From: Nitrospirota bacterium
GTDB lineage: Bacteria; Nitrospirota; Thermodesulfovibrionia; Thermodesulfovibrionales; SM23-35
Assembly: GCA_014859105.1 (NCBI GenBank)
Contig: JACUUX010000006.1
Span: forward strand, 1 to 64,000
Direction of reading: 5' to 3'
Length of the DNA: 64,000 bases
The notes under the pieces are model-generated. The model saw only the letters and a list, made by a program, of their open reading frames with translations, was not told the DNA's origin and ran no database searches. Of the stretch, positions 1 through 64,000 are shown piece by piece. The position numbers and the translations under genes are program-made. Position 1 is the first letter of the stretch. Every line of letters begins with the position of its first letter.

Positions 1-64
1 ATGGTATCATATTAAATACTTAATCCAAAATAATGCATTTTCCGGTTAATGAAAGGATATTTCT

Positions 65-1585
65 ATGCACATGAACAGATCAATACGCCATATAATTACA
101 GCCCTCTGGGAGCCGGTCAGGGATGTCCTTCCCATAATCATAGTTGCTATAGTTTTTCAGATATTTGTTTTACAAAAACCCTTCCCCGATATAATATCCC
201 TTTCCGCAGGAATCTTTCTCATAATTACAGGTCTTTTCCTTTTTCTCAAGGGTTTAAATATGGGCGTCTTTCCGCTGGGAGAAGGTCTTGCCTATCAGTT
301 CGTCAGGCGCGGGAATCTTTTTTATATCCTTCTTTTCGGGTTTGTCATCACATTTTCTGCAGTAATTGCAGAACCTGCCGTAACAGCTATTGCCATTAAG
401 GCAGAGGCTGTCTCGGAAGGTCGCATTAGCAACCTTGGCCTCAGAATAACCGTTGCTTCTGCCGGGGGGCTGGCTGTTTCACTGGGGATACTCCGCTCTA
501 CACTCGGACACCCTATTCATCTATATCTCATCCCTGGCTACATACTGATAATTATCACTACGTTTCTTGCGCCAAAAGAAATTATAGCTCTTGCTTATGA
601 CGCAGGAGGTGTCACTACATCAACCATAACTGTCCCGCTGGTGACAGCTATTGGCGTGGGGCTTGCCTCAAGCATCAGGGGGCGCAACCCTTTAATTGAA
701 GGTTTTGGTCTGGTAGGCTTTGCCGTTATGCTGCCTATAATTTTTGTAACAGGTTACGGGATTATGGCATATTATTCGGGCGACACGGTCCCAACCTCAA
801 TTTATACTGCTTCTGTGGTTGATAAAACATCAAAGACAGACCTGAACGGTCTTTTAATGATAAAAGATATATTGATAAACTTTGCCCTTACTCTAAGGGA
901 CATTATGCCACTCGTTGGAGCAATATTATTTTTTCAACTGGTTGTTTTAAGGAAGGCCATCCCTGACGCAGGCCGCATAATAACAGGATTCTTTCTGGTG
1001 CTTTCAGGGCTTTATCTGTTTATACAGGGTCTGAAACTGGGATTATTTCCACTCGGTGAGTCCATGGCATATTATCTCACACAGTCAGGTTCATTATACT
1101 GGATATATATATTCAGTTTCCTTATAGGTTTCTCCTGTACTATTGCAGAACCGGCGATTATTGCCATTTCATTAAAGATACAGGATGTGTCGGAAGGCTC
1201 GATAAACAGCTGGAAGCTCCGTCTCGTGGTAGCAGCCGGTGTGGCAACAGGAATAACTTTAGGCTCACATCGCATAATCACAGGAGCCCCTATTTACATA
1301 TATGTTATAGCAGGATATTTAATTGTTATAGTCTTAACCCTGTTGTCGCCGCGGTATATTGTCCCTATTGCTTATGATACAGGGGGAGCAACGACCAGTA
1401 CAGTCACCGTACCCCTTGTTACAGCACTCGGCATCGGACTTGCTTCCAATATCCCGGGAAGGGATCCATTTACGGACGGCTTTGGTCTGATTGCCTTTGC
1501 ATCAATATTCCCTTTAATCACGGTGATGGGATATGGTATTTTATCACGTCACCTTTTAAGGAAAGGAGACCATAATGAAGTTTGA
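65..1585 (+). CDS. DUF1538 integral membrane protein with an internal duplication
   Basis: 506-residue polytopic membrane protein of the DUF1538 family (transporter-like, substrate unknown). It is a tandem duplication with an offset of about 259 residues: FPLGE at 69-73 and 328-332, AEP at 102-104 and 361-363, YDxGGxTTST at 178-187 and 437-446, and GFGL at 213-216 and 472-475. The conserved acidic and GG/TTST stretches lie between hydrophobic segments and could form a substrate or ion path (inference). An AAAGGAT site lies just upstream of the chosen ATG. The stop overlaps the start of the PII-like gene by 11 nt, so the two are translationally coupled. The family is clear from the motifs; the role is not established. 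Confidence 0.88.
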   Translation: MHMNRSIRHIITALWEPVRDVLPIIIVAIVFQIFVLQKPFPDIISLSAGIFLIITGLFLFLKGLNMGVFPLGEGLAYQFVRRGNLFYILLFGFVITFSAVIAEPAVTAIAIKAEAVSEGRISNLGLRITVASAGGLAVSLGILRSTLGHPIHLYLIPGYILIIITTFLAPKEIIALAYDAGGVTTSTITVPLVTAIGVGLASSIRGRNPLIEGFGLVGFAVMLPIIFVTGYGIMAYYSGDTVPTSIYTASVVDKTSKTDLNGLLMIKDILINFALTLRDIMPLVGAILFFQLVVLRKAIPDAGRIITGFFLVLSGLYLFIQGLKLGLFPLGESMAYYLTQSGSLYWIYIFSFLIGFSCTIAEPAIIAISLKIQDVSEGSINSWKLRLVVAAGVATGITLGSHRIITGAPIYIYVIAGYLIVIVLTLLSPRYIVPIAYDTGGATTSTVTVPLVTALGIGLASNIPGRDPFTDGFGLIAFASIFPLITVMGYGILSRHLLRKGDHNEV

Positions 1586-1946
1586 TGTGGTTTTGGCCAT
1601 AGTGCCTTATGAAAAGGAATCAAAAGCTGTCTGCACTGCAAAAGAAGCAGGTGCCACAGGCGCAACAGTTTTTTCAGCGCACGGAACAGGGATCAAAGAA
1701 GCAAAAACCTTCTTCGGTCTGACAGTAGAATTAAAACAGGTAATACTATTAACACTGGTTGAGCGGCATATTGCACAAAGGGTTATGAAATCTCTCTATG
1801 ACGAACTGGATATGAAATCGCCGGGCAACGGTATTATTTTTTCCTTTCCTATTGATGCGGTTATGGGCCTTGAGAGCCAGCTTTCTGTCATTAAGAGAAA
1901 AGCAGAAGAGGAATACTCTGAAGAAGGAGGTCTGGAATGCCAGTAA
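1575..1946 (+). CDS. PII-like (P-II family) signalling protein
   Basis: 123-residue soluble protein with a PII-type ferredoxin-like fold: a beta-alpha-beta start (VVLAIVPYEKESKAV), a central loop with GTGIKEAKTFFGLTVE where the PII T-loop sits, and a C-terminal GNGIIFSFPIDAVMGL segment. PII-like proteins bind adenine nucleotides and usually regulate a membrane transporter encoded next door. Here the gene overlaps the upstream DUF1538 gene by 11 nt and the downstream CBS gene by 10 nt, which argues that it regulates the DUF1538 protein. It is not a canonical GlnB or GlnK. The ligand cannot be predicted from sequence alone. Confidence 0.8.
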   Translation: MKFDVVLAIVPYEKESKAVCTAKEAGATGATVFSAHGTGIKEAKTFFGLTVELKQVILLTLVERHIAQRVMKSLYDELDMKSPGNGIIFSFPIDAVMGLESQLSVIKRKAEEEYSEEGGLECQ

Positions 1947-2323
1947 CAGGAGAATTAATGAAAAGGGAAGTTGTAACCATACCTGCAGGTGCAACCATAA
2001 GAGAGGCGCTGACAGAGATGAAAAAAAGGGGGATAAAATCCCTGGTTGTTGAAAAACGCAAACCATCGGATGCCTACGGGATTATCACATTTGATGAAAT
2101 AGCCAAGGCTGTTATTGCTGAGGGTGCAAATTTAGATATGCTGAATGTCTTTGATATTGCATACAGACCGGCGATACAGGTATCGGAAAATCTCGATGTC
2201 AAGTATGCCGTCAGGTTAATGGTTAACCTCGGTATCAAGAGGCTCCTGGTGATTGACAACAACGAGCTTAAGGGCATGCTTTCGCTGACGGATGCCATAT
2301 ATCATTTTATTGATGCGAATTAG
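1937..2323 (+). CDS. Tandem CBS-domain protein
   Basis: 128-residue protein made almost wholly of two CBS motifs (about residues 5-60 and 68-126), with the typical GIITFDEIAKAV and GMLSLTDAIY ends. Such Bateman modules bind adenosine nucleotides. It is the third gene of the DUF1538-PII-CBS unit and overlaps the PII-like gene by 10 nt. With two nucleotide-sensing proteins in one operon, it probably helps report cell energy state to the membrane protein (inference). Its TAG stop codon forms the first bases of the TTARCCC-bounded repeat that follows. Confidence 0.85.
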   Translation: MPVTGELMKREVVTIPAGATIREALTEMKKRGIKSLVVEKRKPSDAYGIITFDEIAKAVIAEGANLDMLNVFDIAYRPAIQVSENLDVKYAVRLMVNLGIKRLLVIDNNELKGMLSLTDAIYHFIDAN

Positions 2324-2535
2324 CCCTTTTAATTCATACGGACTCTGTTCCAATGGTTGATTCATTAGGTTGTCATTCCCGTTTGCCGGGAATCCTTCTG
2401 AATCCCCCTTAGTAAAGGGGGTTAGGGGGTTGTTCAAAGAAAGATTCTGGACAAGCCAGAATGACAGAATAAATCTAAAACAACTTTTAATATCTTTGAA
2501 AATTAATTCATAATTTTATGAATAATCCGGGTTAG
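2321..2535. repeat. TTARCCC-bounded repeat, copy 1
   Basis: Intergenic repeat of about 215 bp. It is nearly identical over most of its length to part of 24089-24435 and similar to 63764-64000. The left end TTAGCCCTTTTAATTCATA and the reverse complement of the right end (CTAACCCGGATTATTCATA) form imperfect terminal inverted repeats. It encloses a TGTCAT...ATGACA repeat. The left TAG is also the stop codon of the CBS gene. It holds no gene. Confidence 0.8.
2371..2466. repeat. TGTCAT...ATGACA palindromic repeat (nested)
   Basis: MITE/REP-like unit with ends TGTCATTCCCG and GAATGACA. Inside is a second palindrome, CCCCCTTAGTAAAGGGGG, of the type that also occurs in frame in the ABC ATPase gene near 62.1 kb. 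Nearly identical to 24143-24238. Confidence 0.85.
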
Positions 2536-2562
2536 CTGGCGACGTGAGAAAGGAGTACAGTA

Positions 2563-3624
2563 ATGGGTGAACTCATACAAAACTGGAAATCCCTTGTCTA
2601 TAATCTGGGCATTATAATCGGGGCAGGGTTTATAGGTACTGTCCTGCATTTTATTCTTTTCCGGATATTTAAACATCTGAACAGATTGACCTCGGTTTTG
2701 GTATATGATTCTTTAATAAAACACTGCCGCCGGCCACTCGGATACATCATCCCTCTTCTGGCCATAAACTTTGCTATTCCTATCGTAGAACTTCCGCAGA
2801 ATATTTTCTACATCTTTGACAACGTCTTCCGTTCACTCTTTATTGCTTCGGTATCATGGCTGATAATCCGTTTAACCGTGGTTGCAGAGGATATAATACT
2901 GAGCCGTTATGACATAGGAGACAAAGACAACCTTCAGGCAAGAAAGCTGTATACCCAGATACAGACAATAAGAAAAATACTGACTGTGGTTATTGTAACT
3001 GTCGCTGTAGCGCTGATACTAATGGGTTTTGAGAGGTTCCGCCAGCTCGGTACCGGCATCCTTGCTTCAGCAGGCATCGCAAGCCTGATCATCGGCCTGG
3101 CCACGCAGAGGATATTTGCCAATTTTCTTGCCGGCATTCAGATAGCATTTACACAGCCAATCCGCGTGGACGACGTCGTCATTGTAGAGAATGAATGGGG
3201 CAGGATAGAAGAAATAACCCTGACTTATGTAGTGGTGAGGATATGGGATTTACGGCGTCTGATATTACCGATAAGCTATTTTATTGAAAGGCCGTTCCAG
3301 AACTGGACAAGGATATCCGCTGACATCCTCGGCACGGTTTTTATTTATACTGACTATACAGTGCCGGTTCAGGAAATAAGAGAAGAACTCCATCGCATTT
3401 TAAAGAACTCTGAAAAATGGGATGGCCGTGTATGGGTGCTTCAGGTAACAGATGCAACAGAACGCACGATGGAATTGCGCGCACTTATGAGCGCCCCCGA
3501 TGCTTCAAGTGCATGGGACCTTCGCTGCGAAGTGAGGGAAAAGCTAATCGAGTTTATCCAGAAAAAATACCCTGATGCCATGCCGAAAGTGCGTGCTGAA
3601 TTTCACAAACTGAAAGATTTTTAA
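2563..3624 (+). CDS. MscS-family mechanosensitive channel
   Basis: 353-residue inner-membrane protein. N-terminal TM segments (about 15-35, 60-80, 90-110 and 140-160) lead into the glycine/alanine-rich pore helix (about 163-185, ASAGIASLIIGLATQRIFANFLAG) and the MscS beta domain (QPIRVDDVVIVENEWGRIEEI), then a cytoplasmic alpha/beta domain. MscS channels release solutes during hypo-osmotic shock, which fits a window rich in compatible-solute enzymes. A GAAAGGAG site precedes the ATG. The gene converges on htpX with only 6 nt between the stops. A second, shorter MscS homologue lies at 37553-38440. Confidence 0.9.
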   Translation: MGELIQNWKSLVYNLGIIIGAGFIGTVLHFILFRIFKHLNRLTSVLVYDSLIKHCRRPLGYIIPLLAINFAIPIVELPQNIFYIFDNVFRSLFIASVSWLIIRLTVVAEDIILSRYDIGDKDNLQARKLYTQIQTIRKILTVVIVTVAVALILMGFERFRQLGTGILASAGIASLIIGLATQRIFANFLAGIQIAFTQPIRVDDVVIVENEWGRIEEITLTYVVVRIWDLRRLILPISYFIERPFQNWTRISADILGTVFIYTDYTVPVQEIREELHRILKNSEKWDGRVWVLQVTDATERTMELRALMSAPDASSAWDLRCEVREKLIEFIQKKYPDAMPKVRAEFHKLKDF

Positions 3625-3630
3625 GCCGTT

Positions 3631-4527
3631 CTATGCACTATAATCAGGATAAGCTGATTCCGATAGCGCCTTGATCCTGTCATCGAGGTCCGGGTGTGTA
3701 GAAAAAAGCGCTTTCAGTCCTCGCTTCCTGCTGCCCGAGATACCGAAGGCTGCCATCTGGTCAGGCAGATGGGGCTGACGAATTGAGGCCTTCAATGCAT
3801 CGAGGGCTCCGATCATAGGTTTTTTGCCCACAAGGGCAGCAGCCCCGCTGTCAGCACGATACTCCCTCATCCTCGAGAACCAGAAAACAATAATCGAAGC
3901 CAGTATAGCAAGGAATATCTCTGCCACAATAGTAGTAACCCAGAAACCTATTCCGTGTCCCCTCTCATTTTTGAATATAACTCTGTCAACTGTATAACCG
4001 ATAACACGTGCAAAAAAGATAACAAAAGTATTTATTATCCCCTGAATAATCGCAAGTGTTATCATGTCTCCGTTTGCGACATGCGACACCTCATGCGCCA
4101 GCACAGCCCTGACTTTATCCCTGTCCATGCGGCGGAGCATTCCGGAAGAGACTGCCACGAGGGCATTGTTCCTTTTCATGCCTGTAGCAAATGCATTCAG
4201 GTCATCTGAAGGGTAGATTGCAACCTCGGGCATTCCAATCCCCGACCTCTGTGCCAGCTCGGATACTGTCCCTACCAGCCAGCCCTCGGTCTCATTTGAC
4301 GGTGTGCTTATAACTTTCGAGCGTGTAAGCCTTTTTGCTGTCCATTTGGATAACGCAAGGCTTATAAACGCCCCTCCCATCCCAAAGACCGCAGCAAATA
4401 TCAGCAGTGACTGATAGTTTAATCCATATTCTGTAAGATAGGGCTGAACGCCCAGCAACCTCAGTACTGTGCCAAGCACTATTAAAATCGCCAGGTTAGT
4501 AATCAGAAAATAAAATACTCTGCGCAT
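3631..4527 (-). CDS. htpX: HtpX-like M48 zinc metalloprotease
   Basis: 298-residue membrane protease. Two N-terminal TM helices (about 5-25 and 38-58) are followed by the zinc motif HEVSH (145-149) with the third ligand in REYRAD (Glu about 222), and two further TM helices (about 158-178 and 198-217). HtpX degrades misfolded membrane proteins under heat or envelope stress. I chose the ATG at 4527 (MRRVFYF) because AGGAGG lies 5 nt upstream; an in-frame ATG 10 codons earlier has no such site. A TATAAT box is present about 105 bp upstream. Confidence 0.92.
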   Translation of the reverse strand: MRRVFYFLITNLAILIVLGTVLRLLGVQPYLTEYGLNYQSLLIFAAVFGMGGAFISLALSKWTAKRLTRSKVISTPSNETEGWLVGTVSELAQRSGIGMPEVAIYPSDDLNAFATGMKRNNALVAVSSGMLRRMDRDKVRAVLAHEVSHVANGDMITLAIIQGIINTFVIFFARVIGYTVDRVIFKNERGHGIGFWVTTIVAEIFLAILASIIVFWFSRMREYRADSGAAALVGKKPMIGALDALKASIRQPHLPDQMAAFGISGSRKRGLKALFSTHPDLDDRIKALSESAYPDYSA

Positions 4528-4631
4528 CCTAACCTCCTTTTCTTTTCCGGTTTGCACTGAACTGCAAAACCCTCAATGGAAATAAATCTTTTTAAGTTAT
4601 TGAACGAACTCTGAAGGAGACCTATAGAAAT

Positions 4632-4637
4632 ATTATA
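4632..4637 (-). promoter_or_regulatory. Possible -10 box for htpX
   Basis: A perfect TATAAT on the minus strand in the 129 bp between the AI-2E-family gene and htpX. The upstream -35 region is weak (GTGAAA at 17 bp), so this is a candidate only. Confidence 0.35.
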
Positions 4638-4656
4638 CAAATTTAACACAACTTTT

Positions 4657-5718
4657 TCACTGTGATGCACTATTTACTGCACCTGCATCTATGCTCCTGA
4701 ATATTTCGACCACGAGTGCAAGAACTGCCATTATCATAGGGCCCATAATAAACCCTATCAGTCCGAACAGTTTTATACCACCGAGAACACTGAAAAACAG
4801 CAGGATAAAAGGCATCTTTGTTCTGGTGCCGATTATAATTGGCCTTAAAAGATTATCTATCAGGCTAATCCCGAATGCACCGATAACAGCAAGGATGATT
4901 CCTTTGAGTATTTCGCCTTTAATAACCAGATAGACAGAGGCGGGCATCCATATAATAAAGGGGCCGATTAAAGGTAAAAAAGATGCAATTGCCATGGCAA
5001 AACCCCAGATAACAGGTGATGAAATCCCCAGCAGGGCAAATGCAAATCCTCCCACTGTCCCCTGAGCAAGCCCCACAACAACACCTCCATACATAGTAGA
5101 TATCACTATATCCTTTATCTTATTAACCAGCCTGTTCTTCTGTTCGTCATGAAAAGGCATATATTCAAGAACTCTTTTAAGAAAACCCGGCCCGTCCTTA
5201 AGCAGAAAAAATATCGAAATAGCCATGAAAATAAAATTTAAAAGTCCGGTTATAATTTCACTTATGCCTCTTCTAATCCCTGAAAGCAGTTGCCTTCCCA
5301 GTTGCGTCATATTTTCACTGACAGTCATATGTAGTTCTTCTTCTGTTACATTTAGTAAAGATGTTATTCGCTCAACTAAAGTCTTGATGATCGGATGCCG
5401 GGTAATATTTTTTATTGCCTCAATTCTTTCAGCATCTGCATAACCTGTTAAAGCACCCAGTTCCCTTACGAGCAGGAATGAGAGATATGATATGGGTCCT
5501 ATAATTATCAGGAGTATTACAATCAGGACAAAAAAAGACGCCGCCGGCTTCCATCTGATATATCTGAGGATTACGGTATAAAAAGGATAAAAGAGTATGG
5601 AAAGCACAATAGCCCATGCAATCGGGATTAAGAAAGGTCTGAATATCAGATAACTCAGATAACCAAGAATTAGCAAAAGAACTATCATCAATGTTATATA
5701 AAATCTGTTGGTACCCAT
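4657..5718 (-). CDS. AI-2E/PerM-family membrane protein (UPF0118)
   Basis: 353-residue polytopic protein of the AI-2E transporter/PerM family. Three N-terminal TM helices are followed by a soluble segment (about 85-150) and C-terminal helices with the family pattern GFAFALLGISSPVIWGFAMAI, LIDNLLRPIIIG and GLIGFIMGPMIMA. Members include TqsA (autoinducer-2 export) and Na+/H+ antiporters, so the substrate is uncertain. No quorum-sensing gene is nearby; the neighbours suggest an ion or envelope role (inference). Confidence 0.85.
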   Translation of the reverse strand: MGTNRFYITLMIVLLLILGYLSYLIFRPFLIPIAWAIVLSILFYPFYTVILRYIRWKPAASFFVLIVILLIIIGPISYLSFLLVRELGALTGYADAERIEAIKNITRHPIIKTLVERITSLLNVTEEELHMTVSENMTQLGRQLLSGIRRGISEIITGLLNFIFMAISIFFLLKDGPGFLKRVLEYMPFHDEQKNRLVNKIKDIVISTMYGGVVVGLAQGTVGGFAFALLGISSPVIWGFAMAIASFLPLIGPFIIWMPASVYLVIKGEILKGIILAVIGAFGISLIDNLLRPIIIGTRTKMPFILLFFSVLGGIKLFGLIGFIMGPMIMAVLALVVEIFRSIDAGAVNSASQ

Positions 5719-5740
5719 TTCTTTAACTCCCGTTAACGTA

Positions 5741-5943
5741 CTAACCCGGATTATTCACAAACTATGTTTATCAAGACAGGACATGGTATTTTCGCTCATT
5801 CTCAACCCCGATGAGATCGGGGCTTCCGAAGTATTTTGCCTTTTTATTATCAATATACACACTGTATGAATATCGGCAAAATAAATCCGCTCAAATACTA
5901 TGTCCTGTCTATACCTGAGAAAATTTATAAATAAAATAGACTA
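5741..5943. repeat. TTARCCC-bounded cruciform repeat, inverted copy
   Basis: Fills the whole gap between the AI-2E gene and the diheme cytochrome. The left end CTAACCCGGATTATTCAC matches the right end of copy 1. Outer arms AGACAGGACATGGTATTT (5774-5791) and AAATACTATGTCCTGTCT pair over 18 bp with one G.T wobble. Inside are a CCCCGAT-GAG-ATCGGGG hairpin and a second stem TATTTTGCC/GGCAAAATA. The junction sequences match the copies at 24.3 and 29.9 kb. The far end supplies the TAG stop of the cytochrome gene. Confidence 0.75.
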
Positions 5944-6246
5944 ATTATCTGCAGTATCTCCGTCCCCGGAAACGGCCACACCATGGGGAATATGGCATTT
6001 CGTACAGCTTTTATTATTCCAGCCAATGTGCTTTAAAGGATACGGCCTCGTACCTTTTATTCCATGACAGCTATCGCAAATATCCATCCCTTCAACCGGA
6101 TGAGGGACTGCCATAGCGGCTGTCACTGCGGTGGTTTCAGGGAACTTCAGCATTTCAGGGGACTGGATTAAGGCAAAGACAGCAGTTAATATAATGATAA
6201 TAATTCCTGTTGCAACCGCCAGTTGTGTAGAATATAACTGTCTCAT
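5941..6246 (-). CDS. Small membrane-anchored diheme c-type cytochrome
   Basis: 101 residues with an N-terminal hydrophobic anchor (about 9-28) and two heme-binding motifs, CDSCH (57-61) and CTKCH (81-85). Extra histidines at 49, 73 and 88 could be distal ligands. A periplasmic electron-transfer role is likely. The gene lies 18 nt downstream of the flavo-oxidoreductase gene and probably shares its transcript, so the two may form one electron-transfer chain (inference). It is shorter than NrfH/NapC quinol dehydrogenases, which have four hemes. Confidence 0.8.
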   Translation of the reverse strand: MRQLYSTQLAVATGIIIIILTAVFALIQSPEMLKFPETTAVTAAMAVPHPVEGMDICDSCHGIKGTRPYPLKHIGWNNKSCTKCHIPHGVAVSGDGDTADN

Positions 6247-6264
6247 AACTGGTCTCCCCCTCTG

Positions 6265-7590
6265 TTAAACAAAATTAAAACTCTCCGATTCAACATTTTC
6301 CAATGACAATCCTAAGTTGCCGAGTTCATTTTTGATAGCCTTTTGCATCGGGTCAGGTCCGCAGATGAAGTATTTATACCTCATCCTGTCTGCCGGCAGA
6401 TGACGTGCAATCATTTCTGCATTTATGCGTCCGCGTTCCCCCTGCCATCCCTCCGGAGCATCTCCTGTAATGATGTAAACAACCCTGAGATTTAGCTGCT
6501 TCTCAAGCTCGTCAAGATCCTCCCTGAAAGTCATTCCCTCCCAGGTTTTGTTGCTGTAGAACAGTAACACGGGACGTCTGTCATTCCTGTCTGCCATGGT
6601 CCGCAGTATGCTGATTACAGGTGTTATGCCAACACCCCCTGTTATAAAGATGTACCCCGGTGCAACATGTCTGTCAACTGTAAATGTCCCGTACGGGCCT
6701 TCGATATATGTACGGGTACCCGGCGCCACTTCTCCAATCCTTGATGTAAAATCTCCCAGTTCCTTTACCGTCACCTGCATACTGTCGGTTTTCATTGCAC
6801 TTGAAGAAAAAGAAAAAGGGTGTTCCCTGATAGAAAACGGTGACTTCCCTATAGTCAGCCATGCAAATTGCCCGGGCCTAAAATTCATGCCCTTGTGCCC
6901 CTCAGGCCGGAGTGTCAGTGTCCACGAATTCCCGCGTTCTCTTTTAACCTTTTCTATTGTGTAAGGACGTCTCAGCATAATTATCGGTTTCATAACACGC
7001 ACATATACAAGAGCAAGGAGCCATGCAGTAATCATTGTAATCCACAACCCCCGCTTTAAATATCCTTCCACATAGTACCCGACCCCGATAATATGTGCAA
7101 CAGACAGAGCTACTGCAACAACTGATATATAACCGTGAATGAGGCGCCAGTGTTCATAACAAAGGCCAAACTTAAGACGGTAAAGGGAAGTTACAATCAC
7201 TATGGCGAAGGCCAGCAGACCGGCTACGCCTACAATCATCCACCATGGAGAGATGACCGGGTTCAGCAATATAAGGGTTTCAGGGCTTGAAATGAAAAGG
7301 ATAACAGCATGCAGGAAAATAAACAGAAAAGCGATTAATGAAATATTGCGATGGAAGTGGTATACAACATCAATACCGTAAGGTGAAGTTAATCTCTGGA
7401 AGCGCCCTGTCAGAAAGAACTGCAGTCCCATCATCGAAAGTCCTACGAAGCCAAGACCGATAGAGCACTCCCTCCAGAAACCCCGCCCCGGTGGCGTCGG
7501 ATCTGTCAGCATGACAAAAAGAGGAGCTATTGTCAATGTGAAATATACTCCGATCAAGTAAGCACTCCTCAGAAAATGCCGCAAGCTCAT
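6265..7590 (-). CDS. Ferric-reductase-like transmembrane flavo-oxidoreductase
   Basis: 441 residues. The N-terminal half has about six TM helices with paired histidines (HFHRNIS and HAVIL; HWRLIHGY and HIIG) as expected for b-heme ligands of the ferric-reductase domain. The C-terminal half is a ferredoxin-NADP-reductase module: FAD motif EHPFSFSS (about 256-263), pyridine-nucleotide motif GGVGITPVISILR, and FICGPDPMQKAIK near the C-terminus. It should move electrons from NAD(P)H through FAD and heme across the membrane. The natural acceptor is unknown; the diheme cytochrome 18 nt downstream is a candidate. Confidence 0.87.
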   Translation of the reverse strand: MSLRHFLRSAYLIGVYFTLTIAPLFVMLTDPTPPGRGFWRECSIGLGFVGLSMMGLQFFLTGRFQRLTSPYGIDVVYHFHRNISLIAFLFIFLHAVILFISSPETLILLNPVISPWWMIVGVAGLLAFAIVIVTSLYRLKFGLCYEHWRLIHGYISVVAVALSVAHIIGVGYYVEGYLKRGLWITMITAWLLALVYVRVMKPIIMLRRPYTIEKVKRERGNSWTLTLRPEGHKGMNFRPGQFAWLTIGKSPFSIREHPFSFSSSAMKTDSMQVTVKELGDFTSRIGEVAPGTRTYIEGPYGTFTVDRHVAPGYIFITGGVGITPVISILRTMADRNDRRPVLLFYSNKTWEGMTFREDLDELEKQLNLRVVYIITGDAPEGWQGERGRINAEMIARHLPADRMRYKYFICGPDPMQKAIKNELGNLGLSLENVESESFNFV

Positions 7591-7637
7591 CTTAGTACCC
7601 TTTGCTTATCTTAATAAACATCCATTCCGGTAATTTA

Positions 7638-9749
7638 TCAACCCGCACGACGGTAGACCTCTGTCGATCTTGCTTCAACTTCTATCTCTGCACCGGCCTC
7701 GTAAATCTTTTCGCCCTCACCCACAAATGATTCATTTGTATCGAGAACTTTGCCCCACTGCCTGCCATATTCCTGTACAGGCAGTTTAAAAGTAAGCGGC
7801 TCATGGTGTGCATTGAATATCAGATAGAAGCTATCGTCGACCATTCGTTCGCCTCGAGAATCGGGGCTGATTAAACTTTCACCGTTTAAAAAGACCGCAA
7901 ATGACTTGGCAAAACTCTCTTCCCAGTGTTCATCGGACATTTCAACGCCATCAGGTGTGAACCATCCTATGTCAGTCACTCCGGTACCAAATATCGGCCT
8001 GCCCTGAAACCATCTGCGTCTGCTGAAGACAGGGTGTTTCTTGTAGAAATGGATAAGGAGTCGGGTGAACTCGAGAAGGCTTGCGTCAACATTATTCCAA
8101 TCGAACCATGATACTTCATTGTCCTGACAGTAGGCATTGTTGTTACCATTCTGGGTGCGGCCAATTTCATCTCCGCCCAGAAGCATGGGAACACCTTGAG
8201 ATAAAAATAGTGTGGAAAGAAAATTACGCTTCTGACAATTCCTCAGTTTGTTGATCTCAGGTTCTTCGGTAGGTCCCTCGATACCGCAATTCCACGACCT
8301 GTTATCGTCCGTGCCGTCCCTGTTGTCTTCTCCGTTAGCCTCGTTGTGTTTCTCGTTGTAGGAGACGAGGTCATGCAGAGTAAAGCCATCGTGGGCTGTA
8401 ACAAAGTTTATGCTGGCATAGGGTCTCCGTCCGGTACTTCCGTAGAGATCTGAACTACCTGTAATACGATAGGCAAAGTCGGAAAGTGTTCGATCAGCAC
8501 CCTTCCAGTAGTCACGCACAGTATTCCTGTATTTTCCATTCCACTCAGACCAAAGAGGAGGGAAATTTCCCACCTGATAACCTCCCTCGCCTAAATCCCA
8601 CGGTTCTGCAATGAGCTTCACCTGACTGATAACAGGGTCCTGCTGGATGATGTCAAAAAAGGCGGAAAGGCGATCCACGTCATGCAGTTCACGCGCTAAT
8701 GTAGCAGCTAAATCAAAACGGAATCCGTCCACATGCATCTCGAACACCCAGTATCTCAACGAATCCATTATAAGCTGCAGAACATGTGGATGCATCATAT
8801 TCAGGCTGTTGCCTGTTCCTGTATAATCCATATAATATCGCAAATCATCGGGAGTCAGGCGGTAGTATGCTGCGTTGTCAATACCCTTGAAACATAACAT
8901 GGGACCAAGGTGGTTGCCTTCGGAAGTATGGTTATAAACGACATCGAGTATTACCTCTATACCTGCCTTGTGCATGGCCTTAACCATCTCTTTGAATTCC
9001 TTCACCTGATGTCCAATCTGCCCGGAAGATGAATATTCGTTATGTGGAGCAAAATACCCTATCGTACTGTATCCCCAGTAGTTTCGAAGACCCTTTTCCA
9101 CAAGATGTGTGTAGTGGATAAACTGATGAACAGGCATGAGTTCGACTGCTGTAATACCAAGATTTTTCAGATATTCAGTCGATACAGAATGTGCAAGACC
9201 TGCATATGTCCCCTTTAATTCAGATGGGATTTCTGGATGCGTCTTCGTGAACCCCTTAACATGAGCTTCATAGATTATGGTTTTATGCCATGGTGTCTCA
9301 GGATGCCGGTCATCTTCCCAGTCAAAAGACTGATCAATTACTACGGATTTTGGCACAAAGGGAGCACTGTCCTTTTCATTCAACTCGTCAGGCTCGTCAA
9401 ATTTATACGGATAAACTGCCTCGTCCCACTGCACCAGTCCCTCTATGGCCTTTGCATAAGGGTCAAGGAGAAGTTTCGCAGGATTGCATCGCTGGCCATT
9501 TTCAGGTTTCCATGGGCCGTGCACACGGAATCCATATCGCTGGCCCGGCTCAATACCCGGGATATAGCCATGCCAGCAGAAGGCAGTAACCTCCGGAAGG
9601 TCAATACAGGTTTGATTGCCTCTTTCATCAAAAAGACAGAGTTCCGCACGCTCTGCCACCTCTGAAAATAACGAAAAGTTAGCTCCCTTCTTGTCAAATG
9701 TAGCGCCAAGCGGATAAGGTTTTCCAGGCCATATACCGGTCTTTTGCAT
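7638..9749 (-). CDS. glgX: Glycogen debranching enzyme GlgX
   Basis: 703-residue GH13 isoamylase-type enzyme that cuts alpha-1,6 branches of glycogen. An N-terminal CBM48-like domain (about 10-150) precedes the (beta/alpha)8 barrel. Catalytic residues are visible: nucleophile Asp346 in GFRFDLA, acid Glu382 in LIAEPWD, and Asp454 in TAHDGFTLHD. Length fits the family. AGGAGGTGA precedes the ATG. A short degraded copy of its C-terminal region sits at 29420-29477. It should act with the glucan phosphorylase at 13.7 kb in glycogen breakdown. Confidence 0.95.
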   Translation of the reverse strand: MQKTGIWPGKPYPLGATFDKKGANFSLFSEVAERAELCLFDERGNQTCIDLPEVTAFCWHGYIPGIEPGQRYGFRVHGPWKPENGQRCNPAKLLLDPYAKAIEGLVQWDEAVYPYKFDEPDELNEKDSAPFVPKSVVIDQSFDWEDDRHPETPWHKTIIYEAHVKGFTKTHPEIPSELKGTYAGLAHSVSTEYLKNLGITAVELMPVHQFIHYTHLVEKGLRNYWGYSTIGYFAPHNEYSSSGQIGHQVKEFKEMVKAMHKAGIEVILDVVYNHTSEGNHLGPMLCFKGIDNAAYYRLTPDDLRYYMDYTGTGNSLNMMHPHVLQLIMDSLRYWVFEMHVDGFRFDLAATLARELHDVDRLSAFFDIIQQDPVISQVKLIAEPWDLGEGGYQVGNFPPLWSEWNGKYRNTVRDYWKGADRTLSDFAYRITGSSDLYGSTGRRPYASINFVTAHDGFTLHDLVSYNEKHNEANGEDNRDGTDDNRSWNCGIEGPTEEPEINKLRNCQKRNFLSTLFLSQGVPMLLGGDEIGRTQNGNNNAYCQDNEVSWFDWNNVDASLLEFTRLLIHFYKKHPVFSRRRWFQGRPIFGTGVTDIGWFTPDGVEMSDEHWEESFAKSFAVFLNGESLISPDSRGERMVDDSFYLIFNAHHEPLTFKLPVQEYGRQWGKVLDTNESFVGEGEKIYEAGAEIEVEARSTEVYRRAG

Positions 9750-9822
9750 AAAAAAATCACCTCCTGTAATACAGATATTGCTCGTAAAACCATCAGTTAA
9801 TGGTACACTTCAGTCATTTCTT

Positions 9823-10029
9823 CTACTCCTTCGGTTTGAAGCTCTTGAATAATGCCACCAGCAGGCCAAGGGCGAATCCCGCGCCTGCTATGAGTAGCAG
9901 CAGCAGTATGTGCGGCATCTCTAGTGTAATGAAAAGAAAATGTGTCCTGACCGGCGCACGGTTTTGAATGATAACCGCACCGAGGGCAAACACCAGTGCC
10001 AGTATCCCTATGAGTTTAATTGTCTTCAT
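9823..10029 (-). CDS. LapA-domain (DUF1049) small membrane protein 1
   Basis: 68 residues with two TM helices (about 4-22 and 38-61) and the QNRAPV linker typical of the LapA/DUF1049 family, ending in a short positively charged tail (KPKE). E. coli LapA works with LapB in lipopolysaccharide assembly control, but the role of stand-alone members is less clear. A strong AGGAGGTCACT site precedes the ATG. It is about 82% identical to the protein at 16801-17007 (56 of 68 residues by eye), so one is a recent duplicate. Confidence 0.85.
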   Translation of the reverse strand: MKTIKLIGILALVFALGAVIIQNRAPVRTHFLFITLEMPHILLLLLIAGAGFALGLLVALFKSFKPKE

Positions 10030-10174
10030 AGTGACCTCCTGATGAAGTTTGTTATAGCCTTACCAATGATTCATAAGTAAAACCCCACCCGCTTTTATGA
10101 TATAACTTAAAGCACATCTTCTCAACTCGCCAATGCGCGGCGAGCATAAATAATTCCTTCATCTTCACATCGAG

Positions 10175-11020
10175 CTACTCAGTATTATTTTTCCCTCCGG
10201 ATTCAGAATTCGACTTCTTAACCGGGACCTCAAGGTTATGTACTAACTCGGCGCCTATCAGAAATATACACGCCACATAAAATATCCAGAGAAGAAAAAT
10301 GACGATGGCGGTGAGGGGTCCGTAAATATTCCCGAGTTGCGAGACTTTGGCTATAGCGTACAAAGTGAAAATATGTTTGGCCGCCTCGAGGAAAAGGGCA
10401 TAGAAAAGAGCGCCGGCCATGGCATGCCGCAGCTTTATCCTTTTCGTGGGCAAAAGCAGATACAGGGCTGAAGCGACCAAGAACGAAAGAAGCACGGGTA
10501 CGATATAACTTATTATAATCCGGGTCATTTTACCTATTTCCGGCACAGGGACATATCGCGAAAGAGAATCGAGTATCGGGATAAAGGACGCCGCACCGAA
10601 GGATATGGTAATAAAGACGACAGTCAGTATCATGACAATCAGCGAAAGCATGATTGAACCAAGCTGCGACCTCTTTTCTTTGAGGCTCAATATAATATTT
10701 ACCGAGCGATCGAGGGAATAATATAGCTGGTAGGAAAAATATATATATACTACCGTCGTCAGAAGACCAATCCCCCTGTAGGTTATCAGCTTGCCGATTT
10801 CATCCGATATCCCGCGGGTGGCCTCCGGGAAAAAACCGACAAGCTTCCTTAAAAGAAAATCGTAGAACTCCCTGTTTTCACCCAGCAAATACCCGAATAC
10901 CGATACGAGAAGCAGGAAAAAGGGAACGAAGGTCATCATAAAAAAACAGGTGATGGATCCGGCTAATACCGGACCATCATGACGGAAAAAATCAATAAAA
11001 CTTCTTAAAAGTATTCTCAT
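10175..11020 (-). CDS. YihY/BrkB-family membrane protein
   Basis: 281 residues with about six TM helices and the YihY/BrkB pattern: an N-terminal RHDGPVLAGSITCFFMMTFVPF segment, a central SFLVASALYLLLPTKRIKLRHAMAGALF motif and a C-terminal NIYGPLTAIVIFLLWIFYVACIFLIGAEL motif. Formerly annotated as ribonuclease BN; the family is now regarded as inner-membrane proteins of unknown function. The C-terminal tail is hydrophilic. Confidence 0.88.
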   Translation of the reverse strand: MRILLRSFIDFFRHDGPVLAGSITCFFMMTFVPFFLLLVSVFGYLLGENREFYDFLLRKLVGFFPEATRGISDEIGKLITYRGIGLLTTVVYIYFSYQLYYSLDRSVNIILSLKEKRSQLGSIMLSLIVMILTVVFITISFGAASFIPILDSLSRYVPVPEIGKMTRIIISYIVPVLLSFLVASALYLLLPTKRIKLRHAMAGALFYALFLEAAKHIFTLYAIAKVSQLGNIYGPLTAIVIFLLWIFYVACIFLIGAELVHNLEVPVKKSNSESGGKNNTE

Positions 11021-11072
11021 AGATAACTCACCTTAACCTTCCGTAAACGCGAAAACTGCATTTCAATTCATT

Positions 11073-12098
11073 TCATGCACTGCCTGTTCCTGTGCTCCGG
11101 ACTATACCCCGAAGAAGCCGTCCCAGAACATCGGCCCCAGTAATGACACGTTTGTTTTCACCCCACAGTAATATGACATCCTGATCGATAACATCATCCT
11201 GGCTGTAGCCGGGTTTCACCCTGAGAAGGGAAATAACATCTCCTATTGTTGTCCTGCCGTTCCTTGCGATGATGGGACGATGGCAGTGCCAATACGGGTT
11301 AAACCGGTCGGATTTGAACAACGCATCGCAAATAAATTCGTCAGAATCGATCACAAATTTCGGTTCATTCTCCGGATCGACAAGCACGATCCACTTTTTA
11401 CCTGAGATGTGAATACGTCTCAGGAACACATCAGAAGTGGACGGATTTATTTCAGGGAAAACGGGCCTGTTATTCTGGAAGTTCAATTGCACTATGCCTC
11501 TGGGATGAATAGGTTCGCCTTCGTCTGACAGAGGGACGTCATCAAGCGCCAGGAAATTGAGAGCCCCCTGACCTTCCACCTTTTCGATATCGCTTTTCGA
11601 GGAATCCATATGTAATTTAATGAGCTGCCGGATATCTTTTTCCCTGAAATACGTTATTGCCTCAGGGCCGAGCCATCTGTCCAGCACAAGTGCAGTGGGT
11701 TTGGCTACGGGAAAAAGAACGATCTGATAAAAACGGAGACCGGGTGAGAACATGGAACCAAATCGCAGAGCGTGTCTTGAGAAGTAAGCCTGCGGAATGA
11801 TTTCCCCGAAAATGGTAATTATAACGGTCGAAAATAAAAAAGCCAGGACACCAGTAAGTACCGAGCCGGACAGCAATGCCAGAAGCACATTGACTGCCAC
11901 GTTTGCCCACAGAATCGTAACGAGGACGAAATTCGCATCTTCCCTCAGCGACAGAACACGGCGGGCATGTTTGTTATTCTTTGCAACTTCTATTTTAAGT
12001 TCCAGCTTGCTGATGGTAAAAAAAGCAAGATTCAGACCGGACAACATCGCTGATTGTGATATGCAGATCGCGATCCCTATCCATGTAGGTAATGTCAT
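11073..12098 (-). CDS. DUF21 (CNNM/CorC-like) membrane protein
   Basis: 341 residues. The N-terminal DUF21 membrane domain (about 1-150) has the family signatures FFTISKLELK, NVLLALLSGS and IFGEIIPQAYFSR. The C-terminal half resembles a cytoplasmic CBS-pair region (IDSDEFICDALF, ARNGRTTIGDVISLL). Relatives include CorB/CorC and eukaryotic CNNM Mg2+ transport proteins. It lies just downstream of pyruvate kinase, a Mg2+-dependent enzyme, but that link is only positional. Confidence 0.82.
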   Translation of the reverse strand: MTLPTWIGIAICISQSAMLSGLNLAFFTISKLELKIEVAKNNKHARRVLSLREDANFVLVTILWANVAVNVLLALLSGSVLTGVLAFLFSTVIITIFGEIIPQAYFSRHALRFGSMFSPGLRFYQIVLFPVAKPTALVLDRWLGPEAITYFREKDIRQLIKLHMDSSKSDIEKVEGQGALNFLALDDVPLSDEGEPIHPRGIVQLNFQNNRPVFPEINPSTSDVFLRRIHISGKKWIVLVDPENEPKFVIDSDEFICDALFKSDRFNPYWHCHRPIIARNGRTTIGDVISLLRVKPGYSQDDVIDQDVILLWGENKRVITGADVLGRLLRGIVRSTGTGSA

Positions 12099-12129
12099 AG
12101 GCCGTAACCCTCCATCCTTATGCCTTTAT

Positions 12130-13572
12130 TTATCGAACTGTAATTATTCTCAGCAAGTCGACACCATTCATATCGTCAGCGGCTGTGCCCTCGACAAAAA
12201 TCACTCTGTCACCTCTTTGGGCTATACCTGAATTATCTATGAATTCCATGATCATATCAAGCCTGCTGCCCGTTTTATTTTCCATGAAGATAGGACAAAC
12301 CCCATACGACAGGTTGCGAAAATTGTTCGCTTTTTCGTTGTCGCCAAAAGAAAGTATCCAGCAGTCTGGTTTGAATCTGGAGATAAGGCAAGGGGCGCCT
12401 GCGCTTTGCGCAGGAACGATTATATAATGAATATTTAATGCCCGCGCTGCTTCAACAGCATTAAGCGAAATGATATCCTTAATGGTAGTTTTACCGTAGC
12501 CCTCACCCTTCCTGAAGTAAGCAGGCAAATCAGACAAGGCCTTTACGGCTTCCCATTCCCGCTCAGCAGAGGTTGCGATTTTGGCCATCATTTCCACTGC
12601 TTCGACAGGATACCTTCCGATCGCTGTTTCTTCAGATAGCATGACGGCGTCTGTGCCATCCAGAATCGCATTCGCCACATCGGACACCTCGGCACGGGTC
12701 GGTCGAATGTTCTCTGTCATGGATACCAGCATTTGTGTCGCTGTTATCACCGGACGTCCCAGAAGATTTGCCTTGTGGATGAGTTTTTTCTGTACGGACG
12801 GTACATCCTCGAGAGGAATCTGAACTCCGAGGTCACCGCGGGCTATCATGATCGCATCTGCTGCATCCAGTATTTCGTCGATGTTTTTGATTGCTTCCGC
12901 ACGTTCAATTTTTGCCACCACATAAACAGATTTTCCTCTTTTTCCTGCAAACTCCCTCACTTTCATGATGTCATCCGCTGTTTCTGCAAATGAAACGCCA
13001 AAGGTGTCAATGCCTTCCTCCAACGCAAAGTCGACGAACGTGAGATCACTTTCCGATACCACATCTGTAAATATTTTTACACCCGGAAGATTTAATCCTT
13101 TATGGGAAAGTAACGGGCCGCCGATAATCGTACGGCAGAAGACTTCATCTGCCAATATCTTTTCCACCTGTAATTGTATAAATCCGTCGTTGAGGAAAAT
13201 AAGGCTTCCCGGTGATACGCTTTCAGGCAGTCTCTTGTATTCTACGGGTATGCGGTCAGGAGTTCCAAGGATGTCTCTAATGGTCAGAATTACCTTATCC
13301 CCTTTTTCCAATAAAAGTGAGTCATCCCGGAGTTTTCCTATGCGGATCTTTGGGCCGGGAAGATCAACCATAATCAGACAATAACGCTGGAGCTTGACCG
13401 CTACAGCGCGGATACGCCGGATATCCTCCTTATGCGTTTTTAGAGTACCATGAGCGAAATTGAGCCGTGCCACATTCATTCCCTGTTCGATCAATTCCTC
13501 CAGAACAGCCTCAGAACGGGAGGCGGGCCCTATGGTACAGACGATCTTAGTTTTATGATCCGGTAAGTTCAT
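12130..13572 (-). CDS. pyk: Pyruvate kinase, predicted K+-independent type
   Basis: 480 residues. It converts phosphoenolpyruvate and ADP to pyruvate and ATP. Motifs: VCTIGPAS (11-18), LNFAHG (37-42), GPKIRIG (73-79), the catalytic lysine in VVAKIERAE and the Mg2+-binding ARGDLG. Two K+ ligands of the muscle enzyme are replaced (Ser77 to Ala40, Thr114 to Leu71), and Glu117 is Lys75, the substitution associated with K+-independent pyruvate kinases. The C-terminal allosteric domain is present. PEP synthase at 30-32 kb runs the reverse direction. Confidence 0.95.
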   Translation of the reverse strand: MNLPDHKTKIVCTIGPASRSEAVLEELIEQGMNVARLNFAHGTLKTHKEDIRRIRAVAVKLQRYCLIMVDLPGPKIRIGKLRDDSLLLEKGDKVILTIRDILGTPDRIPVEYKRLPESVSPGSLIFLNDGFIQLQVEKILADEVFCRTIIGGPLLSHKGLNLPGVKIFTDVVSESDLTFVDFALEEGIDTFGVSFAETADDIMKVREFAGKRGKSVYVVAKIERAEAIKNIDEILDAADAIMIARGDLGVQIPLEDVPSVQKKLIHKANLLGRPVITATQMLVSMTENIRPTRAEVSDVANAILDGTDAVMLSEETAIGRYPVEAVEMMAKIATSAEREWEAVKALSDLPAYFRKGEGYGKTTIKDIISLNAVEAARALNIHYIIVPAQSAGAPCLISRFKPDCWILSFGDNEKANNFRNLSYGVCPIFMENKTGSRLDMIMEFIDNSGIAQRGDRVIFVEGTAADDMNGVDLLRIITVR

Positions 13573-13600
13573 AGCAAATCCCCCTTGTTGTTAATTCCTG

Positions 13601-13630
13601 CTTTTCCTTCGGTTTAAACCTGTTAAACAC
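13601..13630 (-). pseudogene. Possible remnant of a lapA 3' end
   Basis: Read on the minus strand this 30-bp stretch encodes VFNRFKPKEK, close to the last residues of the LapA-like protein at 16801-17007 (LFNRSKPKE), with about 23 of 30 bases matching. It lies in the 145 bp between glgP and pyk and has no start. The rest of the gap shows no clear feature. Short match, so only suggestive. Confidence 0.4.
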
Positions 13631-13717
13631 AAAAAGTCACGAAGGAATTTTCTGTGCCAGTCATCTGGAATTGTCCAAAAGGCTCCAGTGTCATTTCTTC
13701 CCTAACCGGCATTTTTC

Positions 13718-15430
13718 TCAGCGGCTAAAATAGGCATTGAGCACATACTCCTGCACCATCCTGTGGGTATTGAAAAACGAACCATTGATGGCGATGGAGT
13801 ATATCATCACGTCGATGAACCGTTCCCGGTCGTGGTAGAAGAGGGGAACTATGGCATGTTCCAGCTTATCGTAAAGCGAGGGAGCATCCAGGGAGTGGTC
13901 CCGCTCGTCTCCCTTTCCGTGAGTCGGCTCGCCGATGGACCAACCGGTCAGTCCCTCGATATGCCCCTCGATCCACCATCCGTCCAGAACGCTCAGATTG
14001 GGAACGCCGTTCAATGACGCTTTCATTCCGCTTGTTCCCGAGGCCTCCATCGGGGGCTCCGGGGTGTTCAGCCAGATGTCTACCCCGGCGGTGATCATCG
14101 CCCCCAGGGTCATATTGTAATTCTCGAGATAAGCGACCATAACATCATTTCCGAGGGCCTGCTGGGCCTGAAAAATCCTTTTGATGAGCTCTTTTCCCCC
14201 CTGATCCCGGGGATGAGCCTTGCCGGCGTAGATCACCTGGATTTTGCCGGTTTCCGCCGAGATCCTCCTCAGCCGCTCGATGTCATGGAACAGGAGGTCG
14301 CCTCTTTTGTAGGTCGTGGCCCGCCTGGCATAACCGATGGTCAGAACGTTCTCATCCATCCCGGCGCCGGTTTCCCAGTTGACAAAGCCAATCAGGCGTT
14401 TCTTGACTTGCATATGGGCATCCCACACCTCCGGCTTCGGAATGCTCAGAGCATAGCGGAGGCTGAAATTGTCCTGTTGCCAGACGGGGATATACCGGTC
14501 GAAAAGTCTTTGGAACGGCTCCGATACCCAGGTAGCCGCATGGACTCCGTTGGTGATAGCCTCGATGGAATAGCCGGCGAACATCAGCCGGGAGACCTCT
14601 CCATGTTTTTGGGCCACCCCGTTAATATAACGGCTCATATTAAGGGCCAGGTAGGTCATATTAAGTATGTCTTCCTCATAAAGAACCCCCTTCAGGGCAA
14701 AGAAATCCTCCCGCGGCCCGATCACCCTCCGCGCCAGTTCACAAGGAAACTTATCGTGCCCGGCAGGAACAGGGGTATGCGTCGTAAAGACACATTTCTC
14801 CCGCACCGCTTCGCAATCCTCCTCCGTTATTGATTCCCTGCCGGCCCTTTTCGCCTCCTCGTCCAGCAGCTCAAGCGTCAGGAGAGCAGCGTGCCCTTCG
14901 TTCAGATGGAAACTTTGGATGTTCTCATGGCCTAAGGCGCGAAGCATCCTGACTCCGCCGATGCCCAGAATCACTTCCTGCGACAGTCGGTAGTGTTCGT
15001 CACCGCCGTACAGGGATTGAGTCAGTTCGCGGTCCCATTCCGAATTCTCGGGCAGATCGGCGTCCAGGAAATAGATCGGTACTCTAAAGCCGCCAACCCC
15101 CTTGACTTCATATCGCCAAGCCCGCAGGTGAACGGTTCGACCTTCCACCATGACCCATACTCTCCGGGACTCCTCCTGGAGTAATTCCTCGACTGCCCAT
15201 GGAGCGGGCTCTTCACGCTGCCATCCATCCTCTTCCAGCCTTTGCCGGAAGTACCCTTTACGGTAGAGGAGGCTGACCGCAACCATCGGCACCTTGAGAT
15301 CAGCCGCTGAGCGGATCGTGTCTCCAGCCAGCACCCCCAGTCCTCCGCTGTAAGTATACATTCGCTCGTCAATCCCTATCTCCATGGAGAAATAGGCTAC
15401 CGACCGCTGTTCATTCGCTGTTTGTCCCAT
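13718..15430 (-). CDS. glgP: Alpha-glucan phosphorylase (GT35), short form
   Basis: 570-residue GT35 enzyme releasing glucose-1-phosphate from glycogen or maltodextrin. Visible: N-terminal [48 protein letters not shown], and the pyridoxal-phosphate lysine in [14 protein letters not shown] (Lys about 470). It is much shorter than the roughly 800-residue E. coli MalP/GlgP and belongs to the short bacterial/archaeal form. I chose the ATG at 15430 (MGQTAN) because AGGAGGT lies 4 nt upstream; an ATG 7 codons earlier has none. Gap to pfkB is 29 nt. Higher GC than genes before 13 kb. Confidence 0.93.
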
Positions 15431-15459
15431 ATTGACCTCCTGATTCTTCATAATAAAAA

Positions 15460-16398
15460 TTATTCAGCCTCTGAAACCATTTTTTCATACAACCGCTCGG
15501 CATCTTCCCTCCGGCACAGCTCTGTGCCCGGAGTCATGACAGCAGCGGCCCCGGCTGCCACCCCGAACAGGACAGATTCCCGCAGCGTTTTGTCCCGGGC
15601 AAGACTCAAAACCACACCGGCCACCATGCTGTCCCCGGCCCCTACCTTACTGACAATCGGTACGGTAGGCGGCAATATATGTTCGGCGACATTCTCCGAA
15701 ACCATCAAAGCGCCTGCGGCGCCGAGAGAAATGACCAGCACTTCGCACCGGCCGCTTTTTACCATCTTTCGAGCCGCCGCCTTTATCTGCGATTCCTCTT
15801 TGATGTCCTGTCCTGTGATTTCTCTGAATTCACGGACATTGGGCTTAATGAGATAGACACCTTCCTGCAGCGCCCGCTCCAGGGCTTCTCCGGATGCATC
15901 GACGATCACTTTTACCCTATTGTCCTTGCCGGTGCGCGCCACTCGTGCATAAAAGTCAGCCGGCACACCCTGAGGAAGACTTCCGCTGGCGACCAGGTAA
16001 TCGGGTTTGGGACTGATCGCAGACAGCTCATGGAGACATCGTTCCCATTCCTCATCACTCAGAATCGGACCCGGCATCCCAAAACGAAATTGTTGGCCGG
16101 TGGATTCCTCCAGAATAACAAGACTCTCCCGGATCATTCCCTCTATTGGAAGCGGTCGCTTGGTAATGCCTTCCCGGTCCAGGAGGTCTTTCAACCTGTG
16201 TCCTGTCAGTCCCCCTGCGGGAAAGAGGAGTACCGATTCCCCTCCCAGCTTTTTTATCGCCCGGGCAACATTAACACCCCCACCCCCCGGTTCAAAGCGC
16301 GGAGCTTTACAGTACAGCTTCCGTTCTGCAATGACATGATCAACACTTGAACTCTTGTCGATTGCCGGGTTCATCGTAAAAGTAACGATTGTTTTCAT
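15460..16398 (-). CDS. pfkB: 6-phosphofructokinase II (PfkB, ribokinase family)
   Basis: 312 residues, colinear with E. coli Pfk-2: N-terminal [23 protein letters not shown] (35-48), [16 protein letters not shown] and the catalytic loop [10 protein letters not shown] with Asp256. It phosphorylates fructose-6-phosphate. The FEPGGGG and GAGDSM patterns favour Pfk-2 over 1-phosphofructokinase, although the two are close. The start overlaps the stop of a 36-codon coiled-coil ORF by 3 nt, in an ATGA-type arrangement, which suggests coupled translation. glgP, GAPDH and this gene form a glycolytic cluster. Confidence 0.9.
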
Positions 16399-16505
16399 TG
16401 AACAAGCCTCCGTTCATTTGTCTTCCACTTCAGTTTATCGATCTTAAGTAGACACTCCTCTAATTTTACCTGCAGTTTCTGTTCATACTCTCGTTTCATG
16501 CTCAT
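16395..16505 (-). CDS. 36-residue coiled-coil ORF, truncated paralogue
   Basis: ATG at 16505, stop overlapping the pfkB start. The product is highly charged and heptad-like. About 16 of the first 29 residues match the N-terminus of the coiled-coil protein at 29484-29774 (shared MSxK...Y.QKLQ..L.E....DKLK). It has an AAAGGAT site upstream. It is either a gene cut short by the arrival of pfkB or a short translated leader for pfkB. No similar ORF continues in another frame. Confidence 0.55.
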   Translation of the reverse strand: MSMKREYEQKLQVKLEECLLKIDKLKWKTNERRLVQ

Positions 16506-16607
16506 AGTTTGTATCCTTTTTGATTTTTATTGAAGATTTACCTCTGCTGTGAAATGTTTTTATTATTAAGCTTTTGTTCATTTCCTTCCTCTGGATTCCC
16601 TGGCCAA

Positions 16608-16738
16608 GAGGCTGTGTCGCAATCGCTAAAGGTGTCATTTCAAGGAGTTTGCGACGAGAAATCTTGCAACAAAAACAGTGAGTTAAAGATTTCTCACTTC
16701 GTTCGAAATGACAAAAAACAAAATTGCGACACAGTCTC
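16608..16738. repeat. Nested inverted-repeat element
   Basis: Outer inverted repeats GAGGCTGTGTCGCAAT (16608-16623) and ATTGCGACACAGTCTC (16723-16738) match at 15 of 16 positions. Inside lies a second unit bounded by TGTCATTTC and GAAATGACA (16633-16713), which itself contains GAGAAATCTT/AAGATTTCTC arms. This accounts for much of the roughly 295-bp gap between the coiled-coil ORF and the second lapA-like gene; nothing else was seen there. Confidence 0.75.
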
Positions 16739-16800
16739 CAAGTCGGGCAATGACGATCAAGCAATATGAATCTTATTCAAGGTTGATGTAATGTTTTCTC

Positions 16801-17007
16801 TTACTCCTTGGGTTTGGACCTGTTAAACAAAGCCACCAGCAGGCCGAGGGCAAATCCCCCCCCCGCTATGAGAAGCAGCAGGAGAATATGCGGCATTTCT
16901 ATGGTGATGAAAAGCAAATGTGTCCTGACCGGCCCGCGGTTTTGTACTATCACTATACCAAGGACAAGCACCAGAGCCAGTATGCCTATTAATTTAGCTG
17001 TCTTCAT
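16801..17007 (-). CDS. LapA-domain (DUF1049) small membrane protein 2
   Basis: 68 residues, two TM helices (about 4-22 and 38-61) around the linker QNRGPVRTH, with tail SKPKE. It is a close paralogue of 9823-10029, differing at about 12 positions, mostly conservative. It has an AAAGGAGGATTCTT site. It lies inside the GC-rich block next to a P-type ATPase gene. Role in the envelope inferred from the family only. Confidence 0.85.
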   Translation of the reverse strand: MKTAKLIGILALVLVLGIVIVQNRGPVRTHLLFITIEMPHILLLLLIAGGGFALGLLVALFNRSKPKE

Positions 17008-17101
17008 AAGAATCCTCCTTTCAGGTGTTTGCTTATTTCATAGCCAGGTTTTATACAAAGAATTCTCCATGCTATGCATCGGGGTTTATACTTCCCTCTT
17101 C

Positions 17102-17170
17102 TGTCATTCCCGCCTGTCGGGAATCCTTTTGAGAAGACATCAGAAAGATTCCGGTCGAGCCGGAATGACA
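17102..17170. repeat. TGTCAT...ATGACA palindromic repeat
   Basis: 69 bp with ends TGTCATTCCCGCC and GGAATGACA and arms CCTGTCGGGAATCC and GATTCCGGTCGAGCCGG. Member of the dispersed family, located just after the P-type ATPase stop, so it may also serve as an mRNA 3' stem-loop. Confidence 0.8.
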
Positions 17171-17178
17171 ACTTTTCA

Positions 17179-19908
17179 TTACTCCCCTTCAGTCCCCTTC
17201 ACATTCTTCCCCCGCTGTCTGCCATATACACCAAAGCGTTTCAGTATCTCGTCGGCAACCCAGATCGAGCTCGACACCAGGGTGATCGAAAGCCAGTCCA
17301 TCAATGAAAGCCCTGTGGTACCAAAGAGCAAATGACCCACAGAAGTATGCACCGCCCCGAGTTGGAGCACGATTGCGATTCCCACGCCAAGAAGTACCCA
17401 TTTATTGCTGAACAGTCCGATTGAGAAGACTGACTGGTAATTTGACCGGGCATTGAATGCCTGGAACCACTGGAATCCCGCGAGTGTGGCAAAGGCAACA
17501 GTCCGGGCGTAATCCAGTCCTCCATTTTGCTGTGCATGCCAGAACAGGCCGAGTGTGCCCGCGGCCATGATAGGGGTAAGCAGCGCCATACGCAGCGCCA
17601 CTCGCCGGTCCACGATGAATTCTTTGGGATCCCGGGGCGGATGTCTGAGCACATCAGCGTGCCGCGGCTCGACCCCGAGAGGTACAGTGCAGGCGCCGTC
17701 AGTCACCAGGTTAACCCACAGGATCATAACCGCTGTCAGGGGCAGGTCCAGACCGATGACCAGGGCTACAGTAAGGGTGAGAATCTCACCAAAGTTGGTA
17801 GCCAGCAGGAAAAAGACAACACGACGCAGGTTGCTATAGATGACTCTGCCTTCTTCCACTGCATGCACGATCGTGGCAAAGTTATCGTCGGTCAGTACCA
17901 TATCGGCGGCTTCTTTGGCCACCTCCGTGCCCGCCCGTCCCATAGCCACACCGAGATCCGCGCCTTTCAGGGCCGGGGCGTCGTTCACGCCGTCACCTGT
18001 CATTGCCACTATGTGCCCCTGCTCCTTGAGCGCCTCCATGATCTTGAGTTTATGTGCCGGCGTGACGCGGGCGAATACGCCTCCCTCAAGCGCCGCCTTT
18101 GCAAGGGCGGGCTTCTCCATCCCGTCAATCTCCTTGCCGGTCACCGCCTCGCCGTCCTCAGCAATGCCAACCTGACGGGCGATAGCAAGGGCAGTCACCG
18201 CATGATCACCAGTGATCATGACCGGATGGATGCCTGCTGTCTTTGCATCTCCGACTGCCTGAATGCTCTCCTCACGCGGCGGGTCGATCATTCCCCAGAT
18301 TCCGGCAAGAATCAGTCCCCCTTCCACGTCTGACTGCTCCAGTTTTCCCTGTCCCTGCGGCATCTCGCGATATGCGCCGGCCATTACCCGCAGCGCGTTC
18401 GAAGCGAACTCCTCGTTTATCCCTGCGATTTCATTCCGAAGCTTCTCATTCAGTTCCATTGGCCGGCCGTCCTTCAGCACGTGGGAGCAGAATTCCATTA
18501 TCCGTTCCGGAGCTCCCTTGACGTATGCAACGCTGCCATCGCCGTTTTTACCCGGATGGAGGGTTGCCATATATTTGGTATCGCTGGAGAACGGTATCTC
18601 CGCGAGCCGATCACCATCTTTTCGCATCCGGCCGATCTCAAAGCCGGCCTTAATCGCCACGACAAGCAGCGCCCCTTCACTGGGATTGCCCTCAACAAGC
18701 CACTGTCCCCCCTCCTCTTTAAGGTTGGCGTTATTTGAAAGCATTCCGATACTTAACAGCCGTTCAAGGGATTCAGGCAGTTCTCCAATTTTTTCACCGC
18801 CTGTCCTCTGTAATTCGCCCTCCGGCCGATAGCCTTCGCCGCTCACCTCAAAAGTTTCTCCACCCGCCCAGAGCATGCGGACAGTCATCTGGTTTTTGGT
18901 AAGAGTGCCCGTCTTGTCGGAGCAGATTACGGTTGTAGAACCGAGTGTCTCAACAGCCGACATACGCCGTATGATCGCGTTCCGCTGGGCCATTCGCTTT
19001 ACGCCGAGGGCAAGTGTCACGCTGATGACAGCAGGAAGACCTTCGGGGATTGCGGATACGGCTACGGCGACAGAGAACATCAGCATCCCGACCAGTTCAT
19101 GACCGCGAAGCATGCCCAGCCCGAACACCCCTGCTGCCAGCGTAATGCCGGCAACACCGAGCACTATACCCAGCTTATGCATGCGCTTCTGCAAAGGTGT
19201 GCTCTCCCTGCCTGTTGCACGAACCTCTCCTGCAATCCGACCCATCTGGGTCTGCATTCCGGTCTCCACCACAACGGCCCGGCCACGCCCTCCGGTCACG
19301 CTCGTGGACATCCAGACCATGTTCTTGCGGTCGGCCATCGGCGTACCTTCGTCCACCTGTCCGGGCTCCTTGGCAGCCGGCTGAGATTCACCTGTCAGGG
19401 CCGACTCGTCCAATCGCAAATTATCGCCGGAGAGCAGCCGCGCGTCGGCTGCTACTCTGTCGCCGGTCTCGAGGACCAAAACATCCCCGGGAACTACCTT
19501 ATCAGCTTCGATATCAGCCGGATTCCCTACACGCAAAACCCGGGCATGCAACGCTGCCATCTGACGCAAAGCATTAAGGGCGCCCTCGGCCCGCCACTCC
19601 TGAAAGAACCCAAGAAGGCTGTTCAAAACAATAACACCTGCTATTACAGCCGCATCCACCCGATGGCCGACAAGCAGGGACAATACTGCCGCTCCTGCCA
19701 GCAGGTAGATCAACGGGTTATGAACCTGTCGCGCCAGCAGGCGCAGGGGACTGATGCCCTCCTCAACCTCGAGGGAATTCAGCCCTGTCTTTTCGAGACG
19801 TTGTTTGGCCTCGTCCGCGCTCAGGCCGTCCCTGGAACTCTCGAGCCGTTTGAGCACCTCATCATCATCTAAAGTATGCCAGTTAACTTCCGGCGTCTCA
19901 TCGCTCAT
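17179..19908 (-). CDS. P2A-type Ca2+-transporting ATPase
   Basis: 909-residue P-type ATPase. N-terminal cation-ATPase domain, TGES (172-175), PEGLP in TM4 (288-292), phosphorylation motif DKTGT (Asp331), KGAPE (464-468) and TGDGVNDAP (637-645). Ca2+-site residues of SERCA are kept: TM5 N705xxE708 and TM6 N733, T736, D737 in NLVTDG. It should export Ca2+ using ATP. I chose the ATG at 19908 because GGGAGGTGA lies 7 nt upstream, whereas an ATG 10 codons earlier has none. It follows gap by 26 nt and probably shares its transcript. Confidence 0.92.
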   Translation of the reverse strand: MSDETPEVNWHTLDDDEVLKRLESSRDGLSADEAKQRLEKTGLNSLEVEEGISPLRLLARQVHNPLIYLLAGAAVLSLLVGHRVDAAVIAGVIVLNSLLGFFQEWRAEGALNALRQMAALHARVLRVGNPADIEADKVVPGDVLVLETGDRVAADARLLSGDNLRLDESALTGESQPAAKEPGQVDEGTPMADRKNMVWMSTSVTGGRGRAVVVETGMQTQMGRIAGEVRATGRESTPLQKRMHKLGIVLGVAGITLAAGVFGLGMLRGHELVGMLMFSVAVAVSAIPEGLPAVISVTLALGVKRMAQRNAIIRRMSAVETLGSTTVICSDKTGTLTKNQMTVRMLWAGGETFEVSGEGYRPEGELQRTGGEKIGELPESLERLLSIGMLSNNANLKEEGGQWLVEGNPSEGALLVVAIKAGFEIGRMRKDGDRLAEIPFSSDTKYMATLHPGKNGDGSVAYVKGAPERIMEFCSHVLKDGRPMELNEKLRNEIAGINEEFASNALRVMAGAYREMPQGQGKLEQSDVEGGLILAGIWGMIDPPREESIQAVGDAKTAGIHPVMITGDHAVTALAIARQVGIAEDGEAVTGKEIDGMEKPALAKAALEGGVFARVTPAHKLKIMEALKEQGHIVAMTGDGVNDAPALKGADLGVAMGRAGTEVAKEAADMVLTDDNFATIVHAVEEGRVIYSNLRRVVFFLLATNFGEILTLTVALVIGLDLPLTAVMILWVNLVTDGACTVPLGVEPRHADVLRHPPRDPKEFIVDRRVALRMALLTPIMAAGTLGLFWHAQQNGGLDYARTVAFATLAGFQWFQAFNARSNYQSVFSIGLFSNKWVLLGVGIAIVLQLGAVHTSVGHLLFGTTGLSLMDWLSITLVSSSIWVADEILKRFGVYGRQRGKNVKGTEGE

Positions 19909-19934
19909 GTATGCGTCACCTCCCTCTATCAGAA

Positions 19935-20951
19935 TCACCGTTCTGCGATAAACCCGGCAAAGTCAACAAGCCGTGCCGAATACCCCCATTCATTGTCATA
20001 CCAGGCCAGCACCTTGACCACCCGCTTTCCCATCATCATGGTAGACTGGGCATCGACGATGGAAGAATGGGGATCGCCGACAATATCCTGGGATACCAGA
20101 GCTTCGTTCGTAACCCTGAGGATTCCTCTGAGAGATGGCTTCTCTGAAGCCTTTGTCAGGGCTTCATTGACTTCTGCCGGAGTTACGTCTTTCATCAGGG
20201 AAACCACTATGTCCGTCACCGAACCATCAGGCACCGGAACCCTCATGGCCATACCATTGATCTTTCCTTTTAGTTCCGGTAGCACTATCTCGGCTGCTTT
20301 TGCCGCTCCTGTTGTCGTAGGAATAATCGACAGTGCCGCTGCCCGTCCGCGGCGCCTGTGGCGTGCAGGAGTATCCATCAAAGACTGGCTTGAAGTATAG
20401 GCATGAACGGTTGTGAATACGATGAAATCAACCCCAAAAGCATCGTTGAGCACCTTGGCGACCGGGGCAAGGCAGTTGGTAGTACAGGAAGCCATCGAAA
20501 TTACCTTATGGGCTTTTGGATCATAGCTTTCAGCATTGACCCCCGGTACAAGCGTCGCATCGGCATCGTCGGAAGGGGCTGAAATGATCACTCGCCGCGC
20601 CCCTGCATTGAGATGTCCGGCCGCCTTTGATCTGCTGCGGAGTGCTCCGCTGCACTCAATGATTATCTCAGCCCCCAGGTCTTTCCAGGGTATTTTCTCA
20701 GGATCAGGACTGGAGAAGAAAGGAATGCGCAGTTTATCCACCCGAATAGCCGACTCATCGGCAGCAACTTTTCTGGAGTACCACCCGTGCACGGAGTCAT
20801 ATTTCAGAAGATAGGCTAGATCTTCGATACCACTCAGATCATTGATCCCCACGACCTGGAATTCCTCTCTCTCCAGGAACTGCTTGAAAGCTGAACGACC
20901 TATTCTTCCGAAGCCATTGATTCCCACTCTGATAGTTTTCTTTTTAGTCAT
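19935..20951 (-). CDS. gap: Glyceraldehyde-3-phosphate dehydrogenase
   Basis: 338 residues; NAD-dependent oxidative phosphorylation of glyceraldehyde-3-phosphate in glycolysis. NAD-binding GINGFGRIGR (10-19), acidic INDL turn (Asp38, suggesting NAD preference) and active-site SCTTNC with Cys156. C-terminal WYDNEWGYSARLVDF is standard. I chose the ATG at 20951, preceded by AAAGGAGAG; a longer frame would read back into the repeat at 20999-21069. Positioned between a DUF389 gene and the Ca2+-ATPase gene. Confidence 0.96.
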   Translation of the reverse strand: MTKKKTIRVGINGFGRIGRSAFKQFLEREEFQVVGINDLSGIEDLAYLLKYDSVHGWYSRKVAADESAIRVDKLRIPFFSSPDPEKIPWKDLGAEIIIECSGALRSRSKAAGHLNAGARRVIISAPSDDADATLVPGVNAESYDPKAHKVISMASCTTNCLAPVAKVLNDAFGVDFIVFTTVHAYTSSQSLMDTPARHRRRGRAAALSIIPTTTGAAKAAEIVLPELKGKINGMAMRVPVPDGSVTDIVVSLMKDVTPAEVNEALTKASEKPSLRGILRVTNEALVSQDIVGDPHSSIVDAQSTMMMGKRVVKVLAWYDNEWGYSARLVDFAGFIAER

Positions 20952-20998
20952 GATAGCTCTCCTTTCTTTGTTCAGTGTCAGTGTATAAACTAACGTTT

Positions 20999-21069
20999 TG
21001 TCATCCTCCGGCTTGACCGGGGGATCCAGTTCCATTCTCTGGATTGCCCGATCAAGTCGGGCAATGACA
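20999..21069. repeat. TGTCAT...ATGACA palindromic repeat
   Basis: 71 bp with ends TTGTCATCC and GCAATGACA and a central GGATCCAGTTCCATTCTCTGGATT arm pair. Same family as the other TGTCAT units. It lies between DUF389 and gap, where it may end one transcript. Confidence 0.75.
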
Positions 21070-21097
21070 CAAATGAGGAAGCAATTTATCCCTATCG

Positions 21098-22081
21098 CTA
21101 TTCAACCAATGTGCGGCGAACATACATAATAATGATCAAAATGACCAGGGTCATCAGCCATACGAAAAGATAGTTCCTCATGGCGCGCCTGGCTTTTTCT
21201 TTCTCCCACCATCTTCGCGGGCGGACACCCTTGACAAAAAAGACAACCTTGGTAGCCAGGTTCACGCATACCATATTAACAGCAAACAGCAATGCCGCGC
21301 CGGTTGCAAGGCCGAACTGACCATGTCCCAGCATCAGGCCGGCAGCCACCGCGGGTGGAAGCAATGCCACTGCAACCATGACCCCCACAAGTACGCTGGA
21401 AAGCCCCGTGGTAAGTGACATTGCCGCGGCTGCCCCCGATGCAAGGGCAAGGGCGACCGAGTCCAGTCCGACAACTGTGCGGGATATGAGTTCATTACTC
21501 GTGTAATCAAACGGCAGAAAGACACCAATAGCAATAGAAAAAGCCAGGGCGAGTCCGATTCCTGCGATATTCGTCTTAAGAGACTTTCTCATCAATGAGA
21601 TATCACCGATCGCTGTACCAAAGCCGAGGGCAAGGTTGGGGCCGAGCAGCGGTGCTATCACCATCGCACCGATTACCACTGCTACGTTGCTCTCAATCAG
21701 TCCGATTGCAGCCACAATGGTCGAAAGCACAACAAGCACGAGGAAATTGAGATTCAGCAGCACGCTTTTTTCCATTTCTTCATAGAGCTTCTCGCGGGCG
21801 GCGGATGCAGAATCTTCTTTGGCCCGCTCATCTTCCGGTGGCAGTGGCAATGCCACCTCAAGTGGTACGACAAGAATCTTCGCATACGGCTGGGCTCCCA
21901 GAACACCCTGCAATGTGTCAAGCACTTCCTGAACTCTATCATCGAGCACGAGAAGTTGCATTGCCTGCCTTCCGTCCTCTCCAACAAAACCCGGACGGAA
22001 ATCATATGCCTCATGCTTTTCTGCAATTGCCGATATTGTGGCGGCGCTGCTTGTATCTGCGATAACCTCTATAATCTTCAT
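21098..22081 (-). CDS. DUF389 (TIGR00341) membrane protein
   Basis: 327 residues. An N-terminal cytoplasmic ACT-like domain (about 1-90) is followed by about six TM helices containing the family core GAMVIAPLLGPNLALGFG and GVMVAVALLPPAVAAGLMLG. Function is unknown in this family. ATG at 22081 has GGAGGGTTGCTG before it; a TTG two codons upstream is the alternative. A GC-rich gene, like its downstream neighbours gap and the Ca2+-ATPase. Confidence 0.85.
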   Translation of the reverse strand: MKIIEVIADTSSAATISAIAEKHEAYDFRPGFVGEDGRQAMQLLVLDDRVQEVLDTLQGVLGAQPYAKILVVPLEVALPLPPEDERAKEDSASAAREKLYEEMEKSVLLNLNFLVLVVLSTIVAAIGLIESNVAVVIGAMVIAPLLGPNLALGFGTAIGDISLMRKSLKTNIAGIGLALAFSIAIGVFLPFDYTSNELISRTVVGLDSVALALASGAAAAMSLTTGLSSVLVGVMVAVALLPPAVAAGLMLGHGQFGLATGAALLFAVNMVCVNLATKVVFFVKGVRPRRWWEKEKARRAMRNYLFVWLMTLVILIIIMYVRRTLVE

Positions 22082-22135
22082 CAGCAACCCTCCTTACCCA
22101 TATTGCTACAGCAATTAAAAAGTGTAAATCCCCCC

Positions 22136-22270
22136 TCACCCTAACCCTCTCCCCCAAAGGGAGAGGGAATATCCCCTCTTGTTCGCCCCGGCGAATCCGC
22201 CTGAGTGCGGAAGATGGATGCAGGGGTGTGTTTCCCCTCCCTTGACGGGAGGGAATGAAGGGGAGGGTGA
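22136..22270. repeat. GC-rich palindromic intergenic repeat
   Basis: Ends TCACCCT (22136-22142) and AGGGTGA (22264-22270), with internal arms CCCTCTCCC/GGGAGAGGG and TCCCCTCCC-TTGAC-GGGAGGGA. It fills most of the 217 bp between the nitrite reductase stop and the DUF389 start. No gene was seen. Confidence 0.7.
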
Positions 22271-22298
22271 ATATTATAGTGCCTTTCACTATAACTGT

Positions 22299-23981
22299 TC
22301 ACTTCTTCTTTTCCATCGCGGCATTAAGAATTGCAATTCCTTTTTGTGATTCATCAATTGATCGCGTGAGGGATTCCCTTGCTGCTTCAGGATTATGGAA
22401 GCCGTCCGAGTTCTCCGCAGTCCACCACTCCCAGAGGATATGTGCCCTGAGATGCTGATCCTGTGCCTTCTTTATTGCCTCGTTATCAATCCCCTCCTTT
22501 TTTGCTTCAACAATTTTATCAATCAATTCAGAAAGCCAGAACTCAGCCTTCCTCATCCTTCCCTTTGTATATGCCTTTATAGAATCAATCGCATATTTTG
22601 CCATCTCTTCTGTCCATTCTGAATGGCATTTCAGGCATGTCTCTTTCAGTTGGACCTTCGGCGTTAAAGGAACGTGTGACGTATATACTTTCCCCGTCTC
22701 CATGTCTTTTATTTTTGGTACGTGACAGTCATTACATCCAGCACCTGCCCCGGAATGTTTTGAATTGTAAAACGTTTCGGATTCAGAGTGTTGTGCCTTC
22801 CAGAGAAGTCCTCCGGTGAGTGCATGCCTGAAGTCAAGGAAACTGATTTTATTTACATAATGGTCATAAAGGTCAAAAACCTCTTTATAGGGAATGTGGT
22901 TTGTCCTACTGTCTTCCATTGTTACAGTGTATTTAGAAGTATCAGGATTTTTTAGATCATATCCCGGGTTGCAAGTATATTCAACGTGGCATTGCCCGCA
23001 TTGAAGCTTTGTGTCATATCTCTCGAGCAGGGCTATCTTTCTCACATAGCCCCTCATGCCCATCTCCAGAAGATTTATCTGTGTTCTGCCGGAATCCTTG
23101 TGCCAGAGTGTATCTTTATCCGGCCCGGTCAGGGAATCTATCAGTGCATCCCTGACAATCCTTGGCTTTGCAGCATGGGGGTCATGGCAGTGAAAACAAT
23201 TCGCCCCGTGCTGCAATGTCCTCGCGAGTTCAACAACATTTGATGTCCGTGACCATTTCGCGCCCTTACCGGGGTCTCCCATGTATGCCCAATCAAGAAT
23301 GTGGTCCTGGGACTTGCATTGGAGACAGACAGGATTTGCGGCTGCCGCACTCTGCGGAATGAAAGGTTTATGTTCATTGGAATCAGGGTATCTGTCCACA
23401 AGCACATCCCATGCTCTGCCTTTTTCAAAAATGTATTGCCATCCGTTCTTCCCCTGAAAACGCCCGCCATATGCCCTGTCAACAATAAGATGATCAATAA
23501 GCATCCACGGATGGGGCCGGGTCAAAGCATGTTCTATGGTAAAGCCATGTCCCATCATAAGCTTGTCCCAGAAGGGGTTCGGCGCCCTGTTTGTAAGCCG
23601 GGATTTCTCGTCTCTTGCCGGTCTGTGATAAGAACCTTTCATAAAACTGCCATACTGTTCTTTATGACATTGCCCGCATGCCTCCCATGAGGTATCTGTT
23701 ACCGGCCTGTTAGCAGGTATTGGGGCACCGGGATGTTTCTCAAGTCCCCTGTGACAATGAGAACAATTGATCTCTATATGCTTGCCCGATGTATGGAGGT
23801 TCTTGATTATGCCGTGGCAGCTATAACAAATGCTGACGTCTACTGATTTTTCCGTTGGTGTTGGCTGTTTGATATCCACATTTTCAGAAGGCTTCATCTT
23901 CTCCGCATGAGCACTGAAATAACTCACCCCTCCAACAATCAAGAAAATAAATGTAAGGATTAGATACCCTTTCCTGCTCAT
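22299..23981 (-). CDS. Octaheme cytochrome c nitrite reductase (ONR type)
   Basis: 560 residues with a signal peptide (1-26, cut after SAHA). Eight heme motifs: CYSCH (52), CSHCH (73), CGQCH (102), then the catalytic CLQCK (219-223) and CFHCH (262), CGQCH (328), CNDCH (416) and CLKCH (449). Three N-terminal hemes plus a five-heme NrfA-like domain is the layout of Thioalkalivibrio ONR. Active-site candidates: Tyr335 and Cys337 (EYTC, as in the ONR Tyr-Cys crosslink) and His398 in AQHSE. It would reduce nitrite to ammonium in the periplasm. ATG at 23981 has AAGGAGGG. No donor gene is adjacent. Confidence 0.88.
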   Translation of the reverse strand: MSRKGYLILTFIFLIVGGVSYFSAHAEKMKPSENVDIKQPTPTEKSVDVSICYSCHGIIKNLHTSGKHIEINCSHCHRGLEKHPGAPIPANRPVTDTSWEACGQCHKEQYGSFMKGSYHRPARDEKSRLTNRAPNPFWDKLMMGHGFTIEHALTRPHPWMLIDHLIVDRAYGGRFQGKNGWQYIFEKGRAWDVLVDRYPDSNEHKPFIPQSAAAANPVCLQCKSQDHILDWAYMGDPGKGAKWSRTSNVVELARTLQHGANCFHCHDPHAAKPRIVRDALIDSLTGPDKDTLWHKDSGRTQINLLEMGMRGYVRKIALLERYDTKLQCGQCHVEYTCNPGYDLKNPDTSKYTVTMEDSRTNHIPYKEVFDLYDHYVNKISFLDFRHALTGGLLWKAQHSESETFYNSKHSGAGAGCNDCHVPKIKDMETGKVYTSHVPLTPKVQLKETCLKCHSEWTEEMAKYAIDSIKAYTKGRMRKAEFWLSELIDKIVEAKKEGIDNEAIKKAQDQHLRAHILWEWWTAENSDGFHNPEAARESLTRSIDESQKGIAILNAAMEKKK

Positions 23982-24142
23982 ATGCCCTCCTTTTCTGTCA
24001 ATTCGCATTGTTGAAACATAATAACAGAGAAAACAGAAGAAATCCCTGTTTTCCGTCATTCTCCGACCTTCCTTCTTAGCCCCTATTCTTAACCTGTTTA
24101 ATTCATAGCGAACTCTGCTCCAATGGTTGATTTATTTTAGGT

Positions 24143-24238
24143 TGTCATTCCCGCCTGTCGGGAATCCTTCTGAATCCCCCTTAGTAAAGGGGGTTAGGGG
24201 GTTGTTCAAAGAAAGATTCTGGACAAGCCAGAATGACA
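24143..24238. repeat. TGTCAT...ATGACA palindromic repeat (nested)
   Basis: Almost identical to 2371-2466, including the internal CCCCCTTAGTAAAGGGGG palindrome. Confidence 0.85.
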
Positions 24239-24300
24239 GAATTGAAAATCTTAAATAACTTTTAAGATCTTTGATGATTAATCGCATAAATTTTGCAGAT

Positions 24301-24412
24301 ATTTGCAGATACAGTATTTGAGCGGGTTTAAATTCTTTCAAAGAAAGAATTTGCCTCGGAAGCCCCGATCTTATCGGGGCTGAGAATGAGCGAAAATACT
24401 GTATCTGCAAAT
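24301..24412. repeat. Cruciform segment with two inner hairpins
   Basis: Outer arms ATTTGCAGATACAGTATTT (24301-24319) and its exact complement at 24394-24412 form a 19-bp stem. Between them are AATTCTTTC-AAA-GAAAGAATT (24331-24351) and AGCCCCGAT-CTT-ATCGGGGCT (24361-24381). The same three-stem plan recurs near 5.8 and 29.9 kb with different arm sequences. Confidence 0.85.
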
Positions 24413-24432
24413 AATTTTATAAATAATTCGGG

Positions 24433-26823
24433 CTAAATATCAAAATTCAAAGTGTCCCCGGGCTTAATTTCATATATCTTTCCGCGGAAACAAATCTTCG
24501 CTATTATGTCTCTGTATCTGCTTGAAGTAATGGCCAGTACCTCCGGTGTTATATTGATGTCAAACCAGTTTCCCCTGTACTTAATCTTTAACATGAGTCT
24601 TTGCAAACCTTCAGGAATTCTCGGATTCAGATGGAGCAGCTCTTTACAGAATTCCATGCCTATATAGCACCTCTGAAGAATATCAACGGTCCCGGACATT
24701 GCGCCCACATGTATACCTTCGTGTGTAGTGCCTCCCTGAATATCCGAGATATCACTTTCCAATGCCTTATTAAAAAGATTCCAGGAGCGCGGGCGGTCTG
24801 ACCTGGCAAGAACCCACGAGTGGACAATATTGCTCAGGGTCGAACCGTTGGAACTCCGCTTTAGATAATATTCTATGTTTTTAGGTATAATCTGCGGATC
24901 AAAATCGTACCCCATCTCTTTAAAGAGTTCGTGCAGTTCCTCTGAAGAAAAGAGATAAAAAAGCATGAGTATATCAGCCTGCTTTGAAGCCTTATAACGG
25001 TTGGTGGTGTCTCCTTCGGCCTCGAGAATACGGTCAAGACGCTGTATATTGCCGTATTTTTTGAGATAACCCTCCCAGTCGAACTCCACTAACTCATTGT
25101 ATCCCTCGAACTGGCTGATTATGCCGTCATCATGAAAGACAACCCGCATCTTATGGATAATGTCCTGCCACTGGTCGATCTCGGGTTTCTCTAATTCAAT
25201 GGTTTCCTGAAGGTCATGCCTCCTTTTCGGGTTCAGCTGGTTGAGGGCTTTAATAGCAGTGCGCAATACCCAGACAGTCATTACGTTTGTATAGGCATTG
25301 TTATTCAGCCCCGGTTTTTCAGAGTCCGGGTATTTATCATGATATTCATCGGGTCCCATGACACCGAGGATTTCGTAGCGGCCTAGTTCCCTGTTATAAG
25401 AGGTGATACTTGCCAGAAATCTGGCAATTTCAAGGATCATTTCTGTACCATATGTGGCCATAAATTCCAGATCGCCTGTTGTTTCGAAGTATTGCCAGAC
25501 GTTATAAGCTATGGCTGCATTGACATGACGCTGGAGGTGAGTGTTGTCAGGAAGCCAGCGGCCTGATTTGGGATTAAGATGAAGCTGCTGTGTTTCCTCC
25601 CTTCCGTTGCTTCCGCTCTGCCAGGGATAGAGAGCGCCTTTAAATCCCGACTCTCGGGCTGCAAGTCGCGATCTGTTTAATCGCCTGTATCTATAAAGCA
25701 GCAGAGATCTGGTCAGCATAGGAATTCTCAAATTGAGATATGGAAAGATAAACAATTCATCCCAGAAAATATGACCCCTGTATGCCTCGCCGTGCCAGCC
25801 CCTTGCAGGCACTCCTATGTCAAGATCAATCGAGTTTCTGGAAACTGTCTGGAGCAGATGAAAGATGTGCAGACGGAGAATCATCTGTGTACGGTCATTG
25901 TCCGATACCTGAATATCGCATCTGTCCCAGAGATGATCCCATTCCATAATATGGCTATCGAATAATCCCTTGAAATTGCCGGTGTGCTTGAGAGCCTCAA
26001 CAGCATCCAGAGCAGGTTCAGAAATGGAAAAGTCTTTAGATGTATAAAAAGAAACAACCTTTTCAATAGTTACAGGTTTATTCTTTACCAAGTCAATAAA
26101 AAACTCATGGGCAATATATCCGGGCTCCTCAATAAGCTTTCTTTCAACCTCTATCTGTTCACCCTCAAAATAAACACAGGTTCTTGCTGCCTCTGCTATG
26201 CAAATGAGGGACTGATTGGTTTCCACCAGCAAATAAATTATGTCATCATTGACTTCTCCGCTCTTCACAGGCTCAAGATGCTTGCTGTTTAACTGCCTAT
26301 AACGTTCAACCCCTGCATTGATGACAGTTCCATCCAGGGCGGAGAGTATTTGAATGCGGCCTGACCAATTCTCAGGTATGATTGTACTTTCAAGTGCTGC
26401 AAGATGCATATTTGCCATATGTACTAAACGCCGTTGAATCAAGGTTGATTCACGATTTTGTCTATCTCTGAATCTCACTGTTCTTGAGAGAACGCCATCT
26501 TTCATGTTGAGTTCCTTGCGATAGAAAAGAATGTCAACAGACATCAGATTAAACCAGTCACCGTCTTCAGGCCTGAATTTCGTGAGTAACCAGTTTGGCA
26601 TATTAACCAGATCTTCATTTTCGACCACACGGCCTGCAATATCTGTTTTCAGCCGGTTATAACCTCCCGCGAGATATGTGCCCGGATAATGAATCTCGTC
26701 AGCCTCGGATTCCGGCGCTGCACCACGTGTCGCGAAATATCCGTTTCCAAGTGTGCAAAGGGCTTCCCTTAAATTCTCTTTTGCAGGGTCGAAATCTTCA
26801 TATAAAAGTGTCCAGTTATTCAT
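24433..26823 (-). CDS. GH65 disaccharide phosphorylase (trehalose/maltose/kojibiose type)
   Basis: 796 residues with the GH65 plan: N-terminal beta-sandwich (about 1-270), linker, (alpha/alpha)6 barrel (about 310-730) and a small C-terminal beta domain. Signatures: NGYFATRGA, GHIFWDELFIFP (350-361) and the catalytic acid Glu493 in MGPDEYH. The enzyme splits an alpha-linked disaccharide with phosphate to glucose and beta-glucose-1-phosphate. Specificity cannot be read from the sequence, but the upstream fused beta-PGM/trehalose-phosphatase gene points to trehalose or trehalose-6-phosphate. It overlaps that gene by 8 nt. ATG at 26823 has AAAGGAGGTGG. Confidence 0.92.
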   Translation of the reverse strand: MNNWTLLYEDFDPAKENLREALCTLGNGYFATRGAAPESEADEIHYPGTYLAGGYNRLKTDIAGRVVENEDLVNMPNWLLTKFRPEDGDWFNLMSVDILFYRKELNMKDGVLSRTVRFRDRQNRESTLIQRRLVHMANMHLAALESTIIPENWSGRIQILSALDGTVINAGVERYRQLNSKHLEPVKSGEVNDDIIYLLVETNQSLICIAEAARTCVYFEGEQIEVERKLIEEPGYIAHEFFIDLVKNKPVTIEKVVSFYTSKDFSISEPALDAVEALKHTGNFKGLFDSHIMEWDHLWDRCDIQVSDNDRTQMILRLHIFHLLQTVSRNSIDLDIGVPARGWHGEAYRGHIFWDELFIFPYLNLRIPMLTRSLLLYRYRRLNRSRLAARESGFKGALYPWQSGSNGREETQQLHLNPKSGRWLPDNTHLQRHVNAAIAYNVWQYFETTGDLEFMATYGTEMILEIARFLASITSYNRELGRYEILGVMGPDEYHDKYPDSEKPGLNNNAYTNVMTVWVLRTAIKALNQLNPKRRHDLQETIELEKPEIDQWQDIIHKMRVVFHDDGIISQFEGYNELVEFDWEGYLKKYGNIQRLDRILEAEGDTTNRYKASKQADILMLFYLFSSEELHELFKEMGYDFDPQIIPKNIEYYLKRSSNGSTLSNIVHSWVLARSDRPRSWNLFNKALESDISDIQGGTTHEGIHVGAMSGTVDILQRCYIGMEFCKELLHLNPRIPEGLQRLMLKIKYRGNWFDINITPEVLAITSSRYRDIIAKICFRGKIYEIKPGDTLNFDI

Positions 26824-28393
26824 AACCACCTCCTTTACATAATGGAACAAGTTTCAAAAGGAATTCGCGGACCTCTTCCGGATTCTTAAGACTATAAGAA
26901 GCTGCTGTTTCATAAGGTTCATCCCAGACAACAATTCCTGTACCACGACCTTTGAGTGCCCTGAATGCGTCTTCATCTGTTACATCATCTCCGATATAAA
27001 AAGGCAGAACTTCACCTCCATCTAGTTTCAATTCGCTGAGCAAGGTAAGCAGCGCCCTCCCTTTATGCCAGTCAATATCCGGCTGGAGCTCGAATATCTT
27101 TTTGCCGTATGCCTTTCTAAGTTCAGGATAGCCTGAAGCGACTTTATCCACGATCTCTTCTACAAGTTCAATCTTCTCCGGATTTACGAGGCGATAATGA
27201 ATTGCAATGGCGAATTTTTTCCGTTCCACAAGCATTCCTTCTATAAAGCGGAGCTTTTCAGAAAGTTCTTTTTCTGCTTTATCGAGAACAGGCAGGAATT
27301 CTGTTCCTGCCTGACTCTTTATATTTAATCCCTCGGGCCCTGAGATATCGAAGCCATGACTGCCGGCATATACTATAGAGTCTATATTCACCATCCGCTG
27401 AACATCTTTGAGGTCACGTCCGCTTATTATTCCGACAGTGCAATAATGGGAAAGTTTTATCACAGCTTCCCGCATGTCTTCTGAGATGATAGCCCTGTCA
27501 GGTGTTTCGACTATCGGGGTGAGAGTTCCATCATAGTCAAGAAAAACGGCAATGCGTTTACCCATTGCCTGATTGGCAATATCATTAACGCTGTCCAGTG
27601 CGGAAGGCAGGGTATGAATTACTTCAATATCATCCTTCACGCCGATTTCGGAGAGGTCTTCGACAGCTGCATCAGCTCCGTTTTTCAAAAGGGATTCTTT
27701 GTCGCCTGTCCGAGCCACACCGATCACAAGGCCGAATTTACCGGCACGCCCTGCCTGAACACCTGAAATTGCATCTTCAATCACAACTGCACGTTCGGGT
27801 TTCACCTTTAGCTGTCTTGCTGCCTCGAGGAATATATCCGGCGCAGGCTTGCCCTTAATGCCCAGAACTTCAGAATCAACGCCATCTACCCTGACATCAA
27901 ACAAATCGGAAAGGTTTGCCGAATCAAGGATCAGGGCACAATTTTTACTCGAGGATATTATGGATGTTTTAAAGCCGTGCTTCTTCAGGCAATGTATAAG
28001 ATCAACTGTTGATCTGTAAACTTCAGCTCCATGTTCCTGAATGTACTTCAGAAAATAGTCATTTTTCAGATTTCCGAGGCCATTAATGGTTTCTGTGCCG
28101 GACAAATCATCTGATTGCCCTTCAGGCAGTTCAATGCCCCTTGACTGAAGGAAGCTTTTCACGCCGTCAAAACGCGGTTTTCCATCAACATAAAGGCGAT
28201 AATCTCTGTCAATATCAAAAGGTTGAAAAGACAAGTTCTGACGGGCAGCATATTGAGAGAGAAACTCATCAAACATCCTCTTCCACGCCTCTGCATGCAC
28301 GGTTGCGGTATCGGTGACCACTCCGTCAAGGTCAAAGATGACGGCATCAAAGGCTGTCTTTGATATTGTGTATGCCGTTTTTTTGTAAACCAT
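26816..28393 (-). CDS. Fused beta-phosphoglucomutase / trehalose-6-phosphate phosphatase
   Basis: 525 residues with two HAD domains. Residues 12-255 form a beta-phosphoglucomutase: DLDGVVTD (Asp21/Asp23), SSSKN, GKPAPDIF and VIEDAISGVQAG. Residues 279-515 form an OtsB-type trehalose-phosphatase: FLDYDGTLTP (Asp286/Asp288), GIISGR and GDDVTDEDAF. The first converts beta-glucose-1-phosphate to glucose-6-phosphate; the second removes phosphate from trehalose-6-phosphate. Both are complete at their catalytic motifs. No OtsA is present in the window. The 8-nt overlap with GH65 indicates one functional unit. Confidence 0.9.
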   Translation of the reverse strand: MVYKKTAYTISKTAFDAVIFDLDGVVTDTATVHAEAWKRMFDEFLSQYAARQNLSFQPFDIDRDYRLYVDGKPRFDGVKSFLQSRGIELPEGQSDDLSGTETINGLGNLKNDYFLKYIQEHGAEVYRSTVDLIHCLKKHGFKTSIISSSKNCALILDSANLSDLFDVRVDGVDSEVLGIKGKPAPDIFLEAARQLKVKPERAVVIEDAISGVQAGRAGKFGLVIGVARTGDKESLLKNGADAAVEDLSEIGVKDDIEVIHTLPSALDSVNDIANQAMGKRIAVFLDYDGTLTPIVETPDRAIISEDMREAVIKLSHYCTVGIISGRDLKDVQRMVNIDSIVYAGSHGFDISGPEGLNIKSQAGTEFLPVLDKAEKELSEKLRFIEGMLVERKKFAIAIHYRLVNPEKIELVEEIVDKVASGYPELRKAYGKKIFELQPDIDWHKGRALLTLLSELKLDGGEVLPFYIGDDVTDEDAFRALKGRGTGIVVWDEPYETAASYSLKNPEEVREFLLKLVPLCKGGGYE

Positions 28394-28409
28394 TTCGCAC
28401 CTCCGTGAA

Positions 28410-29297
28410 TCATGAATTATTGGACGCTTTTAAGATAATTCCCCATGCTTCCTCTGCAGTTTCAACATACTGGAAGAGATTGACATCTTCGGGAGAGATG
28501 GTTCCTTCCTCGACAAGTGCGTTAAAGTTTATGATTCGCTCCCAGTATTCCCTTCCAAATATCAGCACCGGTATGGGACTGATCTTCCTTGTCTGGATAA
28601 GAGTCAATGTTTCAAAAAGTTCGTCGAGAGTGCCGAAGCCTCCTGGAAAGACAACAAGGGCCTCTGCCCTGATAAGGAAATGCATCTTCCGGATCGCAAA
28701 GTAATGGAATTGAAAACAGAGTTCAGGGGTGATATAGTCATTGGGTTTTTGCTCAAAGGGAAGAACGATATTGAGGCCGATACTTTCAGCACCCGCTTCA
28801 TGTGCCCCGCGGTTTGCCGCTTCCATAATGCCAGGGCCCCCGCCTGTCACAACCACAAACTTAAAATTGTGTGATGCTTTATTGGCTTGAGAAATAAGGT
28901 AAGAAAGCCTTCTGGCATCATCATAATATTTTGAATTTGCTGCAATTCTGCGCAGTATCTTCGCCTTGCGTGCAAGCATCTCATCGGCCGGCTCTTCCCG
29001 GGCAGGTGCCTCTGCTTCTGCTAATTGTTTTTGTGCAACCTCCGGCTCCGGTATTCTAGCGCTTCCGAAAATAATAATGGTACTTTCGATCTTATGCTCT
29101 TTCAGTATCAACTCAGGTTTCAGTAATTCAATTTGCAGACGAACAGGTCTGAGATCATCCTTGAGCAGAAAGTCGGTGTCCTTATAGGCCAGCCGGTACG
29201 AAGGCGAAAGAGTCTGAGGGGTAGGCACATATAATTCAGCAGCCTGAGCATCTTCAACAGCTGTAGGGAATATCTCTTTTTTCTTTTTCTCTTTCAT
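28410..29297 (-). CDS. LOG-family Rossmann protein
   Basis: 295 residues. After a charged N-terminal extension of about 75 residues comes the LOG fold: TIIIFGSARI, VVTGGGPGIMEAANRGA, FHYFAIRKMHFL and the phosphate-binding PGGFGTLDE. Family members hydrolyse nucleoside monophosphates to base and ribose-5-phosphate (cytokinin-activating enzymes in plants; nucleotide hydrolases such as PpnN in bacteria). The ATG at 29297 is preceded by AAGGAGGTGATT. The gene is 16 nt upstream of the HAD fusion, likely the same transcript. Confidence 0.88.
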   Translation of the reverse strand: MKEKKKKEIFPTAVEDAQAAELYVPTPQTLSPSYRLAYKDTDFLLKDDLRPVRLQIELLKPELILKEHKIESTIIIFGSARIPEPEVAQKQLAEAEAPAREEPADEMLARKAKILRRIAANSKYYDDARRLSYLISQANKASHNFKFVVVTGGGPGIMEAANRGAHEAGAESIGLNIVLPFEQKPNDYITPELCFQFHYFAIRKMHFLIRAEALVVFPGGFGTLDELFETLTLIQTRKISPIPVLIFGREYWERIINFNALVEEGTISPEDVNLFQYVETAEEAWGIILKASNNS

Positions 29298-29419
29298 AAT
29301 CACCTCCTTCTGAAAATTTTGCGTAGCGGCTATTGCACCGGCGCCAACAGACGGGCGGCCCTCACAGCCAGACGGAACGGAAAACTCCTTTTATACACTC
29401 CTTTTCCTGTGCGCGCATC

Positions 29420-29477
29420 TTAAACGTTAGCGGCTCATGGTGTGCATTGAATATGAAATAAAAACTATCATCAACAT
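29420..29477 (-). pseudogene. Remnant of glgX C-terminal region
   Basis: About 48 of 58 bases match 7785-7842 inside glgX, including a run of about 26 identical bases. The minus-strand reading gives VDDSFYFIFNAHHEPLTFK, against VDDSFYLIFNAHHEPLTFK in GlgX. The reading frame then leaves the GlgX sequence and ends within 20 codons. There is no start or catalytic part. It lies between the coiled-coil and LOG genes. Confidence 0.75.
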
Positions 29478-29483
29478 ATGCCC

Positions 29484-29774
29484 CTAATCCTTGAATTTCG
29501 ATGCAGCGTCGCTAAAAGCCGATTTCAACGACTTCCAAGCAGATTCCACACCCTCCTTGATCGACTCCCATGCCTCGTCACTTGCCTTTGCAAGCTCTGA
29601 CAGCTTCATTTTGCCTTCTTCGATCTTACTTTCAAGTGCCTCAACCTGCTGGTTCATCTTCAATTTAGTGTCTGCACTGGCTACTGCTGCCTTCGCCTTT
29701 AGTTTGTCAAGCTCCGCCTTCCATTCATCCAGCTCAGCCTGCAGCTTCTGCTGATACACTTCTTTGTCACTCAT
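29484..29774 (-). CDS. Small coiled-coil protein, sll1863-like
   Basis: 96 residues, very rich in Lys, Glu and Ala, with long heptad helices (about 5-60) and a C-terminal WESIKEGVESAWKSLKSAF segment of the sll1863-like stress-protein family. Cytoplasmic, no membrane segment. AAAGGAGAATGAT precedes the ATG. Its N-terminus is related to the 36-residue ORF upstream of pfkB. A role under stress is inferred from the family; its partners are unknown. Confidence 0.72.
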   Translation of the reverse strand: MSDKEVYQQKLQAELDEWKAELDKLKAKAAVASADTKLKMNQQVEALESKIEEGKMKLSELAKASDEAWESIKEGVESAWKSLKSAFSDAASKFKD

Positions 29775-29864
29775 ATCATTCTCCTTTCGGTTTATGGTTT
29801 GGATTTGACGCCACTCCCCAACCTCCTTAAGATAAGTTACTTGTAATGCTATGATTTTGTCCTT

Positions 29865-30040
29865 TAATCCAGTTAATTCATAAATTTTCCGTGGCAGACG
29901 GGGGATATAGTATTAGAGCGGATTTCAATTCTTTTGAAGAAAGAATTGCCTCGCAGGCTGCCGATGTATCGGCAGCCGAGAATGAGCTAAAATACTATAT
30001 CCTCCGTCACTTATTAATATTTTTTGAATTAACTGGGTTA
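29865..30040. repeat. TTARCCC-bounded cruciform repeat, copy 3
   Basis: Terminal inverted repeats TTAATCCAGTTAATTCA (left) and TTAACCCAGTTAATTCA (right, inverted) match at 16 of 17. Outer arms GACGGGGGATATAGTATT and AATACTATATCCTCCGTC pair over 18 bp with one wobble. Inner hairpins are CAATTCTTT/AAAGAATTG and GGCTGCCGA-TGTA-TCGGCAGCC. The right end supplies the TAA stop of ppsA. It fills most of the gap between ppsA and the coiled-coil gene. Confidence 0.82.
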
Positions 30041-32431
30041 AGCTTTGTCTGCTTTCTCGACTTTAGCTACATGTTTTATAACTTCGATCACGCTGTCCGG
30101 ATTTAGTGATATCGAATCTATACCTTCTCTGACTAAGAACTCTGCGAAATCCGGGTAATCGCTCGGTGCCTGTCCGCAGATGCCTACTTTGGTACCTGTC
30201 TTATGTGCGGATTTGAGCAGATTTGATATGAATCTCAAAACAGCTTCGTCCCGCTCATCAAACAGTTTTGAAAGTTCAGCCGAATCGCGATCTACACCAA
30301 GTGTAAGTTGAGTGAGGTCATTAGATCCAATGGAAAAACCGTCAAAACGTTCTGCAAACTGTTCAGCAAGAATCACATTTGATGGAATCTCAACCATAAC
30401 ATATACCTGAAGGTCTTTTTCGCCCCGCTTTAGACCGTTTTCAGCAAGCACACCAATCACCCGGTCAGCCTCTCCGATGGTTCTGCAGAAAGGTATCATA
30501 ATGATGACATTCATAAATCCCATCTCTTCACGGGCACGTTTAATTGCCCTGCATTCAAGGGCAAAACCGCCTCTGTACCTTTCGCTGTAATAACGGGAAG
30601 CGCCCCGGAAGCCGAGCATCGGGTTTTCTTCATCCGGTTCGAACTGTTTGCCACCAATAAGATTTGCATATTCATTTGTCTTGAAGTCGCTCATCCTTAC
30701 GATAACCGGATGCGGATACTGTGATGCAGCTATTTTTGCAATTCCCCGTGCAAGGTGTTCTACGAAGTATTCTGTTTTGTCACGATACCCCGAAGTAAGC
30801 TTCTTTATCTCATTTCGCGCTTTTTTATCTTTCACTTTTTTAAAATGTACGAGGGCCATAGGATGCACCTTTATGGTGTCATTGATTATAAATTCCATAC
30901 GTGCCAGCCCGATACCTTTGCACGGCAGTCTCCACCATCTGTATGCAGCATCAGGGGAGGCGATGTTCATCATTATCCTGGTTCTCGTCTCCGGAATATC
31001 CTCTGTATCGACATCCGAGATTTCGAAATCAAGTATCCCTTCATAAATATAGCCGCGGTCTCCCTCAGCGCATGAGAGAGTGATTTCCTGTCCGTCTTTA
31101 AGAACCTTTGTTGCATTCTCCGTGCCCACTATTGCAGGCACTCCGAGTTCCCTGCTCACGATCGCTGCATGAGAAGTCCTCCCTCCGTAATCCGTTACAA
31201 TGCCTGCAGACTTCTTCATGATCGGCACCCAGTCCGGGTCTGTCATGCCGGTAACGAGTATCGACCCTTCCTTAAATCTTCCTATCTCCCTGGAACTTTT
31301 TATTACCATCGCCCTTCCAGTAGCAATTAAATCACCTATAGCAAGGCCTGTTACAAGTCTTTTCCCTTTTTCTTTCAATTCATATGTTCTGAACGTCCCT
31401 GCACCCTTCCGGGACTGAACTGTTTCAGGTCGGGCCTGTACAATAAAGAGTTCCCCTGTTTTACCGTCTTTTGCCCATTCAATATCCATGGGTTTTCCGT
31501 AATGCTCTTCGATGATGCCCACCCATTTGCCCAATTTCAATATCTCATCGTCACTGAGTACAAAAGACCGGCGTTCTTTTTTTGTTGTTTTTACATTTTT
31601 GGTAGTGTTCTTTCCCCGTAATGTATATACCATCTTCTGTTCTTTTGTTCCCAGTTGTTTTTCGATAATAGGCTTGAAATTGTTTTTCCCTGTCAGAGGC
31701 TTAAAAACCCTGTATTCATCAGGTGTGATCTTTCCCTGTACAACGTTTTCACCCAGTCCCCATGCGCCATTGATAACCACAATATCAGGAAAACCTGTCT
31801 CGGTATCTATGGAGAACAAGACTCCCGCACTTCCTTTATCTGAACGCACCATTTTCTGCACCCCGACCGAAAGCGCTACTTTCATGTGATCGAATCCGTG
31901 ATGCTCACGGTAACTGATTGCCCGGTCCGTGAACAAGGAAGCAAAACATTTTCTGCATGAAGCGAGCAATTCTTTTTCGCCCTTTACATTGAGAAAAGTT
32001 TCCTGCTGACCTGCAAAACTGGCTTCAGGTAAATCCTCTGCTGTGGCGCTGCTTCTGACAGCCACGTCAGCTTTTTTTGTTCTGTATCTTTTGCATAGTT
32101 CCCTGTATGCATCACTTATAGCATTAGTAATCTCTTCTGAAAATTCTGAATTCAGAAAAAGCTGCCGTATAGATTTCCCGGCTTTCTCCAGAGATTTTTT
32201 CCTTTTCTTGATGTCATTCAGAAGGGATTGTATCTTCTCTGTAAGATTATTTGCTTCGAGGAATTCCCAATATGCATCTGCTGTAATAGCAAACCCATCT
32301 GGCACACGGATTCCCTCCTCTTTCAGTGACCGGATCATCTCTCCTAATGAAGCATTTTTTCCCCCCACAACCTGCACATCTTCAGAGCTTAAATCTTCAA
32401 ACCAGCGGATGTATTTATTTTTACCTGCCAT
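30038..32431 (-). CDS. ppsA: Phosphoenolpyruvate synthase
   Basis: 797 residues. It makes phosphoenolpyruvate from pyruvate, ATP and water, feeding gluconeogenesis and hence glycogen and trehalose synthesis. N-terminal ATP-grasp domain (GGKNASLGEMI, VRSSATAEDLPEASFAGQQET), swivelling phosphohistidine domain with GGRTSHAAIVSRELG, and C-terminal PEP barrel ending with the catalytic Cys in GICGQAPSDYPDF. Full length for the family. AGGAGGGATT precedes the ATG. A DUF72 remnant ends just upstream. Confidence 0.95.
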   Translation of the reverse strand: MAGKNKYIRWFEDLSSEDVQVVGGKNASLGEMIRSLKEEGIRVPDGFAITADAYWEFLEANNLTEKIQSLLNDIKKRKKSLEKAGKSIRQLFLNSEFSEEITNAISDAYRELCKRYRTKKADVAVRSSATAEDLPEASFAGQQETFLNVKGEKELLASCRKCFASLFTDRAISYREHHGFDHMKVALSVGVQKMVRSDKGSAGVLFSIDTETGFPDIVVINGAWGLGENVVQGKITPDEYRVFKPLTGKNNFKPIIEKQLGTKEQKMVYTLRGKNTTKNVKTTKKERRSFVLSDDEILKLGKWVGIIEEHYGKPMDIEWAKDGKTGELFIVQARPETVQSRKGAGTFRTYELKEKGKRLVTGLAIGDLIATGRAMVIKSSREIGRFKEGSILVTGMTDPDWVPIMKKSAGIVTDYGGRTSHAAIVSRELGVPAIVGTENATKVLKDGQEITLSCAEGDRGYIYEGILDFEISDVDTEDIPETRTRIMMNIASPDAAYRWWRLPCKGIGLARMEFIINDTIKVHPMALVHFKKVKDKKARNEIKKLTSGYRDKTEYFVEHLARGIAKIAASQYPHPVIVRMSDFKTNEYANLIGGKQFEPDEENPMLGFRGASRYYSERYRGGFALECRAIKRAREEMGFMNVIIMIPFCRTIGEADRVIGVLAENGLKRGEKDLQVYVMVEIPSNVILAEQFAERFDGFSIGSNDLTQLTLGVDRDSAELSKLFDERDEAVLRFISNLLKSAHKTGTKVGICGQAPSDYPDFAEFLVREGIDSISLNPDSVIEVIKHVAKVEKADKA

Positions 32432-32441
32432 AATCCCTCCT

Positions 32442-32543
32442 TCACTTATTTATCATTGCCTGTAACCTCAATGCATCCTGTGCTGCATATCCTGCCTCAT
32501 CGTTGTCAAAATAACAATAAACTTCTTTTTTCTGGCCGGCTTG
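32442..32543 (-). pseudogene. C-terminal remnant of a DUF72 (YecE-like) gene
   Basis: The minus strand reads QKKEVYCYFDNDEAGYAAQ and continues for about 14 residues to a TGA directly before the ppsA ribosome binding site. The VYCYFDND..GYA pattern is the usual C-terminus of DUF72 proteins. Everything upstream is missing: the sequence starts straight after the stop of the 2-hydroxyacid dehydrogenase gene. It looks like the scar of a deletion that removed the rest of a DUF72 gene. Confidence 0.7.
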
Positions 32544-33545
32544 TTACGTACAAACATTTTTGGGATTTCCTTCTATAAATGAACCGATATTGTCCAGAGT
32601 GGTATAAAGAATTTTTTGCACGGCTTCACGTGTATAAAAAGCACTGTGGGGTGTAATAAAAACATTTCTCAGACGCAACAGAACATGGTTTGCCAAAAGT
32701 GTTTCCATATTATGCTTCTTCTGATAAATGGAACGCAGTAGTTCCGCCTCCTCCCGCACAGTTGGTTCCTCTGGAAGCACATCTAAACCAGCTGCTGCAA
32801 CTTTACCTTCAGAAATGGCATGCAGCAAAGCCTGAATATCTATCAAAGTGCCTCTGGCTGTATTGATAATAATTACACCGTCCTTCATTTTTTCGAATTG
32901 CTCCGTGGAAAGAAGATGATGGGTAGCTTTAGTGGCAGGCACATGGAGGGTAATAACATCCGATTTATTGAGCAATTCATCCATCCCGACATAGTGAAAA
33001 TCCAAATGTGATGCAAATTCTTCATCAGGTTTTACATCGTAGGCCACAACATTCATACTGAATCCCTTCGCGATTTTAATTACGCAACGGCCTATGTTAC
33101 CAGTACCAATAACTCCCAAAGTCTTGTCGCACAGGTCAAATCCTTCCAGTCCCTTCAATGAAAAATCACCTTTACGCGTCCGGTCAACCGCATCGACGAG
33201 TCTGTGACTTATTGTGAGCAAAAGACCAAAAACATGTTCTGCCACTGTATTATCCCCATATGCCGGCACATTGCACACTGTTATACCTTTTTTCTTGCAA
33301 TACCCGATATCTATATGATCAATACCCGCGGAACGTGTCGCTATAAGCTTCAGATTGCTGAATTTTGCAAGGACATCTGCGCTTAAATCCGAGTAGATAA
33401 AAGGAGATATGATATCAGCATCTGCATATTGACCGGCATTATCTTCAGCCGGCCGTTCATCTGTCATTTTGAATTCGTGCTCGTTTTTTAGAATCTGACA
33501 CGGTTCACATTCCCATGGTTCTGTTTCAAAAAAAATAATCTTCAT
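32544..33545 (-). CDS. D-isomer-specific 2-hydroxyacid dehydrogenase (D-lactate dehydrogenase-like)
   Basis: 333 residues, NAD-dependent reduction of a 2-oxoacid, most likely pyruvate to D-lactate. Catalytic Arg in NTARG, Glu in LPEEP and His in TPHSAFYT are all present; NAD motif GTGNIGR (about 149-155) with Asp in VVAYD. The long segment between the Glu and His motifs (RSIYQKKHNMETLLANHVLLRL) is typical of LdhA-type enzymes. AAAGGAGGCTAATAG precedes the ATG. Sits next to ppsA, so pyruvate fate is a shared theme. Confidence 0.88.
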   Translation of the reverse strand: MKIIFFETEPWECEPCQILKNEHEFKMTDERPAEDNAGQYADADIISPFIYSDLSADVLAKFSNLKLIATRSAGIDHIDIGYCKKKGITVCNVPAYGDNTVAEHVFGLLLTISHRLVDAVDRTRKGDFSLKGLEGFDLCDKTLGVIGTGNIGRCVIKIAKGFSMNVVAYDVKPDEEFASHLDFHYVGMDELLNKSDVITLHVPATKATHHLLSTEQFEKMKDGVIIINTARGTLIDIQALLHAISEGKVAAAGLDVLPEEPTVREEAELLRSIYQKKHNMETLLANHVLLRLRNVFITPHSAFYTREAVQKILYTTLDNIGSFIEGNPKNVCT

Positions 33546-33603
33546 CTATTAGCCTCCTTTGTATAGAAAAACTTCATGGCTTAATCTCTCTAAATGAATT
33601 GCG

Positions 33604-33620
33604 TCGAAGCAGAGCTTCGA
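33604..33620. other. Perfect hairpin between zwf-like and ldh genes
   Basis: TCGAAGC-AGA-GCTTCGA, a 7-bp stem with a 3-nt loop, 21 nt after the Zwf-like stop. No T-run follows on either strand, so it is not a standard intrinsic terminator. Confidence 0.4.
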
Positions 33621-33640
33621 TAGATTCTTTCAATTAAAAC

Positions 33641-35008
33641 TTACTCTGTAATTTTTGAACCTTCCGAGCCTGCCGGATATTCCGCAAGCGGCACCTTATC
33701 CTGTGACCATACCTCGAGGATGGGCTCTACAATTCTCCATGATTCTTCTGCTTCGTCATCACGTATAAAAAGGTTCTGCCTGCCATCCATAATGTGCAGC
33801 AGAAGGCGCGCATATGCTGACAGACGCTGAGGGGTAAGTTTCCTTGTAAGTTCCGTGTACTTGAGGTCCAGGGCTTCGCAGGGAGTAGTGATATTTACAC
33901 CCAGAGCTATACGGTCGGGATTAAGCTCCAGCCTTATAATGTTTCTCCGGACTGTATCTTTGCCGAAAGCGAGATGTGGTAAGGGTTTGAAAGTAAGAAT
34001 AATCTCCATGCGATCTCCGGCCAATGCCTTGCCCGTACGAAGGATAAAAGGGACACCTGCCCATCTCCAGTTGTCAATCCAGAGGGTGACTCCGGCAAAG
34101 GTTTCTGTTCTGCGTTCGGGATCAATACCTTCCTCATCTATATAAGCAGGTACTTTATGTTCTCTGATACGACCTTTACTGTAACGGCCGCGCACAGTCC
34201 ATCGCCTGACCTCCTCTTCTGTCAGTCTCCTTACAGCACGCATTACATCTACCTTTCTGTCCCTGAAGTCACGCTCTGACAGGGTGCATGGAGGCTCCAT
34301 AGCTATAATGCAGAGCAACTGGAGGAGGTGATTCTGGATCATATCTTTGAGTGCTCCTACCTTATCATAATACGAGGCACGGCCTTCAAGCGTCAGGGTC
34401 TCGTCCCAGATTATTTCTACTTTTTCAATATGTAGACCGTTCCACAGAGGTTCAAATATGCGGTTGGCAAACCTGAGTCCGAGTATATTGTGAACGGTCT
34501 GTTCTCCGAGAAAGCTGTCAATGCGGAATACCATATGTTCGGGGAAATTCATATGGAGGAGGTGATTGAGGGTCTGTGCAGAAGAGATATCCTCGCCAAA
34601 AGGTTTCTCTATCACGATAGCGCTGCCTTCAGGTATGTTCATTGCGGCAAGGGCTTCAACTACAGGCCCGAAAAGACCGGGCGGGAGTGCGAGATAAAAA
34701 ACAGCAGGTTCTTTAACCGGGCCGAGGGCTTCAAGAATGTCTTCCCTGATAGAGGCATCGGCCTGCCGGTATTCGAGCATATCCAGCATGGCCTTTCGGG
34801 ATGAAGAAGTAATACCCGGAGACAGCCTTTCAAGTTTTTCATCGATATGCCTGCGGAAGGATTCGGTATCCCAGTCCTTGCGTGCTACACCAATGATGCT
34901 GAATCCGTCAGGAAGGTTATCCGCATCGTAAAGTTCTGATAAGGCAGGTATAAGATACCTGAAAGTAAGGTCGCCTGTTGCACCAAAAATTATGAAATGC
35001 CTTTTCAT
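33641..35008 (-). CDS. Divergent glucose-6-phosphate dehydrogenase-like protein
   Basis: 455 residues with the Zwf fold: GATGDLTFRYL (9-19), EKPFG (134-138), YYDKVGALKDMIQNH (213-227). The catalytic base His227 and Lys135 are kept, but the substrate-binding signature RIDHYLGKE reads RIDSFLGEQ (162-170) and the RKL lysine is Tyr18. Relative to the Leuconostoc enzyme this is Lys21 to Tyr, His178 to Ser, Tyr179 to Phe and Lys182 to Glu, so three polar or basic contacts to glucose-6-phosphate are lost. It may act on an unphosphorylated or otherwise different sugar. Its start overlaps the GH15 stop by 4 nt (ATGA). Family certain, substrate open. Confidence 0.85.
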   Translation of the reverse strand: MKRHFIIFGATGDLTFRYLIPALSELYDADNLPDGFSIIGVARKDWDTESFRRHIDEKLERLSPGITSSSRKAMLDMLEYRQADASIREDILEALGPVKEPAVFYLALPPGLFGPVVEALAAMNIPEGSAIVIEKPFGEDISSAQTLNHLLHMNFPEHMVFRIDSFLGEQTVHNILGLRFANRIFEPLWNGLHIEKVEIIWDETLTLEGRASYYDKVGALKDMIQNHLLQLLCIIAMEPPCTLSERDFRDRKVDVMRAVRRLTEEEVRRWTVRGRYSKGRIREHKVPAYIDEEGIDPERRTETFAGVTLWIDNWRWAGVPFILRTGKALAGDRMEIILTFKPLPHLAFGKDTVRRNIIRLELNPDRIALGVNITTPCEALDLKYTELTRKLTPQRLSAYARLLLHIMDGRQNLFIRDDEAEESWRIVEPILEVWSQDKVPLAEYPAGSEGSKITE

Positions 35009-36825
35009 TTTTTAACCTCTTTGATAAGACGGGAAAGATTTATACCACTGGAGATTAATCCCACATGACTGAACGCCTGTGGAAAGTTTCCAAGGAAAGC
35101 ACCGCTGCGGGGGTCGATTTCTTCCGGAAGCAGACCGAGGTGATTTACTCTACTGCAGAGCGAATCATACAGATACATCGCTTCGTCGAGACGGCCCTGT
35201 TTTGAAAGATTATCCACCAGCCAGAAGCTGCATAGCAGGAATGCTCCCTCATGTCCCTGCAATCCGTCCGGTGATTCATCGGGAATGTAGCGGTACAGAA
35301 GTCCGTTGCCGGCGCCGAGGCGTTCCATGATGGCATTTGTTGTAGCCACCATTTTTGGATGGTCAGCCTGAATAACACGCCTTAGCGCCAACGCTAAAAG
35401 ACTGGCATCCAATCCTCCACCTCCGAGGTGTTCGGTTATTGAACCGACATCCGTATCCCATGCCTCCTCAAGAATAGTCTTTTTAATTCGTTCCGCCTCG
35501 GCCCGCCAGCCACTGATATCACCGGGAAGGCTTAACCGCTCAGACAGACGTGCACCCCTGTCAAGTGCGACATGGCACATTGCAGCGGAATATGTAAACG
35601 GGCGCCCTGCTGTCCTTACCTCCCATATACCGTGGTCAGGGTTTTGCCATTCCATCCGCGCGCGCTCGACAAGACGTTGAAGCCGCGACCATAATGTCTC
35701 ATCGAGTTCCCCTCCCCACCTTGTCCACTGGTAGGCGCAGTCAAGTATTTCACCGTATACGTCATGCTGTTTCTGATCCGCAGCAGCATTTCCCCAGCGG
35801 ACAGGGGAGGATTTCCGGTACCCTTCGAGGTCAGAGTCTTCCCTCTCAGGAGGCGGCTGATGGCCGCGCAGATCGTAAAGCACCCGGGGACGTCCCTCCC
35901 TTTCAATCGCGTCGAGGACCCAGCCGAGAAAACTCGATGCCTCCCGGCTCAATCCGATCCTTTTGAGGGCATATACGGAAAAGGCTGCGTCGCGGATCCA
36001 CGCATATCGGTAATCCCAGTTACGCTGCCCGCCTATGGCCTCTGGCAGGGATGAAGTCGGCGCCGCTACTATAGCACCTGTCGGAGTATAATCAAGGAGT
36101 TTAAGAGTAATTGCGGAACGGCGGACCAGCGCTTCCTGCGGCCCATTATACTTGAAATGCTCTATCCATCTGTGCCATGCCCTGATGGTTTCTTTCAGAA
36201 TTCCTTCCGGTGAATAAAAGTGGTATCTGTGAGTGCCTCCTTCCCATCTCAAAATCGTATAGAAGTGTTTCCCTGCCTTAAGTTCAATGGCTGTTTTCAG
36301 TCCTTTCAGCGGGACCGAAGAGAAAAGATAGATATCCATTTCAGGCTGCAAAAGCCATTTGATCTGCAATCCTCCGCCGTATCTCTCTATTTCAGCGCCT
36401 CCCCTTGGTTCTATCTCAACACTAAGTTTTACATTCCCCTGAAGCACCTCCGCCATCCTGATGAGTTCCGATCGTCCGGCCGGTGCATCCTCTGTAAGAT
36501 CAGTACCTGAACGAAGGGTCAGAACATCGGTAATCTTCACCAGCCCCGAAGAGCTCCTCATCTCCGTAACGAGCACACCGGTGTCAGATTCATAATACTG
36601 GGAGGTCTCAATGATGCCTTCGGGAGCTATACTGAAAGCCCCTCCCTTTTTTGAATCAAGTAGACTGCAGAACATCGGTTGAGAATCAAAGTAGGGTATG
36701 CACATCCATGATATGGCACCGTCAATTCCTACAAGGGCTGCGGTGCTGCAGTCGCCAATCAGGCCATGGTCTTTTATAGGTACATAGCCGTCAATCCTTT
36801 CTACTGGCTTAAAGGTTGCTTTCAT
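35005..36825 (-). CDS. GH15 glucoamylase/trehalase-family hydrolase
   Basis: 606 residues. N-terminal beta-sandwich (about 1-230) with the motif LIGDCSTAALVGIDGAISWMC, then the (alpha/alpha)6 barrel: GGQRNWDYRYAWIRDAAFS, WEVRTAGRPFTYS and the C-terminal LLPEEIDPRSGAFLGNFPQAFSHVGL with the catalytic base Glu. Substrate is an alpha-glucan or trehalose; bacterial members of this subgroup include trehalases. Product is free glucose. ATG at 36825 sits 17 nt inside the end of the cyclase gene; its stop overlaps the Zwf-like start by 4 nt. No signal peptide, so it is cytoplasmic. Confidence 0.88.
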   Translation of the reverse strand: MKATFKPVERIDGYVPIKDHGLIGDCSTAALVGIDGAISWMCIPYFDSQPMFCSLLDSKKGGAFSIAPEGIIETSQYYESDTGVLVTEMRSSSGLVKITDVLTLRSGTDLTEDAPAGRSELIRMAEVLQGNVKLSVEIEPRGGAEIERYGGGLQIKWLLQPEMDIYLFSSVPLKGLKTAIELKAGKHFYTILRWEGGTHRYHFYSPEGILKETIRAWHRWIEHFKYNGPQEALVRRSAITLKLLDYTPTGAIVAAPTSSLPEAIGGQRNWDYRYAWIRDAAFSVYALKRIGLSREASSFLGWVLDAIEREGRPRVLYDLRGHQPPPEREDSDLEGYRKSSPVRWGNAAADQKQHDVYGEILDCAYQWTRWGGELDETLWSRLQRLVERARMEWQNPDHGIWEVRTAGRPFTYSAAMCHVALDRGARLSERLSLPGDISGWRAEAERIKKTILEEAWDTDVGSITEHLGGGGLDASLLALALRRVIQADHPKMVATTNAIMERLGAGNGLLYRYIPDESPDGLQGHEGAFLLCSFWLVDNLSKQGRLDEAMYLYDSLCSRVNHLGLLPEEIDPRSGAFLGNFPQAFSHVGLISSGINLSRLIKEVKK

Positions 36826-37480
36826 AGAAAGGCTCCCTTTTCTTTCCAAGCACCGCCCTTGCAGGGGCGCCGTCACTGTTGAGAATCTTCAGCGGAAGAC
36901 ATATAAGTTCGTATATTCCCCCTTTAACTTCCGATAGGTCAAGACCTTCTATAATCCAGATACCTGCTTCAAGGAGAACACGGTGCACTTCTTTGCCATT
37001 TTTCCCATATCCTCCTACTGAGAGATAGTCAATACCTACTGTCCTGACAGCTTTTTCAGCAAGAAAATGTGCTGCTCCGGTAGAAATGTATATAAAGTCC
37101 TCGATGAAGGAATCGGTCTTCCAGCACCTTTCGGAATTTCCGGTCTTGAACAGTATCCTTTCCCCACTGCATATGCTATGAGCTACAAGTTCTTCTGGTT
37201 TGATGGATTCATGATCAAAAATTTCTATTACCCGTGCAGCACCTATTGTTGCATCAAAAGGCATCTCATCGAGCCCTTTACCTGTTTGTATGAAATGAAG
37301 CGGTGCATCCATATGAGTCCCGGAATGCGAACCCATAGAAATAGCCGAGAGATTAGCCTTGTCTCCCCGTTCCATGTCTAAGGTCATTTCTATAAGAAAT
37401 GGCGGGTCGCCAGGCCAGTGAACCATTCCGGTCTTTAATGTTACTGAAATATCGATCCATGCCCTTTCCTCATTCAACAC
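36809..37480 (-). CDS. Cyclase/kynurenine-formamidase-family metal hydrolase
   Basis: 223 residues of the PF04199 family: metal motif HSGTHMDAPLHF (52-63), early TLKTGMVHWPGDPPF and a later GIDYLSVGGYG stretch. Members hydrolyse amides or lactone-like bonds with a divalent metal. The start is GTG with GGAGGTG 8 nt upstream. It overlaps the GH15 gene by 17 nt, giving a coupled cyclase-GH15-Zwf-like unit. A role in opening the lactone made by the Zwf-like enzyme is possible but unproven. Confidence 0.82.
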   Translation of the reverse strand: MLNEERAWIDISVTLKTGMVHWPGDPPFLIEMTLDMERGDKANLSAISMGSHSGTHMDAPLHFIQTGKGLDEMPFDATIGAARVIEIFDHESIKPEELVAHSICSGERILFKTGNSERCWKTDSFIEDFIYISTGAAHFLAEKAVRTVGIDYLSVGGYGKNGKEVHRVLLEAGIWIIEGLDLSEVKGGIYELICLPLKILNSDGAPARAVLGKKREPFYESNL

Positions 37481-37552
37481 GCCTCAACACCTCCATTTAA
37501 ATCTTTAACCCTGATGATCTTATGGTGTCTTTCCATTATTTCTCCTTTCTCT

Positions 37553-38440
37553 TCATTTACTCTCCTTTACAACATGCAGGGGAGGAGCCTGCCCCTGCTT
37601 GTCCTGCCCCATATATAAAGTCACATGCGGAAATGGGATCTCTATGTCTCTCTCATCGAATCTCTTCTTGAGGCGGCGGTTGAATTCCCGGCCCACACGC
37701 CATTGCTTTATAGGAATTGTCGTGGTGCGTGCTCTGATTATGATTGCCGAGTCAGCAAATTGATCCAGTCCCAATATTTCTATTGGCTCGAGTATATCAT
37801 CTTTATACGCCGGGTCATTGCGCATTTCCTCGTCAACTTCCTTAATAACCTCAATAACCTCATCCACATCCTCCCGGTATGCAACGCCTATATCGAATAC
37901 ATACCTTGAATAGTCTTTCGTCATGTTTGTAACAACATCGATCTGACCGTTCGGTACATAGTGGACATTACCAGCCAGATCCCTGAGAATTGTCGTTTTA
38001 AGATTTATCTTCTCGACCAAACCGCCTTTCCCGGCTATCTGGACCACATCGCCTACTCTTATTTGATCTTCCAGAAGGATGAAAAAACCACTGATTACGT
38101 CTTTCACCAGACTTTGTGCACCGAAACCAACTGCCAGACCGACTATACCTGCAGCAGCGAGGATTGGGCCGATCTCTATTCCGAACTTCTTTAACACCAT
38201 CATTGACGCCATAATAATAATCACTATGCTCAGGACATATTTAAGGATCGAACCGAGTGTCTGGGTCCGCTTCTGAAATTCCGGGTCTTCTTTCTTTCTG
38301 ATAACTACAGTTATAAGCCGTATTGAGAGCATCTTTGCAGCCTTCAACGCCACCAGGGTTAAGATTAATGTAAAGACGATTTGCAAGCCGTTTGTCAGTG
38401 ACCAGCTTATCAATTTCTGGAGATAAGTATTGATATCCAT
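37553..38440 (-). CDS. MscS-family small-conductance mechanosensitive channel
   Basis: 295 residues, close to E. coli MscS in length. TM helices at about 15-35, 65-85 and 92-120, the last being the pore helix (ILAAAGIVGLAVGFGAQSL), then the beta domain DQIRVGDVVQIAGKGGLVEKINL and YVPNGQI, then the cytoplasmic alpha/beta domain. It releases osmolytes on hypo-osmotic shock. 72 nt upstream of the cyclase gene. Confidence 0.92.
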   Translation of the reverse strand: MDINTYLQKLISWSLTNGLQIVFTLILTLVALKAAKMLSIRLITVVIRKKEDPEFQKRTQTLGSILKYVLSIVIIIMASMMVLKKFGIEIGPILAAAGIVGLAVGFGAQSLVKDVISGFFILLEDQIRVGDVVQIAGKGGLVEKINLKTTILRDLAGNVHYVPNGQIDVVTNMTKDYSRYVFDIGVAYREDVDEVIEVIKEVDEEMRNDPAYKDDILEPIEILGLDQFADSAIIIRARTTTIPIKQWRVGREFNRRLKKRFDERDIEIPFPHVTLYMGQDKQGQAPPLHVVKESK

Positions 38441-38514
38441 ATGCTTCTCCTTTCCTGAATATAAGTTTTATAGGTATCTACTTCTATTTAGTGTCTGTCT
38501 ACAAATTCCTATTT

Positions 38515-38591
38515 TGTCATTGTCCGGCTTGACCGGACAATCCAGAAACTACTGAAAAGACTGGATTCCCCGATCGAGTCGGGGAATGACA
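38515..38591. repeat. TGTCAT...ATGACA palindromic repeat
   Basis: 77 bp with ends TGTCATTGTCCGG and GGGAATGACA; arms GGACAATCCAG and CTGGATTCCCC. Lies between mscS and mgtE in a 206-bp gap that is otherwise featureless. Confidence 0.8.
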
Positions 38592-38646
38592 GATTAGGTA
38601 AATCATACTTTATGGACAGAAACTATTTGACAGCCCTGCACTCATT

Positions 38647-39996
38647 TCACTGCATCCCCAGAATAAGAGCAGCTATCCAGAAATATATTAACAGTCCGGA
38701 AACATCTGCTATTGATGTAATCAAAGGGTTGCTCGCCATCGCCGGATCAAGTCGCAAACGCGTCAAAATAAATGGCAGGGCTACACCTACAAAGTTAGAA
38801 ATAATTACAATTGCTAACATCGCCAGAGACACTATCATTGCAATCTCAAATCCGCCCCTGTACAAACCGAGCATATAAACTGACAGTCCCATGGTTGCTC
38901 CTAAAAGCAACCCTACGCCTATCTCCCTGCTCAGTGCCCATAACCACTGGCTCAGTTTGACGTCACCTGTTGCTATGGCGCGAACCATGAGAGTAGCGGC
39001 TTGGGCCCCGGCATTTCCTCCAGTGGCGATGAGGAGCGGAATAAAAAATGCCAGTGCGATAGTGGAAATAATCAACTCTTCATAAGCAGCGATTACACCT
39101 GATGCAATCAGGTTCACGCCAAGCAGCACCGCAAGCCAGATAATCCTCTTTCTATATAAAAGTGACACGCTTGACTCCCTGTAGCTTGTTTTTAAAGGTT
39201 CGACTGCTGCAACTTTATGAAAGTCTTCTGTTGCCTCTTCCTGGGCCACATCCAGAACGTCGTCAACAGTAACAATGCCGAGTAACACACCCTCTGAATC
39301 AACAACAGGCAGGGCATCGAGGTCATAATGCTGGATCATCTGAACCGCTTTCTCACGGTCTTCGAAAGCCGAGATGCTGATAAAGGAATAGTCCATTATT
39401 TTTTCAACTGTATCTCCTTGTTCTGCCAGAATAAATCTGCGTAATTCGAGTGCGTCAATGAGTTTCCATGATTCATCCGTTACATAAATTACATTAATGG
39501 TCTCACTGATTTTCCCTCTTCTTCTTATATGTTCCAGGGATTTCTCTATTGTCCAGTCCGGCCTGACCGCAACGTAATCCGGGGTCATCAACCTCCCGAC
39601 ACTTTCCTCCGGATAACCCAACAATAAACGGGCTTCCCTCAGATCTCCGGGACTCAAGAGGTTGAGCAATCTCTGTGTTGCCCTGCCCGGCAGCTCTTCA
39701 AAAAAATCAGTCCGGTCGTCCGGAGTTAAATTAGCCAATAATTGACGGGCTTCTTCATCTGTTAACTCTTTCAAAAGTGTGTCCTTGTCGCCTGATTCCA
39801 GATATGAAAATACCTCTGAGGACAATTGTCTTGGCAATAAACGAAAAAGTAATATACGTTCTACCTTTTCCAGACTCATAAGCAGCGTAGCTATATCGGG
39901 TGCAGGCAGGTCTGTCAAGGACTCGCGTAAAGCGGTCCATTCTCTCTGTATAATCATGTTTTTGATTTTCTCGGTAAGTAAATCAATATCTACCAT
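38647..39996 (-). CDS. mgtE: Mg2+ transporter MgtE
   Basis: 449 residues. N-terminal helical superfamily domain (about 1-130, LTDEEARQLLANLTPDDRTDFFEELPG), a CBS pair (about 135-255, RLMTPDYVAVRPDWTI and VVDSEGVLLGIVTVDDVLD) and five TM helices (about 280-449) with LIATGGNAGAQAATLMVRAIATGD, the conserved pore region. MgtE is a Mg2+-gated Mg2+ channel. AAAAGGGGA precedes the ATG. A 27-codon ORF with a strong ribosome site ends across this start. Confidence 0.94.
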   Translation of the reverse strand: MVDIDLLTEKIKNMIIQREWTALRESLTDLPAPDIATLLMSLEKVERILLFRLLPRQLSSEVFSYLESGDKDTLLKELTDEEARQLLANLTPDDRTDFFEELPGRATQRLLNLLSPGDLREARLLLGYPEESVGRLMTPDYVAVRPDWTIEKSLEHIRRRGKISETINVIYVTDESWKLIDALELRRFILAEQGDTVEKIMDYSFISISAFEDREKAVQMIQHYDLDALPVVDSEGVLLGIVTVDDVLDVAQEEATEDFHKVAAVEPLKTSYRESSVSLLYRKRIIWLAVLLGVNLIASGVIAAYEELIISTIALAFFIPLLIATGGNAGAQAATLMVRAIATGDVKLSQWLWALSREIGVGLLLGATMGLSVYMLGLYRGGFEIAMIVSLAMLAIVIISNFVGVALPFILTRLRLDPAMASNPLITSIADVSGLLIYFWIAALILGMQ

Positions 39997-40073
39997 GACT
40001 TTCCCCTTTTATTAACCCGGAAAATACATTTACAAATAAAAAGAAAGGGCATATGTGCAGAAAAAGCTTTCAT
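39990..40073 (-). CDS. 27-residue leader ORF coupled to mgtE
   Basis: ATG at 40073 with a strong AAAGGAGGCGAT site; the product begins MKAFSAHMPFLFICK and ends RGKSW, with the TAG stop overlapping the mgtE ATGGTAG start (7-nt overlap). The peptide is basic with a hydrophobic middle. The combination of strong initiation site and stop-start overlap suggests a regulatory leader or a coupled small protein. Mg2+ transporter genes in enterobacteria have leader peptides (mgtL, mgtP), but this sequence is unrelated. Confidence 0.5.
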   Translation of the reverse strand: MKAFSAHMPFLFICKCIFRVNKRGKSW

Positions 40074-40106
40074 ATCGCCTCCTTTGTAAGACATAAGCAT
40101 ACCGGT

Positions 40107-40175
40107 AAACCTTTCATGTTTTCATGCAAAACAAAGGCATTACACATATTGCCGGATTGCGATTCTGAAAGGTTT
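40107..40175 (-). promoter_or_regulatory. Long-range stem in the mgtE leader
   Basis: A perfect 10-bp pairing of AAACCTTTCA (40166-40175, minus strand) with TGAAAGGTTT (40107-40116), enclosing about 49 nt and ending 33 nt before the leader ORF. Together with the leader peptide it may form a Mg2+-responsive or attenuation device. It does not show a recognisable M-box core. Confidence 0.35.
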
Positions 40176-40253
40176 TTATGTGCATGTGCCTGATATCAAA
40201 TGCATTTTTCCGGTTAAATGGTTTTTCCCATGTGCCCTTGAATAAATCGCCGT

Positions 40254-42935
40254 TCATGATTTTGCTATTCGCCTCCTCCGGATCCATTTATCTACCTCAA
40301 CAACAAATACTACTGTCAAGGCCATTAACCCTATCTGCAACCAATCACTTACGTTCAGAGACTCGGTTCTGAATACCCATTGAAGTGCAGGGACATATAC
40401 CACAGCAATCTGAGCAAAAAAGGCAGCAACCATACTGTAAAATAGGAAAGGATTGCTAAATAGATTGATTTTAAAAACAGACTGCAGTTCTGAACGTGAA
40501 TTCCATGCCTGGAAGAACTGGAAAAAGACCATGGTTGTGACTGCAACGGTTCTTGATTTTTCAAGGGTCTCACCTGCATTTAACTCGGTGACAAAGTTAT
40601 AGACTACGCCGGCAGAAATTATAAAGGCTACGATTATTGTCCTCTCTACCAGAATCCTTGACATTATTCCTTCTTGAGGGTCCCTGGGCGGCCTTCTAAT
40701 TATTCCTTTTTCTCCGGGTTCGAAGGCAAGTGCGACATCCTGAAGCCCATTCGTAACAAGGTTTATCCACAAAATCTGTGCAGGCACATAAGGTATGGGC
40801 ACACCTAAAAAAATGGTTGCAATAATAGATAATATAGCAGCGATTCCTGTCGGGATCAGGAAGAATGTCACCTTGCGTATATTGTCAAAAACTATCCTGC
40901 CCTCCTTCACGGCATTAAAAATACTTGCAAAGTTATCGTCTGTAAGGACCATGTCGGACGATTCCTTGGCGACATCGGTACCTGTTCTTCCCATAGCGAC
41001 TCCTATATGAGCTGACTTGAGGGCCGGAGCATCATTTACTCCGTCACCGGTGACAGCGACTATGTGGCCGTGTTTTTTTAGTTGCTGAACTATCCTCAAT
41101 TTATGTTGCGGTGATACCCTCGCATAAACAGAAATATTCTTAACTTTTTCAAAAAGCTCCGGGTCGTCCATTTTTTCAATCTCCCTGCCGGCAAGTACTT
41201 CTTCACCTACATCTGCAATCCCGAGCTTTTTGGCAATGGCTTTTGCAGTAACAGCATGGTCACCTGTTATCATTACAACCCTGATGCCTGCCTTTTTACA
41301 ACCATCAATTGCTTCTATTGCCTCCGGCCTCGGTGGATCTATCATGCCCTGAAGACCCGCGAAAATAAGCCTTTCTTTCAAATCAGGACATTCAACATCC
41401 CTGCATGTCAGTTCCTCTGAATCGTGTGGGGCTTGCTTGAATGCAAAGGCAAGTACCCGCAGGCCTTCTTTCGCAAAGTTGGCGGCAATATGGAGGATCT
41501 CTTTTTTATTAATTTCGTTGCCTGACATGTCTTCGGTACACATATCAAGAACTTTTTCCGGTGCACCTTTTGCAAAAATAAATTTCCTGTCTCCATGTTT
41601 ATGGAGCGTTGCCATAAACCCGCGCTCGGACTCGAAAGGGACAATTGCTATTTGTGGATAGTGCTCTTCTTCCGTTTCCCGACTCAGACCGGCCTTCATC
41701 GCAGAAACTATCAAAGCTCCCTCTGTAGGGTCTCCGTCGACTTTATACTGACCGTCCTCCTCATAAACATCCGATTCATTGCAGAGGAGCCCGATCCTGA
41801 GAACCTGTAAAAGATTTTTCCTGTCTTTTTTCTCTACAGGCATCCCTTCAAGGAGAATTTCCCCCTTTGGTTCGTAGCCGCTTCCTGTAATCTCGTAAGA
41901 ATGTCTACCATCATAAATTAGCTTTACGGTCATCTCATTTTTTGTTAATGTCCCTGTTTTATCCGAACCTATAACCGTAGTACTTCCGAGGGTTTCCACT
42001 GCATGCAATTTTCTGATAATTGCATTCTGCCTTGCCATCCTTGACACTCCTACAGCCAGCGCTATAGTGACTACTATCGGAAGTCCTTCAGGTATTGTTG
42101 CAACAGCAGCAGCTACAGCAATCATGAACATGTCCTTTACACTCTCACCGATGAGCAGACCTATAACAAAAAGCAATGCAGAAGCTGCAACAACAATGAT
42201 GCCGATCACCTTCGCAAAGTGATTGATCTTTTCCTGCAGCGGTGCCTTTACAGGACCTATTTCTTTGACATCCAGGGCGATACTGCCAAGAACGGTCTTC
42301 CCCCCTGTTTCTACTACAATACCCTTTGCCCTTCCGCTAACCACTATCGTTCCCATAAATGTCATATTATTCTGGTCACCTGGTGTCAGCTTGTCCTGCT
42401 TTAACGGCGCTGTTGTTTTTTCAACCGGTATCGACTCACCTGTAAGCATTGCTTCGTCAGTCCTTAACTCAATCGTATGCATAAGGCGGAGGTCTGCGGG
42501 GATCCTGGTGCCCGAGGTAAGCAGGACAATATCGCCAGGTACGAGTTCCTCGCTGTTTATCTCCTTTTCCTTACCTCCACGTATCACTCTCGCCCTGGGG
42601 ACAACCATCTTCTTCAGTGCCCTGACGCCCTCTTCTGCCTTGTACTCCTGAATAAATCCGATAATTGCATTGAGCACCACAACTGCGAAGATGACGCCTG
42701 AATCAATGTATTCCCCGAGCAATATTGCTACTATTCCTGCAATAATCAGGATATAAATAAGGGGGCTTGTAAACTGATGAATAATTATTTTGAATTTGCT
42801 TATTTTTTCTTCTTCGGCAAGCTTATTCGGTCCGTAGTGTTCAAGACGGTTTTTGACTTCAGCTTCATCAATCCCGTTTTCTGATGTTTTAAGCTTCTCG
42901 AAGACTTCCTTTACACTGAGCTGATACCAGTTCAT
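40254..42935 (-). CDS. P2-type cation-transporting ATPase with altered ion site
   Basis: 893 residues. TGES (165-168), PEGLP (282-286), DKTGT (Asp325), KGAPE, DPPR (533-536) and TGDGVNDAP (629-637) show an active P-type ATPase. The ion site differs from SERCA: TM6 reads N725, T728, N729 (NLVTNG, so Asp800 becomes Asn) and TM5 has PTGIAAI with no Glu771 equivalent. Ca2+ may therefore not be the substrate; Na+, K+ or H+ are options. Its ATG overlaps the stop of the CPA2 antiporter gene by 1 nt, so the two are translationally coupled. Confidence 0.9.
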   Translation of the reverse strand: MNWYQLSVKEVFEKLKTSENGIDEAEVKNRLEHYGPNKLAEEEKISKFKIIIHQFTSPLIYILIIAGIVAILLGEYIDSGVIFAVVVLNAIIGFIQEYKAEEGVRALKKMVVPRARVIRGGKEKEINSEELVPGDIVLLTSGTRIPADLRLMHTIELRTDEAMLTGESIPVEKTTAPLKQDKLTPGDQNNMTFMGTIVVSGRAKGIVVETGGKTVLGSIALDVKEIGPVKAPLQEKINHFAKVIGIIVVAASALLFVIGLLIGESVKDMFMIAVAAAVATIPEGLPIVVTIALAVGVSRMARQNAIIRKLHAVETLGSTTVIGSDKTGTLTKNEMTVKLIYDGRHSYEITGSGYEPKGEILLEGMPVEKKDRKNLLQVLRIGLLCNESDVYEEDGQYKVDGDPTEGALIVSAMKAGLSRETEEEHYPQIAIVPFESERGFMATLHKHGDRKFIFAKGAPEKVLDMCTEDMSGNEINKKEILHIAANFAKEGLRVLAFAFKQAPHDSEELTCRDVECPDLKERLIFAGLQGMIDPPRPEAIEAIDGCKKAGIRVVMITGDHAVTAKAIAKKLGIADVGEEVLAGREIEKMDDPELFEKVKNISVYARVSPQHKLRIVQQLKKHGHIVAVTGDGVNDAPALKSAHIGVAMGRTGTDVAKESSDMVLTDDNFASIFNAVKEGRIVFDNIRKVTFFLIPTGIAAILSIIATIFLGVPIPYVPAQILWINLVTNGLQDVALAFEPGEKGIIRRPPRDPQEGIMSRILVERTIIVAFIISAGVVYNFVTELNAGETLEKSRTVAVTTMVFFQFFQAWNSRSELQSVFKINLFSNPFLFYSMVAAFFAQIAVVYVPALQWVFRTESLNVSDWLQIGLMALTVVFVVEVDKWIRRRRIAKS

Positions 42936-44131
42936 TATTCTTCTCCTTTCATTATAAATCTCAACAAAACGGGTGCAAACAATGTTGTTAATGCGACAAT
43001 AAATACAACAACTGCATAGATCAAATCATCAAAAATTCCGCTCTTTTTTCCTATCTCTGCAAATATCAACCCTACTTCTCCCCTCGGAACCATTGCAGTA
43101 CCGATTGAAAGCTTTTTTCTGAAACTACCTTTAACCCATATGCCGCTGACCATTTTTGAAATAATAGCGACAACGGTCAGCACCCCTGCTATCTGCCAGA
43201 AGGTTACAGACCCGAAGTCTATGACCTTGAAATTGATAGAGGCCCCGACAACGACAAAAAAAACAGGCACAAAGAGGTTGATAATAGGTTTCATATTCTC
43301 TTCTATTTTTTCCGCCAGGTCATGACTGTAGTGTTCTATAGTTGAGCCAAGAGGAAGGAAGAATCTCCTTGCAAGGGCAACTCCGGCTGCAAAAGAGCCC
43401 AGAATCTCGGGAGCCCCGACTTTATGAGATACAATAGCAAGCAACAGAATCAAAGAAACTATAATTGTCGGTATCATACCCTTTGTACGTCTGCCGGAAT
43501 ATAATTTATGTATCAAAGGGACAAGAAGCTTTGTAAGTACCGGAGCGATTACTAAAAAAACTACGATAAATCCCAATACCTGCGCAGTATTCATTATACC
43601 AACCTCTCCTGTAACAGCGAAGTCATATAACAGTGCAAGGATAACAACTCCTGCAATATCATCAATCACTGCTGCACCAAGGACAATCCTGGAAGTTGTT
43701 GTCTGATGCTGCCTTAGATCAACAAGAACCCTTACAGTTATACCAATACTCGTCGCAACAAGAGTGCCTCCTATGAAAAGTGAGACTAAAACAGGCAGGT
43801 TCAGAACATGATTGCTTATCCAGAATCCCAGCAATGCCGGAGCCAAAATTCCCGTGACAGCAACGAGTGACGATTGAATGCCTAGCTTTACAAGCTGCCC
43901 TATATCTGTATCAAGACCTACTTCAAAAAGAAGCAGCAGTATTCCAATCTCTGCAAGGAGATAAAGAGTGTCATCAGGAATGATGATACCTAAAATGCTC
44001 GGCCCTATAATGATTCCCGCAATAACTTCGCCCAGTACAGAGGGAAGGCGCAGATGTGCAAAAATTTCTGCGAAGACCTTTGCAGAAACTAAAATTGCCA
44101 GAAGCTTGAAGAAAAATGCAGATGCATCCAT
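42935..44131 (-). CDS. CPA2-type cation:proton antiporter
   Basis: 398 residues, about 12-13 TM helices. Family motifs: LRLPSVLGEVIAGIIIGPSILG at the N-terminus, and AAVIDDIAGVVILALL with the paired Asp residues of electrogenic NapA/Kef-type exchangers. There is no C-terminal TrkA_N nucleotide-binding domain, so it is shorter than KefB/KefC. It exchanges Na+ or K+ for H+. Coupling to the P-type ATPase (TAATG overlap) suggests that pump and exchanger act on linked ion gradients. Confidence 0.9.
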   Translation of the reverse strand: MDASAFFFKLLAILVSAKVFAEIFAHLRLPSVLGEVIAGIIIGPSILGIIIPDDTLYLLAEIGILLLLFEVGLDTDIGQLVKLGIQSSLVAVTGILAPALLGFWISNHVLNLPVLVSLFIGGTLVATSIGITVRVLVDLRQHQTTTSRIVLGAAVIDDIAGVVILALLYDFAVTGEVGIMNTAQVLGFIVVFLVIAPVLTKLLVPLIHKLYSGRRTKGMIPTIIVSLILLLAIVSHKVGAPEILGSFAAGVALARRFFLPLGSTIEHYSHDLAEKIEENMKPIINLFVPVFFVVVGASINFKVIDFGSVTFWQIAGVLTVVAIISKMVSGIWVKGSFRKKLSIGTAMVPRGEVGLIFAEIGKKSGIFDDLIYAVVVFIVALTTLFAPVLLRFIMKGEE

Positions 44132-44227
44132 GGCGAATTATTTCAGAATTAAATGCTCTTTTGTTATTACAGATGATTTTACTGTGACAGTCAGAATCGT
44201 CCACTTCCAACCCTTATATTGAGATTG

Positions 44228-44926
44228 TTAGAGATGACTGATATCGTCTTTCTTTTCTTCTCCCTTTAACTTCTTCTCAAGATATTCTTTTGCAATATCC
44301 CTGCCTCCGAGACCGAAGGCTATTGCAAGTGCAAGCACAACGCCTCCAAAAATTATTGCAAAAGTAATAACAATTGTTCCTCTGCCTATGGCGAGCTGTT
44401 CAAGGGCCATCGTAACTGCAAGCAGAAAAATGGTTAATTTTACCAGTTTTCCAACAAGTCCGGCCACCTTCAGCCCTGCATTTACAGAAGTAATCAGAGC
44501 AGCACGCCCGATAAAGTTGCCGAGAAGATAACCAATAAATAGAATTACAGCCGCAATAAAAATATTCGGCAGATACAGGAAAAATTTTTCGAGAATCCGT
44601 TCAATCGCAGGGACATTGAGGGTTCGAAGTGCAACAATAGAAAAGATGATCATCGTCAACCATCCGATCAGTCTTGAAAAAATATGAGAAGCGGGTTCTT
44701 CTATTCCGCCCTTCTTGAGCATTTCGACAAATCCATACCGCTCGGTAAATCTATCCAATTTTATGGTATTGAAAAATCTTAAAAACAGCTTTTTAAAAAT
44801 CAAGCCGAGCACAATCCCTGAGATAAAAATTAAAACAGAGGTAAGTATATCTGGCAGAAATTGTATAACCCTATTCAAAAACCTATCTAATGGTTCCACC
44901 ATTATTCTATTAAAGAGATCATTCAT
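44228..44926 (-). CDS. Conserved TM-helix (MscS-related) membrane protein
   Basis: 232 residues with about five TM helices and the TM_helix repeat (PF05552) of MscS relatives: FLPDILTSVLIFISGIVLGLIFKKL and FLYLPNIFIAAVILFIGYLLGNFIGRAA. A final GGVVLALAIAFGLGGRDIAKEYL resembles the MscS pore-exit segment, but there is no beta domain. Possibly a channel-like or scaffold protein. 96 nt upstream of the antiporter gene, 16 nt downstream of the glycosyltransferase gene. Confidence 0.8.
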   Translation of the reverse strand: MNDLFNRIMVEPLDRFLNRVIQFLPDILTSVLIFISGIVLGLIFKKLFLRFFNTIKLDRFTERYGFVEMLKKGGIEEPASHIFSRLIGWLTMIIFSIVALRTLNVPAIERILEKFFLYLPNIFIAAVILFIGYLLGNFIGRAALITSVNAGLKVAGLVGKLVKLTIFLLAVTMALEQLAIGRGTIVITFAIIFGGVVLALAIAFGLGGRDIAKEYLEKKLKGEEKKDDISHL

Positions 44927-44942
44927 GACATACCCCCTTTGG

Positions 44943-46202
44943 TTACTGCCAGTTCTCTATTATAAGATTATTTTTGTTTTCAAAAGTAATGCATAATTTC
45001 TCTATCTTTTCCTCAACTTCTATAGCGCTGCTATCCCATGCCTCTATGACAAATGATGCAATCTTTCCTATATATAGCGGGGTTAACGACTTGAGTAAGT
45101 GCTCTCTGTTCATAATCTTCCTGTGCGATGCAATTGCAAAATTGTAAATAATGTCGACCCAGAGCTCATCAGGCAAATAAAAGTCTTCCTTTGAAAGCTT
45201 CGCAGCCCTGTGAATAAAATCCATGATTTCAGACGGTATAAATGTTTTCCATAATTCTGACAATTCCTTAACACCGAGTCTGAACTTTTCGATCATCCTT
45301 TCAAGATTGACAGAGACAGGCTCTAACCCCACATCATACCGGAAACCGAAAGTCGGCACAGTTTCAGAGCCTTTTATCACCTTCCAGACTTCATGGTACG
45401 TTTCCATAAGATCAAAGGTTGCTCCGACAACCTGAAAGAGCATTGAACTCAGGTCCGCACCCGGATCCTTCGGATCATGGATTTTTGCACCAAGAAACGA
45501 CTGGCAAACTTTAAAATTATTTGCAATGGCTGTAGTTGTCATCCATATGTCTATTCCGTATTTAGCAACATCCGTTTCCCATACATTTTTTGTCAGGTAG
45601 AAACCGGCCAGATTGCCTGAAAAACCAAAATCGCCTCCTATAGGCTGCCTGACCCGCTTCCCGTATAGAGCTCTCGTTAAGGGATAAATTATACTGTTTG
45701 TAATTGTCCCGTCAAATTTATGTCTGTGATAAAGCGGAGCAACATAATCAAATCCCCCTTCCATCACCGGCTTGATGAGAAGTTCAATCCACTCAGGTGA
45801 AATGCTTCTCAGATCTGAATCAACTACTGCACACACTTTGACATTGAGTCTCCCGGCTATTTCAAATATGGTTCTGAATGCACTTCCTTTCCCTGGAATC
45901 CCGTGATAAGGGGTTGCTATTTTCAAAACAGGCTCAACTCTGTGATGTAAAAGTACCGATTGAAAATCTTCGATCTTTGTATCCCGGACAACATCCATTG
46001 TCCCGTCGGTTGAACCTCCGTCTGAATTTACAAGCACAGCCTTCTTATCATGAAAATATTTCATTATACCTGCCTGAACAGCTTTTACAACATGACCTAT
46101 AGTCCGGGCATTATTGTAACTTGGTATCCCTATAAGGATATCCGCCTCTCTGATCTTATCGAGTTCGTCATTGATCTCTTTTCTGAAAATAACACTTTCC
46201 AT
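44943..46202 (-). CDS. GT81-like glycosyltransferase (glucosylglycerate-type)
   Basis: 419 residues. GT-A fold with DILIGIPSYNNARTIGHVV, VNSDGGSTDGT and the metal motif DSDLRSISPEW. The long C-terminal helical part and GDFGFSGNLAGFY are like GT81 enzymes that build glucosyl- or mannosyl-glycerate compatible solutes. Likely donor is a nucleotide-glucose and acceptor glycerate or 3-phosphoglycerate (family-based). ATG at 46202 was chosen; a TTG two codons earlier overlaps the treY stop and is the alternative. Downstream of treY, so it belongs to the osmolyte operon. Confidence 0.75.
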   Translation of the reverse strand: MESVIFRKEINDELDKIREADILIGIPSYNNARTIGHVVKAVQAGIMKYFHDKKAVLVNSDGGSTDGTMDVVRDTKIEDFQSVLLHHRVEPVLKIATPYHGIPGKGSAFRTIFEIAGRLNVKVCAVVDSDLRSISPEWIELLIKPVMEGGFDYVAPLYHRHKFDGTITNSIIYPLTRALYGKRVRQPIGGDFGFSGNLAGFYLTKNVWETDVAKYGIDIWMTTTAIANNFKVCQSFLGAKIHDPKDPGADLSSMLFQVVGATFDLMETYHEVWKVIKGSETVPTFGFRYDVGLEPVSVNLERMIEKFRLGVKELSELWKTFIPSEIMDFIHRAAKLSKEDFYLPDELWVDIIYNFAIASHRKIMNREHLLKSLTPLYIGKIASFVIEAWDSSAIEVEEKIEKLCITFENKNNLIIENWQ

Positions 46203-46204
46203 AA

Positions 46205-49200
46205 TCAATCATTAAGCCTTTCCATAACGGTTACAGGAAAATTTAAAAAGACCTCGGAAAGAGCTAAAGATGTAGCATTTTTATAATTCCGGGCAGTTAG
46301 AGTTTCACCGGTAAATATATTGCAGTACTTTGTTCCGTCCTCTGCAAAAGGCACTACTATAAAAGAATCATTCCAGACTGCCTTGCCAAGTGGAAGGTCC
46401 TCCGGTTGGGATATGAGCTTTGTAAAAAATCTCGGAGCAGCAATTACTATTTCTCTATTCGCTATCCTTCTCGCAAAGGCACATACATTGTCTGCCTTCC
46501 CTTCCATAACCTCGAGGGGCAAATACTCTCCTCTGTCAAACAGGGCCCTTTTTTCCCTGCGATAATTGAGAGACTTATAAAGCAAATAAAGCTTTATCAT
46601 CCCGTTTTCCCTATTTATGGTTAATTCCCTGGCCAGATCCTGAAGAGGGATTTCTGACTGGCGACTCCTTAATTTTTGCAGCATTTTCTTTCTGACTTCA
46701 TAATCGACGGGCCTGCGGTTGTCCGGATCAACGAGACTGAAATCCCAGATGTCGGTGCCCTGATAAAAATCGGGGACACCCGGGGAAGTTATTTTCAGAA
46801 GCGTCTGTGAAAGGGAATTATATAAACCATAATTCGAGATAATTTTCTGAAAGCTTGTGAAATCTTTAAGGAATTGGTTGTCGGATTTATTATTCATAAT
46901 TTTATTAATGAAAATCTGCAGAGCATCTTCATAAATGGTATCCGGATTTATCCAGCTTGTATTTACCTTTGCTTCCCTTATAGCCTTTAACATATAACTT
47001 ATGATTCTAATTTTAAAATCTTCATATTCTTCTTCATTTTTGATTTCTATTGGCCATGCGCCAATAAGTGTTTGGTATAACAGATACTCTTCATTGCGGT
47101 CAGGCACAGTCCGTCCGTCAACAAGTACTTTTGCTTTTTTATTCAGACGGCTCCAGTAAATCGACCTTTTTTTCCACTCATCAGGAATCTCTGAAAGAAC
47201 ATTTATCCTTGCCCTGACATCCTCGCTTCGTTTAGAATCATGTGTGGAAGATGCTATTAATGCATGCGGCCAGAATTTCAATCTCTCTATATTCATTCCA
47301 TGAAATGCTTCAAGGGATATACCGAATCTGTCGGGACTGCCTCCCACTTCATTGAGTGAAACCAGGCGGTTATAAACATAAAAAGAGGTATCCTCAAGCC
47401 CCTTGGCCATAACCGGGCCTGTAATCTTCTGCCATCTCATTACAAAATCAAGCCATTCATTTTTTTCGTCATCGCCGAAATTTTCGGGAAATTTAAGCAA
47501 AAGTACATCCTTCAGGAAATCAAAGATCAAGGTACTTATGGCCGGATTGGTTCTTTTTGCTTTTGACACAGCAGCCTCTACATACTGTCTATCTTTATCT
47601 TTTACTTTCATTGAATTTGTATAGGTTCTGTAAACAGGGAAAAATGCAATAACTTCTATAATTACGCTTGTAAGACTGTTTAAGGTAAAGTCTCTTGTAT
47701 GCCTGTTTTTCTCGGAAATCCGGTTGAGAAAATGCCCGAGAGAATTTATCTCGCTTGACATGGCTACTTTCATTATTAACTTCTTCTTCTCATATACAAC
47801 ATCCTGGAAATTTATCTTCAACTTAGTGAATTTTGAGTATATATCATCAAATGCTTTAGCACTACCCGTTTCAACAAAAATACCATTTAAGGCATTCAGA
47901 AAGACATAACCCGTAGTGCTGAAGATAGGCCAATCTTCAGGCATTCTCTCGCCTTTTGAGAGTATCTTCTCGCCTATAATATAGAAAGGTTTAAATTGCG
48001 GATCTTTAGATAAAAATTCATCATACTCATTAAGTATTTCCTCTTCTAAATCTGAGTGTTCATAAGGTTGCGAAATCTCCTTTTTCACTCCCTCAGAATA
48101 ACTGAGTCGTGTCTGGAGAAAACACTTGCGCTGTAATTTATGAAAGTACCCGGATGGATCATATAAGCCGTCAGGGTGATCTATCCTTAATCCGGTTACC
48201 TTTCCCTCCTTGATAAGTCTCATTAAAAGTCTGTGCGTATCCTCGAATACAGCAGGATTCTCCATCCTTATTGCTGCAAGACTGTTAATATCGAAAAATC
48301 TTCTGTAATTTATCTCTTCTGTAGCAACACGCCAATAGGATAGTCTGTAAGCCTGTATATTGAGGAGTTCGTCGAGGAGGTCGAAGCTCCCCGGATCGCC
48401 TTTTATTCCGTTAAATATGCGGACATTTTCATTAATAAAATCTTTTATTTCGGAGCTTTCATTATATAGAGTCCAGAGTCGCTTTTTGATTATCTCTTTT
48501 TCCCTGCATCTCTCTACAACTTTTTCCGGGTCTGTTTCCATGTATGGGGGAAGATGGTCGAGTGCGGTTATAATGCTCAGGAGTTCAACATAATGAGGGT
48601 TATCAGAAGATAAAATATTTTCGAGTTCGTCAATACGATGTTTCAATATAAAAATATATGTCTTGGGGATTATGGGGAATTTGTTTTCAAAATAATAAAG
48701 AAAAAATGCACCCTCTTCAAAAGCTAAACTCAATTCCTGTGCCTCAAGTATATTTCCATACTGGTCGCCCAAAACAGGCAGAAGTATCTTGTTTTTGAGC
48801 TCTTTCTTTAATGGACCCCAGTCGATATCAAAATAATCTGCGTAAATAGAACTTGGACCATTCTCAAGTACATCCATCCACCAGATATTATCCTTACTCT
48901 CGATACACATGTGATTTGGAACTATATCAATTACCTGGCCCATGTCATATTTCTGAAGGTCTGCGACTAATTCATTATATTCTTCCTCTGTGCCGATCTC
49001 GGAATTTAGAGAGTTATGGTCAACAATGTCGTACCCGTGGGGACTCCCCGCTTTTGCCTTAAAATAGGGAGAGGCATAAATATCACTTATGCCAAGATCA
49101 TAAAGATAACCGATGATGTTCCTTGAATCGGGAAATCTGAAATTTCTATTGAATTGTAATCTATAGGTTGAAGCTGGAATTCTTGGCAGTAAAAGGACGT

Positions 49201-49210
49201 CTTTTTCCAC
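46205..49210 (-). CDS. treY: Malto-oligosyltrehalose synthase TreY
   Basis: 1001-residue GH13 enzyme that turns the reducing end of a malto-oligosaccharide into a trehalosyl unit. Signatures: PASTYRLQFNRNFRF at the N-terminus, YASPYFKAKAGSPHGYDIVDH, DIVPNHM, GLRIDHPDGLYDP with the nucleophile Asp, and SSTHDSKRSEDVRARI. The length fits a large TreY. I chose GTG at 49210 (VEKDVLL) because AAAGGAGGTGTCAG lies before it; the six-codon longer frame starts with TTG inside that site. It lies 14 nt downstream of the GH57 gene. Confidence 0.93.
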   Translation of the reverse strand: MEKDVLLLPRIPASTYRLQFNRNFRFPDSRNIIGYLYDLGISDIYASPYFKAKAGSPHGYDIVDHNSLNSEIGTEEEYNELVADLQKYDMGQVIDIVPNHMCIESKDNIWWMDVLENGPSSIYADYFDIDWGPLKKELKNKILLPVLGDQYGNILEAQELSLAFEEGAFFLYYFENKFPIIPKTYIFILKHRIDELENILSSDNPHYVELLSIITALDHLPPYMETDPEKVVERCREKEIIKKRLWTLYNESSEIKDFINENVRIFNGIKGDPGSFDLLDELLNIQAYRLSYWRVATEEINYRRFFDINSLAAIRMENPAVFEDTHRLLMRLIKEGKVTGLRIDHPDGLYDPSGYFHKLQRKCFLQTRLSYSEGVKKEISQPYEHSDLEEEILNEYDEFLSKDPQFKPFYIIGEKILSKGERMPEDWPIFSTTGYVFLNALNGIFVETGSAKAFDDIYSKFTKLKINFQDVVYEKKKLIMKVAMSSEINSLGHFLNRISEKNRHTRDFTLNSLTSVIIEVIAFFPVYRTYTNSMKVKDKDRQYVEAAVSKAKRTNPAISTLIFDFLKDVLLLKFPENFGDDEKNEWLDFVMRWQKITGPVMAKGLEDTSFYVYNRLVSLNEVGGSPDRFGISLEAFHGMNIERLKFWPHALIASSTHDSKRSEDVRARINVLSEIPDEWKKRSIYWSRLNKKAKVLVDGRTVPDRNEEYLLYQTLIGAWPIEIKNEEEYEDFKIRIISYMLKAIREAKVNTSWINPDTIYEDALQIFINKIMNNKSDNQFLKDFTSFQKIISNYGLYNSLSQTLLKITSPGVPDFYQGTDIWDFSLVDPDNRRPVDYEVRKKMLQKLRSRQSEIPLQDLARELTINRENGMIKLYLLYKSLNYRREKRALFDRGEYLPLEVMEGKADNVCAFARRIANREIVIAAPRFFTKLISQPEDLPLGKAVWNDSFIVVPFAEDGTKYCNIFTGETLTARNYKNATSLALSEVFLNFPVTVMERLND

Positions 49211-49224
49211 CTGACACCTCCTTT

Positions 49225-51669
49225 TCAATCTGCTGGCAGCACTGATGAAATATTAAAAAACAACATTTCCCCCAGATATTTGAACGTTGCCACCCATATT
49301 TTTGCATTCTCGTCACCCTGCCTTGATTTGAAAAGAAAGTCCCTGTATGATGCCTTCACAATTTTGTAATAGACATTCTGGCTCTGCCAGTAATTTATTT
49401 CAATAGGTAATGATTTAATCAGCTCCAGCATTTTCTGTATATCAAAAAGCAAGTTAATATCAGATGGATTTTGATACAGGTTATCCATCAACTTCTTTAC
49501 TCTGCCCCTCACCATAAATTCAATTTCAACCGAATCCAGAGGTACTTTCCATTTTTTCATTTCAATAATTATATTCTGAACCCTCTCCACATCTATTACT
49601 TCATCCTGAAAAGCCTTTTTAATATCAATATTGAGTATGAACTCTGCTGCTGAATAAAATGCTTTTTTTACAGGCATTCCAATATCCTGCAGAAAACCCA
49701 TCAAAATCCTGTTATTCTCATACATTCGGCGATATATATCCTCAAACTCTTCGAGTGTCTTGCTGATGAGAAAATTAAGGATGTTACGTTGCTGATCCTT
49801 GAATAAATTTATAAGAGAATAACTGTGTGTGCCAAAATGTGCATCCATAAGCCTGACAATGTCGGCAAAAGCACCTTTTTCAAACGTTGCAATAATCTCC
49901 TCTTTCATCGATTGATAAGCTTCGGGTCCGATAAAAGTACGCACACCACCGTTTAAGGCATGTCCACCGAAATGCATAACACAGAAACTTGTCAATTCTG
50001 ATTCACCTGTTATATTGGAAGAGACCGAGACTTTCCCCACAGCAAGTTTTGCAGTGCCGGCCTCTATTTTCTGATAATCTTCTCTTTTAACACAATAACT
50101 GTAAATAGTTGTGTCATCAATATATTCTTCGAAAAGGGAACTCAAAGCATAATGAGCAGCAACTTTCTTGAGATCAATCATAGCCGGTTTTACAAACTTT
50201 TCGAATATTTTAGCTCCGTTTTCATACTCAGGAATATTGCTTTTTGCTATCGAAAGCCGCATTTTAAAGGCATCCTCAAGGCCGTCTTTGTATAGATCAT
50301 CCGATAATTGTATTGCCCTGCCTGCATATTGCATCACCTGTACTGTTTCAATACCTGAAAGCTCATCAAAAAACCAGCCGCAGCTCGTATACATCAACAT
50401 TGCATGTCTCTGCATTTCAAGCAACTTTAATACATTGACCCGATCTTCTATAGAAAGGTTTCTCAGGGAGTGCTCGATGAGAAATCCCTTTACTGAGTTC
50501 TCGGAACGGTCGAGGGTTACATAAATATAATCATCCCTTGCTTTCCACGGATCTTTAAGATATTGCCTGGCGAGCGTTTCGTAGATAGAAGACAAGCGGT
50601 CCCTTAGCCAATCAAAGGCTTCACGGAGCGGCTTTCTCCATGCCTGATTCCATCCTGAATGACCGCCGGAATTACATCCGCAGTCGCTCCTCCACCGTTC
50701 AATTCCATGTATACAGCTCCATGAAGAATTCTCAAAGATCTGGACTTCATGTGTCGGAGGGTGCTTTTCGAGATATTCACCATAACTCGCAAGCCTTGCC
50801 ATTCCGTTCGTCTCCATATAATTAAGGGCATAGGCGAGTGCCATATCACCGAACCTATAATGATGTCCGTATGTCTCACCATCGGTTGCGACGTGGAGGA
50901 TCTGCGGCCAATCCATCGAGTCAGAAAAACCGGAAAGAAGACGATGTGCAAATTCTTCCCCTCTTTTTAAAAGATCATGGAATGCAATCGCCTGGGAAAT
51001 AGGGCCGTCATAAAAGAAAATATTTATTGCCCTGCCGGATGGCAATCTGCAAAGATAAGGCCTTGTAGGATCGACCATCGAATCGCTGACGTCTTTCCAT
51101 CTGCCGGTGCCGATTTTCCTTGTTAAAGAGGCCTGTCGCGGAGCAAGAATGGTGAACTTAATACCGGATTCAGCGAGAATCTCGAGCGCCTCGATATCTA
51201 CTGCAGTCTCCGGAAGCCACATGCCTTCAGGGAACCGCTTAAATCTGTGTTCGAAATCTCTGATACCCCATATCACCTGTGTCCGCTTGTCTCGCGTATT
51301 AGCTAAAGGCATAATAAGGTGATTATATGCCTGTGCAATTGCATTACCATGACCTGAACGCCATTGGATACCCTGTCTGTCTGATTCAAGTATAGCCTGA
51401 TAGATTTCCGGTTTATTCTTTTCCATCCATGAAAGCAGGGTTGGTCCGAAGTTAAAGCTCATTTTCGCATAATTGCTCACAATATCGAGTATCCTGCTTT
51501 CAGCATCAAGTTTTCTGGCTGCGGAGTTCGGGGCGTAACATTCGGCATTGACCCTTTCATTCCAGTCATGATAGGGATATGCAGAATCCTGTATCTCTAT
51601 AGCCTCAAGCCATGGATTCTCCCTCGGAGGCTGATAAAAGTGCCCATGTATGCAGACATATCTTTCCAT
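49225..51669 (-). CDS. GH57 glycoside hydrolase with DUF3536
   Basis: 814 residues. N-terminal GH57 catalytic domain with YVCIHGHFYQPPRENPWLE, GHGNAIAQAYNHLIMPLAN and WLPETAVDIEALEILAESGI; the C-terminal DUF3536 region (about 480-800) is helical. GH57 includes amylases, 4-alpha-glucanotransferases, amylopullulanases and branching enzymes; with DUF3536 the exact activity is not established. Placed just before treY, it may trim or transfer glucan chains that feed TreY. No signal peptide, so cytoplasmic. Confidence 0.87.
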   Translation of the reverse strand: MERYVCIHGHFYQPPRENPWLEAIEIQDSAYPYHDWNERVNAECYAPNSAARKLDAESRILDIVSNYAKMSFNFGPTLLSWMEKNKPEIYQAILESDRQGIQWRSGHGNAIAQAYNHLIMPLANTRDKRTQVIWGIRDFEHRFKRFPEGMWLPETAVDIEALEILAESGIKFTILAPRQASLTRKIGTGRWKDVSDSMVDPTRPYLCRLPSGRAINIFFYDGPISQAIAFHDLLKRGEEFAHRLLSGFSDSMDWPQILHVATDGETYGHHYRFGDMALAYALNYMETNGMARLASYGEYLEKHPPTHEVQIFENSSWSCIHGIERWRSDCGCNSGGHSGWNQAWRKPLREAFDWLRDRLSSIYETLARQYLKDPWKARDDYIYVTLDRSENSVKGFLIEHSLRNLSIEDRVNVLKLLEMQRHAMLMYTSCGWFFDELSGIETVQVMQYAGRAIQLSDDLYKDGLEDAFKMRLSIAKSNIPEYENGAKIFEKFVKPAMIDLKKVAAHYALSSLFEEYIDDTTIYSYCVKREDYQKIEAGTAKLAVGKVSVSSNITGESELTSFCVMHFGGHALNGGVRTFIGPEAYQSMKEEIIATFEKGAFADIVRLMDAHFGTHSYSLINLFKDQQRNILNFLISKTLEEFEDIYRRMYENNRILMGFLQDIGMPVKKAFYSAAEFILNIDIKKAFQDEVIDVERVQNIIIEMKKWKVPLDSVEIEFMVRGRVKKLMDNLYQNPSDINLLFDIQKMLELIKSLPIEINYWQSQNVYYKIVKASYRDFLFKSRQGDENAKIWVATFKYLGEMLFFNISSVLPAD

Positions 51670-51700
51670 ATTTTAAGACTTAAATAGCATACCTATAAAA

Positions 51701-51793
51701 TGTCATTCCCGCTTGCCCTGTTAGAAAGTTTATTTCTAACAGGGCTTGTCGGGAATCCTTTTTAAGAAAGATTCTGGACAAGCCAGAATGACA
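51701..51793. repeat. TGTCAT...ATGACA repeat with an inserted hairpin
   Basis: 93 bp, ends TGTCATTCCCGCTTG and GAATGACA. Its left arm is interrupted by CCCTGTTAGAAA-GTTTA-TTTCTAACAGGG, a perfect 12-bp stem, after which the usual TTGTCGGGAATCC resumes. It is a repeat inside a repeat, in the 168 bp between treZ and GH57. Confidence 0.8.
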
Positions 51794-51837
51794 GAAATAT
51801 AGAAACCCTGTAAGCAAGCTAAAGGGGGAATATCAAG

Positions 51838-53670
51838 TTAAACCTTTTCTTTCATATATACTGCCAGACTCTGCCCCCTTAGGTTTATCTCCTCGCCTTG
51901 ACCTATTTTTCCCGGTAGAAATGTTCCAGGCCCGTTCCATTCTTTTTCTGACGAATCAAAAATTTTCTTCCAGACCCCTTCCGGCAGAGAGAAGTTAATA
52001 ATTCTCCTGTCATCCCTGTTAAAGTTCGACATTATGAATACGTGGCTTTCTTCCTTCCATCTGCTGATCAGTAAAATCCTGTCTTCCCCGAATCCATAAG
52101 CATCAAGCCTTTCTCTGTCAAGAGCCGAAAGGGCAGGGATTTCTCTTCTCAATCTTATTAGTGATTTATAAAAATTTAATAATACTCTGTGATTGCCTGA
52201 GTTTCTCTTTTCCCATTTTATTCTGGATTTCAGAAATGTTTCCTCACTCTGGGGGTCCGGCGGCTCTGCCCTCCATTCGAACGCCTTGAATTCTTCTTTC
52301 CTTCCTTTCCTCACGGCTTCGATTAAATCAGGATCAGAATGACTTACAAAATATAGAAACGGTATGTCTTCTCCGTACTCCTCACCCATGAAAAGAAGCG
52401 GTATATATGGTGAAAGCAAAACTGTACCGGCTGCAAGTTTCAGCGACTCAAAAGAGACAAGATTTGTTAACCTCTCTCCAAACATCCTGTTTCCTGTCTG
52501 GTCATGATTCTGAGAAAAGACAATAAATTGCCGGGCAGTCCTGTCCTTCGAAGAATTGCCGTGGTTCCTCTTTCTGTATTCAGAATATTGTCCTGAATAA
52601 ACAAATCCCTCCATTAAAGATTTTTTCAGGTTATCCATTCTGCCAAAATCAATATAATATCCATTTTTCTCACCGGTAATAAGCGTATGTAATGCATGAT
52701 GAAAATCGTCACACCATTGAGCATCAAAACCATATCCACCCGATTCTTTCGGTCTGATAACTTTTGAATCGTTTAAATCACTTTCTGCTATCAGGTAATA
52801 TATCCTTCCTTCACTTAATGAAAACTCCCTGACCCTGTCTGCAAGTTCCTGCAGAAATGGTGTGGCACTCAGATCCGAGATGCCATGTATTGCATCAAGC
52901 CGCAGGCCATCCATATGGTAATTTTTAAACCAGTGCAGGGCATTCTCTATGAAAAAGTTTCTTACCTCATTACTGTAAGCCCCATCAAAATTTACAGCCA
53001 TACCCCATGGTGTTCTGTATTTATCAGTAAAATACGGTCCGAAATCCCATAAGTAGTTGCCCTCTGGTCCGAGGTGATTATAAACAACATCAAGTATAAC
53101 TGCCATACCCATCCTATGACATTCATTAACAAGTTTTTTAAGACCATCAGGTCCTCCGTAGGAGTTTTGCACGGCAAAAAGATAGGTGCCGTCATACCCC
53201 CAGTTTCTTTCACCCGGGAATTGTGCTACAGGCATTATCTCAATAGCATTTATTCCTGTTTCTTTAATATCGGGAAGGCGGTTGATTATGGAATCAAAAG
53301 TGCCTTCAGGAGTAAAAGTGCCTACATGCAGTTCATAAATTATCATTTCAGAGAGTGCAATTCCTCTCCAACTTCCATCTTCCCAGTGAAAAGAGTTATG
53401 GTCGATTAATTGAGAAGGGCTATGCACTCCCTGTGGTTGATAGTGAGATACAGGGTCAGGTCTTTCAGTTTGATTATTCAGATAATAGAAATATAAAGTG
53501 TCCGGGTAAACCCCTTCTGCAACTTTCTTCCAATAGCCTTTCCTGTCTTTTTCCATTTGAATAACGTGCTGTTCGGGAGAGGCTATTTTTAATTTAACAC
53601 TATCCAGAAATGGTGCCCAGACCACAAATTCACACCTCCCGGTATCTGTGTAATTTGCCCCGACTTTCAT
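51838..53670 (-). CDS. treZ: Malto-oligosyltrehalose trehalohydrolase TreZ
   Basis: 610 residues, GH13. It releases free trehalose from the product of TreY. N-terminal early-set domain (about 1-90), then YELHVGTFTPEGTFD, EIMPVAQFPGERNWGYDG, GLRLDAIHGI with the nucleophile Asp, LIAESDLND with the acid Glu and FSQNHDQTGNR. The first base of its ATG is the last base of the glgB TAA, so translation is coupled. treY lies about 2.6 kb further on, split from it by GH57. Confidence 0.95.
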   Translation of the reverse strand: MKVGANYTDTGRCEFVVWAPFLDSVKLKIASPEQHVIQMEKDRKGYWKKVAEGVYPDTLYFYYLNNQTERPDPVSHYQPQGVHSPSQLIDHNSFHWEDGSWRGIALSEMIIYELHVGTFTPEGTFDSIINRLPDIKETGINAIEIMPVAQFPGERNWGYDGTYLFAVQNSYGGPDGLKKLVNECHRMGMAVILDVVYNHLGPEGNYLWDFGPYFTDKYRTPWGMAVNFDGAYSNEVRNFFIENALHWFKNYHMDGLRLDAIHGISDLSATPFLQELADRVREFSLSEGRIYYLIAESDLNDSKVIRPKESGGYGFDAQWCDDFHHALHTLITGEKNGYYIDFGRMDNLKKSLMEGFVYSGQYSEYRKRNHGNSSKDRTARQFIVFSQNHDQTGNRMFGERLTNLVSFESLKLAAGTVLLSPYIPLLFMGEEYGEDIPFLYFVSHSDPDLIEAVRKGRKEEFKAFEWRAEPPDPQSEETFLKSRIKWEKRNSGNHRVLLNFYKSLIRLRREIPALSALDRERLDAYGFGEDRILLISRWKEESHVFIMSNFNRDDRRIINFSLPEGVWKKIFDSSEKEWNGPGTFLPGKIGQGEEINLRGQSLAVYMKEKV

Positions 53671-55619
53671 TAATTACGACCCTCTTTTTTAAAGAAAAGT
53701 ACTCCTAGTGGAGGTAAAATCAGGGATAGCGAGTAGTATCTTCCGTGCGCAGGAACCGGCGATGCCTCAACACCACCGGCATTTCCGTGTCCGCTTCCAC
53801 AGTATATTGTTGCATCACTGTTCAGCAACTCCCTCCAGAACCCCCCTTTTGGAACACCAATCCTGTAATTATACAGAGGCACAGGTGTAAAATTGCAGAC
53901 AACAAGTATAATATCTTCCGTGCTTTTACCTTTCCTCATAAAACTTATAATGCTTTTCTCCCAGTCAGAAGAGTCTATCCATTCGAACCCTTCGTTACTT
54001 AAATCCAGCTCATAAAGCGCGGGTTCATTTTTATATAAATGATTCACATCCCTCACCCATCTCTGCGCCCCTTGATGGAAAGGGTATTGAAGGACATGCC
54101 ATTCAAGGCTTTCTTCGTGATTCCACTCTTTCCATTGAGCCAGTTCTCCTCCCATGAAGAGAAGTTTTTTACCGGGGTGTCCGTACATGTATCCGAACAG
54201 CAGCCTTAAGTTTGCATGCTTCTGCCATTCATCCCCTGACATTTTTCCATAGAGTGACCCTTTACCGTGCACCACCTCATCATGTGAAAGAGGCAATACG
54301 AAGTTCTCAGAAAATGCATACCAGATGCTGAAGGTTAGCTGGTTGTGGCGATATTTTCTGAAAACAGGGTCTTGTGAAATATAATCGAGTGTATCGTGCA
54401 TCCATCCCATATTCCACTTCATACCGAAGCCGAGTCCGCCCACATATGGAGGCCTTGAAACCATGGGCCAGGCTGTCGATTCCTCGGCAACAGTAAGAAC
54501 ATCAGAAAAATTTGTGTAAACCATTTCATTGAATCTTTTCAGAAAGGATATTGCCTCTATGTTTTCTTTCCCTCCGTATTCATTCGGTATCCACTCACCA
54601 TCTCTCCTCGCATAGTCAAGATAAAGCATGGATGCCACGGCATCGACCCTCAGGCCGTCAAGATGGTATCGATCCAGCCAGAAGACTGCGCTGCTTATAA
54701 GAAAGTTCCTCACCTCATGTCTTCCATAATTGAAAATATAGCTGTTCCAGTCAGGGTGAAATCCTTTTCTCGGATCCGAATGTTCATAGAGGTGTGTGCC
54801 GTCAAAATAGACGAGTCCGTGCTCGTCACCCGGAAAATGAGAAGGAACCCAGTCTAAAATAACACCGATTCCGTTCTGATGCAGATAATCCACCATGAAC
54901 ATAAAATCCTGCGGCGTTCCATATCTGCTTGTCGGGGAAAAGTAGCCAACCGTCTGATATCCCCACGATCCATAAAAAGGATGCTCCGTTACAGGCAAAA
55001 ACTCTACATGTGTGAATCCCATCTCCTTTACATAATGTGCAAGATAATGGGCCATCTCCCTGTATGTAAGATATCTGTTATTCTCTTCAGGTACACGTCT
55101 CCATGATCCGGGGTGTACTTCATATATAGAAATAGGAGCATTCAGTGCATTTTTTACGTACCTCTTTTGCATCCATTCACTATCTTTCCATTCGTAGTCC
55201 AGCTCCCAGACAATAGAGGCTGTCCGGGGAGGAACCTGCCAGTAAAAAGTAAACGGGTCTCCTTTATCAACTTTATAATTATTGTACCTTGAGACAATAT
55301 GATATTTATAAATATTTCCCGGACCGGCATCAGGGATAAATCCTTCCCATATCCCTGTTCCATCCTCTCTCACTTTCAACGGATGGGACTTTTTATCCCA
55401 GTCATTGAAATCGCCGATAACAGATACTCTCCTGGCATTCGGGGCCCAGACCGCAAAGAGTGTACCCCTTTTATCCTCAACCGTTAACGGATGGGAACCG
55501 AGTTTTTCGTAAAGCTTGAAATGATTTCCCTGCTTGAAAAGGTATACGTCATCATCCGTAAGAAGGCTTATATCATGCATGATATGTTGTTCTCTTTTTT
55601 CTTTTTTTATACCCGACAT
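53670..55619 (-). CDS. glgB: 1,4-alpha-glucan branching enzyme GlgB
   Basis: 649 residues, GH13. CBM48 region (about 25-130, [23 protein letters not shown]), barrel motifs [45 protein letters not shown] and [14 protein letters not shown], and a C-terminal beta domain. It adds alpha-1,6 branches to the glucan made by GlgE. GGAGGAATAATA precedes the ATG, using the end of the treS gene as its ribosome site. Translationally coupled to treZ by 1 nt. Confidence 0.96.
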
Positions 55620-55621
55620 TA

Positions 55622-58600
55622 TTATTCCTCCATAAGCTGTAAAATACCTTTTAAGGATATTATCACCCAGTCCGGCCTGTTATTCAATTCATAGCCGACT
55701 TCATAGACTGCCTTTTCGAGGAGAAATATCTTGAGAAACATGCCGATGTCATCTGTTCCATCAGGAATGAAAGAAGCTCCTTTCGCTGTATCAAGGTATG
55801 ATTTGATGAATACGCCGCCGGCACAAGCATACCAGAGGTCGGCCCATGGCTCGAGGCTGGAAATGTCATCTGACCTGAAAAGAAAATGCCTGAAAAGAAA
55901 GGTATACGCTGCATAATGGAAAGATCTGACCATGCCTGCAATATCCACAACAGGTGACCTCTTCAACCTCCTTTCACTTAAGGACCTGGCTGGTTCCCCC
56001 TCAAAGTCAATTATAATAAAATCATTTCCGGTATAAAGGACCTGGCCGAGATGATAATCCCCGTGAATTCTTGTCTTCACAGCGGGCAACTTCTTCCTGA
56101 GCAAATCTTTGAAACGCTCCATGATTTCTTTTTCGAAACCCAATACCTTATTGGCAACCTCCCTTGCATCGTCGGGTAAATTCTTCAGATTCTTCTTCAG
56201 TTGCTCGAATACCCTTTTCGTAAGGCTCTGCATGGACTGATACAAAGATCTCTGATAAATGACCGATAAGGGTTCCGGGGAGAAGTCCGGATCATCATGG
56301 TCAGACGACAGCGACAGGTGCAGTTCTGCGGTCCTTCTGCCCAAAAGGGAAACCATTTCGAGATAGTCGCCCCCTATTATCTCCTGCAGTACAGATGGCA
56401 TATTTTGAAATTCCACCTGTAAAAGCGAGGCCGGCACCTTCGGTATTTCCTGTATTTCTGTTTTTTTGGAAAGTACTCTCTCGAAATATCTCTCCACCGA
56501 ATCAAGCGTATAAGTCCATGCGTCTCCATGGTTCGGGACAAAAGACTGAAGTATCCCTGCAACTACCGGTTCAGAATCTGGCATTTTGTATTCGACCGCA
56601 CCTGCAAATTGTGCAATGTTTGAGAAATGAGCTCTTTCAGTAAGGAACCTCCCGATCTCAAGATCTGGATTTGTTCCTTCGCCGAGCCTTCTGAAAAGTT
56701 TCAAGAAAAGTTTATTCCCGTATATAATTGACGTGTTGCTCTGCTCTGCCTTGAGAACATTGGATTTTTCGGGTAAAGGCTCATCCCCTTTAATCTTTTT
56801 AAAAAACCTTCCCGGTTGGGCAACAAGGACCCCTTTCATGCCCTTTATACTCTGTCTGCCTGCTATCAGACTGAATATGTCTTTATGGAAATTCGGACTG
56901 TACACGCCATCATACAGAATCCCCTCTCCTTCCCCGCACCTTATACGGGAGACTATTATATATGGCTTTTCCTCAATGACCTTCTTGGCGTCTTCGCTGG
57001 GCAGAAAAGAAAGCGGCATAAGATAGACGTCCGGCAGTCCTTCGTTGTAATAGACCTTTAAAAAGATGAGCCGCGTTTCTAAAGACGACTTGCCGACAGT
57101 AATGTTTTCTATGATTTTTGTGCGGTGCACCCTGCGGGCTTTACTGCCAAACCACCTGCATCCTGTTATATACAAGGGGAAAACTTCATTCTCGAGTTTC
57201 TCTTTCGATTTCCCGAGAAAAACATTTTCCCAGCCACCGGCCACATTCAATTCAGGGACTGGTGTGAATAAATCTCCAAAACGTATTATCTCCTCTTCTT
57301 TCTGCAACGAGAACCAGAAGTAGTCATAAAAACCCATGGTGAGTACATAAGGGGAATCCTTGATAACAGGGAACTTGTTTCTGCTGAAGATCTCCTCGGG
57401 TGTATAACCGGAAAACCCTGACAGATCGAGCTCAACCACCTGGGAGTATCGTGACAGGTTAACAACCACGAGCATGATCTCTTCACCATACTGACGGATA
57501 AAAGCGAGGACCTTGGGATTTTCGGGCAAGAGGAATTCAATTGATCCCCTTCCAAATGCCAAAAATCTTTTTCTCATCGAAATAATCCGCTTCATCCACC
57601 ATAAAAGGGAAGACTGGTTCCTCTCTTGATTCTCCACATTGACGGTCTCATAGTGATACTCGGGGTCTATTATGACAGGAAGATAAAGTTTCTGGGGGTT
57701 TGCCCCCGAGAAACCGGCGTTTCTGTCAGCACTCCACTGCATCGGCGTTCTCACACCGTTTCTGTCACCGAGGTAATAATTGTCTCCCATGCCGATCTCA
57801 TCTCCGTAATAAATTACCGGAGTGCCCGGCAGTGAAAAAAGCAGGAAGTTCATGAGTTCTATCTTTCTCAGATGATTACCGAGCAGTGGAGCCAGTCTCC
57901 TGCGTATGCCGAGATTTATCCTTGCAGTAGGGTCTTTAGCATAGACCTTATACATATAATCCCTTTCTTCATCGGTCACCATTTCAAGAGTGAGCTCATC
58001 GTGGTTTCTTAGAAAAAGAGCCCACTGGCATATATCCGGTACCGAAGGGGTCTGCTCAAATATATCGATTATGGGAAACCTGTCCTCCATCCACAAGGAC
58101 ATGAATATTCTGGGCATTAATGGAAAATGAAAAGCCATATGGCATATATCACCATTTCCTAAATAATTCACAGCATCCTCGGGCCATTGATTAGCTTCTG
58201 CGAGGAGTATCCTGTTTTTGAACTTTCTGTCTACATGCGCCCTCAGTTTTTTCAGGAATGCATATGTTTCGGGAAGATTTTCACAATTTGTATTTTCCCT
58301 TTCGAACAGATAAGGCACTGCGTCCAGCCTCAGGCCGTCAACACCCATCGAAAACCAGTAGTCTATTACACGAAGGACTGCTTTTTGCACCCGGGGGCTG
58401 TTATAGTTAAGGTCAGGCTGATGTGAATAAAAGCGGTGCCAGTAATATGCCTTTGCGACAGGGTCCCATGCCCAGTTTGACGTCTCGAAGTCATTGAAAA
58501 TTATCCTTGCATCTTTATATTTTTCAGGGGTATCACTCCATACATAAAAATCCTTCCATGAGGCATCGGCCTTTGACTTTCTCGATTTTTGAAACCATAG

Positions 58601-58930
58601 ATGCTGGTCTGATGTATGGTTCAGGACAAGCTCAGTTATCACCCTGATCCCCCTTCTGTGGGCCTCGCGAAGGAACTCTCTGAAATCCCTCAATGTACCG
58701 TAATGGGAATGGACATTAAAATAATCAGATATGTCATAGCCGTCGTCCCTTAGCGGGGACGGATAAAACGGAAGCAGCCAGAGAACGTTTATTCCGAGTC
58801 CTTCAAGATAGTCAAGTTTTTTTATAAGGCCATTCAAATCACCTATGCCATCGCTGTTATTGTCATTAAATGCCTTTATATGAATCTCGTATATTATGGC
58901 ATCCTTATACCATAGGGGCGTATCTTCCAT
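55622..58930 (-). CDS. treS: Trehalose synthase fused to maltokinase (TreS-Mak)
   Basis: 1102 residues. Residues 1-550 are TreS (GH13): [32 protein letters not shown] (nucleophile Asp), LLAEANQW and FLRNHDEL. Residues from about 570 are the aminoglycoside-kinase-like maltokinase, with [13 protein letters not shown] (catalytic Asp) and [13 protein letters not shown] (metal Asp). The fusion isomerises trehalose to maltose and phosphorylates it to maltose-1-phosphate, the GlgE substrate. I chose ATG 58930 (MEDTPLW) by family start and an AAAGGGA site; an ATG at 58951 is possible. It lies 3 nt before glgB. Confidence 0.94.
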
Positions 58931-58964
58931 GTATATTTCCCTTTTAGGCATCTAAAGTTTTCCC

Positions 58965-60953
58965 TCACATGAAATAGTCAAAATCCATTTCCCTTTTTAA
59001 TTTCTTTCTGAGTCTTAAAATATACGCAGGAGAAATATACGGATTTATCTCTACATAATTTCTCTCACCCTGCCATATAAATTTGTCATCACCGAGCAGG
59101 TCGTGAACTAAATATGGCTGATGCGGCTCTATGCCGAATTTATGAACAGGGATTTTCACCCGGCCTGAATGTACATGGAACGGGTCGAGGTTAACTATAA
59201 CAAGGATGATATTTGAAAAGTCATCGGTATACTTTCCATAAAAGAAGAGATTATCATTATCCACCTCATAGTGTTCAATATTAAAAGTACTCTGAAGCGC
59301 GGGATTTTCCCTCCTGATTTTATTCACCCTTGCTATGAAATCCTTGAGATTCCCTTCCCTGTCCCAGTCCCAATTTTTTAACTCATATTTTTCTGAATTC
59401 AGGTATTCTTCTTTTCCTTGAACAGCTTCGTTTATGCACAATTCAAAAGCAGGTCCATAAATACCGTAATTGGAGGAAAGTGTCGCAGCAAGCACAAGTC
59501 TCATCATAAAAGCATTCCTGCCACCGTACTGGAGATGTTCAGGCAGTATATCAGGGGTATTCGGCCAGAAATTGGGCCTGAAATATTCCCACACGTTGGT
59601 CTTTGCAAGTTCATTGATATACTGTGTAAGCTCCCATTTCGTATTTCTCCAGGCAAAATAGGTATACGATTGTGTAAAACCAAGTTTTGCGAGATGATAC
59701 ATAACCTTTGGCCTTGTAAATGCCTCTGAAAGGAAAATAACATCCGGATAATCTCTTTTTATTTCCTTTATAAGCCATCCCCAGAATGGAAACGGCTTTG
59801 TATGCGGATTATCGACTCTGAAGACTCTTATACCCCTCTCAATCCAAAAGAGAACCACGCTCCTGAGTTCATCCCATAAATCCCTGCAGTTTTCCGTTTC
59901 AAAATTAAGGGGTAGTATATCCTCGTATTTTTTAGGTGGATTCTCGGCAAACTGTACAGTGCCGTCAGGCCGCCATTTAAACCATTCAGGATGTTCTTTA
60001 ACATATGGATGATCAGGAGAACACTGAAATGCGAGATCCATTGCCACTTCTATCCCGTAATCCCCGGCTCTCTCTATCAGTCTTTGAAAGTCTTCCATTG
60101 TTCCGAGTGCCGGATGGATTGACTTGTGCCCTCCCTCTTCCGAACCTATTGCCCAGGGGCTGCCTACATCATCCGGTTCGCTATCAGGTACATTATTCCT
60201 GCCTTTGCGGTTTGTTTTACCGACTGGATGAATGGGAGGTAAATAAAGTATATCAAACCCCATTCTTGCTATCTCCGGTAGAACAGTTTCGCAATCTTTT
60301 AATGTTCCGTGATTACCGGAGCGATACGGACATGACCGCGGGAAAAGTTCATACCATGTGCTGAAAAGTGCTTTCGGCCTGTCCACAACTACAGAAAGTT
60401 CCTTATCATATCTTTTCGCAAACCGTCTATCAGGATACCTGTCCATAAGTTCACTTAATCCTCTGCTGAGACTGATTGAAACAATTTCTTCTTTTTCTGA
60501 TTCAGCCCTGAAAAAATGTGCGATCTCCTGAAGTCTTTTCCGGTCTTCACCTGATGACCTTTTTGAAGCTTCTTCGATATATTCAGCCCCCATCAGTATA
60601 TCAACACCGATGTCTTGACCTGCGCTAACCCTCTTTTTTAAGTCATTCTGCCAGGTCTTGAAATGGTCAACCCAGCCCATAAGCGTATAAGTATAAATAC
60701 CTACTTCCTCAACAATAAACTCTCCTCTCCATCTGTCATTCTCTATGAAAATCATGGGTGCTTCTTGCCATTTTTCATTATGCGGTTTTTTATACAGGAG
60801 TCTTGCCGTTATTGAATCATGTCCGTCAGCGAATATATCAGCCTCTACAGCAACCTTTTCTCCGACAGCCCTTTTGACCGGAAAATAGCCTGAATCAATT
60901 TCAGGGGCTACAGATTCAATAACAACTCTTATTCTTCCTTCGATTTCCTTCAT
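58965..60953 (-). CDS. glgE: GlgE maltosyltransferase (maltose-1-phosphate)
   Basis: 662 residues, GH13_3. It transfers maltose from alpha-maltose-1-phosphate to glucan chains. N-terminal domains (about 1-190), then HPVGKTNRKGRNN, PEWFKWRPDGTVQFAENPPK, the nucleophile Asp in RVDNPHTKPFPFW and the acid Glu in FLSEAFTRPKVMYHLAK. Full length for the family. First gene of the glgE-treS/mak-glgB-treZ operon, with a candidate promoter about 90 bp upstream. The weak AGG before the ATG gives a modest ribosome site. Confidence 0.96.
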   Translation of the reverse strand: MKEIEGRIRVVIESVAPEIDSGYFPVKRAVGEKVAVEADIFADGHDSITARLLYKKPHNEKWQEAPMIFIENDRWRGEFIVEEVGIYTYTLMGWVDHFKTWQNDLKKRVSAGQDIGVDILMGAEYIEEASKRSSGEDRKRLQEIAHFFRAESEKEEIVSISLSRGLSELMDRYPDRRFAKRYDKELSVVVDRPKALFSTWYELFPRSCPYRSGNHGTLKDCETVLPEIARMGFDILYLPPIHPVGKTNRKGRNNVPDSEPDDVGSPWAIGSEEGGHKSIHPALGTMEDFQRLIERAGDYGIEVAMDLAFQCSPDHPYVKEHPEWFKWRPDGTVQFAENPPKKYEDILPLNFETENCRDLWDELRSVVLFWIERGIRVFRVDNPHTKPFPFWGWLIKEIKRDYPDVIFLSEAFTRPKVMYHLAKLGFTQSYTYFAWRNTKWELTQYINELAKTNVWEYFRPNFWPNTPDILPEHLQYGGRNAFMMRLVLAATLSSNYGIYGPAFELCINEAVQGKEEYLNSEKYELKNWDWDREGNLKDFIARVNKIRRENPALQSTFNIEHYEVDNDNLFFYGKYTDDFSNIILVIVNLDPFHVHSGRVKIPVHKFGIEPHQPYLVHDLLGDDKFIWQGERNYVEINPYISPAYILRLRKKLKREMDFDYFM

Positions 60954-61041
60954 TTAACCTGTCTTTTTTAAAGATACGTTTTGAATGTAAAAGATGTAAA
61001 TTTTAGTGGAAAATTAATGAAATTTAATAATTTTTCGTAAT

Positions 61042-61070
61042 ATTGTATAACATTTATCTTCTTAAATCAA
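61042..61070 (-). promoter_or_regulatory. Candidate sigma-70-type promoter for glgE operon
   Basis: On the minus strand, TTGATT (61070-61065), a 17-bp spacer and TACAAT (61047-61042), in AT-rich DNA. A transcript from about 61035 would carry an 80-nt leader. Based on spacing and match only. Confidence 0.45.
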
Positions 61071-61076
61071 ATTAGC

Positions 61077-61192
61077 GAGAAATTCTCAAAAAATTCCCGG
61101 TAAAAAAAGAGGCAAGATTCCTCAGTCGCTTATGCTACTCCGCGAGGAATCTTAAAGCTTCACAAATTCACCGAGAATTGCTGGAAATTCTC
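61077..61192. repeat. Triple-nested palindrome
   Basis: Three pairs of arms: outer GAGAAATTC/GAAATTCTC (8 of 9), middle AATTCCCGGT/ACCGAGAATT (9 of 10) and inner AAGATTCCTC/GAGGAATCTT (61114-61123 with 61144-61153, 10 of 10). With the TGTCAT repeat next to it, it accounts for most of the 505 bp between glgE and the PGPGW gene. Confidence 0.65.
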
Positions 61193-61200
61193 AAATTATC

Positions 61201-61298
61201 TGTCATTCAAGCTTGTCTGGAATCCTTCTTAAACAACCCCCTGAATCCCCCTTTGTTAGGAGGGACTAAAGAAGGATGCTGGACAAGCCAGCATGACA
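61201..61298. repeat. TGTCAT...ATGACA palindromic repeat
   Basis: 98 bp, ends TGTCATTCAAGCTTGTC and GGACAAGCCAGCATGACA. The middle holds a decayed form of the AATCCCCC...GGAGGGA palindrome. Confidence 0.8.
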
Positions 61299-61395
61299 AA
61301 ATAGTTACAAAAATGTACCTCTTATTTATATTATTGGTTCTAAATCAAAGAAGTCTCTTTCATTCAAATTATTCACCCATTGTTCGAATAAATAG

Positions 61396-61401
61396 TATAA
61401 T
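61396..61401 (+). promoter_or_regulatory. Possible -10 box for the PGPGW gene
   Basis: TATAAT 58 bp upstream of the small plus-strand gene. The -35 region at 17-18 bp is weak (TTCACC). Candidate only. Confidence 0.35.
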
Positions 61402-61458
61402 ATCCTACAAATGACCGTCCTTCAATACAACGCTGCTGGAAATTTATTTTATTAAGGA

Positions 61459-61686
61459 ATGAACACATTTATCCTGGAAACTTTAAAACGGGCTAAAAGG
61501 CTTATAATCGGTGTAATTGGTACCACTGTGCTTTTGATAGGGTTGGCGCTTGTTGTATTACCCGGGCCTGCATTTATTGTTATTCCGATAGGATTGGCGA
61601 TTCTTGCAACAGAATTTGCATGGGCAAAAAGATTGTTGAAAAAAATAAAACAGCAAATCAAGAGAAAAAATTCCTCACATAAATAA
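61459..61686 (+). CDS. PGPGW-family small membrane protein
   Basis: 75 residues with two TM helices (about 14-34 and 36-52) around the family core VLPGPAFIVIPIGLAILATEFAWAKRLL, and a very basic tail (KKIKQQIKRK). Family of unknown function (PF09656-like). The AAGGA lies right next to the ATG, a tight spacing. It is the only plus-strand gene after 3.6 kb and is divergent from glgE. Confidence 0.75.
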   Translation: MNTFILETLKRAKRLIIGVIGTTVLLIGLALVVLPGPAFIVIPIGLAILATEFAWAKRLLKKIKQQIKRKNSSHK

Positions 61687-61791
61687 TCAACTAACCTGAA
61701 AAAAGAGTCTATTTACATACCCTTCCTTGATTGCTTCTATCTTGCCGGCAAATGTCCGGGTATCTGTAACATTTATCAATATCTTTTTCAT
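61687..61791 (-). CDS. 34-codon ORF, possible N-terminal remnant
   Basis: ATG at 61791 with a weak AGAGAT site, ending right after the convergent PGPGW stop. It starts MKKILINVTDTRTF and reads REGYVNR-like to LFFQ before stopping (exact middle: EAIKEGYVNRLFF). The INVT..TR..E..G..LFF spacing faintly recalls the N-terminus of RNase E/G proteins, so it may be a truncated remnant. It may also be non-coding. Confidence 0.3.
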   Translation of the reverse strand: MKKILINVTDTRTFAGKIEAIKEGYVNRLFFQVS

Positions 61792-61832
61792 CTGACTATC
61801 TCTTCTTTGAAAAAAATATTTCATCAAATACT

Positions 61833-62924
61833 TTAATCAGGAAACAATCTTTTACCCGATTTCTCATCAAAGACTATAACTTTATCTTCCGGAAAATCAA
61901 CAAAAGCCTCCTTCCCTTCTCTTAAGTCGGAACCTGCTCTCGCAGTACATTTCATTTCTATATCATTCCATATCACATCAACCCAGTTGAATGAACCTGC
62001 CGGTTCTACAAGAGATATAAAGACCTTAACCTTTCCTTCCGGCTTTCTTTCAGAAACAACTATATCTTCCGGCCTTATACCTATAATTAATCCCCCCTCA
62101 TCCCCCTTTAATAAAGGGGGACGGGAGAAAATTATAGTTGAAAGTGTTATTCCGTTACAATCTATCTGCAGGGGTTCTAAACTCTTTACCGTACCTTTAA
62201 TAAAATTCATAGGAGGGCTGCCGATAAACCCTCCGACAAATATGTTTGCAGGTTTAGTATAAACTTCAAGGGGTGTGCCGCATTGCTGTATCCTTCCCTG
62301 ATAAATCACGGCAATCCTTTCTGAAAGGCTCATCGCCTCTGCCTGGTCATGTGTTACATATACAGTGGTTATCTTTAATTCATGATGCAGTTTCTTCAGT
62401 TCTGCCCTCATCTCAATTCTCAGCCTTGCATCAAGATTTGACAGTGGTTCATCCATTAGGAAAACCTCCGGTTTTCTTATCAGTGCTCTGCCGAGTGCTA
62501 CCCTCTGCCTCTGTCCCCCTGAAAGTTCCTTTGGTTTCCTCTGAAGCATATCACCCAGACCAAGAAGGGAGGCAATCCTTTTGACTTCTTCATCAATTGT
62601 TTTCTGTTGAACTTTTTTCATCCGCAGAGGAAACGCTATATTTTCATATACTGACATATGCGGATAAAGGGCATAGCTCTGAAAGACCATTGCAACATCC
62701 CTGTCTCTTGGAGATAAATCGTTAACTAAAGTATCATCAAAATATATCTTGCCGTCCGTAACAGGTTCAAGTCCTGCTATTATGTTCAATATTGTAGATT
62801 TACCGCAGCCGCTCGGGCCAACGAAGGTAAAGAACTCCCCGTCATTGATGACAATAGTAAGGTCCTCAATAATAGAAACATCTCTAAATCTTTTTATTAC
62901 ATTTTCAAACTTTATTTCAGCCAT
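61833..62924 (-). CDS. Sugar ABC transporter ATP-binding protein (MalK/UgpC type)
   Basis: 363 residues. Walker A GPSGCGKST (36-44), Q-loop FQSYALYP, signature LSGGQ (134-138), Walker B VFLMDEP (154-160) and switch His192, then a TOBE regulatory domain (about 235-363) with IGIRPEDIVV. It powers uptake of a carbohydrate or polyol together with the MalG-type permease 3 nt upstream. Residues about 266-278 (FSRPPLLKGDEGG) are encoded by a palindromic repeat inserted in frame before the IGIRPED motif. No frameshift results. Confidence 0.93.
   Translation of the reverse strand: MAEIKFENVIKRFRDVSIIEDLTIVINDGEFFTFVGPSGCGKSTILNIIAGLEPVTDGKIYFDDTLVNDLSPRDRDVAMVFQSYALYPHMSVYENIAFPLRMKKVQQKTIDEEVKRIASLLGLGDMLQRKPKELSGGQRQRVALGRALIRKPEVFLMDEPLSNLDARLRIEMRAELKKLHHELKITTVYVTHDQAEAMSLSERIAVIYQGRIQQCGTPLEVYTKPANIFVGGFIGSPPMNFIKGTVKSLEPLQIDCNGITLSTIIFSRPPLLKGDEGGLIIGIRPEDIVVSERKPEGKVKVFISLVEPAGSFNWVDVIWNDIEMKCTARAGSDLREGKEAFVDFPEDKVIVFDEKSGKRLFPD
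62091..62129. repeat. Palindromic repeat inserted in frame in the ABC ATPase gene
   Basis: Contains CCCCCTTTAATAAAGGGGG, matching the palindrome inside the intergenic units at 2.4 and 24.2 kb (AATCCCCCTTAGTAAAGGGGG). It reads through as PPLLKGDEGG in the surface region of the TOBE domain. Confidence 0.75.
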
Positions 62925-62927
62925 AAA

Positions 62928-63743
62928 TCAACCCTTAACAGCACCTGAAGTGAGACCCTCCACAATCCTTTTCTGAAAAGCAAAAACAAGAACGATTAAG
63001 GGAATAGTAACCACTACAGATGCAGCTGCAATTTCTCCCCACGGAACCTCGTGAACTCCCGGGAATAAAGCAATGGCCACAGGTATTGTTCTCGATGAAG
63101 TTGTTGAGGTGAATGTAAGAGCAAAGAGAAATTCATTCCAGGAAAAAATAAAAACCAGTATGGCTGTAGTGAAGATTCCGGGTATAGAAAGCGGCAACAT
63201 TATCTTATAAAATATCTGAAAGGGACTGCATCCATCAATCCTTGCTGCATAATATATCTCGTCAGGTATCTCTTTAAAAAAATTGGTAAGTATCCAGATA
63301 GAAAGCGGTAAAGAAAAGGTAGTATATGTAATTATGAGAGCCAGCCAGGTATCTCTCAACCCCAGTTCCCGGATGATAATATAAAGCGGGCTGACAGTTG
63401 CAATCGGAGGGAACATGGATACCGAGAGGACAAATCCGAGAATAAAAACCTTATATCTTATCCTCATCTTCGCCAGAGCAAAGGCAGAGAGAGACCCGAT
63501 AATAAGAGATAAAACAGTTGTGCAGGATGCCACAACAGCGCTGTTTAAAATTATTCTTAAAAACGGACGCTCTTTAAATACGGATATATAATGAACAGTT
63601 GTCGGATTTTCGGTTATGACAGGGGGTATAACTGTCAGTTCATAATCGGGTTTCAGACTTGTGGCAATTTGCCATAAGAGAGGGCCTGAACAGTAAAGTA
63701 AGACTAACATCACTAAAAGATAAAAACCTGTTTTTTTAATCAT
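62928..63743 (-). CDS. Carbohydrate ABC transporter permease (MalG family)
   Basis: 271 residues with six TM helices and the EAA loop EIPDEIYYAARIDGCSPFQIFYKIMLPLSIPG, which contacts the ATPase. MalG/UgpE-type. Ends 3 nt before the ATP-binding gene. The partner MalF-type permease and binding protein are expected beyond 64 kb. Substrate not identifiable; trehalose, maltose or glycerol-phosphate types fit this family. Confidence 0.92.
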   Translation of the reverse strand: MIKKTGFYLLVMLVLLYCSGPLLWQIATSLKPDYELTVIPPVITENPTTVHYISVFKERPFLRIILNSAVVASCTTVLSLIIGSLSAFALAKMRIRYKVFILGFVLSVSMFPPIATVSPLYIIIRELGLRDTWLALIITYTTFSLPLSIWILTNFFKEIPDEIYYAARIDGCSPFQIFYKIMLPLSIPGIFTTAILVFIFSWNEFLFALTFTSTTSSRTIPVAIALFPGVHEVPWGEIAAASVVVTIPLIVLVFAFQKRIVEGLTSGAVKG

Positions 63744-63763
63744 TTTACCCCCATAAATTTTGG

Positions 63764-64000
63764 TTAGCCCGTTTTACCCTGATTATGCATAGCGAACTCT
63801 GTTCCAATGGTTGTCATTCCTCCGCCTAAGGCGGATCGGGAATCTTTCTTCAAGGAAGGATGCCGGACAAGCCGGCATGACAAAAAACAACCATATTAAA
63901 TAACTTTTAAGATCTTTGAACATTAATAACATAAAATTATTTGCAGATATAGTCCCGAAAATAATTTTTGACAGGCGAGACGCCTGTCCTGCCCTATAAT
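63764..64000. repeat. TTARCCC-bounded repeat, copy 4 (runs off the window)
   Basis: Begins TTAGCCCGTTTTACCCTGATTATGCATAGC and carries the same GCGAACTCTGTTCCAATGG and CTTTTAAGATCTTTGAAC stretches as copies 1 and 2, around a TGTCAT unit (63812-63882). It continues into GCAGATATAGT, the start of a cruciform arm, then the window ends. It fills the 257 bp after the permease start. Confidence 0.75.
63812..63882. repeat. TGTCAT...ATGACA palindromic repeat (nested)
   Basis: 71 bp, ends TGTCATTCC and GGCATGACA, with an extra small hairpin TCCGCCTAAGGCGGA in the left arm. Lacks the CCCCC/GGGGG core seen at 2.4 and 24.2 kb. Confidence 0.8.

Follow-up and report, generated by a model that had tools for sequence, protein, structure and literature searches.

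What does a gene for a fused beta-phosphoglucomutase (bPGM) and trehalose-6-phosphate phosphatase (TPP), overlapping a gene for a GH65 glycoside phosphorylase, do in a cell with no OtsA in view? The question is raised by a locus of a Nitrospirota bacterium (GCA_014859105.1), analysed within a stretch of 64,000 nt (JACUUX010000006.1:1-64000), referred to below as the window. Both genes lie on the minus strand, the bPGM-TPP fusion of 525 aa at 26816..28393 and the GH65 protein of 796 aa, a predicted trehalose-6-phosphate (T6P) phosphorylase, at 24433..26823. The ORF coordinates bear out the gene pair described in the first-pass annotation as well as its overlap of 8 nt (26816..26823, minus strand), formed by the stop codon TAA of the fusion and the start codon ATG of the GH65 gene. 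The latter starts at the ATG at 26823 and ends at 24433, a TTG at 26850 being a possible alternative start; a strong Shine-Dalgarno sequence, AAAGGAGGTGG, is located directly 5' of the ATG, within the fusion gene. On the upstream side a gap of 16 nt separates the fusion from the end of a gene for a LOG/TIGR00730-family Rossmann protein (28410..29303, minus strand), and these two genes probably form one transcription unit. A gene of the LOG/TIGR00730 family is also present upstream in another module locus (L110, 268-1101).

The domains of both proteins were assigned by Pfam and NCBIfam profile searches, with scores compared to the cut-offs. The bPGM domain of the fusion (approximately aa 15-252), with residues D21, D23, T29, H33, R74, K110, S147, S149, K182, E206 and D207, passes the subfamily model TIGR02009 (172.7 vs. 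a cut-off of 153.35 bits) and falls short of the strict bPGM equivalog TIGR01990 (120.7 vs. 189.4 bits), which may be due to a longer cap that it shares with its closest solved relative, 8h5s, annotated as a beta-PGM. The TPP domain (approximately aa 278-516), containing the motifs DYDGTL, SGR, GSHG, HYR, KG and GDDVTDED, scores 169.9 bits with the Pfam model Trehalose_PPase, above the cut-off, and passes the T6P-phosphatase equivalog TIGR00685 (178.9 vs. 68.05 bits). The catalytic residues of the bPGM (both Asp, His, Lys, Glu and Asp) are invariant or nearly so among 100 homologous domains, as are the TPP motifs among 94, so both active sites are apparently under selection; the complete catalytic motifs that had been attributed to both HAD domains are thus present and conserved among homologues. 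In the PDB, the TPP half (aa 184-515) is best matched by 5gvx, a protein of 430 aa labelled trehalose-phosphate phosphatase; its alignment also covers the end of the window bPGM domain, and the N-terminal domain of 5gvx is suggestive of a bPGM relic.

The N-terminal, central and C-terminal domains of the GH65 protein were all recognized above the Pfam cut-offs, at 229, 421 (GH65m) and 38.6 bits. Six positions, numbered 64, 392, 394, 402, 416 and 585 in CsKP, separate the GH65 specificities, and a GH65 enzyme of Caldithrix abyssi with the combination DQGQDE (CaGP, GH65 subgroup 22) makes T6P from beta-glucose-1-phosphate (beta-G1P) and glucose-6-phosphate (G6P) in vitro (PMC8537180). When the window GH65 was aligned with 92 homologues as well as CsKP, a glucosylglycerol phosphorylase and PDB entry 9lb6, it showed exactly this fingerprint (D71, Q402, G404, Q412, D426 and E603), as did 9lb6, its closest solved relative (E 1.6e-138). 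Judged by the criteria of PMC8626586 for the acid, the phosphate site and the general base of hydrolases, its general acid is E493 and its phosphate site consists of S661-T662, H705, R341 and R349, a set identical in 9lb6 and differing from CsKP in Ser-Thr for Ser-Ser and Arg for Lys. A GH65 hydrolase was ruled out, the general base of such hydrolases being absent and the acid and phosphate site being phosphorylase-like. Also ruled out were maltose, kojibiose and trehalose phosphorylases, DQGQDE standing in place of KV[MF]NES, EEAPxx or TRIGPP; CsKP, aligned here as EEAPWE, fits EEAPxx, the kojibiose pattern of PMC8537180, so the specificity call is unaffected. The PDB names 9lb6 a 'trehalose-6-phosphate hydrolase', but the motif it carries and its position in the tree next to a lactobacillar GH65 preceding pgmB suggest a T6P phosphorylase. 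The same activity (EC 2.4.1.216) is predicted for the window GH65, and the specificity for maltose or kojibiose weighed in the first-pass annotation finds no counterpart in its sequence.

The absence of OtsA extends beyond the window, as no GT20 match was obtained in the bacterium's own genome, listed as 100% complete, in which no PTS EIIC gene was found either. It contains a single GH65, one TPP and one clear bPGM, with two further HAD matches at 22-24 bits. No other source of T6P having been found, the conserved TPP, in this genome as in others without OtsA, would lack a substrate unless GH65 made T6P, and since a second GH65 is missing here, the bPGM must supply beta-G1P from G6P. With neither a maltose or kojibiose motif in GH65 nor an otsA gene found, reverse phosphorolysis pulled by the phosphatase is therefore the best-supported reading, and we consider it reasonably likely that the gene pair serves nucleotide-sugar-free trehalose synthesis via a reversed T6P phosphorylase. 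The bPGM domain would convert G6P to beta-G1P, GH65 running in reverse would join beta-G1P to a second G6P, yielding T6P and Pi, and the TPP domain would hydrolyse T6P to trehalose and Pi, rendering the net reaction irreversible. In sum, 2 G6P would give trehalose and 2 Pi, one NTP cheaper than by OtsAB, and the product might protect the cell under stress or feed the TreS-Mak-GlgE branch. The T6P intermediate and the T6P phosphatase would be shared with OtsA-OtsB synthesis, whereas GT20 is missing from this genome and the donor would be beta-G1P instead of UDP- or ADP-glucose.

Flow in the opposite direction, with GH65 phosphorolysing T6P to beta-G1P and G6P, bPGM feeding glycolysis and TPP acting as an exit for surplus T6P, has a precedent in Lactococcus lactis. 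There, the substrate enters by the PTS, the flow is catabolic and no TPP takes part (partly PMC12125463). A GH65 with DQGQDE is paired with beta-PGM in this type of system, as in the window, and the lactobacillar relative (L148, 9lb6 clade) likewise has GH65 next to pgmB. Degradation is the physiological role characterised for T6P phosphorylase in L. lactis and the only one given for the enzyme in a 2025 review, both of which count against synthesis (PMC12125463). In contrast to L. lactis, however, the window module has its TPP fused to bPGM and resides in a genome where no PTS EIIC, and hence with OtsA also lacking no T6P source, was found. For a degradative phosphorylase a linked TPP would mean a loss of T6P, but the TPP has invariant residues and is kept in genomes without OtsA; a degradative module thus appears quite improbable to us.

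Several points nevertheless count against synthesis. The bPGM equilibrium favours G6P, the genome already possesses TreYZ and TreS, OtsA is present in most carriers, and otsA is found beside the module in five loci, where the module could use OtsA-made T6P. As to the phosphorylase step, synthesis of T6P in vitro with a T6P phosphorylase reached a molar yield of 93%, consistent with a favourable equilibrium, although the paper gives its constant of 760 once for the overall reaction and once for the last step (PMC13121652).

The other trehalose routes of this genome are located approximately 18-34 kb from the module, all on the minus strand: the independent route of TreY, malto-oligosyltrehalose synthase (46205..49228), and TreZ, malto-oligosyltrehalose trehalohydrolase (51838..53670), a TreS-maltokinase fusion linking trehalose and maltose-1-phosphate (55622..58951), and the maltosyltransferase GlgE, which makes alpha-glucan from maltose-1-phosphate (58965..60953). 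GlgB is encoded in the same region of the window. GlgC is encoded on the same contig (74655-75767) and GlgA on another. Trehalose is therefore obtainable from glycogen, the module being an additional route; GlgA, GlgC and TreYZ rule it out as the sole de novo source, and the absence of OtsA alone creates no need for it, as TreY-TreZ, TreS and GlgA/GlgC offer other routes. A GH15 protein with a TREH_N domain (35005..36876, minus strand), scoring below the NCBIfam equivalog cut-offs, is a possible trehalase. The segment 44943-60953 constitutes a compact trehalose/alpha-glucan island with genes for GT2, TreY, GH57-DUF3536, TreZ, GlgB, TreS-maltokinase and GlgE; it is adjoined by a MalK-type ABC transporter (61833-63743), with GlgC further along the contig.

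When genome contigs were scanned with the bPGM-TPP fusion alone as the query, at least 80 loci were obtained, whose record titles span at least 15 phyla. Of the 80 matches listed, 72 have GH65 linked to the fusion, as the next gene on the same strand in 54 and as part of a single chain in 18, so the link between bPGM-TPP and GH65 is not due to chance. The median intergenic distance of the split pairs is -4 nt (n = 65 measured, plasmid and same-phylum loci included). TPP and GH65 are tied together in varied architectures, i.e., bPGM-TPP|GH65, bPGM|TPP|GH65, bPGM-TPP-GH65, TPP-GH65 and TPP|GH65 (a vertical bar separating genes), and bPGM-GH65 without TPP also occurs. In the GH65 tree the window protein groups with module members from Thermodesulfobacteriota and one from a genome of the same order (75% identity), and the three-domain single-chain fusion requires at least three label changes on well-supported branches. 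Within the phylum the module is found without GT20 in the own genome, in G150, G098, G193 and G206, and in the closed single-contig G114, the absence from drafts being weaker evidence than that from G114; G154 and G145 have both the module and GT20.

Absence of OtsA is not a rule for carriers, as GT20 is present in 39 of 50 sampled carrier genomes. All 11 carriers without it have exactly one TPP, that of the module, and a GH65 with DQGQDE or a one-letter variant, in one case outside the module locus. A further TPP accompanies OtsA in 24 of the 39 remaining genomes, and the module TPP is the only one in 15. In five loci (L103, L115, L118, L121 and L124) the module has otsA as its immediate, co-oriented neighbour, which suggests a T6P pool common to OtsA and the module in some lineages. 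Such co-occurrence, in some cases within the same operon, also speaks for degradation. It is likewise in accord with a reversible T6P valve, whose direction would be set by the levels of Pi and G6P: trehalose would be made under stress, T6P carbon would be recovered at high Pi, and OtsA-made T6P would be drained in OtsA-bearing species. Phosphorolysis is reversible and the module provides the sole TPP of those 15 genomes, but the last step, through TPP, is irreversible, no sign of regulation between directions was seen here, and genomes without OtsA are fitted no better than by plain synthesis, so we regard such a valve as unlikely. The synthesis of trehalose by reversed T6P phosphorylase, as put forward in the first-pass annotation, is accordingly upheld in part: the fingerprint and the missing otsA favour it, while TreY-TreZ, TreS and GlgA/GlgC are present in the same genome and, with OtsA in most carriers and sometimes in the same operon, the direction is one that we infer. 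Among the OtsA-bearing carriers, two acidobacterial loci (L085 and L094) have bPGM-TPP without GH65 and with OtsA nearby, and in G241 bPGM-TPP is present and no GH65 was found in the genome at all, a further point against synthesis.

The architecture itself is already known from OtsB1 (Rv2006) of Mycobacterium tuberculosis, which we take to contain the three domains of the module. Nocardia bPGM-TPP-GH65 proteins agree with the window pair in all three domains and in their order; the Nocardia/OtsB1 type is a single chain, whereas two overlapping genes are found in the window, and the actinobacterial clade has SQGQDE in contrast to DQGQDE. M. tuberculosis has OtsA and OtsB2, unlike the present genome, which is without OtsA. 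In PMC11046441, OtsB1, of 1327 aa, is described as a protein of unknown function that is reported to be without T6P phosphatase activity and can be deleted without an obvious phenotype, which counts against synthesis by the module. This reported inactivity and the deviating position in actinobacterial members would also agree with a GH65 using another acceptor phosphate, the phosphatase then releasing an alpha-glucoside other than trehalose. That is very unlikely in our judgement, given that the full fingerprint equals that of an assayed T6P phosphorylase and that the TPP domain passes the T6P-phosphatase equivalog cut-off given above.

To our knowledge, the accepted bacterial trehalose routes are OtsAB, TreYZ, TreS, TreP and TreT, and the route of bPGM, reversed T6P phosphorylase and TPP is not among them. 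No synthetic role for the module was found in the open-licence papers searched, and an earlier description may exist elsewhere. Whether this combination constitutes a widespread, undescribed trehalose pathway bypassing nucleotide sugars, and also represents the ancestral function of OtsB1, seems to us evenly balanced. If so, many genomes with an orphan otsB annotation would encode all steps of a trehalose route that saves one NTP relative to OtsAB, of relevance to energy-limited anaerobes and to stress physiology, and for OtsB1 the proposed role of the module provides a testable hypothesis of function. In Leptospirillum ferriphilum an NaCl-induced otsB is associated with trehalose accumulation (PMC6828654); the published primer for this gene matched none of eight module loci or 396 genomes of the phylum, so its membership in the module is unsupported.

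It is also worth mentioning the surroundings and relatives of the module. Genes for GAPDH, P-type ATPase, PPDK, phosphoketolase or glucan phosphorylase occur near it in the window (17179-21035) and in L040, L042, L106, L117 and L125; this neighbourhood is sometimes plasmid-borne and resembles a mobile stress or sugar-phosphate island. A Nitrobacter hamburgensis plasmid (L042, 7239-12392) encodes a single-chain bPGM-GH65 with the T6P-phosphorylase motif and no TPP, directly followed by genes for a HAD-IIB phosphatase of another type and a GH130-family protein. Three actinobacterial plasmids (L143, L145 and L150) carry bPGM-GH65 without TPP and with the deviating motif HQGPDE, the substrate of which may differ, next to genes for a UbiB-type kinase, type II GAPDH or phosphoketolase. 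Finally, a Nocardia-like three-domain protein is encoded at a locus titled Bifidobacterium breve (L133), which probably stems from a metagenome bin that is mixed or wrongly labelled.

Follow-up and report, generated by a model that had tools for sequence, protein, structure and literature searches.

The 64,000-nucleotide stretch of Nitrospirota DNA analysed here (the window; GCA_014859105.1, contig JACUUX010000006.1) encodes a protein with the glucose-6-phosphate dehydrogenase (G6PDH, Zwf) fold whose grip on the substrate phosphate appears to be lost, and which on balance we read from its sequence as probably an NAD(P)+ glucose 1-dehydrogenase paired with a PF04199 gluconolactonase. More tentatively, we propose that the multi-phylum G6PDH-fold subfamily to which it belongs consists of glucose dehydrogenases, which with the PF04199 gluconolactonase could form a trehalose-to-gluconate shunt that spends no ATP and feeds a semi-phosphorylative Entner-Doudoroff pathway in some Rubrobacterales. 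The sequence changes, the clade, the predicted fold, the catalytic residues and the gene linkage are direct observations. By its predicted gene content the window is an island of genes for trehalose and alpha-glucan metabolism, with the following features:

24433..26850, minus strand: GH65, a second possible glucose source; closest solved relative is trehalose-6-phosphate hydrolase 9lb6
26816..28393, minus strand: beta-phosphoglucomutase-like HAD fused to trehalose-phosphatase (Pfam and NCBIfam profiles)
32544..33545, minus strand: D-2-hydroxyacid dehydrogenase (PF02826/PF00389), the next gene downstream of the Zwf-like gene after a 95-nt gap
33641..35008, minus strand: Zwf-like (G6PDH-fold) dehydrogenase, 455 aa (PF00479/PF02781; TIGR00871 and NF009492 over cut-off)
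34514..34516, minus strand: Ser165 codon AGC of the Zwf-like gene, at the L. mesenteroides His178 position
35005..36876, minus strand: GH15 with trehalase-type N-terminal domain, probable trehalase (PF00723 and PF19291)
36809..37480, minus strand: PF04199 (Cyclase) metal-dependent hydrolase, proposed gluconolactonase; KynB-like in the PDB search
37553..38440, minus strand: MscS-family mechanosensitive channel, upstream of the trio (Pfam profile)
46205..49228, minus strand: TreY malto-oligosyltrehalose synthase (TIGR02401 over cut-off)
51838..53670, minus strand: TreZ malto-oligosyltrehalose trehalohydrolase (TIGR02402 over cut-off)

The Zwf-like, GH15 and PF04199 genes form a trio of three open reading frames, all on the minus strand. 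The 4-nt overlap of the first two, given in the original prediction, matches the ORF coordinates; the 17-nt overlap given for GH15 and the cyclase holds from an internal GH15 ATG (36825) and becomes 68 nt from the first GTG (36876).

The Zwf-like protein contains G6PD_N and G6PD_C domains over the curated Pfam cut-off and passes two NCBIfam zwf models (TIGR00871, 445.1 bits against 400.6; NF009492, 516.1 against 428), with a third, NF004331, below its cut-off. AF2 models it confidently as a full-length G6PDH homologue (pLDDT 89.7), and Foldseek places the model closest to G6PDHs (probability 1.00, TM to query 0.82-0.91 among the 50 matches listed). The equivalents of the catalytic His240, Asp177 and Lys148 are all present as His227 (the base), Asp164 (its partner) and Lys135 (coenzyme-side), and Lys135, Asp164, Asp222 and His227 are kept in 134/134 aligned sequences, in agreement with the prediction that His227 and Lys135 remain. 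The whole fold, the base, the Asp partner and the coenzyme-side Lys are thereby shared with the G6PDHs of L. mesenteroides (1e77), Z. mobilis (7xhl) and human (2bhl), but the window protein differs from these in having Lys21, His178 and Lys182 replaced and an acidic residue at the Lys343 position, and its clade differs in having GH15 and PF04199 as neighbours rather than gnd.

The phosphate-side set of His178, Lys182 and Lys21, the last of which we take to act there, is absent from the window protein, which has Ser165, Glu169 and Tyr18 instead. These equivalents, together with Phe166 for Tyr179, and the motifs RIDSFLGEQ and GDLTFRYL had all been predicted and are confirmed by the translation and the alignment. 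The role of His178, and that of human H201, Y202 and K205, is described in two reports (PMC6471386, PMC10556143). Across all columns where the 133 other homologues reach 95% conservation or more, the window protein departs only at Ser165, where every one of them (133/133) has His. The Ser165 codon, AGC, differs by two bases from both His codons, more than a single miscalled base would account for; with the other highly conserved columns intact, a sequencing error is unlikely and general decay of the gene is rejected. A further change absent from the original prediction lies at what is presumably the position of Lys343 (human Arg365), which is Asp332 here; this is weaker evidence because canonical enzymes vary at that column, with K or R in 40/84 and Q in 40/84 of the sequences outside the clade. 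Two other differences were set aside. Tyr179, which had been counted among the lost residues, is Phe in 44/84 sequences outside the clade, and its replacement is therefore ordinary in canonical enzymes. The residue after GK (GKAL) is A or G in 50/50 clade members and R in 76/84 others, and is doubtful as a sign of new function given that human G6PD also has A there.

The comparison set comprised 134 sequences, 50 clade members and 84 other Zwfs, after removal of sequences shorter than 380 aa, including a partial match from genome G444. The window protein lies inside a clade of 36 tree rows (SH-aLRT 100) whose members are drawn from five phyla. Loss of Lys21 is general in this clade (49/49 resolved members, against K or R in 80/84 others), and the Lys343 position is D, E or N in 43/50. 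Lys182 is lost in 22/50 members, where it is replaced by M, W, L, E, R or Q, and in 0/84 others, but is kept in the remaining 28/50; His178 is kept in 49/50, the change to Ser being private to the window protein, and Arg occupies position 333 in 46/50. The predicted substitutions thus define the clade as regards Lys21 but not as regards His178, Tyr179 or, in the majority of members, Lys182. Since His178 and Lys182 are so often retained, many clade relatives may still take glucose-6-phosphate (G6P). At least one further Zwf is present in 11/12 genomes checked.

The predicted linkage of these proteins to a GH15/cyclase neighbourhood is supported for part of the clade. GH15 lies within 10 kb in 24/50 clade members (26/50 are without it nearby) and 0/84 other Zwfs, and gnd in 0/50 and 66/84 respectively. 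PF04199 lies within 10 kb in 11/50 by tblastn, one of these (L008) being a partial 43% match, and in 12/50 when the window's own gene, missed because its re-fetched locus was short, is added; the count in the others is 0/84. Because each tblastn neighbour search started from one protein, diverged neighbours can escape detection. Flanks were also unequal, with 2 kb or more on both sides in 37/50 clade and 44/84 other members; within these, the counts are 16/37 against 0/44 for GH15, 11/37 against 0/44 for PF04199 and 0/37 against 38/44 for gnd. Because the 84 other Zwfs are heavy in Thiobacillus and Nitrosomonas, Fisher values for the neighbour contrasts overstate independence. A 55% homologue of the window MscS channel adjoins the Zwf-like gene in locus L013.

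The GH15 protein has GH15 and TREH_N domains in Pfam, and its best NCBIfam match is trehalase TreH1 (331.3 bits against a cut-off of 820); with its trehalase-type N-terminal domain it probably releases free glucose from trehalose. The PDB search with this protein gave nine matches, all to repeat or designed helical proteins and none to a GH15 structure. The PF04199 protein shares its whole domain and metal-binding motifs with the KynB/isatin hydrolase group (4co9, 127 bits), keeping the HxGTHxDAPxH motif as well as the C-terminal H and E seen in the alignment with KynB, and these are conserved among the linked homologues. It differs from KynB in scoring below the kynurenine formamidase (arylformamidase) model TIGR03035 (156.7 against a cut-off of 223.05), and we reject an ordinary arylformamidase assignment on that score. 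A block RTVGxDYLSV common to the linked PF04199 proteins, together with the neighbourhood, suggests a different substrate.

Gluconate-type neighbours occur chiefly in Rubrobacterales, where a KDG kinase lies near the Zwf-like gene in 5/11 members (and near none of the other six), accompanied by KDPG aldolase in four of the five and by a gluconate/galactonate-type dehydratase in one. This linkage agrees with gluconate, or an acid like it, in unphosphorylated form rather than with 6-phosphogluconate, and favours a route through unphosphorylated sugar. A dehydratase of the same type is found at one Bryobacteraceae locus, and in R. taiwanensis an FGGY gene resembling gluconokinase lies ~4 kb from the Zwf-like gene. 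The Rubrobacterales KDPG aldolases pass the eda cut-off, while the KDG kinase (scanned at L021 and L154), dehydratase and gluconokinase matches are all below curated cut-offs. KDGal also falls within the range of the KDG kinase models concerned. Lys182 is missing at 7/7 loci with gluconate-type neighbours (W in five, M in one, R in one); the association with Lys182 loss (Fisher 0.0017) is post hoc and comes mostly from one order. ROK glucokinase-type genes are present at two Rubrobacterales loci, and at one the 3' end of the Zwf-like gene is overlapped by a weak match to polyphosphate-glucose kinase. Four Rubrobacterales genomes have GH65 homologues no more than 3 kb from the Zwf-like gene. 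The beta-phosphoglucomutase (28-31% identity) and trehalose-phosphatase homologues are separate genes in these loci.

We infer the substrate, the lactonase role, the order of steps and the coenzyme from this combined evidence. GH15 trehalase, and perhaps the nearby GH65, would free glucose; the Zwf-like enzyme would oxidise beta-D-glucose at C1 with NAD(P)+ to glucono-1,5-lactone, the chemistry being kept by His227, Asp164 and Lys135 and the pocket for the C6 phosphate presumably remodelled by Tyr18, Ser165, Glu169 and Asp332 in place of Lys, His, Lys and Lys/Arg/Gln; and the PF04199 metal hydrolase would open the lactone to gluconate. In some Rubrobacterales a dehydratase, a KDG kinase and a KDPG aldolase may then process the gluconate in turn. 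For the window organism the route cannot be seen in full, because its genome lacks a PF01081 match (KDPG aldolase), any FGGY kinase and a GntK that scores over cut-off, and a full Entner-Doudoroff or gluconokinase route is not supported there. KDPG aldolase is absent from 18/26 genomes tested, including 10/10 on the Nitrospira side and R. taiwanensis. The predicted oxidation of free glucose by the trio therefore gains from the altered phosphate site of the clade, the GH15/PF04199 link and the Rubrobacterales KDG kinases, and loses from the incomplete route in the window genome and its ROK kinase, the many genomes without KDPG aldolase, the His178 and Lys182 retained by relatives, the glucokinase-type genes and sub-cut-off matches at the relatives' loci, the members that have no KDG kinase or GH15 nearby, and the two zwf cut-offs that the protein passes.

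It is rather unlikely that the window protein is still a G6PDH, a second isozyme, perhaps under different regulation, that binds the phosphate with other residues (for example Arg333), with PF04199 as a stand-in 6-phosphogluconolactonase. The two zwf equivalog cut-offs passed, the retention of His178 and Lys182 among relatives and the prevalence of Arg at 333 would all suit such an enzyme, as would the TIGR01198 pgl profile, which finds no match in the window genome (a weak PF10282 match is the sole candidate) and is matched in 24/26 genomes; a ROK kinase with glucose as a possible substrate and the beta-phosphoglucomutase-type HAD are also available there for making G6P. However, the window protein retains none of His178, Lys182 and Lys21, its genome already has another Zwf (whose neighbours we take to be rpe, rpiB, gnd and transketolase), gnd is near no clade member, KDG kinase is linked in Rubrobacterales, and pgl is present in all ten other tested genomes with a linked PF04199 gene.

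We also consider it unlikely that the enzyme acts on some other aldose derived from glucan or trehalose metabolism, either uncharged or with a different substituent, such as kojibiose, maltose, glucosamine, xylose or galactose. The varied replacements of Lys182 could point to more than one substrate, kojibiose and maltose phosphorylases are among the GH65 relatives, and the KDG kinase models extend to KDGal, but the GH15 and GH65 neighbours both suggest glucose as product, and the set of PfkB kinase, aldolase and dehydratase fits gluconate at least equally well. Much less probable is a catalytically dead or regulatory protein in which the private His178 change marks loss of function: the invariance of that His elsewhere and the downstream gluconate genes missing from the window genome agree with it, yet the reading frame is full-length within an overlapping-gene arrangement, Ser165 is an isolated departure, the base, its Asp partner and the coenzyme-side Lys are intact, and the structure model is confident.

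The glucose dehydrogenase that we favour would share its reaction, glucose to gluconolactone, with the metagenomic NAD(P)+ glucose 1-dehydrogenase GDH1E5, which is a short-chain dehydrogenase of ~330 aa lacking Zwf domains (PMC3891874). The semi-phosphorylative Entner-Doudoroff pathway is represented near Rubrobacterales Zwf-like genes by KDG kinase, KDPG aldolase and, at one locus, the dehydratase, but here its first two steps would fall to a Zwf-fold dehydrogenase and to a hydrolase of the PF04199 family, and the window genome lacks KDPG aldolase. Mammalian H6PD, which keeps the phosphate residues, oxidises free glucose weakly besides G6P. This enzyme (GDH-6PGL, 8em2) is likewise of the Zwf family with oxidation coupled to a lactonase domain, but is eukaryotic and has a fused pgl-type lactonase. 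Among the open-access literature matches listed, we found no description of a bacterial Zwf-fold free-glucose dehydrogenase or of a PF04199 gluconolactonase.

If this reading is correct, 'glucose-6-phosphate dehydrogenase' would be the wrong name for part or all of the clade, and because standard models may label these proteins zwf, they could be misplaced in the pentose phosphate pathway in metabolic models of Nitrospira, Rubrobacter and others. The clade would provide a natural case of a central-metabolism enzyme shedding its phosphate requirement, PF04199 would gain a new lactonase activity, and the shunt would be an ATP-sparing use of stored trehalose.

The three predicted genes are present as ORFs on one strand of the window, and ORF calls and domain searches recover each with its expected domain:

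33641-35008, minus strand, Zwf-like gene
35005-36876, minus strand, GH15 gene
36809-37480, minus strand, PF04199 "cyclase"-family hydrolase gene

The ORF coordinates reproduce the proposed 4-nt overlap of the Zwf-like and GH15 genes; the proposed 17-nt overlap of GH15 with the cyclase gene holds for one choice of GH15 start and becomes 68 nt for the other. In profile searches the Zwf-like protein exceeds two NCBIfam zwf cut-offs, and annotation pipelines would therefore probably label it a G6PDH. Its AlphaFold2 model (mean pLDDT 89.7, input of 25 aligned sequences) was compared using Foldseek, and all of the best 50 matches listed are G6PDHs.

Alignment of the window protein with 133 homologues (134 sequences in all) shows that His227, Asp164, Lys135 and Asp222 are conserved in all 134, in agreement with the original prediction that the base His227 and Lys135 remain. 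The phosphate side is changed, with Tyr18, Ser165 and Glu169 at the positions of Lys21, His178 and Lys182 (L. mesenteroides numbering), and Asp332 at the Lys343 position, where 40 of the 84 Zwfs outside the subfamily (clade) that holds the window protein have K or R and another 40 have Q. The roles of Lys21 and the Lys343 position, and the numbering of the latter, are presumed here. Ser165, encoded by AGC and thus two bases away from a His codon, is the sole departure of the window protein at columns conserved in at least 95% of sequences. In L. mesenteroides G6PDH the phosphate is described as held by His178, with His240 as base and Asp177 as its partner (PMC6471386), and a figure legend for human G6PD places H201, Y202 and K205 in contact with G6P (PMC10556143).

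In a tree of 79 sequences, with the trait columns left out of the alignment, the window protein falls inside a 36-row clade (SH-aLRT 100) whose internal branching is poorly resolved. The clade, with 50 distinct members, spans Nitrospirota, Actinomycetota, Acidobacteriota, Myxococcota and Thermomicrobiota. Glu183 is substituted in all 50; Lys21 is absent from 49/49 resolved members (Y 24, F 22, L 2, H 1), and 4 of the 84 others likewise have neither K nor R there. Lys182 is absent from 22 of the 50 (M 9, W 5, L 4, E 2, R 1, Q 1); only the window protein lacks His178. Parsimony on the 79-row tree gives three changes for Lys21 and eight for Lys182. The substitutions originally noted thus differ in kind: loss of Lys21 does mark the clade, that of Lys182 is recurrent, that of His178 is private, and Tyr179 is uninformative, as Phe is frequent there outside the clade (44/84). 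With His178 kept in 49/50 members and Lys182 in 28/50, other clade members may, judging by these residues, use G6P.

The clade is also linked to the predicted neighbourhood. GH15 lies within 10 kb in 24/50 members and PF04199 in 11/50 as tallied (12/50 counting the window itself), versus 0/84 others for each, whereas gnd is near none of the 50 but 66/84 others. Where at least 2 kb of flank is available on both sides, the counts for clade versus others are 16/37 and 0/44 for GH15, 11/37 and 0/44 for PF04199, and 0/37 and 38/44 for gnd. The metal motif is retained in the linked PF04199 proteins, which also have the conserved block RTVGxDYLSV in common. Placement of the cyclase gene varies by lineage (upstream, downstream or on the opposite strand) and its linkage to the Zwf-like gene persists nonetheless, which argues for a joint function. 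Further Nitrospirota members (L020 from N. moscoviensis, and L131-L139) have neither GH15 nor PF04199 within the flanks covered; some carry odd motifs, such as GAGSDVACRYV and DHFLGMPI, and their proteins possibly have other specificities. Two Nitrospira-side genomes have a phosphoketolase gene near the Zwf-like one (L004 13527-15995, L124 10613-13096).

The window is an alpha-glucan and trehalose island. Together with the trio it contains genes for GlgX, alpha-glucan phosphorylase, a PfkB-type kinase, pyruvate kinase, GAPDH, GH65, a beta-PGM/trehalose-phosphatase fusion, PEP synthase, TreY, GH57, TreZ, a GlgB-type protein, TreS-maltokinase, GlgE and a sugar-type ABC transporter. From this content trehalose is likely made and would yield free glucose through the action of GH15; Zwf-type enzymes use the beta anomer. 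GH15 trehalases are known, and trehalases are described as inverting (PMC10969515). The density of glycogen, GlgE and trehalose genes at 7638-60953, among those for PfkB-type kinase, GAPDH, pyruvate kinase and PEP synthase and with ion channels and transporters (MscS, a P-type ATPase, a sub-cut-off CPA2 match), suggests a carbon store linked to stress. The segment 12001-20000 (pyruvate kinase, alpha-glucan phosphorylase, PfkB, P-type ATPase) has a G+C of 0.52-0.54, versus 0.46-0.49 in neighbouring 4-kb blocks and ~0.44 further out, and is possibly a separate transfer. In domain make-up the GH65 gene and fusion at 24433-28393 resemble the large OtsB1 of mycobacteria split between two genes. The closest solved GH65 is 9lb6, a trehalose-6-phosphate hydrolase, and one account describes the function of OtsB1 as unknown (PMC11046441).

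Twelve genomes that carry a clade member were compared: 11 have at least one further Zwf, and G402 shows a single Zwf. The second Zwf of the window organism is on contig C79, with neighbours provisionally identified as rpe, rpiB, gnd, transketolase and transaldolase. Matches to the Zwf-like protein (36-41% identity) occur in 12 of 40 relatives from the same family and order, and all 14 rows from these lie outside the clade in the 79-sequence tree; across the phylum, 23/395 genomes have a match at E <= 1e-120, the window organism's own included. The Zwf-like gene was probably gained by transfer.

Among 39 Rubrobacterales genomes, 12 match the clade protein L021 at E <= 1e-110. The loci in genomes G434, G438 and G431 share a sugar porter, a weak beta-PGM match, GH65, the Zwf-like gene and KDG kinase. 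G438 and G431 also have T6P phosphatase, G434 and G438 both have KDPG aldolase and a ROK glucokinase-type gene, and G438 has PF04199; the G431 contig ends within KDG kinase. The G401 locus contains T6P phosphatase, GH65, PPK2, a sugar porter, the Zwf-like gene, PF04199, KDG kinase, KDPG aldolase and a gluconate/galactonate-type dehydratase, and that of G402 contains KDG kinase and aldolase. KDG kinase, required in the Entner-Doudoroff route only where dehydration of the sugar acid precedes phosphorylation, is nearby in 5 of 11 tallied members and was not found near the other six. One of these, R. taiwanensis, has a gluconokinase-like FGGY kinase ~4 kb downstream (547.9 versus a cut-off of 648.55), and a Bryobacteraceae locus has a gluconate/galactonate-type dehydratase 1.7 kb from the Zwf-like gene. 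Lys182 is absent at all seven (the five KDG-kinase loci, R. taiwanensis and Bryobacteraceae; Arg in one), an association of sugar-acid neighbours with Lys182 loss that is post hoc and uncorrected for kinship (Fisher 0.0017). Since the KDG kinase and dehydratase matches score below their profile cut-offs, KDGal or further sugar acids may be substrates at such loci.

Counting against the proposed glucose-oxidising route, genome searches of the window organism found neither KDPG aldolase nor an FGGY kinase, and GntK matches were far under cut-off; a ROK kinase is present. KDPG aldolase occurs in 8/26 genomes tested and in 0/10 Nitrospira-side genomes. The TIGR01198 6-phosphogluconolactonase, present in 24/26 genomes, was not found in the window organism, whose only PF10282 match is weak and whose second Zwf is on the canonical side; the PF04199 protein could therefore serve as the partner of that Zwf. 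The original observation is real, and on firmer footing than could be demonstrated when it was made. The likeliest reading, held at slightly better than even, is that the Zwf-like protein is a putative glucose 1-dehydrogenase with a G6PDH fold, acting with a putative PF04199 gluconolactonase.
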